DNA of 64,000 bases from Polytrichum commune (taxonomy: Eukaryota; Streptophyta; Polytrichopsida; Polytrichales; Polytrichaceae). A program made the position numbers and the translations under genes. The notes beneath the pieces were generated by a model. It searched no databases, was not told the origin of the DNA, and saw only the letters and a program-made list of their open reading frames with translations. The stretch is from the NCBI GenBank assembly GCA_950295325.1, contig OX485808.1, forward strand, positions 17,938,527 through 18,002,526, in the 5' to 3' direction. This document shows, in pieces, positions 1-64,000 of this stretch; positions within the stretch are counted from its first letter, which is position 1; each line of letters starts with the position of its first letter.

Positions 1-265
1 TATCAAAGGTAGTCCCTTTTGGTGAAAGCCAAAAAACAATAAAGGCCCATATCAAGACTAAAACCTTGGCCTAAACGTGGATCCATTTGTGTTGTGCAAG
101 GGGGATCTATCTGGATCTTAGAAATGAAGTTGAACTTCCAATGCAAGGAAATTGATGGTATTGGTATATTAGAGTTAAATTATACATGTTAATAGTGATT
201 CATGTTTATCTAAGCTTGGTGCTAGATAGAATAATTATTTTACGTCAAACTAAAATACATGTGAC

Positions 266-1885
266 ATGGATGGTTGTGTGCAGGCATTGGGCCATTCTCT
301 TCAAACTTTGGTTATCACGCATTCAGATCCTCATATTGACCTTGCCCTTTCCGACATGAAGGAATTACGAATATTGATATGTGATAGCACCATCAATTTG
401 ATTTCAATACCACAAAATTTGCATTGCCTCTGTTATTCCGGAAACGATTTTATGATTGGGAGTCCCTTGAGACAGAATATTCTAAAGGTACCCAAAAATA
501 ATCAATTGGCATTTTTGAATCGGTCGGGCGTTAAACGTACATATGGCTTTTGGAAATGCTTTGAGAGAAAAACTCTAAGTTATTTCAATGAAAAGGCCAT
601 ATCAGGCTTTACTGTAAAGCATTACAATTTGCGATACTTGAACCTTGTTGGGTGTAATTCATTACGGTCTTGCCCTGGTGTGGGTGACTTATTTGCCTTG
701 GAGGAACTTTCTTTTGACTCTTGTCCAAACCTTAAAGAGTTGCCCAACCTTCAACAACTCACACGTTTACGGAAGTTGAACATTTGTTCTTGTGCTTCAA
801 TCGTAGTGGTGCCGGGGTTAGGCAACTTAGTGGCCTTGGAGGAACTTTCTTTTCACTCTTGTCCAAACCTTAAAGAGTTGCCCAACCTACAACAACTCAC
901 GCGTTTACGGAAATTGAACATTGAACGTTGTGCTTCAATCGTAGCGGTGCCGGGGTTAGGCAACTTAGTGGCCTTGGTGGAGTTTATAGCCACATATTGC
1001 GATAGCCTTGTTGCATTGCCAATCATCCACAAGCTCACAAACTTGCAGACATTGGATTTGAGTTACTCCTTTTCACTTAAAGGGGTTTTAGGCTTAAGCG
1101 AACTAATAGCATTGCAAACATTAAGAATTGAGCATCAAGCACTACAAGGTGGCTTTAATCTTCACAAGTTGAACAAATTAGTCACCCTCCGTGTGTGGAA
1201 TTGGAGGGGACCACCAACTTTTAGCGATGTGGTGAGTTTGGAAGATCTAGAGATATGGTTGTCGGGGGAGGGCATTGAAAGGATGCCCAACCTCTTGAAT
1301 CTAGCAAGATTACAAAGGGTAGTCATAAGTGACTGCGCCTTTAGGGATGTGTCATGTTTGGGCAACTTGATTTCCTTACGAAGTTTATCAATCTCATGGT
1401 GCCGTAGCTTGGAGACATTACCTGATGTGTACAAGTTGACAAGACTAGAAAAATTGGAAGTGGAGTTCTGCCGAAATATTGTGGTATGGGCAGGGGTGAG
1501 CATATCAAAGTCCTCGGACACTCTTTGGGTCGACCACCCTCAAATTGGAACTGCAATGGCACTACACACTTTAACACTTGGGGTGCTTTTGGGATGCAGA
1601 GAGCTACCAGATATGAGTTTGTTCCCAGAATTGAAAGTGTTGACTATTATGGATTGTCCGAGGTTGGAGAGGCTGATCAACACTATGCCCATGACTGCGT
1701 TGGAAGGGCTTAGAATAGAGCATTGCCACGAATTGCAACAAGTGCCCGATTTGAGTCAGTGTAGGCTTTTGAGATACTGCAGGATTTGGGATTGTGGGAA
1801 AATATCTTTGAGTACGGATGAGATTATGAAGCTACAAGCAATGTGTCCTGGGCTAGAGTTAGATGTGCCCCTAGGAAGCCATTGA
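266..1885 (+). CDS. C-terminal leucine-rich-repeat exon of an NLR-like protein (partial gene)
   Basis: The frame is open for 539 codons to a TGA at 1883-1885. From about residue 120 it reads as some fifteen LRRs of 22-24 residues with the pattern LxxLxxLxLxxCxxLxxLP, for example LRKLNICSCASIVVVPGL. This is the repeat style of plant NBS-LRR immune receptors, where the LRR domain takes part in recognition and autoinhibition. No NB-ARC, TIR or coiled-coil domain is visible, and the frame does not extend to the window edge. A strong splice acceptor (TGTGTGCAG, ending at 283) lies just inside the frame, so the ATG at 266 is probably intronic and the real exon likely begins at 284 as the last exon of a gene whose 5' part lies to the left. 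Two 46-residue blocks (about nt 695-832 and 833-970) are near-identical tandem copies. It could also be a gene fragment. Confidence 0.72.
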   Translation: MDGCVQALGHSLQTLVITHSDPHIDLALSDMKELRILICDSTINLISIPQNLHCLCYSGNDFMIGSPLRQNILKVPKNNQLAFLNRSGVKRTYGFWKCFERKTLSYFNEKAISGFTVKHYNLRYLNLVGCNSLRSCPGVGDLFALEELSFDSCPNLKELPNLQQLTRLRKLNICSCASIVVVPGLGNLVALEELSFHSCPNLKELPNLQQLTRLRKLNIERCASIVAVPGLGNLVALVEFIATYCDSLVALPIIHKLTNLQTLDLSYSFSLKGVLGLSELIALQTLRIEHQALQGGFNLHKLNKLVTLRVWNWRGPPTFSDVVSLEDLEIWLSGEGIERMPNLLNLARLQRVVISDCAFRDVSCLGNLISLRSLSISWCRSLETLPDVYKLTRLEKLEVEFCRNIVVWAGVSISKSSDTLWVDHPQIGTAMALHTLTLGVLLGCRELPDMSLFPELKVLTIMDCPRLERLINTMPMTALEGLRIEHCHELQQVPDLSQCRLLRYCRIWDCGKISLSTDEIMKLQAMCPGLELDVPLGSH

Positions 1886-2548
1886 AGAGGAGCAAAAGAA
1901 TTGATTGGGCGTTTCATACTGGTGATCCACACTTGTAGTTGCAGGCTTGAAATGGGCATGGCTATGTACAAGTGGATGAAACGCATGTGATTGAAACTGC
2001 TCTACTTTCAAAGGCTTTTGTCTCATACTCATCCCTGTATGGTCTCACAAATGTTCAAAAGTGTAAATTTGAGAGTGCAAAGTAGTAGATGGGCTTTCAA
2101 CTAGTGTATATAGTTATGGTGACCCTCAAGGCGATCACACCCCCTTACATTTTGTAATAACGTGCAATAATGGGGAATTTAATTTGGGGGGGGGGGGGGT
2201 ATTTATGCACCTCAATATTTTTCCCTCCCTATTTGTAAATAAAAAACTACTTTTACGTATTTCTTAGGACCATTTATTTATTTGTAAATTTTTAGATAGG
2301 CTAATTTTGGCACTATATATATACATATATATATTATACAAGTATCAAATAGTGGACTGAGTACTATAGCATTGCGAAACCAACTATGTGACCAACAAAG
2401 ATTCCATACCATTCAAATTGTCATTCATTTGGTTTTTATTAGTAATACCAATCCTAAACCATTCAAAATACCATTCAAAACAAAACCAATAGCACTTAAA
2501 GCTAGTTAAAGGGCTACCAATAAATTCGGAGACAACAAAATATACAAG
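1886..2548. other. Non-coding stretch 3' of the LRR exon
   Basis: No convincing coding frame. It holds a G14 run (2186-2199), a short TA-rich tract near 2318-2336, and a segment at about 2130-2175 resembling one end of the Mutator-like MITE found at 43,246-43,658 (shared GGCGATCACA...CCCCTTA core). It separates the LRR exon from the transposase relic. Confidence 0.5.
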
Positions 2549-5500
2549 TTGAAATTGACAAGCATCCAGCAATGTCCCACATGTTCAGCATTGTTGCAAA
2601 ACCCAACTGCTGTTGAGGAGCACCAACACATATATTGCACTAAGTTGGAGCGATTGTGTAAGAATAGAACACAATGTCATGAGTTTCTAGAGCACTGGAG
2701 GCATCGGAATGAGTGGCGTAGCATCGAATCTGACAGTCATCCTTAAAAAATATCCGAATTTTGGGATGGATCCAAGTTTCGAATGAACCAAGCATTTTGG
2801 GATCCTGATCGACAGTGGGAGCTCCCAGTGAGATGTGCCAATGAAGAGTGTGCACAAGTTTATCGTGCTTTTCCCTCTGCTTGTGAAGAGTTACTACATG
2901 GGTGGAATGAGAATACTCAAGAGTACATCTTTAGATGCGCAGCGTGCTCTACAACTGTACATAGTAAGAAGACTTTTGTTCAGGTTAGTTTCAACTCTAC
3001 TTTTTTTATTAGCTTCTGGAATGAATGTATATTTATAAATTAATTTGGGGTCCTTGAAACTCATTTCGATGTCAAAACAACTCAAAAAAAAATCCAAGCT
3101 CTCTCTCTCTCTCTCTACTTCCCAGTCAACCTTGTATGATGCTGAACTGTAATATCCATGTGATATTTGGACGTGTCTCATGCAATGTATAGCTGCCACA
3201 TGGCAACAAGAATAACTCTATACATTATCAAAAGCTGTAGCAGGCACGGATAGGTCACTTAGTGCATTTTAAAAACGACGTGCGGCATAATATAGAGAGG
3301 ATTAAAATCATTTGAAATAAAAATTATAAAGGAATTCCAAATAATGAAGGGGCCATTAAATGTAGACAATCCCATTATAAGTAAGTTAGATGGACATAAA
3401 ATGTGGGCCATTATTCTTTTGTAAAATTAATATAGGGGCTGAAGATAAGGATCCTAGAAGGTATGTTTAGTATGTTTGCTATGGTCTCCTATGTGTTTTC
3501 TTCATAACTTTGTTTGCAATGATATTACTGTTTGCACCCTTCTTTGTTTCCATGGTTTCCCTTAACACTCGTCAATGCGTTAGGAAGTAGATTAGCTTTT
3601 ATTACTTAAAAGGAATATAGAGTACAAAAAAATGCAGTGACTTGGACAATATAAGTAATGGAAGGGTGCAAACAAATGGGCCATTTTTGAAATTTAAGTA
3701 ATTATAGGGAGGCTTTAATTCAACCCTTGAAGATAAATAGCCCCAAAACAAAAAACCCCCAGCCGCACGTGGTGCACAAAAATGCCTTAGAGTGACCTAC
3801 CCGTGGTAGCAGGAAGCACTCTATGGTAGTAATTGGTAGTAATTAAGTTCAAATTGTAAGTGGCAACAAGCGACTACACTAAATATGAAATTTAGTATCA
3901 CCAATTCTTATTGTCATTCCAATTTGTGCCCTTTTCAAAATACTTTACATAGATTACACTTTGGCTCCGTATCTGGGGAGGTTCTTGGGCATAATTGGTC
4001 CAAATCTTATTGTTTCCAAGTCCAATTGGTTACATGGTGTGACGTCCGGTTTCTCTTCAACGATTTGAGATATATTCCACAGATTCCTCTAAATTGATGG
4101 GTAATTTTATTGAAGTCTTGAACTTCAACTGGTTATGTCTCAAACCCAACCAATTCATCTGTAATGAAATTACAGATGAACTGTAATTTCATCTGTAATT
4201 ATCTGTTCATCTGTAAGAGGCTCTAATGTAAGGTTACGTATACTAGTATTGGAATTAACAATGGTGTGACACTTGGAATATATAAATTCAAATACGAAGG
4301 TGAGCTACGAATATACTTTCAGATTTACCTAATTATGTTAATAAAAAAATATAAATTCTAGGACATAATTCAAGAGCAGTAATGAGTTTGAGATATAACT
4401 TTCAAATACAGTCAAATTGGGCTTGGTTTGAACTTCAATGCATTTACACTACGCTCCAACATGGGTCAAATACCACAGTGATATATACTAATATTTTATT
4501 AGCTTCTTAAGTCAAAAGCTAGCTCCAAGAAGGGTTCAAGGACCTGGACTTCCTAATTAAGTGTATTCGGATCCTCAAAGTCAAACTTCCTTACTCACGG
4601 TTTAATCTAGTGCTGGGATGTTTTGAAATAGAAGCCCAAAATCATGTGTGTCTGTGTGTGTGTGTTTTTAATATGTGTGTTGAAATGAATGTTTTGATTA
4701 CATTTTTGTTTTGTTTTTATTTTATGTAAATGACATTATGACTGCAAGGTAAAATCACAACAAAGGAACGAGCCAACACGAAGCTGCCAATATGACACAA
4801 AATCACACCAAGCCAATTTTTTTTTTTTGTATTTATAAATGAATGGCATGTTTTGTTATAAATACTGATTGTGAGTCTACTGTTTGTTTGAATTAGGGAG
4901 ATCCAAGAAATTTTGCTTTAGCAGGTCATTGGGATGGTTTTCTGAGTGCTTCTACAAAGTTCAAGAATACATGGACAGTTGAACTTGAAATCATGAATGG
5001 TGGAAAGAATAATATTCTTGGCCCTATTCCTCTAGTGTTTATTCCGGCTTCCTCGAAGGAGATTATCAAGCAATCCGAAGACCATATCCTCACAATGTTC
5101 TTAGAGCCATTGTTTCGAGATTTGGAGGCCCTTTTTACAACTGGTTTTTTGGTGGACTACAACTACCCCCAACATCTCATCTCCTCTAATTTGCCAATCC
5201 TTGAGAATGAGTTGGCTAGGCTAAGAGGGATGCTAATGCTTTGGACAGGTGATCATCCCGCTCAGACAAAAATTGGTGGATTAAAAGATAAAGGATATAA
5301 TGCATGCCGAAGGGATGTGATGGTAGAAGGTTTATTTGAAAGGAGAGTTGTTTACCATGACAATCGAAGTCAAGCATGCTATCCACCACCATTGCGGAGT
5401 ATGAAGAATCTTATATCTGAAGTAGTTATCAAAGTTTAGCATATAAATCAACATTTTGTTCTTTATTATAGGATATGATCATAGATAGTTCAATTTGTTC

Positions 5501-7762
5501 AAATTATGTTGTATTAGCTTATTTTCATTGATCATATTTATGAATTTGATTTTGATGGTATCAGGTACATAACTTGAAGAAAGTTGATTCAAGACAGATG
5601 TGCATCACTGGTATTTCAAAGCTTTGGCGACTATATTACCTGTATGAGATTAATATCTCGTTGGATTTGGTTTATGATGTGATGCACATCTTACCATTGT
5701 GCAATTTAAAAAAATATGTTTGTAAACTGAAAGAGGAGTGCCACTCAAGAGGTGATATTCTTGAGAAAGCTTTAGTAGAAGTTAGTGCTTATAGACCTAC
5801 TGACCTCGGTGCTAGATGGCCTACTGGCATCAATGATAGACTTGGATATTGGAAAGCAGAAGAGTTTGTGCTTTTCATACAGTGGTGTTTACCGTATATC
5901 TTGGATCGACTGGGTTACAAAAAAGATGAAGAGTTTTGTCTTTTGGGGCTGATTTTAGTGGAAATCTCTCGAATATTCTTTACCCATTCTCGAACACATG
6001 GGTGGACATTTGAGGCAATAACCATTGCAAGGGAATATCTAGCTGCTTGGAGGGTCCGTTGGGAAGAGCTTTATGGACCTAATGGATCCATCCTTGAACA
6101 CGTAGCTGGTAATATTGCATTGTAACTTTTTATGTGTTAATTTCGCTTTCTTTTATATTATGTTATTATTGTGACATGCATATGTTGGATAGTAGTGATT
6201 ATTGATTCCATCGTTTGAATTGTAGGGAATGGTGAGATATTGGACGATGTACTACGACATGGATCACATGACATCTTCTGGTGCTTTAGGCATGAAAAGA
6301 AGGTGTCAAGTTATGTCAACATCAAAACCAACAAGAAGGAAAATGAACTTACATATGCAGCTTACCATGGGAGAACAAGATTTAGTTCCTTATATAAGCA
6401 GAAGCAAATTGATTTGGACATGTTACTTCCGCCTCATAGAGCTATTCATTTGTTGCATGATCATTTGATGACTTCATCAAGAAGGCATGGAGTTGAAGGT
6501 ATGTGAAATTGAGGAGTGTTTCTCAATTCTGTTTTGTACATGCATTATTAAAATTTTGTTTATTATCTGCTATGTTGAGGCATAGGGAACAATCAGTGAC
6601 CAATCTCAATGCGTTCCATTGAAACAACTTCCATTTTAATTGATTGTTAGTTTTATTCTTTGTATACTTATTCTTTCAACATGAACAAGTATTAATGGTG
6701 GGTTTGTTGAACATAATGATGTGTTTGCATACAGGTGTCTATCTGGATAAATGCTCTTTAGATCACTCAGACGGATGTTTTGTGACATCGTCTCAAGATA
6801 CTGCCATTGAATTATGGAAACTTTTTCCAACTCTTCCAAATTGTACATGCAAAGAAGTCTTGCAGAGAAAAGGGGTCGGCGTGGGATGGAAAAGTGGAAA
6901 CAAACGGCTAATGAGTAAGACAGTAAAGGCATACCTTACAGAATATTGGAGGAAAAAAGGGCTGATGAATGAGGAGAGCGGACATCAATTCAAGGACGAG
7001 ATTGAAAGAATGTCATTTTTGATCCACAGGGGAACACACTATAAGATGAATGATTTAGTAGTGGTTAGGCCTGATGGGGTCGAGGAGTGCGAAGAGATGG
7101 ACTACTTGTCTTGGACTTGGAAGGCTAAAATAATGAGTATTTTTGTACATGAGTTCATGGGAGTACATGAAGTTTTTTTCCGTGCTGAGTATTTTGACCA
7201 AGTACCATCAAGTGAAGGAAACTGCTCAGCAAAACACTCTGAGCTCTCTTCTATGAGAATCTTAAAATCAAACCCTCGGCAACACTTTGGAGATGGTACA
7301 CGACCTGTCAACCAATTACTTCACAAATTCATTAAACACCCGATACCTATTAGGAAAGACGCAATAGTGGCTTATGAATTATGTGATCTGAGTGTCAGGT
7401 CTCATTTGCTCTCAGATGGTCATAGAAGTGTTCTACCACCTTGGCCCGAAGTTGGGAAATTGTATTGGTTTGAAGCAAGTCAAGGTTTAGGGAAGTTCAA
7501 TTTAGGTGTCGTGAGACGGGTGTCACTGCCGAGGCACTTACAAATTGAAGAAGCTGGAGAGGTTGAGGGAGATCAAAATGATCCAGATGTAGGGTTGGTT
7601 CATATGAGTCAATTGAGGAAAATTGTAGGCAAAGAAAGGGAATATCAAGCGTCAATGAAGGACTTTCCTCTTTCGTGGAGATGCCTTGGAGAGTACGTGA
7701 TGTCAAATTATCACGTGACACAAATCAAGAAGGGTATTCCCATCTCATGGGGAGGTGTGTAG
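2549..7762 (+). pseudogene. Degenerate five-exon CACTA-like (TNP2-related) transposase gene
   Basis: Exons inferred from frame and GT-AG sites: A about 2567-2983, B 4897-5421, C 5565-6108, D 6226-6498, E 6735-7762 (TAG stop); the phases agree across all junctions. Exon A has zinc-ribbon-like cysteine pairs (CPTC, CAAC). Exon B carries GHWDGF, FLEPLFRDLEALF and LMLWTGDHPAQ. Exon C has LVYDVMHILPL. These correspond in order to conserved blocks of TNP2-type transposases (LxPLxxEL, WTxxDxPA, DxMH), so the aspartates of GHWDGF and TGDHPA are likely catalytic. Exon E has a C-terminal region (about 7040-7230) with an embedded WTWKAKIMSIFVHEF motif. An in-frame TAA at 2744-2746 in exon A and the missing 5' exons make it a pseudogene. 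Copy B preserves a related reading of the same exons. Confidence 0.66.
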
Positions 7763-8814
7763 ACAAACATTTGTTCTACCTCAAGGTATGTATGTGTAGG
7801 TTGGTATTTGGTCGATAGTGTGGAGATTTGTGTCTCATGAAATGCCAAGGGGCTCAAATTTTAGGTGGATTTATACAGACAAATTACTTAGACAACTGCT
7901 GCTTGGATATGGTTTATTGCAGGACAGTGTTTAGATTTCAATTCTCATGAGCAGTTCTCTGTTTTCTTAGAAAGTTTTCTCTGCTCTCTGTTTTCTCTGT
8001 TTAGATATTCCTGTTTTCCAAGTTTACCCTAGTTGAAATTTCCTTGTCCTTGTGTATGGAGAGAAATAGACCCAAAATGGAAATGGTGGGACGTAAACAT
8101 TTAGGATGTCGACTAACTGAGAAGCTCCTTGTTGACCAAATGCATTCTCATGTGGTGCTAAAGACATGTACAACCAGAGAGAGGTTGGTACAGTACTGTC
8201 CTCTGAGCACACTTTGCATGGGAAGATGATGATCAATGAACGGTGAGAATCGACCGCTAGTTACAGATGAACCGGTTGAGTTTGAGAAATAACTGGTTGA
8301 GATTCACTCCTGAACAGCAAGTATTATTGGCCATATATACTTCTAATGTGCTTATATCTTTTGTCCTTTTCTGATTGCCAGGTGGCAGCAACCGAAGGCC
8401 TGTAAAGTCCTTGGTTGTTGGGAGGCCGATACTGTTAGCTTTGCAAGATATTGATGGAAGTCCATCCTTCTTGGTATGCTTCTTCTATATGAAAAATTAA
8501 AAGAATTTAATTTCATTATGAGGGACTCAGTAAAGTTTACCTCAAGTATCTAAGTTTGTAGATATCTGTTTGAGAACAGATTCATAGATTTTATGCATAT
8601 ATGAAGATGTGTTTTCTAATTAGATTTGATTTTCTGTCAAACAGGGGTTGGAGTTGAGGGAATTTTGCGCCAGTCTGCTGATGTTTTCCTTCTGTTAAAT
8701 CACCTTGTTAATTTGGAAGGTGGTATAGTGTGGTTGTTGAGTCAATGGGGTAATTTCTTTATTTTCCTTACAACTTCCATTCTGGATGCCCTATATGCAT
8801 GTCCCTTCAATGTT

Positions 8815-9134
8815 AATGTGCAAGTTTCCCTGAATGAAAATGCCCTGCGAGAAAAACAAACAATTTCCCTTCAATGTTAATGTGCAAGTTTCCCTATATA
8901 ATAATTCCCTGCAAGAACTAAATGTAATTCCCTGTTATCACTTAAAATTGTGGGAAATAATAGTATCTTCCCTACAATAAAAACGATCCATTTCCCTCTA
9001 ACATAAAATCTTTTATAATATCCCTACAAGGATACATTCAAACACAGGGAATACATACAAACTAGGAAAGGAGACAGGGAAAACGAAAGAAATCTCCGAA
9101 ACATACACAGGGAAAATGAAAAAAGCTCCTTGTG
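8815..9134 (+). repeat. Subterminal TTCCCT repeat field of CACTA-like copy A
   Basis: About eleven copies of a TTCCCT core lie here. The first eight read on the plus strand (near 8826, 8869, 8889, 8908, 8929 and onward) and the last three read inverted as AGGGAA (near 9047, 9076, 9107). The field ends at the terminal CTTGTG. Known CACTA elements carry such short subterminal motifs as binding sites of their accessory protein; assigning that role here is inference. Confidence 0.5.
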
Positions 9135-9965
9135 CATGAGAACAACTATAGGGTGCTTTTTATTCATTGGCAAGAAAAATTATAGAAACTTTGGATCCAC
9201 CATAGCTTACTTAAATTGCGAAACATGTGATTATATATAATTAAGAATAAGTGGAAAACCCCCACTTTAGGTTTGAGGTAGAAAGAAATTAGTATGACAA
9301 AAATAATAGATGGATTTTTAAAAAATAAAATGAGTATATTCACATGTAATACATGCAAAATGGATGAAAATTGAGCGATTGGGTCATGATATGTACACTC
9401 TTCTTTCACCAATATATAGCAACGTGGATATACGCCATACCATATTGGAGTCTTGAGTTTGCCTTTATACGGAATGAGTAAATCAAAATTTTATAAGTAA
9501 TTTAGCATCATTTGAAATAGTCTAGGTTTTCTTTTATATTTACTTATAGGGTGCTGAATATTTGGTGAAGTTACTTTTTTCTACTTAAAGGATTCTCTAA
9601 AATTCAAATGAGGAGGTAAATAACCTTTGTACACACGTGATTACATAACACAAGAGGGAGTGATCCCCCCAAGGACCTTGGGAAGTTGTAAAGCTCGTTT
9701 TGGGTTGTGTCTTGCATTTTTTAGGGGGGGGGGGGGGGGGTCGGCACCGGTTCTTTCCCACTAGATTGGGTCCCATCCTTGTGGATTAGCAAGGGTCCTC
9801 CCCAACTCTCGACCTTGGCTCTCATTTTGCTCTAGAGCTCGGAGAGCTTCTAGGTGCTCCTAAAGGTGATCAAGGAGGTGGCTATCTTGCACCTCACATA
9901 GAAGGTGTCCGATTGATGTTGGGAGAGAATATGCATTATATGAGCATGACATGCATTTTTAAGTA
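9135..9965. other. Non-coding interval with a G17 tract
   Basis: AT-rich DNA without a credible frame. A run of 17 G at 9724-9740 precedes a short GC-richer stretch (9740-9930). Nothing else recognised. Confidence 0.4.
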
Positions 9966-10440
9966 CACTCTAAACTCCGTAGAGTCACACTTGTGGAAAC
10001 CAAAGTGCATGTGATATTACGGAGTTTTTTAATGTTAACATGGATGTGTGATACTATAGAATTAGTGTAGCATGTGACATTATGGAATAACACAAAGGAG
10101 ATGTGAGGACAATTTGAATTCGTTCTCCCGTCACCTACGCTAGTGTCGTCCACTCCACTTGGCCTTCCTAGGCGATGTGGCGGACGCATGCAACAACATT
10201 CAACAAGTGGCATAAGAAGAAGAAAAAGAAGAAGATACTCCACATGTTGACACATGGTGCAATGCGAGGGTGTGGGTTGACTTCTTGGTTGGTTTGCATT
10301 AATGACAAAATTCATGATATAAGGGTGAGAAATATGACAATAAGGAGTGAGATTTGAACTACTAACATCGGATCCCTAGGGTTTCGGGATATTAGAGAGC
10401 GAGTGACATTATGGAGGGTGATATTACGGAGTTTAGGGTG
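9966..10440. mobile_element. TIR element (475 bp) flanked by TA, Tc1/mariner-like
   Basis: Left end CACTCTAAACTCCGTA and right end (reverse complement) CACCCTAAACTCCGTA match at 15 of 16 positions. TA dinucleotides sit on both sides (9964-9965 and 10,441-10,442), consistent with a TA target duplication. The same family occurs at 21,839-22,167 and 42,600-42,927. There is no coding capacity. Confidence 0.6.
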
Positions 10441-10558
10441 TATAAGACAAGATTGGAGAAGGCTGAGGGTACATTAATTGGGATATGGTAAGACCTAGTC
10501 ACTATAGTTATTGCATCCCATACGAGAGGTGCATGTCAAATGTACTTAAATGACTTGT

Positions 10559-12305
10559 TTTTCTTAATTGGTATGTGGTTTGGTGACGATCAAAGAGCAA
10601 ACATCATAAACATACATGTTTAGTAGAGATTGGACTACATCTTTCAATGTTGATAACTACTCTACATTAAAAAATGAACACAATTGGGAGGTTAACAAGT
10701 CCATAAACATGTGCTTTCAATAACTATAACTAAATCAAGGGAGGTTCGATTTTTCAATATGGTTTGTCAGATGTTTCATCCACGATGCACGCCCATACTC
10801 AACACCAAATGGGGGACGTTAAAATTCCCCCCACGAACTTATAGGGGAGGCAGATTCGGGCAAGGGCAGCCGCCCAGCTAGAAATTTCTGATTTTGTGGA
10901 CCTGACTGAAAATTGTTGCCCGCCCGCCCGACTTTGAAAAAACCATTGCCCTTGCATTCTTGAAGGCCACTTATCCACAAACCCCATATCGAGTGCACTT
11001 CACCTTCAAGGTCCAAAATCTAACATATATGTTTACTTCCATTGAGTAAATAAGCAATTGACCAAGATTTCATTTTCAAAATGAAACCGTCAATAATTCC
11101 AATATGTCTATTTTATCATTAATTAGGCTTAATTAATTTGGTAAGCATACTTTTTGATTTAATTGGTCTTAATTAGGATTAATTAGAATTAACTAGACTT
11201 AATTACATTCAATCACACTTAATTAATTTAAATTCATACGAATACTTTGTGAAAGTAGAAGGTATTAACTAAAAGATTATAATATTTAACATACTAAATT
11301 TAAACCACTAATTTTAGTTCCATTTTAGAATGACAAAGACTCTTGCAAAGGCAAGTCACAAAAATCAAAACCTCGGTGCTAATGAGGGTTTCATAATATA
11401 TTTGACTTCCTAGTTATTTACATGCTTTATTGACGATTTCATTTTGGAAATGAAATCCCAATCAATTGCTTATTTACTTAATGGAATTGAACATATATAT
11501 TAGATTTTGGACCTTGAAGATGAAGTGCACTCAATATGAGATTTATGAATAAGTGGCCTTCAAGAATGCAAGGGCAATGGTTTTTTCGAAGTCGAGCGAT
11601 TGGGCAACAATTTTCGGTCGGATTCAGAAAATCTGGAATTTCTAGCCAGGCGGTTGCTCCTGCCCGAATCTACCTCCCCTATAAGTTCGTGGGGGAACTT
11701 TAACGTCCCCCACACCAAACTAATCTTTAATCAACGGATAACTTTAATCACACAAACTATGAAGTCTATGTGCAAATTGGATATGGTCCCAATTTTTGTT
11801 CTGGTAACTATATATGAATGGCTACTTGTCTCAGTCATCGTTGTCATGCAGGGTTGTTGATTCTTAAATTGAAAATTTAAGTCATCCCAATTATGAACAC
11901 CTTTGAGTGTGGAGTACTTAAATCAATTCAAAGAGTTGGGCCCTAATCTTAGTTTAACATGTGTCTATATGGAGTTCGTTGTTTGACCCTCATCTAAGCA
12001 AACACAGGTGCAATAAAAAGTATGTGGATGTTGTTTGGTTCTATTTTCATGTTCTCCAACTTCTACCGATTAGATTTACTCGTCAAATTTTGTGTTGCAT
12101 TAGGAAATCTACTCTAAAATACTTGTAAAAGCCAGATTGAAAACCATTATATATATGTATATATATAGGTCCTCTTAATTGTGTTCAATTTTGAGTGTAG
12201 AGTAGTTATCCAAACTGGAAGATGTAGTCCAATCTCTACTGAACACGTTTGCTTATGATGTGTGCTCTTTGATCCTCACTGAACCACACACCAATCAAAT
12301 ATAGG
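10559..12305. repeat. Inverted pair of about 140-bp arms enclosing a Mutator-like element
   Basis: The segment at about 10,559-10,693 (containing AGAGATTGGACTACATCTT) recurs in reverse orientation at about 12,170-12,305. Related direct copies lie near 17,960-18,095 and 35,150-35,290, and a weaker one near 34,220-34,330. The pair may be the ends of a larger TIR element that later received the foldback element at 10,811-11,711, or two independent insertions of one repeat. Confidence 0.5.
10811..11711. mobile_element. Foldback Mutator-like MITE with about 290-bp inverted arms and 9-bp target duplication
   Basis: The two ends are long inverted copies. The left arm begins GGGGGACGTTAAAATTCCCC. 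The right arm, reverse-complemented, begins GGGGGACGTTAAAGTTCCCC and stays similar for about 290 bp. Flanking direct repeats are ACACCAAAT (10,802-10,810) and ACACCAAAC (11,712-11,720), 8 of 9 matching, which fits the 9-bp duplication of the Mutator superfamily. The interior has no open frame, so the element is non-autonomous. Confidence 0.72.
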
Positions 12306-13204
12306 GGTCTGATTAAAAAAACGAGCCACTTAAGACCCACCTACCTCAGGTGAACAATCAAATAAATTAACCGAATTACACCCCCAAGACTTAACAACTT
12401 GTGCGATGTCAACAACAATGACCATGTCACCTTTGCAGAGGTTGGATGCTTGACATGTGTCACCAAGTAGAGGCTCTTGCTGGCCTAGGGCTCCTTAGGA
12501 GGTGTAAGCTTAAGTGTAGGGGAACTTTGCTGTGGGAACGTGGATCCCAAGTTGGTGGACTTTGGGGAACGTAGAGCCCATGTTGGCTTACCTAGCCATA
12601 TCATGCCATGGCTTAGGGCTACTTCACACATGAGACTGAGAGCCCACGACCATTACACATCAAGCACTCTCATTGGTGGAAAAGGCGGAGCTGGTCTAAG
12701 TTTGCTTCACACTACGCTTGAGGGACCAACGGAGTATGTTAATGCAAGATGGATGTAAAGTCTACATGGACTTCTACATGGCATCAAATGGATCGTGTCT
12801 CATGGTCACTTGGATTATTTTCAAAAACCACTGCTTGGAGGTAGGCCTAACACACAATCGGGAGACCATGGCCTTCGGAACACTCACGACCATTGATTTA
12901 TTCTATTTGATCATGTGGGAGGAACCGCATGCATAGAAATTCATGCAAATAGCATTTGGTTGAAGGCCCAGTCATATATGACTTCACACTACACTTGAGG
13001 GTCCGTGATCACACTACATGATTATGGAGGTGTGTTGAGACGGCCTTTGGACACTTTCTTTTGGGCTCTCACAATTTCATGGTAATGGCTCTTGGATTGT
13101 GTGTGAAGTGGCCCTTAACCAACGATCAACCCTAGCATGCAGATATCATGGCAAGCTTAGGTGGCCGCTGTCAAAACACACTAATTTAGGTGTCAACACG
13201 CTAA
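12306..13204. other. Non-coding interval
   Basis: No supported frame, repeat or TIR seen. The short frames in this stretch lack recognisable motifs. Confidence 0.35.
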
Positions 13205-13602
13205 TTTATGTGTCATTTTAGAATGACAAAGACAATTTCAAATGGCAAGTCACAAAAATTACAACCTCAATGTTAATGAAGATTTTGTAATGTTTTTGAC
13301 CTCCAAGTTAATTACATGCTTCATTGATGGTTTCACTTGTGGAATGAAATTCCGATCAATTGCTTCTTTACTAATTGGAAATGCACATATATGTATATAT
13401 TGGATTTCAAACCTTGAAGGTGATGTGCACACAATATGGGATTTGTAGTCAAGCACCCTTCAAGAATGCAAGGGCAATTTGTTTTTCATCGTTGGGCGGG
13501 GCTAGCAACAGTTTTCGGTCCGGTATAGACATTTCTCTGGAGGGTTGCCCCAGCCCGGTCCTGATACCCTGGAAAGTTTGTGAGGGGGTGTCTAACGTCC
13601 AC
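13205..13602 (-). mobile_element. Solo arm of the foldback Mutator-like family
   Basis: About 400 bp match the right arm and adjacent interior of the element at 10,811-11,711 (shared CAAGAATGCAAGGGCAA and AACGTCC...). The outer end faces right (about 13,602). No opposite arm is found nearby, so this is a half element or deletion remnant. Confidence 0.6.
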
Positions 13603-14594
13603 CTAGTTCAGCTGTGGGTTTGTGTGATCACCACCTACTTGGTAGTGGTCAATGGGTAATAATTAAATAACGGTTAACCCTCTAATGATCAGTGCAAAAT
13701 GGGAATGCGAGCCCAAACACAATATCAACTTTACCGATAAATATCGGATAAGTCTATTATTGTGGGGAAAAAGTGCTTACGAATTTCTTTATGTAGCAAT
13801 ATCCATGGGGATGTTGAAGGTATGGACAAAAATAACTTGTAGGCATTTAAGGATTAAGATGACTTATTGACCCAATGACCCTTGACAATGATCGGGTGAA
13901 GCGTAACGAGTACAATTAGCATGGCTTGGTGGAGAATGGAATGCACACCACTTGCAAGGAAAAATGAGTCTCAATCTTTCAAACTATTGGTTTGATGCCT
14001 TCATTGCCTATAGAGGGCTCCATAAGATATTCACAATGTGATTTGTGGTGGGTAAAGTGGTGATATGATGGTAGTGAATTAACAACATCTAATTGATCCA
14101 ACCCAACATCAACAAATTTTTACAAGAAGGAACGCGTCCATAGAAACAAATAGGACCTTTAGTCAACATACACTTTTTTTCTTCTTCCAAGATACGAATG
14201 TCTAGACATGTGATTTCTACAACGTCAAACAAATCGTGCCTAATGAAATTCAATATTCTCTTAGTCTACGTTCATAGTAGCTCAACACCCTCGTCTCACC
14301 TTGACATGTGTTGTGACGTTACATGACGGTCAAAGGCCACGCCCCATCCATTTGCACATCTTGGAGACAACAAAATTCATCTTTGCAAACAAGTTACAAA
14401 CAATTCATTCCCTGTGAGGTCACCTAACCTTATGTTTTTTGTACACACATCGTTAATTGGGTACATTATGGGAGACTATTATGTCAGTATTTGGGAATTT
14501 AAGTAACACTAATTTCATAAAGGATTGGTGTTTCAAGCGTTTATTGACACCTTACAAATACTTATAATTTTCTATTTACGGGTTTTTCTAGGGG
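13603..14594. other. Non-coding interval
   Basis: AT-rich; no supported coding frame, RNA gene or repeat recognised. Confidence 0.35.
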
Positions 14595-15090
14595 GGTGGA
14601 CTCTTCATACTACATAGAAACTAACATGAGTGTAAGAAGGGTATTATTTGAGGCATCAGCGTACATAGTATACATAAGGGAGAGGCATACTTTTTCTCTA
14701 GCGTGTACATCTAAAAAAGCTATTAATTTTTTTGAAGTAAAGGTTAATGTACAAACGGATAAATACATCTTTGCTTGTTTGATACAATCGTTGAGCTACA
14801 GGCTATGGGTGAAAAAATGTTGAATGACTTTGTCGTTGGCAGGTGAAAGTGGAATTTATGTATAACAGAGAGGCCTATTTAATTCATGATTTATAGTTTG
14901 TATATGTAGTGGAGGTGTTTATCACATTAAATTCAAGGGGCTAAAATAAATACACGAGTTCATTTTCTAGCATGCCATTAGTACGTATATGTATGTTTTC
15001 CTCTATAAACTTCTTGTACATAAGCTTAGGGGTTTAATTTCATAGTGACCCATCCACGTTGACATTTAGGTTTCCAATGAAGAGTCCACC
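14595..15090. mobile_element. Short TIR element, family 'GGTGGACTCTTCAT', copy 1
   Basis: The left end GGTGGACTCTTCAT and the right end ATGAAGAGTCCACC are exact reverse complements. Internal sequence is shared with the element at 15,445-16,148. Left-end sequences of the same family also occur at about 27,436 and 48,638. Non-coding. Confidence 0.6.
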
Positions 15091-15444
15091 CTGAGGGGGG
15101 GCTTTTACACCCCTTTTACATGACCTTATATAAATTCTATAAACCTAAAATGTGTTCCGCACACTATCCAACATTATTCTAAGTAGAATTTACCAACCAT
15201 TAAACTTGCATCCACCCAAAAATACAATCAACAACTTCTTAAAGCAAATACAAACTCTAATTTCAAATTTTCCATTCACAAAACAAATAAGATAGAGGAA
15301 TGCATTGAACCACACTATTCATAAACACAAGCCAAACTATGTATTAAGATTCAGAAATGGAACTGGATGCCAAACATGCATGATGTAGCTTTGTAATTCT
15401 AATTTGTTCAAAAACAAGGACTAGAACATCATACAATCCCCATA

Positions 15445-16148
15445 GGTTGGACTCTCCATGTCATTTACAAACTAATGTGAATGTAAGAAAGGGTGTTATT
15501 TAGGGCACTAATATACTTAGTATACATAAGGGAGAGGCAATATCTTTTCTCTAGTGTGTGCATATAAAAGAGGCTATTAAGAATTTTGCAGTAGGGGTAA
15601 ATGCACAAAAGGAGCCCCAAGCTTTAGAGGAAAAAAATGATAATGGATGTGCTAGTTTCATTCAATTCACGTCTTCATCCATTTGGTGTCATATGGTAAT
15701 AGTCTGTAATGACTACCATGTCCATTCTTGTTAGGGTTTACAATTGCGTTCTAGGAATTTTTGAATTGGAGGCTCTTGGAGCACTCGATGGCTCTCTGGA
15801 GTTTTGCTCTTTGAACTGTGGCTAACTTGTTGTGCTCTTGTCTTTGTTTGTTTGATGCAATCATTGAGTAACATGCTATGAATGAGAAAAAATGTTCAAT
15901 GACTTTCTCATTGGAAAGTTGAAGTGGATCTTACATATAATAAAGGTTTATTTAATTCAAGATTTATAATATGTGTATACAACAGAGGAATTTATTACAT
16001 TCAAATGAATTCATGAGTCCATTTTCTAGCATGCCATTAGTATGTATACACATGTTTTTTTTTCTTTATGGACTTCTTGTACGTAGGGGGTTTAATTTCA
16101 TAGTGACCCATGCACGTTGACATTTAGGTTTCCAATGAAGAGTCCACC
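15445..16148. mobile_element. Short TIR element, family 'GGTGGACTCTTCAT', copy 2
   Basis: The left end GGTTGGACTCTCCAT and right end ATGAAGAGTCCACC are inverted with a few mismatches. The right 110 bp are nearly identical to the right end of the copy at 14,595-15,090. The two copies lie 350 bp apart in the same orientation. Confidence 0.52.
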
Positions 16149-17619
16149 TCTTGGGATGCAATCCGGCTAGAACGTTTCAACATATAACAATTACGTTCAA
16201 GAAGTTATAATTTGGCATCCATATAATTTGTCCTCTAGCAATCAAAACTAAAATTATTCAACCATCAAGCATCCGTTCCACTGTACCTACCATAAAATAG
16301 AAATAAGTGTGTTGTGCATGTACACTACACTAAAAAAACAAAAAAATCAACCTAATGTTGTGGCATTTGTAGAGTGTTATATTGCATGTAAGTATGTTAT
16401 GGGCTTCTCATTGACATTATGTTACTTCAACGTCAGGTATAATAAAAAATCTAAATGAATAAACTGCACCCTATATTTCAACTCACATTGTTTGCTAGAA
16501 ACCTCCTTTGAGTGATATCATGTGATAAGGGGTGGCCCTAAAAACATACGCCCGAAAGACATGTGTTTAAAAGATTAAAATACATGCTCAAAATCTGTTA
16601 ACCATTCCAAGCTCAATTGTCAACATCATTTAGGGGGGTTATGGCTACTTGATCGTTTTATGGCTCCAACACTTTTAACTTTGACAAATCATCATAACAA
16701 TAGGAAAATCCTCAAAATATTCCGTAGAGTATTGCTAAAATCTTATTACCAAATGTGTAGATCCAAGAAAAATCCTATCCATAAAATCAAGTTAAGAATC
16801 ACAGCCAAGAGCCCAGAAAAATTATATATAAATAAGTAACCATTTAAGGCACATTCTACCTTATACGAACCGTGTTGCTCATCCAATGCTATCAATTTGT
16901 AGTTCTTCGCATACCAGTGCAGAAAGATGAGCTTGATTCTCTTGATTTACAATGGGACCATACCACACTCACTGATCAAGTGCTACCAATTTGTAGTTGT
17001 TTATTGGAAGCTCATACTGGGATGAGTTGCCATGCAATGATGTCATCTAGTTTATATTGCAAGGCAATTCTTAGTCAATTCGAACCTCGAGGCTCGATGT
17101 CTCCATTCGGCTGCTGATTAACAAGATTCATACCCTGTAGTCTGGATGCAGAGGAATTAGAGCATATAAGACCAGAATAGGTAAAAGTGATGGCAATAAA
17201 CTGAACAAAAACTAATTGTTGCTCCAACTTAACAATTCACTCATTCCCAGTTTTGGTTGCAAATACATCACCGACTGGATTGATATCTAGGAAGCCATGA
17301 GTTTTAATTTGCGTATGAGTTGGTAACACCAAGCGCATAAGTCGATGTCATCTCTGATGCTCAAGTGCAGAAAGACACATCCAGGCCAGGCGATTCATAT
17401 CTTGAATCTTGATGTGCAATACTCAATTACTGAAAGCTTAGTAAAAGTTTCAGGACTACTATAAATTCTATCCGAAACAGTTGACGGATGCATCGCCATT
17501 ATTGGGAGCAGTATACTATGGATGTGCACCTAGATGTGCATCCTAAAACTAATCGTTACAAATGCATCAATTTCTGCAAACAAGTGCAAATGTTTGTCCA
17601 GATTGCCTTCAATCTTCCC
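16149..17619. other. Non-coding interval before the segmental duplication
   Basis: No supported gene. A short motif (GCTA[TC]CAATTTGTAGTT) occurs twice near 16,887 and 16,982. The last 150 bp grade into the duplicated block. Confidence 0.35.
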
Positions 17620-18304
17620 ATCCAAAAAAGGCAAACACTGGATGTAAAATACGTGAGCTTTAAGAAAAAATCGCATTGGAAACCCAAACGACAAGGTTAT
17701 CTGCACACGAGCTCACGAAACTGACGAATCTTTGGTTATAACTTCCACATGATCAACATGTGCCCTCCCAACTCGTGCCCCTTCCTCCGCCGCCATAGCC
17801 ACTGCCCAAGCAAACTCCGTTGCAAAACCGCACCTATTCCTTGGTACTCAAAAGCCTGCTCAAAATCAACGCAACCTTCCAGACATGAAATAGTGGAACC
17901 GGGAACTTGAGTGAGCGATGTGGGTTCTATGCGGTAACTTTTCTCTTAATCGGACACCCATATTTGATTGGTTTGTGGTTCGGTGAGATCAAAAAACAAA
18001 CACCATAAAAGCACTTTTTCAAAGAGATTGGACTACGTCTTCAAAGTTTATTAACTTACTTCACACTCAATAGAGACCACAATTGGGAGGACCATATTTA
18101 TTACTTTTCAGTTACAGAATCAACAAACATGCATTTCCGACCATAACCTCAACTAGATAACCACAACTACATCATGAGAGATCCACTTGTTGCTGATGCT
18201 TCAGCGCAGATTTGGTAGTGCACCATAAGTTTCTTGTGTGAAACTAATCGGTCCAAGTCGGAGAACATGAAATACAAACCGAAGAACACCCACATACCTT
18301 AAGA

Positions 18305-20542
18305 TCAGGCCCTTGAATCCTGAGCCTGCAAACTCCCAATAGACTCGCTAGGAGCGGTGGAAATGTGGTCAGCGGTGAGTCCTTTTCGCTCCACTGTTAA
18401 GTTTACATGGTGGTATCTGAACCACTGATGGAGTTTATGGGCCTCCGGAAATCCCTCTGCCCAATTATTAATGTACAGAACCGCTGACGGAATCATGTGA
18501 AGAGATCTAGCGGGCACAACCCATTCCAGGACTTCAGAACTGAATGAATTGTGCACATGATGACGTCTCTGGAAGTGCTTGATGTATTCGTTGCAGATCG
18601 TGTCTTCCGGGTTTACATACAGATGAGGAACGTAGCCGATTTGAAGCAGCTTCTGGGAGTCTCTTTTCATGTTCTCTACGTTGGACGACTTGGCGATTTG
18701 GCTACCCTTCCTTGACAATGTTCCCAATATATTCGCACATACACTATACACCCTATCAGTACCTGCCCTTATGTTTAAGATGTTTTTCATGCCAAGAGTG
18801 TCGAGCAGTCTATTCCCTGTATCGCCCACACCGTTGAGGACACCCCGCATTGCTTTACTTGTCAGTCTACCAACGGTCAAGTAGGGGGGATTGAAGAGGT
18901 GGGGGTTGATCACAACACCGTCATCAATCGCAAGGGAACGAGTAGCAATAAGGGCGAATGCAGCTCCCAGCGAGTGCCCAGCAACCCATATATCGCGAGG
19001 GTTGTACTTACGAGTGATTGCCTGCAACAAACGCGTCACAGGCAACGCATCCTTTACATGCAAGACCTCACCAACAATCTTGATGTCGCTCCTTATGTCA
19101 TCAGAACAAGAGCGTATTGTACCTCGGATAGCGAACAAATACTTAGGCAGTCCCACAGGTATGAGCCGATCCTGGGGAGCCTGCACCGAATTGCAAAAAG
19201 AATCAGTCCGCATGGCACCCTTAAGAATCCTTGGACCAGAAACAATTAGCCGCTGCAAAGTAGGCTTCGGACGTAGAGAGTGACATGCAAACAGATTAGA
19301 GTGAGTAAATAACTGCAGTTTAAAAAAGGAAGACTGATATTCTAGGCTTCAAGGGACAGGGAGGAACTGCATTTTGGACAGTGCAAGAGATTTGTTTTTT
19401 GAAGGGTCGTTTACACTGGGGTGGTGGTGGATCTGGGGTTGTCACTGGCCGTGGTTATAATTTACTTACAATCTTCTTTTGTTCTACTTAAAAGATGGTA
19501 AATTCCAAAACCTCCTTTTACCCTCATCAACCCCACTACTCCGGATGCCTAAAACCTTTCGGGAGTAGTTAAAATTTTCCATTTTGTTGAAAATTAAAAT
19601 TTTCCATTTTGTGTTCGTGCTCATCTGGCATCATTAGGAAGCATGAAGACTAAGGTCCCGGGAGAAAGTTGAGGAAGGGAAGGGCCACATACATTCCCAC
19701 CCGAACTTGACCATGTAGATTGACGTCGGACACGTTCCCATTCCAACCTCGAAATCTCAACAGAAACGAGGTCGGCCTCGGTAAACCCCTCCAACCCTAA
19801 TAAAAAGCCATCTATTGTCATCCACTATTGAGATTTTGAGGCTGGGGTTGAGGTTGTGGAAATATAGATGATATCACGCCTACGCGTATGAAACATCGTG
19901 ACCAGTGCTCATAACCTGAGGATTGGTAGGAGGAACGGGAGGGAGCAGGAAGAGGATGACAGTTCGGCCGTCGCCGTGAAAGCTTGATCCTCTACAATGC
20001 AAGCGTGGACCTACAGGCTGCTTTTGGTGCGATTTGGCTCAAGAGTGGTGCGATCTACCCAAGGATGGGCCATCCTAATACCATTGGACAACACAAAATG
20101 GAAAATTTTAATTTTTCGGAGGAATAATGCAACTTCCAGGTACCTGACAGTCTGATCTTTTGAAGAGCAAAACGCGGACACATTGATCTTTAGATTGGCC
20201 ACGATCACTAACACTACGGCGGTCCTCATCCACCTCCTTGTATGCCCCAGCAAGGATGTCAAATCCAACAACCTCGTAACCCCAATACGTCCAATGGTCC
20301 TCGATATGTACAAAATATGGAACCCCCTCCTGCTGACAATTCTTGTAAATCCCTTCGATGATACACGATAGGACCTGCGAAACCTCTGGATCGTTCTTGA
20401 ATGCAATGCACTCTTTTGCGTCAAGAATGCGCTGGACAGTCTGGTTATCGTTCCGACGCCTTCCCAGGAATTTGCATAACTGTCCACCTACTCCAAGGGC
20501 AATGAGAAATGTGGCCATGATAATGGTTGTCAACAACAACAT
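18305..20542 (-). CDS. Alpha/beta-hydrolase (lipase class 3 fold, At4g10955-like), paralog 1
   Basis: Two exons: 20,144-20,542 and 18,305-19,252, spliced at CAG|GTACCT and TTTGCAG|CGG in phase 0, giving about 448 residues. ATG at 20,542 is chosen because exon 1 then equals the 399-nt exon of paralog 2; MATFL at 20,518 is an alternative. The N-terminus (MLLLTTIIMATFLIALGVGG) is hydrophobic and may anchor the protein in a membrane. Exon 2 has the FAIRGT strand, then the nucleophile elbow GHSLG (Ser about 227), the family motif LFNPPYLT, and a C-terminal IPSAVLYINNW...AHKLHQWF block. The family is often mislabelled GDSL esterase; its fold is that of class 3 lipases and its substrate is unknown. 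No frameshift or stop is seen within the exons. The gene lies in copy 1 of the segmental duplication. Confidence 0.78.
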
Positions 20543-21838
20543 CAAGTTCCACACGAGATTTGTGATGTTTCTGCAGTGACCAAGCACTTGGACAATGTCC
20601 AATATCGTCGAATTGAGCTCACTGTCAATGTCCTATGTGCAATGCTGCAAGCTCAATTCGACAATGTGACTGTCCTAATGTTGAATGTGGAATGAAAGCT
20701 TAATTTGACAATTTCATTTAAGCCTCATCAACAGACCTGAAGATCGCCCTCAAAAGATCGGCAAGTAGGATCGTGGTAATTGGGGCAGTGTCGTGGGAGA
20801 CGTTGGACATAGTCGGTAGAGATTCTAGTGTTTCCAAGTCCAACCGTTTACATTTTTGGTTTTTCTTTATTAATTTGAATCGGTATATTTATAAACGCCA
20901 CTAGGATGATCGATACACTGAGGGTGAATCCCATGTGGGCCGCTTGCCCTTATCAAATGTAGAGGGAATCTGGTGATGAAGGGTTCGTATGTGTCAACTA
21001 CATTAAATACCATATTTATTGTGACTTACTATTTGGAATTACACAATGCTATATTTATATACTGTATATCTCATATTTTATCAACAAAGGGTAAATTGAT
21101 AGTTTGGACATTATAGAGCATTGACAACTTTACTTGGTAAAATATTATTTCAATAGTAAAAAGATATAGCACCATGTAAATCCAACTAGTAAGTCACACT
21201 AAATATCATATTTGGTGTAGCTACTCCCATCTTCTCAAATCCGGGCTCACCTATTAATCTCCTCCTCCCTGTTACCAAGGATGAAGTTCTCTTGAGTCTT
21301 CAACCGCAAGCGAAGCTAAGTGGGTGAGGTGGAGTTTCTCTTGAACCCTTAAGGCGGAGCTCTTGCAATCTTCTAATTGTATGTTAGTTTCTTCTGATGC
21401 CGAAATTGCAGATTGTAGCGACGAGATTCTACAAAACAGGAACATAATTTTTTGGCAAAGTTACACAGCTCCTTTAGGAATCATGCAATGCTTTTATCCT
21501 TAATAAACAAAGATCACATTCACCACATTTACATTGAAACAACATGTTGTTGAATGTTGCTACTACAGCAGAAATGAAGCCCAAGGAGTGCATAACTACT
21601 AATTGGATCTACGTGCTACTTCTCGTAGAGCATCATCAATTTCAATGAAGACGGTAGTATACCCAGTTCAATTCCACACTCACTAATTGGTATGTTAGTG
21701 TTGTTTTCCAAAAGTCTCAAACTTGACATGGTTACATTATATCTCCAACTCAACCAATTTATCTATAACTAGCAGTTGGATCTCCATGTTCATTGAATTG
21801 GGGGGCAGATCAACATCCCTCGATGCCAAATGGTAGTA

Positions 21839-22167
21839 CACTATAAACTATGTAATATCGCGCTGGTGACAACCATAGTGCACGTGATATTAAGGAGTTT
21901 TGTAGTGCTAACATTGATGTGTGATAAAAAGAGAATTAGTGTAGTGTGTGAGATTATGGAATAACACAAAGTCAACATTGCAATAATGACAACGATGACA
22001 AGTGGTGCATGTGAACGTGTGGTTTGAATTCTCCGATGGTTGATTGTAATGTCAAAACCTATGATGTATGGGAAAGAAACGTGACAACGAGTGAGATTTA
22101 AACTGAGAACACGGGAGATAAGAGAAGGAGTGACGTTAGGCAGGTTGATATTACGGAGTTTAGAGTG
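21839..22167. mobile_element. TIR element of the 9,966-10,440 family, copy in duplication 1
   Basis: The left end CACTATAAACTATGTAATAT and right end TTACGGAGTTTAGAGTG are inverted with a few mismatches. It sits at the same place as 42,600-42,927 in copy 2, so it was present before the segmental duplication. Confidence 0.6.
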
Positions 22168-22461
22168 CAATTTAATGTATCTCAAGTATATATGTAGGCA
22201 CGAGGGAAGCTGGGGGGCATGATGGAGCCTGCCAGCAGGGAATGTGGGACAATGTTCAAGGATCCCAAAGTCCTCCCATGCAGTTAATGTGAGAATCTAC
22301 TCACTTATGGAGTACTGCTACTGCTGTAGCCGCTTTGCTATTATTGAATTGAAGGATACAATACATTACCTTGAACATAAGTCAAGTTGTCTGCACACTG
22401 ACTCTTCCGAGATATATATGGAACCTTTTGAAACTTGCAACACGACACTATTTTTAATGTA

Positions 22462-22838
22462 ACTAGTGCCCCGGGGGGTGCACTCCATTGTCAAGTTGAA
22501 CACCATGTGTGATAAAAGTGGGTCAAAATTTTATCAGTTTTTTATAAGGAGTAGATATATACGGTATCTATTACATAGTAAAAAATGGTAACCAAATTCG
22601 ATGATTTGTTGTTTTATAAAACATATCGTTTCTAACTAAAATGATGCAGAATTGAACTAAAAGCATTACTAGAAAAAATGAAGATGACTAAAAATATATT
22701 ATCAATGGTTATGTATATGTACAAAAGATATCATAATTTTAAAAATTATCTATGTCATATAATATAGGGTAGCAGACTTTTATCACACATGGTTATGAAA
22801 CATAAGGGGGTGTGATCGCCATGAGAATTTGTGTGGCT
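22462..22838. mobile_element. Mutator-like MITE inserted only in copy 1
   Basis: This stretch interrupts the match between copy 1 (22,460 / 22,840) and copy 2 (46,195). It is similar to 43,246-43,658, which has a clear 10-bp target duplication. Inverted sub-repeats ACCATGTGTGATAAAAGT and its complement lie near the two ends (22,502 and 22,780). Confidence 0.55.
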
Positions 22839-24079
22839 TACCATTTAGAGTTACGTGTTGCTATAACGTTTTCCTAACATCATCATTTTTTATCATAGTC
22901 TTCGGTGTGCGTACTAATTGCTTATGTTATTTGGGGAAAGAAGAATGATACTCTCGGTAAAATATTATAGCAATGGGGCGCAAGCATGGTCAAGTAAACA
23001 ACTCCATCCCTCCATAGATTTAAGTGAACATGATTCCAAATTATATACTAAATTTTTAAATTTTTAAAGGAAAAAATCATAAGGATTTGACAAACACATT
23101 GATTTACAAAGCCAAGTAATTTATGTTGACAAAAAATAATTTCAAGAAAAGTCTACGTTCTTAAGAAGATAATGCAAGTAGATATATTGAACATGAACTA
23201 ATCTAAAATCAGTTTAAATTCTGATAAGATTATATTTAATTGATGTTTTCCCACAGTTTTTTGTAATTTTGAGGAATATGAAAAAAAACAACAACTTCAA
23301 AATATTTGAGGTCGTGAAATCTTTGTCCAAAACTAGATTTAGCCATTACCTTTTCAGCAATACTTTTAACGATAAGTTCTAAAGATCTCATCTTCATATT
23401 CTATATTTGAGCACCTAACACAACAATAGAGGGCAAAATTAAAAATATCCAATTTAAACAAAAAATTGCTGTACTTTAGGCATTTGACCATAAAATTTAT
23501 GGTTTTAATATACCAGAGCATTTATTTTGTATACTTGACCGTGCATTCTCCGAGTGATAACCCACACTAACTAGACAAAATAGTCTAGTTATGTATATTC
23601 AAATATGTTATTAAATGACATAATTTGGTAGTCACGTGAAATATTTTGTACTTCTACTCAAAATCTACTTCTAGAGATAGCATATATTATGCCCAAGATC
23701 ATGGCCGGGGATTCGTGGCACTCATGTATTCTCATTAGTGAGAATTCATTCATCTTTGCGGATGAGATGAACCACTTTATCCCAATCTCGCTAGAGCCAC
23801 CACACGAGCGGCAGGAAGTTCCTCATCATTGACGACGACTAGGCACGGAGATTCGGCGAGAGAGGGCGGGAGAGAGCGGGAGAGGACAGTCTCGGCGGGC
23901 CAGGGGGTGGCCACCACCGAATTCCATGGGTTTCCAGTGGGAATCCCCTGGTAGTTCGGATGGCCTAAATTCTTGGACACGTCATCACGCCTCCCCTCAT
24001 AATGTTGCTTGTGTGGTAAGCGGCAAGGCTGCTCGGCCAATCAGGGCCACCGGTTCATGGAAGTTGCCAGTGGTGTGGC

Positions 24080-24630
24080 AAGGGCCAAGTTCCATGTGCC
24101 GGTCCTGGTCCGTTTTTTTCAAAATAAATGGGTGGGCCGGTGAAAAGAGGGTGGTGCCATGTGCCCATCCTTCTCACCCAAGGACCGGTGCCCCCCATGG
24201 ATGGGTGTCCCACATTTTGTGTTATGCAAGAACGGGTGCCAAAGGACCGGCGGTCCTAACGGTAACGTGAAGGACATGTGCCGGTTAGAAAGCTCCGGTG
24301 ACCGGATCGTCCGGTCACCTAGGGTACACCCTTGGATACTAAAGGCCACTTTGTTCTTCTAGTCCCTTCTTTTGAGGGTACTCCTAGGGAACATGTATTT
24401 TATGATGTTTTTAGAATCTAGGCGACCTTCATTGCCGGTGACCTTCATAAAGTGTCATGTCTTATCACTCACCAAATTTAGTTAGAAAGTGGGAAATCGA
24501 AAAAAACCGGCACCCCACATAGAAGTACCCCTCCATAAAATGGGTGACATCACCCATTTTTTGGATGATGTCACCCGTTTCTCACCCATTTAAAAAACGG
24601 ACCGGGACCGGCACATGGAACTTGGCCCTT
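24080..24630. mobile_element. MITE with GGGCC-type inverted ends
   Basis: The left end AAGGGCCAAGTTCCATGTGC is repeated in reverse complement at the right end. The match runs about 39 bp with one mismatch and then continues after a short gap. The GGGCC start resembles PIF/Harbinger ends, but no convincing TWA target duplication is visible (CAA left, TTA right). An internal hairpin, arms GGTGACCGGA, lies near 24,296-24,318. Confidence 0.55.
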
Positions 24631-24842
24631 AGACACTTCCATACATCGTCGGCTCCTTGTCTCAAGGGTTTCAAAAATACCAAGTTTAAGTAGTTTTAAA
24701 AATCCTCTTATGATCTAATACTTAAGGCATCAATATAAAGGGATATAGACATAAAATAATGCCTCATATAGAAGCAAGTGGGGGCATCATGTGTTGCCAA
24801 CCTATCACTATTAATCCGGTTATTTTAAAGAAAAATTAATAT

Positions 24843-25235
24843 GGGCGGACGTTAAATACCCCCTCACGAACTTTCGGAAGTATCAAATCCGGGTTGGGGC
24901 AACCCTTAGAAATTTTCTAAACCCGACCAAAAATTGTTGCCCATCCCGCCCAACTTCAAAAAAAAACATTGCCCTTGCATTCTTGAAGGCCGCTTGACTA
25001 CAAATCCCATATTGAATGCACTTCACCTTCAAGGTCTAAAATCCAATGTATATGTGCACTTCCAATTAGCAAATAAGCAATTGATTGGGATTTCATTCCG
25101 GAAGTGAAACCATCAATGAAGCACGTAATTAACTTGGAGGTCAAAAACACTACAAAATCCTCATTAACATTGAGGTTATAATTTTGTGACTTACCATTTA
25201 AAATTATATGTCATTCTAATGATAGATTAGTGCAA
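24843..25235 (+). mobile_element. Solo arm of the foldback Mutator-like family
   Basis: It starts GGGCGGACGTTAAATACCCC and follows the left arm of the 10,811-11,711 element, including TTGCCCTTGCATTCTTGAAG. The outer end faces left. It aligns end to end with the arm at 13,205-13,602 in the opposite orientation. No partner arm is adjacent. Confidence 0.6.
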
Positions 25236-27560
25236 GTGTTCATAAGATGACGAAAATAAAACAATGAAGATAGAATAGAAAACATAGAACAAAAAATATT
25301 TAAATATAAATATTTATTTTTTAGGTAATATAATATAAGGTATAAATAAGTGATATGTTATTTGGAATTAGACTTGTGGGACAACGTTATGAATGGGGTG
25401 TACTCAGAAAATCATAAGTTTCTGACTATAGCCTATTTGGATTATTGTAATAATTTATCCTCGTCACATGGTGTATATTAATTATTTTAAACTAAAATTT
25501 ATTATATTATATTATATTATATTATGATAATAATGAATTGATTTTTTTAGTTCACCGATTTATCATAAGGTGATATATATTATTTTGACATATTACAAAT
25601 GTTTGAGCGATCACACCCGTGCAAAATAAATGAATTATGAACAAAAAAAATGTTCATGACAATACGTCATAATTATATATTATACACATTGATATCTAGC
25701 GATATTTATCAAAATAACCATGTGGAATTCAAAGCCACATCATGGCCTTGAAAATAACTAATGGGAGGTTAGAAAATAGGCTTAGAGCATCCAAGGCCAT
25801 ATCATTGCCCGTTGCCAAGTAATTAATATTTACAAAATAGCTATGAGGGAGAAAATAGGTCTTACATGCCAACTCGGAGGTGTTTCACTACAGTAAGCTC
25901 CATCCAAGCTTCTTGTTGGACTCATCCGATTTTTGTTACCGGATGACTTTACTTGAGTGCCACGAATCCGTGGCCCAAGATCATGGGTCCCCCACCAAGT
26001 CACAGAATATTACTCAACAATGTGGGCCCTTAGAATATGATAGTAAGATGTTGGGAGTTTAATTTAAATCTAAGTTTCCCTGCGTAGCTTTTTGAGCATC
26101 TCACTATTATATTTTGAGAGCCCACAGTACGAGAGTTGTACACTAAGTAATGTTGTGCATGGTTCTTCAATTGAAAGCCACCAGAATAATTGCACTTCAT
26201 TTTAAGTTTTTTACTTTTTTGTAACCACATAACATTATTTAGCATGAAGAAATTATTCTATAGAGCTAGCTGTGATTCTTTAATCTTACCATGTGATCCT
26301 GTAGTTTTCAGACTGAATCTGAGTGAGCACAACAATATCAAACCAAATATGAGTGAACACAACTCATCTATTGAGTTATGCTATGCGACCCATTTACCAC
26401 CCTAAAATTATTTAAACATGCAATATATATTAATGAATAAAAAGCATGTGAGCATGATCTCGTAGCTTTAAAAACAACATTTTGCTCAAAGTTGACATAA
26501 TCTGGTTAGATTAATTTAAGGTATTATGTAATTATGAGTCACAGTCCACTATTCTTGGGTGGCTTCCAAGTCACAAAAACACTACAATGTTTATGGCATT
26601 TAGTGTCATGTTCACTATTTGCGGAGGGCCTAAACTAGATGCCTAGAGGTCTCAATGTGTCATGCTCGCTAATTGCAAAAGTGATTCCATTTGTCAACAC
26701 AAATAACTTCTTTAAGTGAAAACATATCTACATTATGACATTTAGAGTAGCACATTGGGATACAGTAGATGATAGTCTTGTGTTTTAGTATGCAAGGGGT
26801 AGATATTTTTGAGTGTACTAATGGAAAGTGTCATTTGTTTACATTTTAGTATGCAAGAGAAAGATATTCTTGAGCATACTAATGGCAAGTGTCATATGTG
26901 TACATTGTAGTCAACTTGTAGACCATTACGTAACATAGGCATGCACCTCATGACACTATTCAACATGCTCATGCCAAGATATTAGTAAGTGCACTTGAAG
27001 GCCAAGTGTCATGGGTAGACATTTATGGTGAAGTTGTTAATCATCAATGCAACCTAGCAAAATAGGATAAATGACACTATTATGCATGAGACACTAAATA
27101 CCTTAAATGATGTAGCCCAATCTTTGTATGTTGGTATTGTTTCTCTCCGAATGAACCTAATCTAACCTTACTACTGGCAACACCACTGGATTTGCTGGCA
27201 CTATCACTTGACTAAGATTGGGAATGACAAAAGTGATAGTTAAGATCAACTTGTCTAGCACATGATCGGCACATGTGAATAACTAGGATTTATGTGTATT
27301 AGATTTATGCATGAATTTTGGACACTTCCAACTACCAATATCGAATACACTAAATCACAAAACTACACAAATATGGCGGTTGGTGAAAATGGAATACAAA
27401 CATCTGAAGTGGTGGTTGTTGTGTCCTTGGGGGGTGGATTGTTCATAACATGTATGAACTAACATAAGTGTAAGAAAGGGTATTATTTGAGGCAATAGTG
27501 AACATAATATACATAAGGAAGAGGTATTATGTTTTCTCTAGTTTGTACATCTAAAAAGGC

Positions 27561-28687
27561 AAAACTTGTTTTGGAAGCAAGGTAGATGTACAAAATGGGC
27601 CCTAGGACTTAGAGAATTGTTTTGACAATAGATGTATTAGTTTCATCCAATTCACGTTTTCATTCTTTGTTGTCATATGGTCAAAGTTCTCAATGACTAC
27701 CATGTGTTTTCTTATTAGGGTTTGGATTTGCGTTCTAGGTTTTGACAAACAAGAGGCTCTTGGAATGCTCATTAGCTTTCTTGAGTTATTCTCTCCACTT
27801 TGTGGCTAAGTTATTGTGCTTTTGTCTTTGTTTGTTTGATATAATTATTGAGTTATATGTTATGGATGAGAATGGCTTTTTCAAAGGGAAGTGAAAGTGG
27901 ATTTCATGTGTAATAAAGGCAAAATTAATTCACGATATATATGTAATGGAGGCATTTATTTATGGACAAGTGGTGAGTCCAAATGTACTTAAAATGTCAG
28001 TTCTAATTTATGTCCCACTCATGCTCAAGCTTTTGATCATGTTGAATATAAAATTAGCTAGAAAAGAAACTTGTGAATCTCATTTGAACTAGAAATTACT
28101 CGAGGAGAGGTTTTAGATCAAAAACTCGTTCAAGTACAGTTGATACTTTGAAGCAAGATTGTGAATCCATGAAATAACTCAAGTTTCGAATTGTCTCAAG
28201 TTACATTTTTCTATATATTTTTTATTTTTTTTTGTAGAAATTGGCTTCAAAGATCCCAAATTGGTTTAGTGACACGCATTTGAAATGACTTAATCACAAA
28301 CCTATAGAATGCACATATTTTTAACAAGAATGGATGAGAGGTATATTTGCATGTATCAATTCCTCTCACCATGAAAGAGTGAAGGGCACAACTTTCAATT
28401 AGCCCTCACTATGACACTCGCACGTAAAAACGTGCATAAGTTTGTGAATGGGTCCAAAAATATTTGGCCTTTTGCATTTGACAGATACTAAAGCACCTTG
28501 TAAAACTTACATTGTATAAAAATTTAAGCCAAGAAAAGAAAAGAAAAGGGAATAAAAAAAAAACAAAAAACTCCAGTAACAAGGTACCGGCATGAATACG
28601 AGCTCATTGGCCATGTGTTGATTACGGTGTCCCGTGATGTAGTATAGGGTGTTATGCCTCCTTTGGGAAGTGCGCTCTTGTGTTGTA
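27561..28687. other. Non-coding interval
   Basis: AT-rich; continues the TIR family whose left end is at about 27,436, then unassigned DNA. No supported gene. Confidence 0.35.
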
Positions 28688-29085
28688 CTAGTTAATCCAT
28701 TTCATAACATGGGTTTGTTTATTATCGAATTTTCTTTTATTGAGGATGAGGTATGTGATGTATTTGAGGGCATACTAGTCTATGTTTTTCATGAGGGTTT
28801 TAATATTGGCTATTGAGACTTTCAATTTGTTTAGTTGATCAATGGAGTGTTTGTGGATAGCGCCTCTTACTCTAGCAATGATGGTAATGAGGGGGTTGAT
28901 CTTCCATCCATTGTTTTGTATAGTGTTGATTAGTGGGTTGTACTTGGTGTGTTTGTGCTTGAGGGCTTGTTCGGGGAATCTATTGTGGCAATATGTGAAT
29001 TCGATGAATTGGACTGTGTGTTCGAGGGGAGGTGATATAGGTGTTTTTGTTTGGTTTGGGGCTCCGATGATGTACAGAAAACTTT
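28688..29085 (-). pseudogene. C-terminal relic of a reverse-transcriptase (non-LTR type) open reading frame
   Basis: Minus-strand translation gives about 130 codons with few stops: FLYIIGAPNQTKTPI, then KYNPLINTIQNNGWKINPLI, ARVRGAIHKHSIDQL, KTLMKNI, an in-frame TAG, YALKYITYLILNKRK, and a TAG at 28,688-28,690. The order 'KY...L...GW.......G.RG.I...S...L', then a closing basic LNKRK, matches the region C-terminal to the reverse transcriptase domain in some eukaryotic retroelements. I know this pattern from memory and have not searched it. The internal stop and the upstream TAA (about 29,086) mark a dead fragment. No polymerase core (YADD) is present. Confidence 0.5.
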
Positions 29086-30894
29086 AAGCCACATAGAAGT
29101 TAAATCATTCATCATATACAAGAAATAGTAGTATGTGCCCGTGAAGTTGTCTAGGACATGATGGGCACATGTACTATAGAGGGCTCTCTATTCCGATAGA
29201 TAATAAATCTTTTTCCCCCAAGTTTTTCCATGTGTCAATCATACATTTGTTGAGACCCTCTTGAATCCACGTGGAAACTACGTCTAGCACTCGTTAAGAT
29301 GAAAGAGAGCGTCCTCTACGGTACTAAGTTATAGCATAGTGTAATTTCAAGTATAGAGTGACACTAAATACCATTAACATTGTAGTTCACTTAACAATTG
29401 GCATTTTATGGGGTCATGGCACACTCATCCATTTTGAAGGTGAAAAAGAAAATGAAGTATTTTATAGATTAGACCTTTATTACAAGACTGACATTTGAGA
29501 CCTAGAACTAGTCTAGTCGGACCTAGTTGTGATGAAATGAAATCGATTTTAAAGTCCAAAAAGCCAAAAAAGGTTGGTGGGACTGAAGTAGATCATGATG
29601 GGTTCAAACTAGCTAATTCCCTAGAGTGGCGGTGTGGTAGCTCTAAGCCAAAATTTTAGGCTAATAGTTTCACTAAAGACATTTTGGTGATATGTAGATG
29701 GAAATTATACCTCAATGGATGAAGTAGTGAACTATGGACGGAGTTAGGTGGTTACAACTGTAATCATGGGCCTAGAAGCTCGTAGTCAGTTAGAACTATC
29801 TTTTTCCTCCTCTTGCCATAAAGAGGTAAAGGGAGGAGACAAAGACATGCATTTCTTAAGCAACTTGACCTCATTGTTGAACCTAGCGAGACATGTCTCC
29901 CTCGACATAGTGATTATGCAAGGACCATAGTTAAATTATTTTCTTTGAACAAGTTAACAATTGCCACAAGAATTGTGGAATTGTAGAAAACAACTTTGTG
30001 ATGATTTTTTTTGTTTTTTTGTTTTGGTTTTTTGAGTATGAGTTATATAAGGGTTATTGAAGTTCAATGAAATTGCTTTCTTGTTATGATTGAGTTATGT
30101 AATATCGAGGGCTATTGTCCCTTTGTTGTGATAGCTTGGAGTGAGTTTGAAACTAACACTATATTAGGGAATTTGAGACCTTTCTTTGGCATTTAGAGAC
30201 ATTTACATATATAAGAACATATAAATATTAGGGAAAGGAGTGTGAAACTCAAACATGCGAACATTTAAGAGGGGTGATCTACATCAATCCATGCACACAT
30301 GAAATCATAACTCGATCAAGAACTCATATTAGGATGGTTTTGGTAGGACAACCCAAACATGAGACAATATTGGAAGAAAAAGGAGACAATGTCATTCATA
30401 TTACAAGAACGATTTGTGACTGGATACGTCTATGTACATACCAATGGTAGCAACAACAAAGGTAAAGGAGCCACTCACAACTATAATCCCAACACAAAAA
30501 CATGCACTACTTTGCTTGTAATTCAACCTTGTGCTTTTCAACTAACAAACTTTCTCCTGCCAATGGGCTTTGTTCAACCCACGAAGCTGATGTCTTCAGA
30601 GTCACAATGTGCTCATCTGCAGGGACCTTACCACGTACACAGAACGGTCGATGAATCTCCTGCAACTATCTGTTTGGCAGATACATTTTGCATCTCGGAG
30701 GCCTTTTGGATGCTCTAAGTGCAATCCTTTTGGTGCTTCTATTGTTCTCTTTTCATCTCTCACTCCATCTATAAATTGCGCAGAAGTAATCAATCTATTA
30801 CCATTGGCTCCACCTAGACCCACAACCCCACTCTCTCCAGCTGGGTGCCCATCATTGTGAGCCTTGTGTAGCCTTCATCAAATTGCAGGCAAAA
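29086..30894. other. Non-coding interval
   Basis: No supported gene or TIR pair. T-rich simple sequence near 30,003-30,035. Confidence 0.35.
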
Positions 30895-31020
30895 ACTGCA
30901 GGTAATATACGTGAGCTATAAGGAAATTTGCATTGGAAACCCAAACGACAGGGTTATCTGCACACGAGCTCACGAAACTGACAAAAATTTGATTATGACT
31001 TCCACATGATCAACGTGTTG

Positions 31021-34000
31021 TCACATTAGCATTTTATGTAGACTAAGTGTATTGGATGTCATTTTCAAAGAGCTGCAAAATTTTGAATCGATGTTGGTGC
31101 ACCGGTGAATTGGCATGTAGAGCTGCTCCCATCCATCCATATCGGATCAGTATTGGAGGTGCTACAGCTTGCATAGACCCATTGCAAAGACGATTTTAGC
31201 ACAAAATTGTAAATTTTGCAAAGGAATTGCTGGGAAGCTTGCAGTATCAGTTTGGCATTCGTTATGTGACTTCAGGTTATCAAGCGGAAGATCCTTTGAA
31301 TTTCCTTTGGGAGTACTCATTAATGTTGAGCATGCTCAAAGGTTAATATCACACCACTAAACAAAGCTAGGTTGACAAACCAGGGAATCACTGCATGAGC
31401 TTTTTCTTCGGTGAATTTAGACTTCAATGAAGGTAGCTTCAATTTATAAAATGTCGGATCTCAACTATTCAGATCTTGCTCCGTACTGCATTAGAAACTA
31501 GCTGCTCATTGCTGATCGAATTCGTGTCAAATGTTGACAATGGCCACTTCACTGACCTCCAATATGCAGCATCAGACATTCGACAAAGGTTTAATTGTGC
31601 TGATGATAATTGAAGGCATTTCACCCCAGCTTTGCACTTCTTCCCGCACCTGCCACAGTTGTACCAATCATGGCGACCAGTGTTCTTAAAGTGGACTTTT
31701 TAAAGGGGGCATTCACCACAATTCAACGGGTCACCTGACCCTGCAATGAAGATGCATTTGCCTTGACAGCAATTGTAAACATTTCACTGTGGATGCTTTA
31801 ATTTTAAACATTCTTCTGGTTTGTTGTCAACACCACTTTTCATCTCAGGCACCTTAGGGCGCACTCATTTGCAGTTTTGCAAAATGGCTTCATCATAGCT
31901 GGATGGGGGAATGCTCAATTTTGAGGAACTGGGTGGAAATTCGTTGGCCACCTTCTAGGATGCAAAAATTGCTGTGTTTGCTAGAACATTTCTCCTCTCA
32001 ATCACCTATTAAACCTAACCTGCAACTTGCACATCAGTTAATGCATGGCAACTTCCAGGTTTGAAGGTGGATTTACACATTAACTTGTCCTGTAGTTTCC
32101 AAGAGGTAAGGTAACATAGACGAGCCTATGTATTACAGTTACTTCTGAAAAGTTTAGCCCCTGTGAAGTGCAATTAATCAAGGGTAAAAACCCAGGCGAT
32201 TACCAAGTCTTGTACGAATCAAATGTCATAAAATTGAGATTAAGGTGATTAGCCCTTGAGGTTTTGAGGTGGTTTACACATTAAATTGTCTTCTAGTGGC
32301 CGAGAGGTAAGGTGACATAGCTGAGCCTACGTATTAAAGTTAGTTCCAAAGTGCAATAAATCAAGGGTGAAAATCTAGGCGATTAGTAAATCTTGTACGA
32401 ATCCAATCTCATCAAACAAGATTAAGGTGACTAAACTTCAATTTGTGGAGAATTTTCAAAGAGTGTACATGCAACCTTTCTAAGTGGTTACATAGGTGTG
32501 TCTAAAGTGGTTGCCGTTAGCATTGAGCAAGTGTTGAACAATGATTTCTTGGCTATCCCAACCAATGGTCCACCATTGTGTTAATCCTTGGAGTAATATT
32601 AGAATTAGTAATATTTAGGAGAATATTGAACCATGTTGCACTCAAAAATAGGTGGTTGAATAAGATTGATATATGAATAAGACATGTCTATCTTAAAATC
32701 ATACTCTGTCAACATTGTGAAACAAGAGCAAAATTGTTTATAGTGAAGCAAGCAAAGAGGAGGGTTATGCTTAGTATGTGTAAGGTGTGTATTAGTATTA
32801 AATTCAAGGTATGTTTAGTATTCAAGACTTGTTAATTGAATACTAAACACACCTTAAGTAAATTTTCAGGCTTAAGCATGTTTAGTAATATGTCCAAAGT
32901 GGGCACTAAGCATCAGAAGCAGGTCCAATAGCTTCAAAGGTTACATGGGCCTCTTTATCATTCTATATTGAATTGCGTTTCAGATATTGTGTTCATAATG
33001 TGCACTCAATGAGGTTCTGAACATCAAGCATCCCCACAGGCGGCCATAGAAGGACTATTTGTGGTTGATGTATCCTACTTAATTTCACTATGCTGATTCA
33101 GGTGTCCAATACTAAATCCAGGTTAGATCTACTTTAAGAGATATTTTCGAGCGTTAAGGAGTTCTCAATGTTTTCACCTTCAACCTACATGGCCACCTTG
33201 ATTTCTGCAGTCAGAGAACACAAGGGTTTCCAAAGGTGAAATATTACAGAAGTGTGAGCGAGCAAAACACAAACCTTATTCCAGAATAGCAGCCTCAGAA
33301 AGAAGTTTTAATGCAAACATTATCTCAATGTAATCTCCTCAAGTCCTGCTCTTGAACACCACAAACAGCGACCCCAACCGTGAAACCAATATGAGTGAAA
33401 CTGATGGATCAATGGCTACTGTTTCAATGCTCTGTACTGTAGAAAATATTGTACAAATCTCCTGCTACATGGGTGCCAAAATATTAAGCCAAAACATGGG
33501 CACCATGGTCCAAAATGCTTTTTTTGGCTTCAGGCGTGAGGACCTATGATCGGGGAGAACTGGCAGTTAGTTACAGATCAACCGGTTGAGTTTGAGAAAT
33601 AACCAGTTGCAGTTCAAGACTACAGGAAAATTACCGATCGTTTTAGAGGAATTTATAGAATATACCCTAATTTAATAAAGGAAAACCGAAGGATGTCAAC
33701 ATGTAACCCGGTTACATGCTTATATAACATTATGATCTCAACCGATTATGTCCAAAGATCTCCCCAATCACAGGTGAGGACATGGTCATTAAGGTTCATT
33801 GAAAGCTTAAAGCTTTAAAATCTCATGGCCCCCTCCCCAAATTATAAGGTTCATTGACCATGCCATCTAGCATGGTCAAAGTTACCCATGAAATAAAGAG
33901 TTTTGATTGGAGGATTGCTAAGATTTTCAATGAAATTGCAATGAACGTGCAAATTGCACACATTTTCACCCTCTCAAGGAAACATCCCGAGAGCTTGTGG

Positions 34001-34938
34001 GGGTCCATGATGGAAGGGAGCAATATGGGCAAACAAAAATGCTTGCCAACACCTCCCATGGAACTTGATGCTTATATAGCCATCTCCAAAAGAATGTCTT
34101 AGTTTGTCACTTTTAGTCTCAAAACCTGTGATCCTAACTTCGCCAAATTTGGTAGCATATAAATCAAATCAATCTAAGGTAGACAACCCATACTCAACTA
34201 CTTTTCTTTTTTAGGATAACAAGAACAGATACCAAAACGACATGTGTGTTCAAAAGAGATTGGATTGTGTGCACAAAATGTGATAACCATTAGGCTCAAT
34301 AGCTGCCAACATAATTGGGAGGACCCAAATGACCATTTAATGAGCATGATAATCTTCACTTTGATAATGAATAAGATATGTACATGAGCTCCAAAAATCA
34401 TGAGGAAAGTGGCTACGGTCTCAATTTTGAGCTATTAACCATGTTGTACTAGTCGTGTGTTTCAAACCCTAGGAGAAGTGGGCTAGTTAGTCAACACAAT
34501 GTAACCACTTAACATCCATCTACCATAGACAACTCGCCCACCGGATTCTAGTGGAAATAAGGTCAAAATCGTCCAAATGTAGATGGAAAATGGTGGGGTA
34601 GGGTTTGTATGTGCCAACTACCCACTCTCAGCTTCTTAGATTTGGACCCATCTACTAACCTCCTTCTCCAAATTACCAAGGATGGACCCAATGTGTATTA
34701 TTGGCAAAGTTTTCCCAAGTTTTTGACATTTGACACACAAAAACTTACACCCAAAAAAATACACATTAATTGATACGTGCAACTTAGAATTTGACATGTA
34801 GTGTAACTTGTGAAGAAAAAAACACCACACATCAATTGACACATTAGAAATTGAAATGGCATGTACTATTAGACATGTGACATTGAGGTGACAATGTGGC
34901 ATGCCCTTCTCTGGGCTCATGTGCTAGGAGCTATAGCC
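31021..34938. other. 3.9-kb stretch present only in copy 2
   Basis: It interrupts the duplicated block. It contains a tandem, tRNA-promoter-like repeat (32,062-32,450) and a 48-bp segment (33,569-33,616) that also occurs inside CACTA-like copy A (8,259-8,306; shared GTTGAGTTTGAGAAATAAC). No supported gene. Terminal repeats that would define the insert were not found. Confidence 0.45.
32062..32450. repeat. Tandem 200-bp repeat with tRNA-promoter-like boxes
   Basis: Two copies, offset by about 202 bp (GGTGG...TTTACACATTAA at 32,066 and 32,268). The second reads TGGCCGAGAGGTAAGG, close to a tRNA-Ser/Leu A box, and about 100 bp later GTACGAATCC, close to a B box. The first copy has weaker versions of both. 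This may be a dimeric SINE-like element; the A-B spacing is longer than in a normal tRNA. Confidence 0.4.
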
Positions 34939-35485
34939 CTCCGCACTCTTGCCCCTTCCTCCTCCGCCATAGCCACCGCCCAACCAACCAAGCAAACACC
35001 GTTGCAAAACCGCACCTATACTTTCGTACTCAAAAGCCTGCTCAAAATCAACGCAACCTTCCAAGAGATGAAATGGTGGAACCGGGAACTTGAGTAAGCT
35101 ACATGGGTTTTATTCAGTAACTTTTCTCTTAATTAGACACCTAAATTTGATTGGTGTGTGGTTCATTGAGATCAAAAAACAAACACCATAAAAGCACCTT
35201 TTCAAAGAGATTGGACTACATCTTCAAATTTATAAACTTACTTCACACCTAATAGAGACCACAATTGGGAGGACCATATTTATTATTTTCAGTCACGGAA
35301 TCAACAAACATGCATTTCCGACCATAACCTCATCTAGATAACCGCAACTAAATCATGAGAGATCCGACTGTTACTGATGCTTCAGCGCAGATTTGCTAAT
35401 GCACCACAAGTTTCTTGTGTGATTCGAATCGGTGCAAGTCGGAGAATATGAAATACAAACCCAAGAACACCCACATACCTTATGA

Positions 35486-38205
35486 TCAGGCCCTTGAACG
35501 CCAATCCTGAGCCTGGGAACTCCCAATAAACTTGCTAGGAGCGAGGGAAATCTGGTCAGCGGTGCGTCCTTGTCGCGCCACTGTTAAGTCTACATGTTGG
35601 TATCTGAACCACTGTTGGAGTTTATGGGCCTCCAGAGGTCCCTCTCCCCAATTATTAATGTACAGAACCGCCGACGGAATCATGTGAACAGATTTAGCGG
35701 GCACAACCCATTGGCTGACTTCAGAAAAGAATGTAGTATACACATGATGATGTCTCTGGAAGTGCTTGATGTATTCGTTGCAGATCGTGTCTTTCGGGTT
35801 TACATACAGATGAGGAACGTAGCCGATTTGAAGCAGCTTCTCGGAGTCTCTTTTCATGTTCTCTGTGTAGGATGACTTGGCGATTATTTGGCGACCCTTC
35901 CTTGACAAATTTTTCATTGGAATCTTACATTTATTAGCCACCTTGTCAATACCTGCCCTTATGTTCCAGGTGTTCTTCATGCCATAACCGTGGAGCACTC
36001 TATTCCCTATATCGCCCACACCGTTGAGGGCACCCCGCATTGCTTTACTTGCTAGTCTATCAACGGTCAAGTAGGGGGGATTGAAGAGGTGGGGGTTGAT
36101 CACAACACCGTCATCAATCGCAAGGGAACGAGTAGCAATAAGGGCGAGTGCAGCTCCCAGCGAGTGACCAGCAACCCATATATCGTGAGATATATCGTGA
36201 GGGTTGTACTTACAAATGATTGCCCGCAACAAACGCATCACTGCAGACAACGCCTCCCCTAAATGCAAGACCTCACCAGCAATCTTGATGTCGTTCATTA
36301 TGTCATCGTAACGAGAGCGTATTGTACCTCGGATAGCGAACAAATACTTAGGCAATCCCACACGTATGAACTGGTCCGGTGTGCCTTCAACTCTCATCCG
36401 AACGTGCGGGGGAGCCTGCACCGAATTGCAAAAGAAATCAGTCCACATGGCACCCTTAAGAATCCTTGGACCAGGAACAATTAGCCGCTGCAAGGTAGGC
36501 TTCGGACGTAGAGAGTGACATGCAAACAGATTAGAGTGAGGAAATTACTGCAGTTTAAAACGAGGAAGACTGATATTCTAGGCTTCAAGGGACAGGGAGG
36601 AACTGCATTTTGAACAGTGCGAGTGTTTTATTTTTCCAAGGGTCGTTTACACTGACGTGGTGGTTGGATCTGGGGCTGTCACTGGCTGTGGTTATAATTT
36701 ACTTATCTTCTTCTTTTGTTCTACTTAAAAGATGGTACAGTCCACAACCTCCTTCCTTCTACCCTCGTCAACCCCACTACTCCGCATGGCTAAAACCTTT
36801 CGGGAGGACGGTTCATGCTCATCTGGCACCACTCGGAAGCATCAAGACTAAGGTCCCGGGAGAAAGTTGAGGACGGGAAGGGCCACATTCCCACCCGAAC
36901 CTGGCCATGTAGATTGAGGTCGGACACGTTCCCATTCCAACCTCAAAATCTCAATAGAAACGAGGTCGACCTCGGTAAACCCCTCCAACCCTAATAAGAA
37001 GCCATCTATTGTCATCCACAATTGAGAAGCCGTCTATTGTCATCTACTATCGAGATTTTGAGGCTGGGGTTGAGGTTGGGATGGCCTTGCTCTTATCCAC
37101 AACCACCTTACTCGTACAAGCCAGTGTTGGGTGTTCTTTGACAAAGTTCCCGATCCACAATGTGCTTACCTCACATTGAAGGTTATACGGTTAGATGTAA
37201 CGACCCTTTAAACCTCAAGATGAAATCACTTCCTGACGATTTGTATGGACTAGATTACCGTGAGAGGAGAGTGGATGACGAGCTGCGCACTTCCGATCAG
37301 CATATGGACTAATCTTGGAATTATGGATGATTTCACGCCTACACGAATGAAACATCGTGACCAGTTCTCACAACCTGAGGATTGGTAGGAGGAACGGGAG
37401 AGAGCAGGAAGAGGTGAAGAGTTCGGCCGTCGCCGTGAAAGCTTGATCCTCCACAATGCAAGCGGGTACCTACAGGCTGCTTGTGGTGCGATTTGGCTCG
37501 AGTGGTGCGATCTACCCAACGATAGGCCATCCTAATGCCATTGCACAACACACAATGGAAAATACTAATTTTCCGGAGGAATAATGTACCTTCCAGGTGC
37601 CTGATTGTCTGATCTTTCGAAGAACACAACCTGGGCACATTGCAACCTCAACAACCTGCACGATGCAAGCGTGAGCCTACAGGCTTGTGGTGTGATTTGG
37701 CTTGAGACTGGTGCGATCTACCCAACGATGGGCCATCCTAACACCATTTCACAACACAAAATGGAGAAATTTCATTTTTCGGAGGATTAATGTAACTTCC
37801 AGGTACCTGAGTACTGTGTGATCTTTCGAAGAGCACAGCCCGGACACATTTATCTTCAGATTGGCCAAGATCGCCAACACGACAGCGGTCCTCGTGCACC
37901 TGATCGTATATAAGGTTGTCAAATTCAACAATCTCGTAACCCCAATGCGTCCAATGCTGGTCGAAATGTTGGAAATATGGACCCTGCTCCTGCTGCGCAC
38001 ATGTACAACGCTTGTAAACCCCTGTGACGATACACGACAGGAACTGCGAAGCCTCTGTCAGGTCGTTAAAGGTATTGCACTCGTTTTCGTCAAGCATGCG
38101 CTGGTAATTCTTCTCATCGTTCCGACCCCTTTCCCACATTTTGCGTCCCTGCTCCCATGCTCCTGCTCCGATGACCGCGGCCACAGCAATTGATACAAAC
38201 TCCAT
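35486..38205 (-). CDS. Alpha/beta-hydrolase (lipase class 3 fold, At4g10955-like), paralog 2
   Basis: Two exons, 37,807-38,205 (399 nt, ATG at 38,205) and 35,486-36,487, use the same CAG|GTACCT donor and GCAG|CGG acceptor as paralog 1 and give about 466 residues. The N-terminus MEFVSIAVAAVIGAGAWEQG is hydrophobic but differs from paralog 1. Exon 1 encodes SQFLSCIVTGVYKRC and the HWTHWGYEIVEF region; exon 2 has FAIRGT, GHSLG (Ser about 242) and LFNPPYLT. Compared with paralog 1 it has about 13 extra residues before FAIRGT and a 4-residue tandem insertion (PHDISHDIW for PRDIW). The 1.3-kb intron contains a second, partial exon-1-like copy (37,450-37,655). No stop or frameshift is seen in the exons. 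Substrate unknown. Confidence 0.78.
37450..37860 (-). repeat. 207-bp local tandem duplication covering the end of hydrolase exon 1
   Basis: The sequence at about 37,663-37,855 (3' part of exon 1, donor and intron start) is repeated at about 37,456-37,648 in the intron, with an offset of 207 bp. The intronic copy has a decayed donor region (CAGGTGCCTG read in reverse). Paralog 1 has only one copy. Confidence 0.65.
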
Positions 38206-38685
38206 TGATAATCAAGATAATGATTGTCAACAACTCGATCAAGTTCCACACGAGATTTGTGATGTTTCTGCAGTGACCAAGCACTTGGACAATGTCCAAT
38301 GTCGTCGAATTGAGCTCACTGTCAATGTCCTATGTGCAATGCTGCAAGCTCAATTCGACAATGTGACTGTCCTAATGTTGAATGTGGAATGAAAGCTTGA
38401 TTTGACAATTTCGTTTAAGCCGCATCAACAGACCTGAAGATCGCCCTCAAAAGATCGGTAAGTAGGATCGTGGTAATTGGGGCAGTGGCTGGGGAGATTT
38501 TGGACATAGTTGGTAGAGATTCTAGTGTTTCCAAGTCCAACCGTTGACATTTTTGGTTTTTCTTTATTAATTTGAGTCGGTATATTTTATAAATGCGGCT
38601 AGAATGATAGGTACACCAAGGGTGAGTTTCCATGTGGGCCCTTCGTCCAGAACAAGGACAAATCTGGTGGGTAAGGGTTTGTATG

Positions 38686-39791
38686 CATTGCTCAAAATTG
38701 AAGTCTTCAGTGCCCTTCAAATGGGTTTTGGGACTTCAAAAAATACCTCAAGGAAAACAACCCTTCAAAACATAATCCTCATGTCTAAGTGCTCCCTTCA
38801 CTTGAAGTGCTGGATAAATAGTACCCTTCAAGTATTGTTCATCATCTCAAGTAGCCGTTTAACTCCGGCTGTCTAACTTTGGGCTCCAGATCTCATATCC
38901 AAATGGGAATTAGTCCAGATGGGAATTGTATGTTGATAGGTTTGGTTGTGAGAAAGTGCATACTTTGCACTATGACTCTATGCCTGGGTGTGATGTAGGG
39001 GGCTTGTTGGAGGATTGCATCACCCTTGGTAGACTATACATCCAAAAGGTTATTGACTCACTAAATGATCGCTTTTAATGCGACTTGCCCATTTTTAATG
39101 CGGCCAAGCTTTTCAGCCCAAAACACTATCCCATGGATGCATTGGATTGAGGCACTTTAACTGAGCAATGGTTGAACCGGTTGGTGACACATTTCAAGTG
39201 GAGCTCTGTTCTTGTTGATCAAGCCAATGCAGAGTTGCTCGAATTTGTGGAGATGTTATCTTCAGTTTGTCAACACCGAAGTATGCATGAAGATTGGGTT
39301 TTTTGAGGCCGTGACCGAGAGTTTAAGATCAATTGGCCAACCCTAATGTCGCTATGGCAAGCCATACTTGTGATCCCTACTAGCACTGTTGTTTGTAAGC
39401 GTGGTTTTTCAAAGCAGAATTGGGTTAAGAGCGAAAGGAGAACATGCCTAAACCTTAACACACTTGATGCATTGATCAGGGTTAGCCTAAACAGTTTGGG
39501 AGTTGAATTCATGAATTGGAATGACATTTTTGACACTTGGAAAACCGCTACAGTAACCAACAAGTGTAGGGCATTGTCACTTCAAGAGGTGGAGTTAGAT
39601 AGTTGATTCTCCATTATTTCATTGTACTAGAAGCATGTACCATGCAAATCATGCATAATAATATAAGTTTTATATTTCTTTGAAAAGTTTCCATTGACAT
39701 CCTAGATTTAGATATGCCCTTCAATTGCAATGCTGAAATTTCAGAGCCCTTCAAAATGAAATTCATATGAGGGCTTCAATTTTGAGCACTG
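38686..39791. mobile_element. hAT transposon relic with intact ends and 8-bp target duplication
   Basis: Terminal repeats CATTGCTCAAAATTGAAG (left) and CAGTGCTCAAAATTGAAG (right, reverse complement) match at 17 of 18 positions. They are flanked by the perfect 8-bp duplication TTTGTATG at 38,678-38,685 and 39,792-39,799. Copy 1 has the empty site (TTCGTATG, near 20,978-20,985). The 8-bp duplication and CA...TG ends are hAT hallmarks. Length 1,106 bp; the transposase inside is broken. Confidence 0.85.
38997..39606 (+). pseudogene. hAT transposase C-terminal relic
   Basis: The fragment begins GGLLEDCITLGRLYIQKVID. It continues in one frame from about 39,100 through LFSPKHYPMDALD, TEQWLNRLVTHF, KINWPTLMSLWQAI and PTSTVVCKRGFSKQNWVKS, ending NTLDALIRVSL...NWNDIFDTW and a TGA at 39,604-39,606. 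The CxRGFSxQN...LxxLxxLxRV block is the hAT C-terminal dimerisation region of the ZNF862/DUF4371-like branch. In-frame stops after DALD and after DWVF, and a frame change upstream, show it is dead. It cannot supply transposase for its own element. Confidence 0.75.
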
Positions 39792-39889
39792 TTTGTATGT
39801 ATCAACTACATTAAATATGATATTTAGTGTTTGATTGTATTTAGTGTTGTTACCACCCTATCATGTTCAATACTAATTTTCAATTTTTT

Positions 39890-41114
39890 GATATTTAGTG
39901 TTAGACATGAATGCGCCGCCACCTTTCCTACTGCCACCTCCTCTCCTATGAAACAATCCTCTTCAATAGCTTCTAGGTTTCTACCTACTCCACGGGGAGT
40001 CATCACAAAATATCAAGATGAAGCTCCGCAGCTGTGAGATCAAGGAGGTATGATTTATGTGAGAAAAGTAGAAGCTGTCCTCAGCTCCAAACCTCATGTG
40101 GTACACAACTTCGCTCCTAGCTTGAGCTTCTGGTTCTTTTTCTTCTCTTCTCTTCTCTTCTCTTCTTTTCTCTCGTTGTGTGTCATTACACCAAAAGTTA
40201 CAGTGCCTTTGCAAATTGGGAAATTGTACAAACAACGAAGGAAAATTATTAGAGTGAAAATTGACCTCATTGAAGTAAACACTTGGCAAAACACACCACT
40301 GACGGACGGTCACTGGTCCGGGAAACTCATCAACCCGGGGAAGAGTTTTTTTTGTAATTTGCTGCAGATTCGGTTGAAGATGTCAACCAGAAGGTAGATT
40401 GTGATAGTTTATCATACGCGAGAAAAGCTATGATTAGATCAGGCATGTCTTTGGCTATTAATGGTACTTGGAGTGTGCAACAACTTTTTCCACATCTTCA
40501 AGACATAATAGGAAAATATCGGCAAATTTTTGAAGGGCAATACGTGCCATCTTCAACTTGAGAACTATGTTTTCCTTTTATTGATGTAAATACAATATTT
40601 TTAATGTTCAAACTTTTTGTTTTCATTATATGTGACTCTTACATGCTATGAATTGTTTTAAAAATGGTTGTGTTCTATTTTCAAGCTCAAATGTTAGAAT
40701 GCTTGATTTTACATGTTAAGTGTTTGGAATGTTGGATGGCTCCCACATACTAAATAGATCCCATTTTGATATTATTGGTTTCATATGAATGCTAAGAATG
40801 TACTTGCTTGAATGTAATGTTGAATTCATCTAATGTTATTATTGAATTGTATTTTCCATCCGAATTGTATTTGTTTTCATGTTGGAACGCTTAAATATAA
40901 GAAGGTTGGAATGCTAGGAGATATGTTAGAATTCTTCTTTTATCATTGTTAATTTTTTCTCATATCTAACACTAAATTCATGCATGTAACTTCCACATAT
41001 TACTATACTAGTTGAAATTTAGTGTTTGAATTCACGGTTAATGTTACTTACTTTCATAGGGTTGGTGACATTTAGTGTATGCGTTCGTACTTAGTGTATC
41101 TAACACTAAATATC
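39890..41114. other. Copy-2-only segment bounded by a 15-bp inverted repeat, carrying an orphan exon
   Basis: GATATTTAGTGTTAG at 39,890-39,904 is the exact reverse complement of CTAACACTAAATATC at 41,100-41,114. Copy 1 lacks the interior. A (TTCTC)n tract lies near 40,143-40,165. It may be a transposon that picked up a host exon; no target duplication was found. Confidence 0.4.
40368..40561 (+). CDS. Orphan terminal exon of an unrecognised gene
   Basis: A pyrimidine-rich acceptor (TTTTTTTTGTAATTTGCTGCAG, exon from 40,368) is followed by 64 codons without a stop, ending TGA at 40,559-40,561. The peptide includes KAMIRSGMSLAINGTWSVQQ and LFPHLQDIIGKYRQIFEGQY. Composition and codon use look like real coding sequence, but I do not recognise the protein. 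A possible upstream exon around 39,905-40,035 reads SSSIASRFLPTPRGVITKYQ before a stop. It is probably a captured or decayed gene fragment, since the segment is absent from copy 1. Confidence 0.42.
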
Positions 41115-41549
41115 ATATTTAGTGTAGCTACTCCCGTCTTCTTAAAATCCAGACCCACCTATTAACCTCCTCCTCCCGGTTAGCAAGGATGGAGTCCTCT
41201 TGATTCTTCAACCACAAGCGAAGCTAAGTGGGTGAGGCAGAGTTTCTCTTGAACCCTAAAGGCGAAGCTCTTGCAATCTTATAATTGTATGTTAGTTTCT
41301 TCTGATGCCGAAATTGCAGATTGTAGCAACGAGATTTTACAAAACAGGAACATAATTTTTTGGCAAAGTTGCACAGCTCCTTTAGGAATCATGCAATGCT
41401 TTTATCCTAAATAAACAAAGATCACATTCACCACAGTTACATTGAAACAGCATGTTGTTGAATGTTGCTACTGCAGCAGAAATGAAACCCAACGTGTGCA
41501 TAACTACTAATTGGATCTACGTGCTACTTCTCGTAGAGCATCATCAATT

Positions 41550-41861
41550 TCAAGGAAGACGGTAGTATACCCAGTTCAATTCTGCAGTCACTTTTCTCCC
41601 ACTTAACCTTGCATTCTGTGCACTCCTGTGCCCACCTTCATCCCAAAGCATATCTTCAACGAGGGTCCATCTATCCACTCCCTTCCGCATTGCTTCATAA
41701 GCCCCACCATCAGCTTGGCAGTCATGATCTCGATGCTGGGCATCTTGCAAAATGATGCACTCGTGAAGACTCCAATTGGTTTGACATGCATAAACCCTGA
41801 TTGTGTGAGGATTGGATGAATCTATCTCCTCCAAACTAGTCAGATCTAGATCTAGAACCAT
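41550..41861 (-). CDS. Small hypothetical ORF, only its 3' end kept in copy 1
   Basis: ATG at 41,859-41,861 to TGA at 41,550-41,552: 103 residues, acidic, with MVLDLDLTSLEEIDSSNPHT, CQTNWSLHECIILQDAQHRD and MLWDEGGHRSAQNARLSGRK. No family is recognised. The matching place in copy 1 (about 21,630-21,685) retains only the last codons, so either copy 1 lost the rest or copy 2 gained it. It could be a genuine small protein, a gene fragment or chance. Confidence 0.3.
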   Translation of the reverse strand: MVLDLDLTSLEEIDSSNPHTIRVYACQTNWSLHECIILQDAQHRDHDCQADGGAYEAMRKGVDRWTLVEDMLWDEGGHRSAQNARLSGRKVTAELNWVYYRLP

Positions 41862-42599
41862 GGTGAGGGGAAAAGGAAGCAATCATTTGAAGAGCAATGC
41901 TTGTTCGCAACCCATACAAAAATTCCCGCACACAAGACACATTATCTCTGAGCATTTACAAACATAAGATCACAAACATAACTCACTGTAGCTTGTGGTT
42001 ATGGGTGAGTTTTCATGTATTTTCTAGAATCTAGTGGGTGAGCGGCCTACATGGGATCTTATCCTAAATATACCAAATAGTGAGGGTGATACTAATTCAA
42101 GTCACATGCATAATGTAACCAAATCTAAAAGATAACGAGTGCTGAAGTTGCTACTGAGTGACACTAAACCCATGACTATGGTAAATTCTAGGCTCATTTA
42201 CCATAGGTTTCAAGAAATTTAGTGCATGCTTGTGATTAGTGCGTGCTACATGCTTGTTAGTGAATAATGTCAAGTGTTGATACTTTTAGTGATTAGTACC
42301 AAGTGCCAATACTTTAAGTAAATATTGCCAAGTGTTGAGATGAACAATGCTTCCTAGATCATTTTGGTGACACTAATTCATAGCGAAAAGGAATTTGGTA
42401 TCACCTCCATGAACTTCCCACCCTCACTAATTTCCCACACTCACTAATTGGTATATTAGTGTAGTTTTCCAAAAGTCTCGAACTTGACATGGTTACATTA
42501 TATCTCCAACTCAACTAGTTCATCTATAACTAGCAGTTGGATCTCCATGTTCATTGAATTGGGGGGCAAAACAACATCCCTCGATGCCAAATGGTAGTA

Positions 42600-42927
42600 C
42601 ACTCTAAACTATGTAATATCGTGCTGGTGACAACCATAGTGCACGTGATATTAAGGAGTTTTGTAGTGCTAACATTGATGTGTGATAAAAGAGAATTAGT
42701 GTAGTGTGTGAAATTATGGAATAACACAAAGTCAACATTGCAATAATGACAACGATGACAAGTGGTGCATGTGAGCGTGTGGTTTGAATTCTCCGATGGT
42801 TTATTGTAATGTTAAAACCCATGATGTATGGGAAAGAAACGTGACAACGAGTGAGATTTAAACTGAGAACACGGGAGATAAGAGAAGGAGTGACGTTAGG
42901 CATGTTGATATTACAGAGTTTAGAGTG
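42600..42927. mobile_element. TIR element of the 9,966-10,440 family, copy in duplication 2
   Basis: Ends CACTCTAAACTATGTAATAT and TTACAGAGTTTAGAGTG (inverted). Near-identical to 21,839-22,167 and in the same relative position. Confidence 0.6.
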
Positions 42928-43245
42928 AAATTTAATGTAGCTTAAGGGCCGCTTTACACTACGGTGGAGAAGTCCTCCGGTCAAGAATTCCAGGGTAATT
43001 CTGAAATTTGATTGGCCGAGAGTGACACTCTTGTCCGGTGGTGGTTTACACTACGGCCAAGAGTCCATTGGTGGAGAACTTTGTACATGGATGAAATAAT
43101 GACATGGTTGGCAACGTGGCGACACTTTTTTCAAAGGGAGTTCTCCAGAGGTCAAGTTTCTTGGGCAACCTCAAAGCCTCGGACAAGAAACTTGGCCTCC
43201 GGAGAACTCCAACTTCAATAAAATATTTCTTCCTTAGAGAAATCT

Positions 43246-43658
43246 CTCGGGGGGTGCACTTCATTGTCAAGTTGAACACCACCTGCGATAAATAAAATCT
43301 ACTTTCTACATAAAGCATCACCAAAATGGGTCAAATTTTTATCAATTGTTTTTCATGAGTAGATATACACGGTATCTATTACATAGTAAAAAATAATAAC
43401 CAAATTTGATGATTTTTTTTAATAAAATTTATAAAACATACCATTTCTAACTAGAATGATGCAAAATTGAACTAAAACAATTACTACAAAAATTAAGATG
43501 CTTACAAATTTCAAAAAATATATTAAAAATATATTATCAATGGTTATGCATATGTAGAAAAAATATCATAATTTTTAGAATCATATATGGCATATAATAT
43601 AGGTTAGCAAACTTTTATCGCACGTGGTTATGAAACGTAAGGGGCTGTGATCGCCCCA
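43246..43658. mobile_element. Mutator-like MITE nested in the PIF/Harbinger element
   Basis: A 413-bp element flanked by the direct repeat AGAGAAATCT (43,236-43,245 and 43,659-43,668), consistent with a 9-10-bp duplication. The ends are imperfect inverted repeats: CTCGGGGGGTGCACTTC against TGGGGCGATCACAGCCC, with an inner shared CCACxTGCGATAAA. A related copy lies at 22,462-22,838. Confidence 0.62.
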
Positions 43659-45077
43659 AGAGAAATCTTTGCATTATTGTTCTCCCTCTTTAGAATGACA
43701 TTTTTGGGAAATACAAAAAAGTCGTATTATCGAGGTGTCGTCTTCTCTTTAATATGACAAATGACATAAAGTTGTCATACTATTGAGGGAATACAAAAAC
43801 ATAAGTAATATGAGCTTAAAATATATACAACAAGTTTAAGCAATATAGATGGTATGAAATAATAACTCCAGACAATTACAAATATTCTCAAGCACTCTTA
43901 AAGTAAGAGTCCAAAGGTCTTTGGTGTTGCCTACCCAAGTTAGCAATTGTCATCTTATCTTAATTCCCATCTAACTTTTGGAAACTAATAATTTCATTAA
44001 CATCAAAATATAAAGAGTTCTCTAAAAAGAAACTAGACAACAATGATGCATGACATTTAGCATCAAGATATTGGTGATACTATATCACCCGTGTACAAGG
44101 CAACATACTAGGCATGATGCCACTCTCACCCTAACCATGTCCATTCTACACTAGTAACCACTAACCCTAATTACCATTAAGTTCCCAACAATAAGTGAAG
44201 TTCCCAAGTAGTTCCCAAGTAAAAATGGATGTATTTTAAATGTACATTATATAGATGAAAGGAATTCTAGCATTAACTACCTCTTTAATATGACAAAACG
44301 GAGATTCTATATGTTGCACTATCGAATGTTGTAGTCGTATAAAAGAAGGAGTTTTGAACTAAAAAGTTTGGTCTCGTAAAAATGTGTCGTAATATTGAGG
44401 GTGTCCTATAAACGAGTGTCGTATCAATGAGTTTGGACTATACCAACATGTTATTTCTTTAAAATCAATAAGAAGATAAATTTTCCTACTTAAATACCTT
44501 AATTTGGATGTATTAGGGGCCATTCACGGTTGGGGTACTACTTTTGGCCGTCTAACGGAAAACGGACTTTTTTGGATAACTTCACATGCTTGGTATGCTT
44601 AGATTTGTATTGTGAAGCATATTTTGGATCATACCTACATTTCATACTCCATATCGAGTACACTGACAAAGTTAATTTAGAAGGAATAGGGTCATCTAAG
44701 ATATCCTTTTGATTCCTTAAAGGACATTCAGGAGTGTTGTCTTAATTGTTCACCTTAGGATCAAGGAATGAAAAGGACAACAAGAATCAATCGAAACGAT
44801 CCCAAATTTTTTCCTCACACTCATCGTTCAAATGTGTACCAATAGAACCAAATATGTATTGAATAGCAATTGCCCAACTTTACATGTGGCACCAAACATG
44901 TCCAAATATACATATACTCACGGCCACACGTAAAAGGAACGTCTAGTATTAGAATTGGACAAAAAAATTTATATGAATGGACACATGACACTTTTACTAA
45001 GGTACCAAGATACATAACAGGAAATAATTGACCACCAATGCACACCTAACTAGCAAAAAAATGCCACTGATGTGGCC

Positions 45078-45096
45078 TAGGGTTTAGGGTTTAGGG
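45078..45096. repeat. Internal telomere-like tract
   Basis: TAGGGTTTAGGGTTTAGGG inside the PIF/Harbinger element. Confidence 0.7.
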
Positions 45097-46614
45097 TGAT
45101 TATTAAATAATAATAATAATCTTTCTTGATAAAGCTTATGAACTATCTACTTATTTATGTAAAATTTATTGATCAAATAATAGTAAATCATGATAAAAAC
45201 CGAGATCAATGCGAGAAAGTCCTTAAGTCCTTTGTCCCAAAAGTAGTACCCCAACCGTGAATGGCCCCATTATAGAGGTGGAACATTTTCAAATAAATTA
45301 TTGTCATGAAAGAAGTTCTAAAACATTGCCATATACTCTTTTTCTATCAATATAAGTTTTTTAAATATCAATACAATGGTCATTTAGGGGGTAAGGTTTC
45401 TACTATGGCCAGCTTTGACCATTTTGTGAAATAGTCCGGTGGACTTCTCCTCTTGGTGAAGTTGTCCAATACACTTCTCCTCTAGGTGGTTACACTACAG
45501 CCGGTCAAGACTTCTTAAGGCATTATTTTATCGTCTTTTCATCTTCTCATGCATACCATCCCTCGCCTCAAACAACCATGTCTTGGGCGAAAATACTTGA
45601 CCGACCAGTGCACTTCTCCATCGTAGTGTAAAGCGGCCCTAAGTATATATGTACGCATGATGGAGCCTGGTAGCAGGGAATGTGGGACAATGTACAAGGA
45701 TCCCAAAGGGGTGGGTCTAAATACCCCCATCGAGCGTGGCTCGGAGGCCAGGTTCGGTGGGGTTCATTTTTCTGGCCCTCCCCGTTTTGGTCCCTTGGGG
45801 ACTTTTTTGGTTTTATTTTTGCTAAATTTGGGTCATGCGGCCCCAAATTACTCCAGGAAGCCCCTATGAAATCAAGTAAGGCCCCACCCAATTAAAAAAA
45901 TAGGGGGCATGTTTTACCCCAACCCTGCCACCCCCTCCCGAACCTGGCCTCCGAGCCACGCTCGATGGGGGTTTTTAGACAGATCCATCCCAGAGTCCTC
46001 CCATGCAGTTAATGTGAGAATCCACTCACTTATGGAGTACTTCTACTACTGTAGCTGCTTTGCTATTATTAAATTGAAGGATACAATACCTTACCTTGAA
46101 CATTGTAAAGTTGTCTGCACACTGACTCTTCTGATATATATATATATATATATGGAACCTTTTGAAACTTGCAACACAAAACTATTTTTGTCTAAATAGT
46201 GTGGCTTACCATTCAGAGTTACGTGTTGCTATAACTTTTTCCTGACAACATCATTTTTATCATAGTCTTCGGTGTGCATACTAACTACTGATGTTATTTG
46301 GGGAAAAAGAATGATACTCTCGGTAAAATGTTATAGCAATGGGGCATAAGTACAACTCCATCCCTGCATAGGTTTAAGTGAACGTGATTCAAAATTATTT
46401 ATTAAATTTGAACTTTTTTTGAAGAAAAAAAATCATAAACATTTGAAAAAAAAACACATTGATCTACAAAGCCAAGCAATTTATGTTGCCGAAAAATATT
46501 TCAAGAAAAAGTCTACACATTTTAGAAGACGGTGCAAGTAGATATATTGAACCTATACTTGTCTAAAATTTGCTTAAAATATGATAAAGTTATATTAAAT
46601 TGATGTTTTTCCAC

Positions 46615-46639
46615 AAACCCTAAACCCTAAACCCTAAAA
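46615..46639. repeat. Internal telomere-like tract, tandem unit 1
   Basis: About three CCCTAAA units. The homologous place in copy 1 (about 23,253-23,260) has none. Repeated at 49,136-49,160 by the tandem duplication. Confidence 0.75.
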
Positions 46640-49135
46640 ATGTTGTAATGGCGTCGTCAAGCTTGTATTGAATTCAAGGAATATGGAGAGAAAAATCCAA
46701 CTTCAAAATATTTAAGGTCACGAATACTTCGTCCAAAACTATGTTTAGCCATTACCTTTTGAGAATGTACTTTTCATGATAAGTTTTAAAGATCCCATCT
46801 TGATATTATATATTCGAGCACCTAACACAACAAGAGGGCACCATTAAAAAATCCAATTTATACAACACTTTGCTACTACTTTTAGGCATTGGACCATAAA
46901 ATGTATGGTTTAAGTATACCGGAGCATTTCTCTGTATACTTGACCGTGCTTTCTCCAAATGGCAACCCACACTAATTGGACAAAGTAGTTTAGTTATGTA
47001 TATTCAAACTTTTTATTAAATGACATAATTTGGGACTCACGTGAAATGTTTTGTACTTCTACTTAAAATCCGCTTCTAGAGATAATATATATTATGCCTA
47101 GGGTCATGGGTTCCCCATCAAGTCACATAGTATAACTTTGCAACGTGGGCCCTTAGGATATGAGAGTGAGATGTTGGGAGTTCAGTTTGAATCTAAGTGT
47201 CCATGTGTAGCTTTTTTAGCATCTCACTGTTATATTTTGAGAGCCCACTGAACAAGAGTTGTGAACTGCATAATGTTGTGCATGGTTCTTAAATTAAAAG
47301 GCACCAAAATGAATTGCACTTCATGTTAAGTACTTTTTTGCAGCCACATAAGTTCATTATCATGAAGAAATTGTTCTGTGGGGCTAGCTCTAATTCTTAA
47401 ATCCTACCAGATGGTCATGTATTTTCAAATTGAATCTGAGTGAGCACAACAATATCAAACCGAATATGAGTGAACACAACTCATCTATTAAATTATGCTA
47501 TGCGACCCATTTCCCACCCTAAAATTATTACAAAAAAATTATATATTTAATATAAATATGTATGTATGTGTGTATATGTATATGTATATAAATGAATACA
47601 AACATGATGTGAGCATGATCTCGTGGCTTTGAAAACAACATTTTTCTCAAAGTTGACATAATTTGGTTAGATTGATTTAAGGTATCGTGTAATTATGAGT
47701 AAGAGTCCACTTCTAGAGATACATGCCTCTCACATGCCTGCAATTCTTGGTTGGCTTCCAAGTCAAAAAGAACACTACAATGTTTATGGTATTTAGTGTC
47801 ACGTTCACTATTTGCGGAGGGCCTAAACTAGATGCCTAGAGGTCTCAATGTGTCACGCCCGCTAATTACAAAAATGATTCCATTTGTCAACACAAATAGC
47901 TTTTTTAAGTGAAAACATATCGACATTATGATATTTAGAGTAGCACATTGGGATACGGTAGATGATAGTCTTGCGTTTTAGCATGCAAGGGGTAGATATT
48001 TTTGAGGGTACTAATGGCAAGTGTCATGTGTTTACATTTTAGTATGCAAGAGGAAGATATTCTTGAGCATACTAATGACAATTATCATATGTGTACGCTT
48101 TAGTCAACTTGTAGGCCATTGTGTAACATAGGCATGTACCTCATGACACTATTCAACATGCTAATGCCAAGATATTAGTAAGTGCACTTGAATGCCAAGT
48201 GTCTTCAGTAGACATTTATAGTGAAGTTGTTAATCATCAATGCAACGTAGCAGATGTTTGAAAATAGGATAAGTGACACTATTATGCATGAGACACTAAA
48301 TACCATAAATGGTGTAGCCCAATCTTTGTATGTTGGTATTGTTTCTCTCTAAGTGAACCTAATCTAACCTTACTACTTGCAACACCACTAGATTTGTTGG
48401 CACTACCACTCGATTAAGATTGGAAATGACAAAAATGATAGTTGAGATCAACTTGTCTAGCACAGGATGGGCACATGTCAATAACTAGGATTTATGTGTA
48501 TTTGGATTTATGCATGAATTTTGGACAATTCCAACTACCAATCTCACGTACATTAAATCACAAGACTACACAAATATGGCGGTTGGTGAAAATGGAATAC
48601 AAACATCTAAAATGGTGGGTGTTGTGTCCCTGGGGGGTGGACTCTTCGTAGCATGTATGAACTGACATAAGTGTAAGAAGGGGTATTATTTGAGGCAATA
48701 GTAAACATAATATACATAAGGAAGAGGTATTATTCAGAGTTATGTGTTGCTATAACTTTTTCTTGACAACATCATTTTTATCATAGTCTTCGGTGTGCAT
48801 ACTAACTACTGATGTTATTTGGGGAAAAAGAATGATACTCTCGGTAAAATGTTATAGCAATGGGGCATAAGTACAACTCCATCCCTGCATAGGTTTAAGT
48901 GAACGTGATTCAAAATTATTTATTAAATTTGAACTTTTTTTGAAGGAAAAAAAATCATAAACATTTGAAAAAAAAACACATTGATCTACAAAGCCAAGCA
49001 ATTTATGTTGCCGAAAAATATTTCAAGAAAAAGTCTACACATTTTAGAAGACGGTGCAAGTAGATATATTGAACCTGTACTTGTCTAAAATTTGCTTAAA
49101 ATATGATAAAGTTATATTAAATTGATGTTTTTCCA

Positions 49136-49160
49136 CAAACCCTAAACCCTAAACCCTAAA
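49136..49160. repeat. Internal telomere-like tract, tandem unit 2
   Basis: The same CCCTAAA tract and flanks as 46,615-46,639. Confidence 0.75.
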
Positions 49161-49577
49161 AATGTTGTAATGGCGTCGTCAAGCTTGTATTGAATTCAAG
49201 GAATATGGAGAGAAAAATCCAACTTCAAAATATTTAAGGTCACGAATACTTCGTCCAAAACTATGTTTAGCCATTACCTTTTGAGAATGTACTTTTCATG
49301 ATAAGTTTTGAAGATCCCATCTTGATATTATATATTTGAGCACCTAACACAACAAGAGGGCACCATTAAAAAATCCAATTTATACAACACTTTGCTACTA
49401 CTTTTAGGCATTGGACCATAAAATGTATGGTTTAAGTATACCGGAGCATTTCTCTGTATACTTGACGGTGCTTTCTCCAAATGGAAACCCACACTAATTA
49501 GACAAAGTAGTTTAGTTATATATATTCAAAGTTTTTATTTAATGACATAATTTGGGAGTCGCATGAAATGTTTTGTA

Positions 49578-51850
49578 CACAAGGAACGTTTTTTGAATTC
49601 CATGTGTATGTTCCAAGATTTATGTATCTTTTCCCTACTTATTTTCATCATTTTCGGGATTCCCCTATGTTCTAATGTTGACTTGTAGGGGAACTCTAAA
49701 CATTTCTATTACACGGGGAAATGATTAGTTTACATTGTAGGGAAATTTGGACTATTATTTTACAACCAAGTGGTCATAGGGAATATAACTTATTTTCAAA
49801 GTGAGAATTTTCATAGAGGGGATTCGATCATAAAATAACATGGGAAATGTATTCTTTCTCTCAAAGAGGAAAATGTAAAATTGCAAGTCTATAGAGTTTG
49901 ATTGACATCTATTCATTGATTCACTTAGTTGGAATAATCAATTATGTCAACATGAATATCACTCAACAATTTTCAATTGGAATGTCAAGGGCCACTCACC
50001 TTTTTATTGACAAACACATAGAGTTCTATGATTAGACATATACACCATCCCATGAAATGGGGACACCCTTTGAAAACCCAGTGGCATGGTAATTTGAAGT
50101 CACATACTCCCCTAAACACTTCCACGACAATGGTGAATCTTGTACAAATGTTCAGAATTCTCCCTGTCGCCCTGCAATTCAAAAGCTACTCTAATTACAC
50201 TAAGATATATATATATATATATAAACATAAAATCACAAAACACAACACTAACCTGTGTGAGAAGATCCTCAATGGTCCGAAGTGGTGGCGAATAAAATGC
50301 TTGTCGTCTACTATCGGGGTAGACAACATTTTTTCCAACTAAACCCTCCATAATTACATCCCTTCGACATACATTATAACCCCCGTCTTTGAAACCACCT
50401 ATCTTCGTTTGAGCCGGATGATCCCCTGTCCACAACATTAACATACGTCGAATTCTAGATTTTCCATCCTCACACATTGGTAACATAGGGAAAATAAGAT
50501 GTGGAGGATAATTGTATACCACATCAAAACCATGAATAAAAAGTGACTCCAAATCACGAAACAAAGGCTCTAGAAAAGTTGTGAGAATTGATTCTTCAGA
50601 CTGCTTAATGATCTGTTTTGATGAGGCTGGAATACAAATCACGGGAATAGGACCAAGAGCATTGTTCTTTCCCTCATCCATAACTTCCAGTTCCACCACC
50701 CAAGTATCGTTGAACTTGGTCGTCGTTGTTAAGAATCCATCCCAATGACCAGCTAGAGCAAAATTCCTTGGATCTCCCTGCATAAATAAAACACAAAAGT
50801 AAAATAAGAAATAGTTTAACTTAACATCAAAATAAGAAATAAATCAGTAAAATAAAAATAAAACTTAATAAAAATCATAAAAATAGAAGAACTCCGAATA
50901 AACACTGACATGTACAAAAATCTTCTTGGAGATAATTTCAGATGAACAAATCAAGCATCTAAACTTATACTCGTGAAATATATCATCCCAACCATCACTT
51001 AGCTCTTGGCATGGATTGGGAAAAGCATGATACACTTCAAAGCAATTCTCATTATTGCATTTCACTGAAAGCTCTCATTTTTGTTCAGGATCCCAAAAAG
51101 CTTGATAAATTCTGAATTTGGAACCATCCCAAAATTCAGAAATTTGAGGAGGATGGTTATCAGGATGAACTCCACGCCATTTTTTACATTGCCTCCAATG
51201 CTCGAGAAACTCATGGCATTGTGTGCGACACAAACTCAACTGCTGCAATTCTGTTGCAATAGGTAGATAATCAAATGGAAGAATATCTTTACGAAGGGCC
51301 TTACAAATTGAACATTTCTCCCCACAGATTTTACAATTCCTCCTCAGTCTAGGACCTTCGAGACATAGGCACTTAACAACAGTTGCTCCTTCGTACTCAT
51401 CACTAGGTGCCAAAAGTTGTGGAGTGTGTGGTAAACCTATACTTCCAATTAATACTCTCCATCTTATTGGCTTTGACATTCCATTTTCTTCATACTCCTT
51501 CAACAACTTGTCATATGAGTTTGGAACCTCTAATTCCTGTCCAACTGATCCTGAAATATTTTTAAAAACAAATGTCAGACACAGAATGAAAATTAATATA
51601 AATTGGCATATTGATATTTATCACTTGACAGAAAATGACATAAGTTAAAGAAGTTTACCTGCATACGAGTAAAGCTGCCCAATATTCATTGATCCATAGT
51701 TGGTACTAGTATTCATTCCAATTATTCTTTTCATAATCTTCTCCTGTAGAGATACAAATGCTTTTCAAAAATCCAAATATGCTTGAAGTAAAACCATTTG
51801 TGTTTTCATAGCAAACTCGAGTATAAAGTTTTCTTGAGCAGGTAGTGGAA
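49578..51850 (-). mobile_element. CACTA-like transposon, copy B (5'-truncated)
   Basis: It interrupts the tandem duplication: the uninterrupted sequence TTTTGTACTTCTACTT is at about 47,049-47,064. Its 3' end is at the left, CACAAGGAAC at 49,578, followed by TTCCCT / AGGGAA-type subterminal motifs up to about 49,850. Transposase exons fill 50,253-51,743 on the minus strand. The right border, about 51,850, lies just upstream of the first recognisable exon and shows no clear matching terminus, so the element is 5'-truncated, or its 5' end has diverged. Confidence 0.62.
50253..51743 (-). pseudogene. Truncated CACTA-like transposase gene, copy B
   Basis: Three exons are visible on the minus strand: 51,659-51,743 (KRIIGMNTSTNYGSMNIG), 50,910-51,550 (from SVGQELEVPNSYDKLLKEY) and 50,253-50,777 (from GDPRNFALAGHWDGF). 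The middle exon has cysteine pairs (CKICGEKCSIC, CLIC), the phrase CHEFLEHWRQC and an in-frame TGA at 51,075-51,077, shortly after QAFWDPEQ. The third has FLEPLFRDLESLF and LMLWTGDHPAQ, the two transposase blocks also seen in copy A. The DxMH exon and everything downstream are absent: after exon 3 only about 670 bp remain before the 3' end. An internal deletion removed the rest. Confidence 0.66.
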
Positions 51851-51988
51851 TTCTACTTAAAATCCGCTTCTAGAGATAATATATATTATGCCTAGGGTCA
51901 TGGGTTCCCCATCAAGTCACAGTATAAGTTTGCAACGTGGGCCCTTAGAATATGAGAGTGAGATATGGGAGTTTAGTTTGAATCTAAG

Positions 51989-52338
51989 CTCGGGGGGGGG
52001 GGGGGGGGAGTGTGTTAAAAAGTTAAGGATATAGGTGCGAACAACCACTATTTTATAGGGGGGTATTACTTTCAATTCTCTTCTTTTTTTCACATGATAT
52101 CATTATGCAAATTTCTACTTTGGGTTAATAGAAAAATGGCTTGCATTACTTATAATTCCAAATTACCTATTATTCCATACCCCATAGTACTTCAAAGATG
52201 TCCAATGCCATTTTTGATACCCTATATTACTCTTAAGTCCATTTATAATTTTCTGCCCCCATGTTTTTAAAATACCCTATCATTTCATCGCACGTATATT
52301 GCTACTCCAACCAATGACTACCCCCCCCCCCCCCCGAG
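51989..52338. mobile_element. 350-bp MITE with poly-G/poly-C inverted ends and 8-bp TSD
   Basis: It begins CTC followed by 17 G and ends with 15 C followed by GAG. AATCTAAG flanks both sides (51,981-51,988 and 52,339-52,346). The homologous position in tandem unit 1 (about 47,189-47,196) has a single AATCTAAG and no insert, so this is a recent insertion. An 8-bp duplication suggests hAT, but such ends are unusual. Confidence 0.75.
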
Positions 52339-52680
52339 AATCTAAGTCTCCATGTGTAGCTTTTTTAGCATCTCACTGTTATATTTGGAGAGCCCACTGA
52401 ACAAGAGTTGTAGAATGCATAATGTTGTGCATGGTTCTTAAATTAAAAGGCACCAAAATGAATTGCACTTCATGTTAAGTACTTTTTTGCAACCACATAA
52501 GTTCATTCATCATGAAGAAATTGTTATGTGGGACTAGTTCTAATTCTTAAATCCTACCACATGATCATGTAGTTTCAGATTGAATCTGAGTGAGCACAAC
52601 AATATCAAACCGAATATGAGTGAACACAACTCATCTATTAAATTATGCTATGCGACCCATTTCCCACCCTAAATTATTAC

Positions 52681-52716
<36 letters not shown>

Positions 52717-53400
52717 TACAAACATGTGAGCATGATCTCGTAGCTTTGAAAACAATATTTTGCTCAAAGTTGACATAATTTGGTTAGATTGATTTAAGGT
52801 ATCGTGTAATTATGAGTAAGAGTCCACTTCTAGAGATACATGCCTCTCACATGCCTGCAATTCTTGGTTGGCTTCCAAGTCAAAAAGAACACTACAATGT
52901 TTATGGTATTTAGTGTCACGTTCACTATTTACGAAGGGTGTGAGGCCAAACCACCCACCCTTAAGCGTCCTAGTCCGGGTGAGGGAATGGGGATCACATT
53001 CGTGTTCATATAACTCCCTCTTACCAACTTCGCACAAATCCATTTCATTTTCTATCAATTCTTGCACACCAATTTATTCCATAATACGAGTACAAGCATT
53101 GAAAAATGCGCTTCTCTATTTATTCCCTTCCTCCTACACTAATTCACAACCCCACACTCAAATCCCTACTAAAGCTTATTCCCTTATGCCACCCTCTAAG
53201 TTATATGAACCAACTCCACTAATTCACTAATGAGTTGAGCTCCTAATTAATTCTTCCCCCCCTCCCCCCTTTTCTAATTAAGTAGCCCTCATAATAAGTT
53301 ACCTTACTCTCTTCCCATATCCGGCCGGCTCATAACCGGCCCTATCCATGGGCCATGTCCGGTCCCATACCCGGCCTTAAATCCCAGCCTTCAGCTAAAC

Positions 53401-53910
53401 CAACAGCTCCTTAGTCCCATCCTTCGAGGCTAACCAGCAGCTCCTTAGTCCCAGCCTTCGAGGCTAAACCAGCAGCTCCTTAAATCCAACCTTCTAGCTA
53501 AACCAACAGCTCCTTAGTCCCAACCTTCGAGGCTAAACCAACAACTCCTTAAATCCAACCTTCTAGCTAACCAGCAGCTCCTTAGTCCAACCTTCGAGCT
53601 AACCAGCACCTCCTTAGTCCCAGCCTTCGAGGCTAAACCAACAGCTCCTTAAATCCAACCTTCTAGCTAAACCAGCAACTCCTTAAATCCAACCTTCAAG
53701 CTAACCAGCAGCTCCTTAGTCCCAGCCTTCGAGGCTAAACCAGCAGCTCCTTAATCCCAGCCTTCAAGTCTAAACCAACAGCTCTTTAAATCCAACCTTC
53801 TAACTAACCAGTAGCTCCTTAGTCCAACCTTCGAGGCTAACCAGCAGCTCCTTAGTCCCAACCTTCGAGGCTAAACCAACAGCTTCTTAATCCCAGCCTT
53901 AGAGCTAAGA
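53401..53910. repeat. Minisatellite, about 15 units of 33-37 bp
   Basis: Units follow AACCAGCAGCTCCTTAGTCC plus CAGCCTTCGAGGCTA, and many contain the small dyad AGCCTTCGAGGCT. Two unit types (ending TTCGAGGCTAA and TTCTAGCTAA) are interspersed, which suggests higher-order growth. Confidence 0.8.
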
Positions 53911-54004
53911 CCCCTAACTAATTCCCCTACCTAATTCCACTAATTTCACTAAGTCCCCTCCTAAGTCCCGCATTCTTTCGAGCTCTAAGAGCTCAAAATC
54001 CTAG

Positions 54005-54005
<1 letters not shown>

Positions 54006-54044
<39 letters not shown>

Positions 54045-54075
54045 GAAGAGAGGAGAGAAGAGGAGGAGAGGGCAC
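54006..54075. repeat. GA-rich simple repeat
   Basis: An uninterrupted GA run of about 30 bp followed by imperfect GAGAG sequence. Confidence 0.8.
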
Positions 54076-54527
54076 CCAAAACCACAAACCCCTTAACCCT
54101 CTCCTACTTAGTAGGACCTTATATCACTATATTCGTTAATCGGAGATTTTTGAAAGTCTCAAAATTAAATATGCCCATAGTTTGGGATGCCAATATTGTG
54201 GGCATATAGAATATTGGGAACATCAAGAACATGATGATTTATAAATTCGCATGCGAAGAATATTCTCATTACTAAAAATAGAAAGTCTCAATTACAATGA
54301 AAACGTGTAGTCCATGTGAAAAATAACAATGGACTTTTAAAAACAAATTGTTTATGTCATTTTAGAGTTTAGGGTGCCCATCCCAAAAGTAAGGGTCTTA
54401 TAAAGTTGGATGACACATCCCAAACATATGCCACAATGGAATGTGACAAGTCTACTAAGTCTATTAAAAACCAAGCTTGCTAAGCTCACATGCCTCTCGC
54501 CATTAACTCCCACCTAGTATGTTATGT

Positions 54528-57500
54528 TTACCCATCTCCATCTTCCGCTTCATATCCATTGTCCGAGTCATTTTCCGCAGCTGCAATACGTGCCAAATTG
54601 TCCTTGGCAAAATCTATATGTTTTTGGGGAATGGTCATTGATTCTGTTTTGGAACCTTTGCGCGGCTTCCAAGCACAAAGTATAGTATCCGTGTTTATCC
54701 GAACCGGTTTGTACGCTGAGTCCACTGTCCACTTGAAATTCTTTTTGGTGTCCCAACCTAAATAAGTGCGAAGTACGTTCTGGTCTTTAGTGCTTGGACG
54801 GCAATATTCCACCTCAATTTGACGAAAGTTGGGGCTAGTTCGAACAAAATTGGGTGAAGACAATGTTTTCACCAACCAAATTGGTTTGGGATGCTCCTCA
54901 TCCCCAGCTCGTACGAGCACCAAATAACCTTCATGGCAATCAACCCCAACACGAAACGACAGTGCCGGTCGATTGCGGGCAGGGCCAACGTAATGTTCAT
55001 CCATTGCGAACTCTTCACGAACGTCTCCATTGTTGAAAAACATGGTGTCAGACTTGACAACCGTCAAACGACTTTGTGGCCAAAACCCTTGTGTCAAAGT
55101 CGTACAGGTGTCGCCATCAACTGTCACTAGGGCCGAGCGAATGCGATCCCAATATGAAATCAATGGTTCATGAGTATCTCTAACACATCTAGTGATGTCC
55201 TCCTCACACAACTCCTTCCAATATTCAATGAATCCGGATATGCCTTTGATGATCTCCGGTCGATTCCTCATGGGGTTGGGTTTACAAGGCTTTGGATCCC
55301 CATCCGGGAGCAAACATTTCCCATCATTGTCTTGACACCATACTAGTATACCGTCATCCGGGCCCCAATTAGGAGATGTGCACAAAAGCTTGAATTGTAT
55401 GGCCGGGAGACCATCATCCCTCATATAGAATCGGAATTGTTGTGCTTTGGTGTGTCCCACCAAACGGTCCCTTCCTTTCAACATGTATGGCTTGATGAAG
55501 GCCTTAAAATCTAGTACTTCCTCGATCATGTGCGGAATCACCGGCATATGGTCCAAATCCATATACAATTTCATAAGAAGTGGTATGGTTGGAAAATCTT
55601 CCTCATGCAACTTCATGCTCCACCGTCCGAAGGACGCATCAATGTCGTCATGTATGTGTCCCACCATCAAGAAAGACAAAAACACCTCCTTGAAGATACC
55701 TTTTGCCACAAGCAAAGACCAAAAACAAAATACGTATCGACATTTGTTGTCCTTTGCGCAATTATCAAGTTGAACGTGGAGAGTTGGAGGCAAAAGTTTT
55801 ACACAAATAAGCTCTCTGGATGTTTTCTGCAATGACGACATACAAACCTCCTTATCCGCAAGCACTGTCTCGTAAAGGGGTGTCGTTCCACACCCATCAA
55901 ACAATGCACGTGAAGACTATATCGGCGGTTTCTCTAGATCGCGCAAGAGTTTTGCAAATGAACCCACCGTGTGGTTAGTATCGCCAGGGTAAAAATCCAA
56001 ATCATAATGGGCATATTTTACGTCCCCATGGCCGTGGGCAATCATACCTATAAAAAACAAACGATGGATTAATCTCCAAAAAAATGAAGAGACCACTGAA
56101 GTAGAACATTTGGAAAACACACCCAATAAAATTGGATTTATGGTGAATATAGGTTTGTGATGCCATACAAACCTGTTACAGATACGGGCAACTTGAAAAG
56201 ACCATCCGTGGCCTTTATTTTGCGAGCATAACAAGGGCATGCGGTCTTCGAGTGGTCCATTTTATCATGGATAACTGTTAGAACCTCTGTAGGCCTCATT
56301 ATGGACAAAGCACGGTTCTTGTAGTAATCTTGACGGTGAGCCTCTTGGTTGTTGACATGTTCAATATATTTTGCCTGATGCCTGCTATGAGACTCAGTAC
56401 CTATGGGGTGGGCAACTCGAAGACCTTTGTATTTTTCACACGTCGTGCACCTCGCGAACTTGTCACCAAGTCTCTTCAAAATGTATTCTGCAAATTGTTG
56501 GTTTTTAATGACACTCAACTTGGACAAAGAAATGGGCCCACAACTCGCTATGCGACCCACTTCGTTGATATCCGTTAATATGTTCTTCCATTTTGTGCCC
56601 GTGGGCAACACCATTCGAACAACTTTCTCCCCTATCGACAACGTCCTCGTCTTGTGGGGCATTGCATCGGCCAATGGCACTATGATCGTGGAGAGTGTGG
56701 CGGAGGCTTGGAGTGTAGCCTCCCTAGGTTTCTTTGTGCCCGCATTGCCATGAAATCGAGAGCGACGACCCAAGGATGAATACTTTCTAAACCTATAAAA
56801 GTCAGCCTTGGAGACGGCATGAATGGTATACCATGCGGTACAACACACTTCCACATTCTCGAGGGTGACCACCTTATGGCCATGGGCATCAAGGTGCAAA
56901 TTTCTATGGACCTCGAGTTTCTTTGCTGACCTCATACGAAAATCTGCTAGCCACATCTCCTGACGCAAAGACTTAATTTTTTCGCGGTGGAAAAATTGGC
57001 AACATCTTTTTGCACAACAGTCCTTGGCGGACACGAGACGGATAGAATCGTCTCCTAATATGCGATCATGTCGACGCTCTTTATCCTTAGGAGGCGCGCG
57101 GCTAGAATCATATCTACAGAGGCCTTTGCGAGGACGAGTGTTGGAAACCAAGGTTGATTGAACTTGCTCATGCCGTCGCCCATGATCCCACAAGCTTACT
57201 TCTTCATGAAGAACCCGACGAAGGGACCATCGGCGCAATGAAAACCTCCAAGTCACAGGGACCTCAAGCGGAAGCAAAGAATTCAAGATGCACACCCCAA
57301 CATCATGGAGACCAAGGGGATTGGCATCAACACATTCACGGGGATCGGAGTTTCTACATATGTCATTTGCCACCGGGACACCTAGATCATTAAGTAGAAC
57401 CACATCAAGGCCCACCCATTTCTCCCTACCATATCCTGCACACAAAGGAATGTCATCGTCGTCCACACCGGAATGTAGAGAACGGTCGTGCACTTGAAAA

Positions 57501-57649
57501 GAATCATGAGAGGATGTACGCAATGACACACCCTCCACGTTTGTGTCGTCAAAACTACCCGCGGATGAGGATGAAAGTTCACATTCACGAACGGAGGACG
57601 ACATGTCTGTTGACAACTCCAGAGAACTACCACCCACATGCATCGCCAT
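54528..57649 (-). pseudogene. DUF7869-type transposon gene with one in-frame stop
   Basis: Two coding exons, 56,173-57,649 and 54,528-56,047. The 125-bp intron (ACAG|GTTTGT ... TTATAG|GT) keeps the frame, giving 999 codons. ATG at 57,649 is preferred: it follows an acceptor-like TTTTTGTAG, so an intron in the 5' leader is likely. Cysteine-rich segments (AKDCCAKRCCQFF, ARCTTCEKY) precede VIHDKMDHSKT (about residue 475). After the intron come VQLDNCAKDNKCRYVF (Asp about 587) and GHIHDDIDASFGRW (about 623). These match the three acidic blocks of DUF7869 proteins, thought to be RNase-H-like transposases. A single TAG at 55,917-55,919 (codon 536) interrupts an otherwise intact frame. The gene is GC-richer than its surroundings, and a dyad array lies just upstream. 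Confidence 0.68.
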
Positions 57650-57756
57650 CCCACCTACAAAAACCAGAGGCACCAGGAGACCCAAACGTAAACGAAAGAA
57701 TGACAGCCAATATGGACAACATTCAACGCAACATGCCAAATCAGTCAAGTTCTAAA

Positions 57757-58743
57757 TACGAACGTCCGTTCGTATACAACTGCAATAATGAATGTGCATG
57801 TGTGTGGAAGTCAATAACTTAGAAAGCCTTTCAAGGTGCTATCATATTGATCGCAGGTGGAATTTACGAACGTGCGTTCGTTAATTACAGACCATCGACC
57901 TGCATGAGCAGAACGCAGAAGTTTTTTATACGAACGCACGTTCGTATAGCATAGGATGAATGAGTTTGGGTATAAAGGTTTATAAACGAGGAGTATTTCT
58001 TGGAAACCAGGACAAAACTCGCATGTTGTATTCACGAGAAAAATTTGTAAATCACAACTATCCGGAATTTCCAAGAGTATATCGGGACAAAATAGATAGC
58101 ATGTTTACGAACGCACGTTCGTAAAACCATAGCAATCACTATCTGCACGTGTACACCAGAAAATCATAGATGGCGTACTTACGAACGCACGTTCGTAAAT
58201 GAACAACCATTATATTTATAATTATACACACATAAAAGCGTAGATGCCACATTTACGAACGCACGTTCGTAAATGAACCACCATTCGCACTGCATATGAT
58301 TGATATACATGTGTCACAACGTCGACTATGGTCTACTTTGGTAGTTACGAACGCACGTTCATAAACCCACAACATTCCGTCCGATCCAACAGTTCTAGTG
58401 ATGGGACCTCGTCTTTACGAACGCACGTTTGTAAAACCACAACAACCCCTATCTGAAGGTGTACACCAAGAAATCATAGATGGCGTACTTACGAACGCAC
58501 GTTCGTAAATGAACAACCATTATATTTATAATTGTACACACATAAAAGCGTAGATGCCACATTTACGAACGCACGTTCGTAAATGAACCACCATTCGCAT
58601 CGCACATGATTGATATACATGTGTCACAACGTCGACTCTGGTCTACTTTGGTAGTTACGAACGCACGTTCGTAAACCCACAACATTCCGTCCGATCCAAC
58701 TGTGCTAGTGATGGGACCTCATCTTTACGAACGCGCGTTCGTA
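57757..58743. repeat. Dyad array A: 12 copies of TACGAACG-NN-CGTTCGTA
   Basis: 18-bp dyads start at 57757, 57865, 57929, 58106, 58180, 58254, 58346, 58416, 58490, 58564, 58656 and 58726. Nine have perfect 8-bp arms; those at 57865, 58346 and 58416 have one change each. Many extend to 10-bp arms (TTTACGAACG). The centre is mostly CA, with TC, TG and CG also seen. Spacings from 58,106 on run 74, 74, 92, 70, 74, 74, 92, 70. The array lies directly upstream of the DUF7869 gene. Confidence 0.9.
58106..58743. repeat. 310-bp tandem duplication inside dyad array A
   Basis: 58,106-58,415 and 58,416-58,743 are near-identical at an offset of 310 bp, each holding four dyads with the same internal spacing (a 12th dyad closes the second unit). 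Spacer differences are few, so the duplication is recent. Confidence 0.85.
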
Positions 58744-59138
58744 AGTTTCCGGTATTTGCGGCGGTATATTAGGGATATGCTATGTCATGTACCTGTGAGG
58801 AGTACGGTTGGCGAACAGGAGGGTGGCTTGAGCGCGCTCCGACGACTCTCTAGAGCGCACACCTCCCGTCAGCCGCAGAAAAGAGCTCTTCCGTGGGGGG
58901 AAAAGCTTTAAGTACCTCCCCCCGGTGGTTCAAAATCTCTTGGATGCTCTTTAAAAAGCGGATTCCCACCCCCTACCTAGACCTACCAATATGCCATTCC
59001 CGCCATGCGATTCCCGCCATGACCAATTATATAAATAGCATTTTGTATGCAACATGTATTGCATGCACGCACATTATATTGGAAAAAAATGTAAATTAGT
59101 CGCACACCTTAGATGTAACCAAGGTCTGAACAACCAAA

Positions 59139-59180
<42 letters not shown>

Positions 59181-60420
59181 ACATGATATTTAAATATTAT
59201 GAATTTTGACATAGAAGATTAAATGATTTGCAACCAAGGTGTGAAGTCCAAGTTAATGAACAATTCATATCTACTACAATAATGGTATATTTGGTAATTG
59301 GAGTCATTTAGTTGATTTTGAGACTATTTAAGAACGCACTTTAAATTTCAAATATGGACTTGTAATTACAAACTAAAATTTCCATACGTATAGTTTCCAA
59401 ATCGGATGCAACTAACATTAGACATAAAGGCATTGAAGTGAACGAAATTATGAAACATAGTTACATGAAAATATTTGCACATGAAATGAGAAATAGACCC
59501 CAAAGGAAGGGAACATACCGAGAATTAATGGAACTTGAATCAATTCAATGGAAATACCATCCATAACTCTTAACCTTGATATATAAAAGAAACTAAATAT
59601 AGAAACTATATTTATATCACTCAATAAGGTGGGAGTGGGACTCATGGACCCATGAATAGAAAATCATTGACGCATGAATTAAGGGCCTAAGACATGCAAG
59701 TTATAATAATATTAAGTATGGATTGTGTGATCAGATTCTATAATAACTATTAAGTTATTATTTCATCATAACTCTTAAGTTTCAAGTTTCATTAATCACA
59801 TAAACCAAATTTTTGTCTCAATTCAATTAATTTAGAATCTCCAAATGACAATCGGCATGATTCTCAATTATTACGATTGATATGAATCGAATAAAGCAAT
59901 TTCCAATCCATCGAACATCGGTAGATCATTTTGACATGCCCATAGATCACAACATGGCCACATACAAGACTACCATGTAAGATACAAAGATGCAGGGATG
60001 TAGAGTTTAGGGTTGGTGATAGTGTTTAGGGTTTAGGGTTTAGTGTATTCGACCACATGGCTGCAATGCACAAGTTCAATCTAAAATGTCCTCAGATGAA
60101 TGACGATAAACAAAATTCAAGCATGTTTACTAAGTTATTGAAGTTAATGTGATAGACGCATCCATTACATATAGGGTTTACAAATCATGAATTTAATGTG
60201 AACTCATTACTTATACATTCAAGTCGTTATAAGTGTTACATATTGTAGAATGTTTCATTCAATTAATAGTTAAGTTGAATTATATATACTATCGTTTATG
60301 CTTTTTTTGTATTAAACCTTAGGGTCCTCTTTTTAAAAACAATTAGTGTTATTTCTATAAATGTTCATGGTTTTGGGTTTTAGTTGTACAAGTGTTACTT
60401 GTACATTTTGTATAGTTGTT
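58744..60420. other. Non-coding interval between the arrays, left part
   Basis: It contains a (TA)n tract at 59,141-59,177 and a telomere-like tract TTTAGGGTTTAGGGTTTAG at about 60,025-60,043. No supported gene. Confidence 0.4.
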
Positions 60421-61600
60421 CTTTTTTAAACCCCCCCACCCAAGGCTGATTTTTCACAAAGTTTTTGCCCGTCCACGTCCAAAAACCTTGAATTGAAAGG
60501 CAAAAAAAATTGCAACCCGTCCCAAAACCGGTAATTATTTCTAAACCAACCCGTCCATGGAAAGGTTAAAGGAAAAACAACCCGTCCCAAAACAGGTAAT
60601 TTCTAAACCAACCTGTCCATGAAAAGGTTAAAGAAAAAAACCAATTAATAAAGATAAACCGAAAGATGTTGGCATGTGATTGGTTGCACTTGGAAACAAT
60701 AGGATTTTGCTTCAATGCCATCAGTACTATGTCTTTTTGCTAATTTCAGCTGCCACCACCCGCATTCCCTCCATGACATTGCCCCCCCCCCCCCAATTTC
60801 TTCCATTTGAGTTTTGAAGCTCTTCCCATCGAGCAGGTATTGAAGCTCTTCCCATTGACAAATCTGAGTTAGTTAGGTATCTCTTACACACATTCTTTCT
60901 ATATCTTTTGGGCATGAGGGATTATGAGGTTTTGGGTGAAGGATTTGAGTTTTTTTTTTGGAACAAGAACTGGTAGGCTTCGCGGTCGAGGAGATTCAAC
61001 CTACCTTTTTGTGTCATGCATTGCAATATGTGAGAGGGGTTTTCCTAAACAAAACCTAATCAAAAATCATCTACGTACTAGTTTGAAGTTAGAAACTTTA
61101 GATGCTTTGATGCGCTTTTCATGTGCAAATATTCCAGTTGAAAACATCAATTGGAATGCAGTGATGCTTGTTTGGAGAAACATGAAGGATAGGAGAATTC
61201 ATCCACTTCTTTGAAGGGTAAGTAGGTATTTATTTTTAAAATTTTGATCATAAGTGTACCTTCAATTATAATCTTTGACATTATGTTAAAAAGGTTCTAA
61301 ATTTTGTGGTTGATGAATTAATGTATGCAGGTGAATCAAGCACTTCAATTTGATATATTGATTGGGTATTAGTGGTTTGATTGCATTATGCTTATATTCA
61401 CATGTCATGTATGACATAATGTAATTGATATTTATACCATTTATGTTTTTTGGACAAAAATTATAAAAACATTATTTTTAGAACCCGTCCAAAGTAAATT
61501 TGACACGTCCAAAAACCGGTTCATTTTCTAAGAATCCGTCCACTGGAAATGTTTTTTTTTATGAACATGTCCCTAGACATGTTAGGGACCTTTTGAAAAA
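60421..61600 (+). mobile_element. hAT-like relic with clustered CCCGTCC motifs at both sides
   Basis: A transposase C-terminal fragment at 60,924-61,214 is flanked by clusters of CCGTCC/CGTCCAAA motifs (left 60,468-60,620, right 61,488-61,545). The possible ends GGCTGATTTTTCACAAAG (about 60,443) and, inverted, GGGCATTTTTCAAAAG (about 61,590) are similar but imperfect. Target duplication unresolved because of C-rich flanks. Borders approximate. Confidence 0.45.
60924..61214 (+). pseudogene. hAT transposase C-terminal (dimerisation) fragment
   Basis: A frame of 96 codons from an ATG of doubtful relevance to TGA. Residues from about 33 on read AICERGFPKQNLIKNHLRTS and LKLETLDALMRFS, then NINWNAVMLVW. 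This aligns block for block with the relic at 38,997-39,606 and is the hAT C-terminal dimerisation region. No upstream catalytic part is present in frame; a 10-T run lies within the frame just after its start. It is a fragment only. Confidence 0.65.
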
Positions 61601-62611
61601 TGCCCCTACCCCCCTTCATCTACCCATATCTACCCATCCCATCCCACCCATCCCCCTCACACCCTCCCATCTCCACCCATCTCCCCTCCCCATCCCCACC
61701 CATCCCCCCCCCTCCTCATCCCTTCCCATCTCCCATGCTCATCCCTTCCCATCCCATCCATGCCCAAGCGCGGGCCAGTGGAGGGATGCCACATGGCAGC
61801 CGCAGGGAAACCCTAGCGGTGCCGGCTACCTCCCCGCGCCCCTTCCTCTCCTCCTCATTCTCATTCCCAGCAGAGAGAGGAGGAGCGAAGTAGAGCGGAG
61901 CGAAGCTCTCGCAAAATTTAGAATGCTTTAGTTTATGTGTTTTTTTGGCATCTTAGGAGTCGCATCTTTCTCTTCAGTTTGGAACGAATCTTATTAGAGA
62001 GCTTCAGAGTTGTGTGCATCAGGAGTAGAGAGCTTCTGAGGTTGTGAGCTTGTGCAGGTTGCAAGCTTTTTTTTTTTTGTTGTTTTTGTAAGCTTCATAG
62101 TTGCAAGTCTGGAGGAGACATCTTGCTAGGTGAAAGCTTGAAGTTTGTAGGCTTCAGAGTTGCAAGCTGTGCTTTAGTGGTTGTTTTTGTGAGCTTGATA
62201 GTTGCAAGCTTGGAAGAAGGGAACTTGAGAGTTGCAAGATTGCAATTTCAATGCACATGAGTAGTTGCTAGGGTTTAGGTCTCATTCAATTGTATACAAG
62301 GAGAGTTCCAAATTTTTCAGCAAGAAGAAAGAAGGTCAAGCACATTGCAATGTGAGTGAAGTAATCCTTCTAAACTCGCTTCCCAAACATTTTGAAATTC
62401 TGCATTGTTGAATTCCATGGGTTTTGTTTGTATTGTCAACTTGTTTAGCATGAGATCTGGCATGTTGTGTATGCTTTATGAATTCTGCACTGGTTTGGTT
62501 TCAGTATCCTGGTTCTGATCCAGTGTTGTAGGCACGAACGCAAGCATTCTTCAGAGCTGAAATGCATACGTATACGTATACGTACATGTACGGACACAAT
62601 GCATTCAAGAA
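61601..62611. other. Non-coding leader-like interval upstream of array B
   Basis: C-rich simple sequence (61,600-61,760), a short GC-rich stretch (61,760-61,910), and degenerate repeats of a GTTGCAAGCTT-like core between 62,000 and 62,250. No supported coding sequence. Could include promoter or leader for the gene at 63,222, unproven. Confidence 0.35.
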
Positions 62612-63188
62612 GTTCACATTTACGAACGAGCGTTCGTAAATGTGAACACAACCTGCAAACCAAACCTGTTGTGACCCCTCCCAGTCCATGTGTTTACGAA
62701 CGCACGTTCGTAAACACGCAACCCAGCCTCTGTTCATGTGTTTACGAACGCGCGTTCGTAAACACGCACCCCTAAACCCCTAAACCCCTAAACCCCTAAA
62801 ATTTACGAACGCTCGTTCGTAAACAAGGAATACATAATACTCTGAGTATTTACGAACGCACGTTCGTAAACACACAATCCCTTCCCATACCTCATTATAC
62901 GAACGAGCGTTCGTAAGTGACTTGCCTTGTGCCCGTCCAAAGATTTACAAACGTGCGTTCGTAAACACATATTGGACAACTTGAAGATATAAATCAGTAC
63001 AAGTCACAACATAACAAAATAATATAAACACAGTGGTATTTAAAACACATAAACTTCTAAAGCCAAAAGAATAGCCTCTCAAACAGAACACATTTAGGAA
63101 CGTGCGTTCGTAAATATCTCAACAACCATTGTTCAAAATATTTGAAAATTGTAGAACTCTGTCTGCTAAATACGAACGCTCGCTCGTA
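62612..63188. repeat. Dyad array B: 9 copies of TACGAACG-NN-CGTTCGTA
   Basis: 18-bp dyads start at 62621, 62695, 62743, 62804, 62851, 62898, 62946, 63095 and 63171; six have perfect arms. Some arms are longer: the first is a 36-bp perfect dyad (62,612-62,647) with 17-bp arms GTTCACATTTACGAACG around AG, and the second has 13-bp arms GTGTTTACGAACG. Centres are AG, CA, CG, CT and TG. Four CCCCTAAA units sit between dyads three and four. Confidence 0.9.
62769..62800. repeat. Four tandem CCCCTAAA units
   Basis: An exact 8-bp repeat, a one-base-longer variant of the plant telomere unit, lying between two dyads of array B. Confidence 0.9.
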
Positions 63189-63221
63189 AATACGATCCTG
63201 ACTACCTATGTTGTTTTGCAG

Positions 63222-64000
63222 ATGGCCATCCCTAACAGAAGCGCGATAGAGATGTTCGGGGAGAAGTTGGAGAGTGTCCCAGAGTCGGTGACCGACGACA
63301 ATGGGAATGACAATTATGTCCCACAGGAGGACTTCATGAAAGAGTGGACGGCGCTTCCAGAGATGTTAGAGGATGGAACATTCGTCCTCCGCTTCGTCTA
63401 CCAGCTCAATACCAAAGACGATTAACTAGAGCAGTGGGTGCAGATGGCAACATGGGAGATAGATTCCGTGGAGGCACAGGGCAATTACGTAATCTTCAAC
63501 ATGAAGTACAACAATGACCACGTCAACGTGTTGCTGGACTACTTGGCATACACCTTCTCCCACAACTATGCGCAGATGCATGTTAAAGAGGAGGGAAAGT
63601 GTTTCGATCTGACAAAACTCTTCACAAGATATAGCCTAAGTCAACACTGGACAGCCAGGAAATTGACCGCTTTGTGCTTGAACATCTCCAAGACCAACAG
63701 TGCTGTGTTGGAGGCCAACAAGAAGAAGAAGAGTCCCAAGAAACCAATGCAATCCGGTGCAGGCGGATCCAGAAGTGCTCCGCGGCTTGTTCCCACTGCG
63801 AGCAGATTGACGGAAGGTACCAGCAGACATTCCACTCCTTTGAAGAGAACGAGGGACGACATGGAGAAGTCTGGCGTAACTGAGGGCGCAGAGGTCAGTT
63901 CCCCGCCAGTCATGCCGGCTCCGTTGCAGAATGGAGAGGTACCGGACGGTGCGAAGGCCACGCGCATCCTTCGAGATTTTAACAGTTACTCGAAGGACTG
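63222..64000 (+). pseudogene. Unrecognised gene with one in-frame stop, open at the right edge
   Basis: ATG at 63,222 directly follows an acceptor-like TGTTTTGCAG. The frame reads MAIPNRSAIEMFGEKLESVP and continues to a TAA at 63,423-63,425 (codon 68), then stays open for 191 more codons to the window edge. Downstream peptides include LEQWVQMATWEIDSVEAQ, DYLAYTFSHNYAQM and a lysine-rich KKKKSPKKP that could be a nuclear localisation signal, then a Pro/Ser/Thr-rich stretch. GC content is raised and reading-frame quality is good on both sides of the stop. I recognise no family. Its array-B leader mirrors that of the DUF7869 gene, so it may be the second gene of the same element, perhaps a DNA-binding accessory protein (inference). 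Confidence 0.5.

Follow-up and report, generated by a model that had tools for sequence, protein, structure and literature searches.

Palindromic arrays in DUF7869 transposons of Polytrichum commune: probable binding sites, specific to each family, of a protein that the element encodes

The DNA analysed (the window, 64 kb of Polytrichum commune) contains two clusters of a short palindrome, or dyad. Both clusters are arrays in the interior of a large DNA transposon that carries a DUF7869 gene. Comparison of this element with its relatives indicates that the dyads are probably family-specific binding sites, recognised by a protein that the transposon encodes.

Dyad arrays in the window and across the genome

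A scan of the window allowing up to 3 mismatches identified 21 dyads of the form TACGAACG-NN-CGTTCGTA, 15 exact and 6 with one mismatch. They were confined to positions 57757-58743 (array 1, 12 copies) and 62621-63188 (array 2, 9 copies), and 100 dinucleotide shuffles of the window produced 0 dyads. This agrees with an earlier note on this DNA, which had described 21 copies in two clusters, none elsewhere in the window, and each cluster upstream of a gene reading away from it. Array 1 precedes gene 1, the DUF7869 gene on the minus strand, and array 2 precedes gene 2 on the plus strand (ATG at 63222). The repeat length of 18 bp given in that note had to be revised; counts of flanking bases over 274 exact dyads (T/T = 264 and 251, A/A = 259 and 248) gave a repeat of about 22 bp, TTTACGAACG-NN-CGTTCGTAAA, with two 10-bp arms and a 2-bp centre. 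Conservation among dyads covers the arms and two flanking bases; the centre and outer flanks are variable. Four CpG per dyad, also noted before, holds for the family in the window but not as a general rule, the dyads of sister families having 2 or 0 in their arms. Array 1 contains a 300-nt repeat at 310-bp spacing. Array 2 is possibly located inside a 5'UTR intron of gene 2, because TTTTGCAG lies immediately before the ATG. The dyads continue beyond the window: L001, a stretch whose last 9.5 kb lie past the window end, adds another 12 at up to 3 mismatches.

Genome-wide, the window dyad (dyad 1) has 4,680 exact sites, and the dyads of two sister families have 203 (dyad 2) and 953 (dyad 3); the reversed-pattern controls gave 0 in every case. 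Of the first 100 dyads listed, 97 had a listed element end or a listed second-gene exon no more than 12 kb away. Of 48 second-gene exons listed (C1 and C2), 32 had a correctly oriented element end at 8-12 kb on their upstream side, against a random mean of 0.25. The predicted tie of the dyads to DUF7869 elements and to genes of the type starting at 63,222 was therefore recovered, and dyad clusters lacking any association with these gene families, the outcome named as refuting it, were not seen among the dyads listed. The two introns predicted for gene 2 in family 1 (that of the window) also contain dyads, as do predicted introns of gene 1 and gene 2 in family 3. These intron dyads are singles or pairs outside tandem units. 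In the two full-length copies, dyads with at most 1 mismatch came no closer to the left end than 3.8-3.9 kb and no closer to the right end than 2.8-2.9 kb. A site with 3 mismatches was found about 1.1 kb from the right end of a full-length copy. The corresponding distances in short copies were 1.2-1.6 kb (left) and 0.8-2.8 kb (right).

Mutations were counted in 400 dyads (274 exact) from copies that are not independent. The commonest change was the CpG transition, with 122 over 8 sites against 50 non-CpG transitions over 8. Some copies therefore carry, or once carried, methylation at the dyads, and no protection of CpG was seen at these sites. The CpG observed/expected ratio was 0.96 in a full-length copy and 0.88 with dyads masked, versus 0.51 in window positions 1-54000, an elevation that fits youth of the element as well as hypomethylation.

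The transposon and its genes

The left end of the element lies at window position 54123, a sharp boundary common to two other genomic copies. The terminal inverted repeat at this end (54123-54150) reads (AT)CACTATATTCGTTAATCGGAGATTTT, the other copies read beginning with AA, and the end pattern has 790+810 matches genome-wide with up to 2 mismatches (reversed control, 0). Full-length relatives measure 16.1 kb, with ends AACACTATATTCG...CGAATATAGTGTT, and a 4-bp target duplication was found at 8/10 end pairs of family 1 and 2/2 of family 2. Inverted ends flanked by a target duplication are those of a DNA transposon with terminal inverted repeats. The right end of the window copy was not found in the stretch searched to 9.5 kb beyond the window. 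This copy is damaged by in-frame stops in both genes: a TAG at 55917-55919, preceding the DUF7869 exon and absent from the aligned copy L016:457-2076, and a TAA at 63423-63425 in gene 2.

Gene 1 encodes the candidate transposase. Its DUF7869 exon (54528-55916, minus strand) matched PF25273 in translation over the Pfam cut-off (E 1.5e-37), as did those of a full-length copy (4e-40) and of family 2 (5.6e-44). In the upstream exon (56138-57649, minus strand; open frame 56138-57751), the candidate start codon lies at 57649 and follows an acceptor-like TTTTTGTAG, both identified by eye; the exon is 87.5% identical in nucleotides to a full-length copy. DUF7869 was the sole match above cut-off in a Pfam scan of the gene 1 exons, Transposase_21 not being matched, and no relatives of DUF7869 were found in viral contigs. 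A single-sequence structure model of the DUF7869 exon (pLDDT 31.6) was meaningless and was set aside.

Exon 1 of gene 2 starts at the ATG at 63222 on the plus strand; its first part occupies the rest of the window (63222-64000), and the gene continues into L001. Homologous ParB-like exons were scored at 150 loci among 940 candidates genome-wide. From motifs read by eye, we infer that the product is ParB-like and methyltransferase-like: a (D/N)GQH motif and its neighbourhood are conserved across three families, and profile searches in Pfam, NCBIfam, PHROGs and PDB returned no usable match supporting either label. The slot of the catalytic DPPY motif reads D-x-R in aligned copies (IDFRGIPG, IDFRSIPG, MDTRFLPG, FDCRNGP), and the enzyme may therefore be dead; its active site would be altered if the protein is homologous to a methyltransferase. 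In hhalign comparisons with the chromosomal PF01555 protein T, families 1 and 3 gave E 0.34-0.41 and family 2 gave E 0.017-0.028 with a probability under 3%, none of them significant, and the methyltransferase-like region of family 2 had no match to families 1 and 3 (hhalign E 0.3-0.9). A 13-sequence blastp showed the second genes to be related between families 1 and 3 (E 3e-8 and 7e-9) and families 1 and 2 (4e-4), the link between families 2 and 3 being weak (0.011). Weak matches set aside in the profile searches for gene 2 were Nitrate_red_del (E 0.006), HAUS-augmin3 on exon 3 (E 0.001, below cut-off), an unknown PHROG on a 36-residue stretch of family 3 (E 0.014), Fas inhibitor (0.57), Crov588 (0.057) and a Mediator subunit (0.39). 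Searching viral contigs with the gene 2 alignment gave 600 pattern matches, of which 0 were confirmed. A gene for a NIF/FCP1-type phosphatase is present in two of the families and was not found in family 2 (best E 0.054, in R).

Six gene-less copies of family 1, 9-10 kb long, retained 32-53 dyads each (up to 1 mismatch) in tandem array units of about 33-93 bp, together with blocks of the spacer between the two window arrays (58744-62620; about 69-74% identity). Of gene 1 they keep just a 49-aa remnant, and gene 2 had no match in them. These six copies look like one lineage, and the retention of their arrays therefore counts as one event.

Sister families with palindromes of their own

Two further DUF7869 families have the divergent layout of family 1 and carry other palindromes, GTGAGGCA-NN-TGCCTCAC and CACGGGTG-NN-CACCCGTG, in which the 8-NN-8 geometry is kept. 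Among the family stretches compared, and with up to 2 mismatches, each dyad was confined to its own family: dyad 1 to 9 stretches of family 1, dyad 2 to 3 stretches of family 2 and dyad 3 to U, the family-3 stretch, with no cross-occurrence among the three. Dyad 2 at about 3 kb from a DUF7869 match looked like an exception but proved to be a family-2 piece adjoining a family-3 gene; 5' of that gene itself are two dyad 3 sites, each with 2 mismatches. Searched de novo, the 8-NN-8 spacing came top or tied top in four elements of three families; palindromes recurring more than twice were not found in window positions 1-54000. Family 2 array units are tandem repeats of mostly 59-61 bp, and its ends read AACACCGG, those of family 1 reading AACACTA. 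Family 3 rests on one full and one partial stretch, in which its ends were not found. A fourth family was not counted: the DUF7869 copy at L002 278-1585 (about 44-45% identity) has no N-terminal half upstream. An array of GGCCTCGG-AT-CCGAGGCC (L032) ends about 4 kb from this copy and has two dyad-3 sites inside it; on inspection, none of the other C1 clusters listed for this palindrome was near the DUF7869 matches listed.

Candidate function and related systems

The earlier note had likened the dyad to the footprint of a dimeric DNA-binding protein. We infer the same, since a dimeric binder encoded by the element fits palindromes that differ per family and keep one geometry. This protein, most likely the gene 2 product, would bind the arrays and switch both divergent genes; it would also mark element copies, gene-less ones included, against silencing or for mobilisation in trans, with the DUF7869 protein acting as transposase. 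Alternatively, the DUF7869 protein rather than the gene 2 product could be the binder. Dyads serving that transposase in the assembly of a transposition complex, like CACTA subterminal repeats, would agree with their co-travel with the DUF7869 gene in three families and with the arrays and ends retained in gene-less copies. We consider this unlikely, as the nearest dyads are kilobases from the ends of the two full-length copies, and their location before both genes and in predicted introns is better suited to gene control.

Arrays before both genes are in an enhancer-like position, which would also suit a host transcription factor or chromatin protein whose sites are exploited by transposons, but one motif would be expected of a host factor, whereas the palindrome differs per family at constant geometry, making this explanation improbable. 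We give just as little credence to functionless by-products of tandem duplication, with a palindrome amplified by chance within array units. The 310-bp-spaced repeat of array 1 and the tandem units of family 2 and the gene-less copies are in keeping with such an origin; conservation of the arms and two flanking bases versus the centre and outer flanks, single or paired dyads outside tandem units in predicted introns, and recurrence of the geometry in three families argue against it. That the palindromes act as hairpins in RNA or single-stranded DNA is very improbable: their inverted arms are perfect and some are in predicted introns, but most lie upstream of coding sequence, and an RNA loop cannot form from a centre of only 2 bp; a hairpin would have to pair 9 bases in its stem and leave a loop of 4.

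In Spm, a second element protein, TnpA, binds repeated subterminal sites and controls the element's own promoter; CACTA/EnSpm elements have a 2-3 bp target duplication and a Transposase_21-type transposase. The elements described here are similar in the proposed binding of repeated sites by a second element protein with control of its own promoter, and in a CACTA located two bases inside family 1 ends. They differ in a 4-bp rather than a 3-bp duplication (the latter given for EnSpm in PMC12730594), in having no Transposase_21 match, in dyads lying kilobases from the ends of full-length copies and in family 2 ends without CACTA. Membership of CACTA, first suspected from CACTATATTCG ends, was abandoned in view of the 4-bp duplications and of family 2 ends reading AACACCGG. 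The comparison with CACTA made in the earlier note fits as an analogy; the distance of the dyads from full-length ends, the duplication length and the family 2 ends leave CACTA-type subterminal repeats unsupported.

The VANC/VANDAL system of Arabidopsis, as described in PMC5735166 and PMC10398659, likewise combines a DNA transposon and accessory genes with short family-specific motifs, densely arrayed in upstream regions and introns and varying between related families. In VANDAL21, noncoding regions and introns hold tandem motifs specific to the family, and VANC21 binds them in vivo and in vitro (PMC5735166); the VANC21 motif is 9 bp and arrayed in one orientation, unlike the 22-bp palindromes found here. 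Family-specific motif arrays in noncoding DNA are common to both. Methylation loss is a feature of the VANC system; the elements described here have DUF7869 as transposase candidate and 4-bp duplications. VANDALs are MULEs, and a profile scan of genes 1-3 gave no MULE transposase or VANC-related Pfam match above cut-off. Sola1 elements have a 4-bp target duplication, as found here. The same length is given for Sola2 (PMC3627910), and Sola1 is listed for Physcomitrella (PMC9033089). For giant algal transposons (for example Sola1-1_Ec32), PMC12477816 describes ParB-like and N4C/N6A-methyltransferase-like accessory proteins, which its authors propose bind and modify their own transposon. Likened by description, our elements are also large with ParB-like and methyltransferase-like parts, here by motif only; they differ in the D-x-R at the DPPY slot and in having a candidate target site identified.

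More tentatively, and with doubt prevailing, DUF7869 transposons may have a modular system of self-recognition. Each family would have its own 22-bp operator of fixed geometry, before genes and in introns. Its reader would be a ParB-like/methyltransferase-like protein that diverges rapidly and has its catalytic motif replaced, and the outcome would be sequence-specific anti-silencing (or self-control) arisen independently of VANC. We know of no reported target for the ParB-methyltransferase-like proteins of algal and plant transposons, and the operators would be the first DNA target identified for this accessory class. Escape of transposons from host silencing by sequence-specific means has, as far as we know, been worked out mainly for VANDAL elements; if the proposal is true, a second, unrelated group with family-specific operators would indicate that self-marking evolves repeatedly. 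The protein-site pairs would be ready-made for testing how DNA recognition shifts between relatives and, the operators being short and defined, would make the ParB-methyltransferase-like proteins of algal and plant transposons directly testable.

Dyad arrays in the window and across the genome

Scanning the window with up to three mismatches bore out the earlier note, which had counted 21 dyads in just two clusters: 12 were found at 57757-58743 and 9 at 62621-63188. Fifteen of these 8-NN-8 palindromes were exact, and shuffled window sequence gave none under the same scan. An inverted-arm search of window 1-54000 detected no palindrome recurring more than twice. The start codons of both divergent window genes were directly preceded by acceptor-like sequence, so the arrays may lie inside 5'UTR introns. 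Elsewhere, the window contained an LRR-rich open frame (254-1885) with R13L1/DRL21- and RPS2-type matches, like plant NLR resistance genes, and two class-3 lipase open frames on the minus strand (18305-19348 and 35486-36544), about 17 kb apart and perhaps a tandem gene family.

Across the genome (408 Mb, 64 contigs), in which the window spans C6:17938527-18002526, the exact dyad occurred at 4,680 sites and its reversed control at none, which makes the dyad part of a high-copy repeat not confined to the window locus. The association with gene-2-type genes and their elements that had been proposed from the window was seen in the dyads surveyed: 97 of the first 100 listed were located within 12 kb of a listed element end or gene 2 exon, a neighbourhood covering 6.4% of the stretch spanned by these dyads. 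Of the remaining three, the first had a gene 2 exon 13.5 kb away, another was in an element fragment (88% identity over 1.5 kb) and the third displayed short array-type similarity only.

Structure and copies of the family-1 element

When the locus and two further dyad clusters were aligned, they shared a sharp left boundary at window 54125, CACTATATTCGTTAATCGGAGA, and a copy closing at C1:639072 had a matching inverted end. The end pattern was found 790 and 810 times genome-wide (up to two mismatches; control 0). With the outermost element bases taken as AA/TT and target duplications judged by eye, 4-bp duplications flanked six of eight end pairs in one set (CATA, CTTA, TAGT, ATCA, ACAT and TAAT) and both end pairs of long copies (ACCT and AGTG); the two pairs lacking a duplication were equal-length copies on contig C2. 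The two full-length copies, of 16.1 kb each (C1:25750628-25766739 and C1:68340583-68356718), were 98.8-99.4% identical to each other, indicating that family 1 probably moved recently.

The first of these full-length copies (L016 plus L017) carried gene 1, with the DUF7869 domain, on the minus strand (457-3928). On the plus strand it carried gene 2, with predicted exons at 8954-10249, 10371-11696 and from about 11837 (splice sites were judged by eye, and the last acceptor was not evident), followed by gene 3, encoding a NIF/FCP1-like phosphatase (13871-14653, or L017 3871-4650; PF03031, E 7e-16). A phosphatase gene likewise adjoined gene 2 in stretch L029 (4978-5799; PF03031, E 4e-11), making two DUF7869 families that carry one; the acid pair was D-x-N-G, not D-x-D. 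In the full-length copy, one dyad array was present 5' of gene 1 and another 5' of gene 2. Each of the predicted introns of gene 2 held two dyads, and degenerate dyads occurred near the 3' end. DUF7869 matched at least 150 scored loci genome-wide (1,492 candidates), as did the ParB-like exon of gene 2 (at least 150; 940 candidates). For 32 of the 48 gene 2 exons listed on C1 and C2, a listed left end was found 8.2-12.2 kb upstream in the correct orientation, against a random expectation of 0.25 on average and 3 at most (1,000 trials).

Six short copies of 9.0-10.1 kb retained the ends and 32-53 dyads (up to one mismatch). This gene-less 9-10 kb lineage (L004-L011) was richer in dyads than the full-length element, which had 25-26 at the same threshold. 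Of genes 1-3, tblastn recovered only a 49-residue gene 1 remnant and a phosphatase piece in all six. As the short copies are mutually related, array retention in them is one event, not six.

Family-specific palindromes in sister elements

Stretches R, S and Y held DUF7869 elements whose DUF7869 domains showed about 34% identity (family 2). Dyad 1 was absent from all three; arrays of another palindrome, GTGAGGCA-NN-TGCCTCAC, occupied the two positions used in family 1, with an imperfect variant ending in TGCCCCAC beside gene 1. The termini of R and S were AACACCGGTTTCGTTAA...TTAACGAAACCGGTGTT, with 4-bp duplications TTCC and GAAG. A third family (U, 52% identity), which encodes the phosphatase too, carried CACGGGTG-NN-CACCCGTG ahead of both genes 1 and 2, as well as within a predicted intron of gene 1 and inside or close to the introns of gene 2; a search for its element ends found none. 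Exact dyads 2 and 3 occurred at 203 and 953 sites genome-wide (controls 0).

With up to two mismatches, the dyads did not cross families: nine family-1 stretches contained dyad 1 only, three family-2 stretches dyad 2 only and one family-3 stretch dyad 3 only. About 3 kb separated a DUF7869 match at C1:33072282 from dyad 2. The protein at this match was 86% identical to family 3, and two dyad-3 sites (two mismatches each) lay 5' of it; the array of dyad 2 belonged to a neighbouring piece with 77-88% identity to family 2. A de novo search for inverted arms of 8 bp ranked a gap of 2 top in P (family 1), R and U and tied for top in S. A fourth palindrome, GGCCTCGG-AT-CCGAGGCC, which was kept apart from the three families, also formed arrays (2,217 exact core sites genome-wide); a dense array of it, as GAGGCCTCGG-AT-CCGAGGCCTC, at L032 59-4262 (C1:2253558-2257761) had two dyad-3 sites inside, and another array contained the listed dyad-3 site C1:13975223.

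Gene 2 protein and putative role of the dyads

In blastp comparisons among 13 sequences, gene 2 proteins of families 1 and 3 matched at E 3e-8 and 7e-9, families 1 and 2 at 4e-4 and families 2 and 3 at 0.011; by these alignments they are related across families. They shared a (D/N)GQH motif, which we take to resemble ParB-type domains, and an N6/N4 methyltransferase-like region with D-x-R in the DPPY slot. Both labels were assigned by eye, and none of the profile libraries searched supports either; the family 2 methyltransferase-like region had no statistical match to those of the other families. Comparison of gene 2 with a PF01555 protein from the same genome was negative. That protein is encoded by a chromosomal N6/N4-type DNA methyltransferase gene (L026 4227-5957, C1:9661226-9662956; E 1.1e-7, DIPYG motif), with a DGNH stretch upstream; the 10 kb of L026 contained none of the four palindromes. 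PF01555 matches near the starts of C10 and C12 possibly reflect bacterial contamination of the assembly.

Since dyad geometry is constant while the arms are family-specific, each family would encode its own dimeric protein reading its dyad. The binder could be DUF7869 or the gene 2 product; analogy with accessory proteins leads us to favour the latter clearly. The dyads precede both genes, occur in predicted introns and are kilobases from full-length ends, which suggests that they control expression or chromatin and do not serve to synapse the element ends.

A search of mainly open-access literature found no mention of DUF7869, and the passages on related systems that it covered described no such operators. 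The nearest working model for the dyad arrays is VANC21 acting on VANDAL21. VANDAL21 carries tandem VANC21 motifs in noncoding regions and introns (PMC5735166), and these motifs evolve together with the protein (PMC5735166; PMC10398659). The dyads of the moss elements show mutation at CpG; judging from this signature, at least some copies are methylated now or were formerly. An anti-silencing role of the dyads is plausible as a hypothesis.
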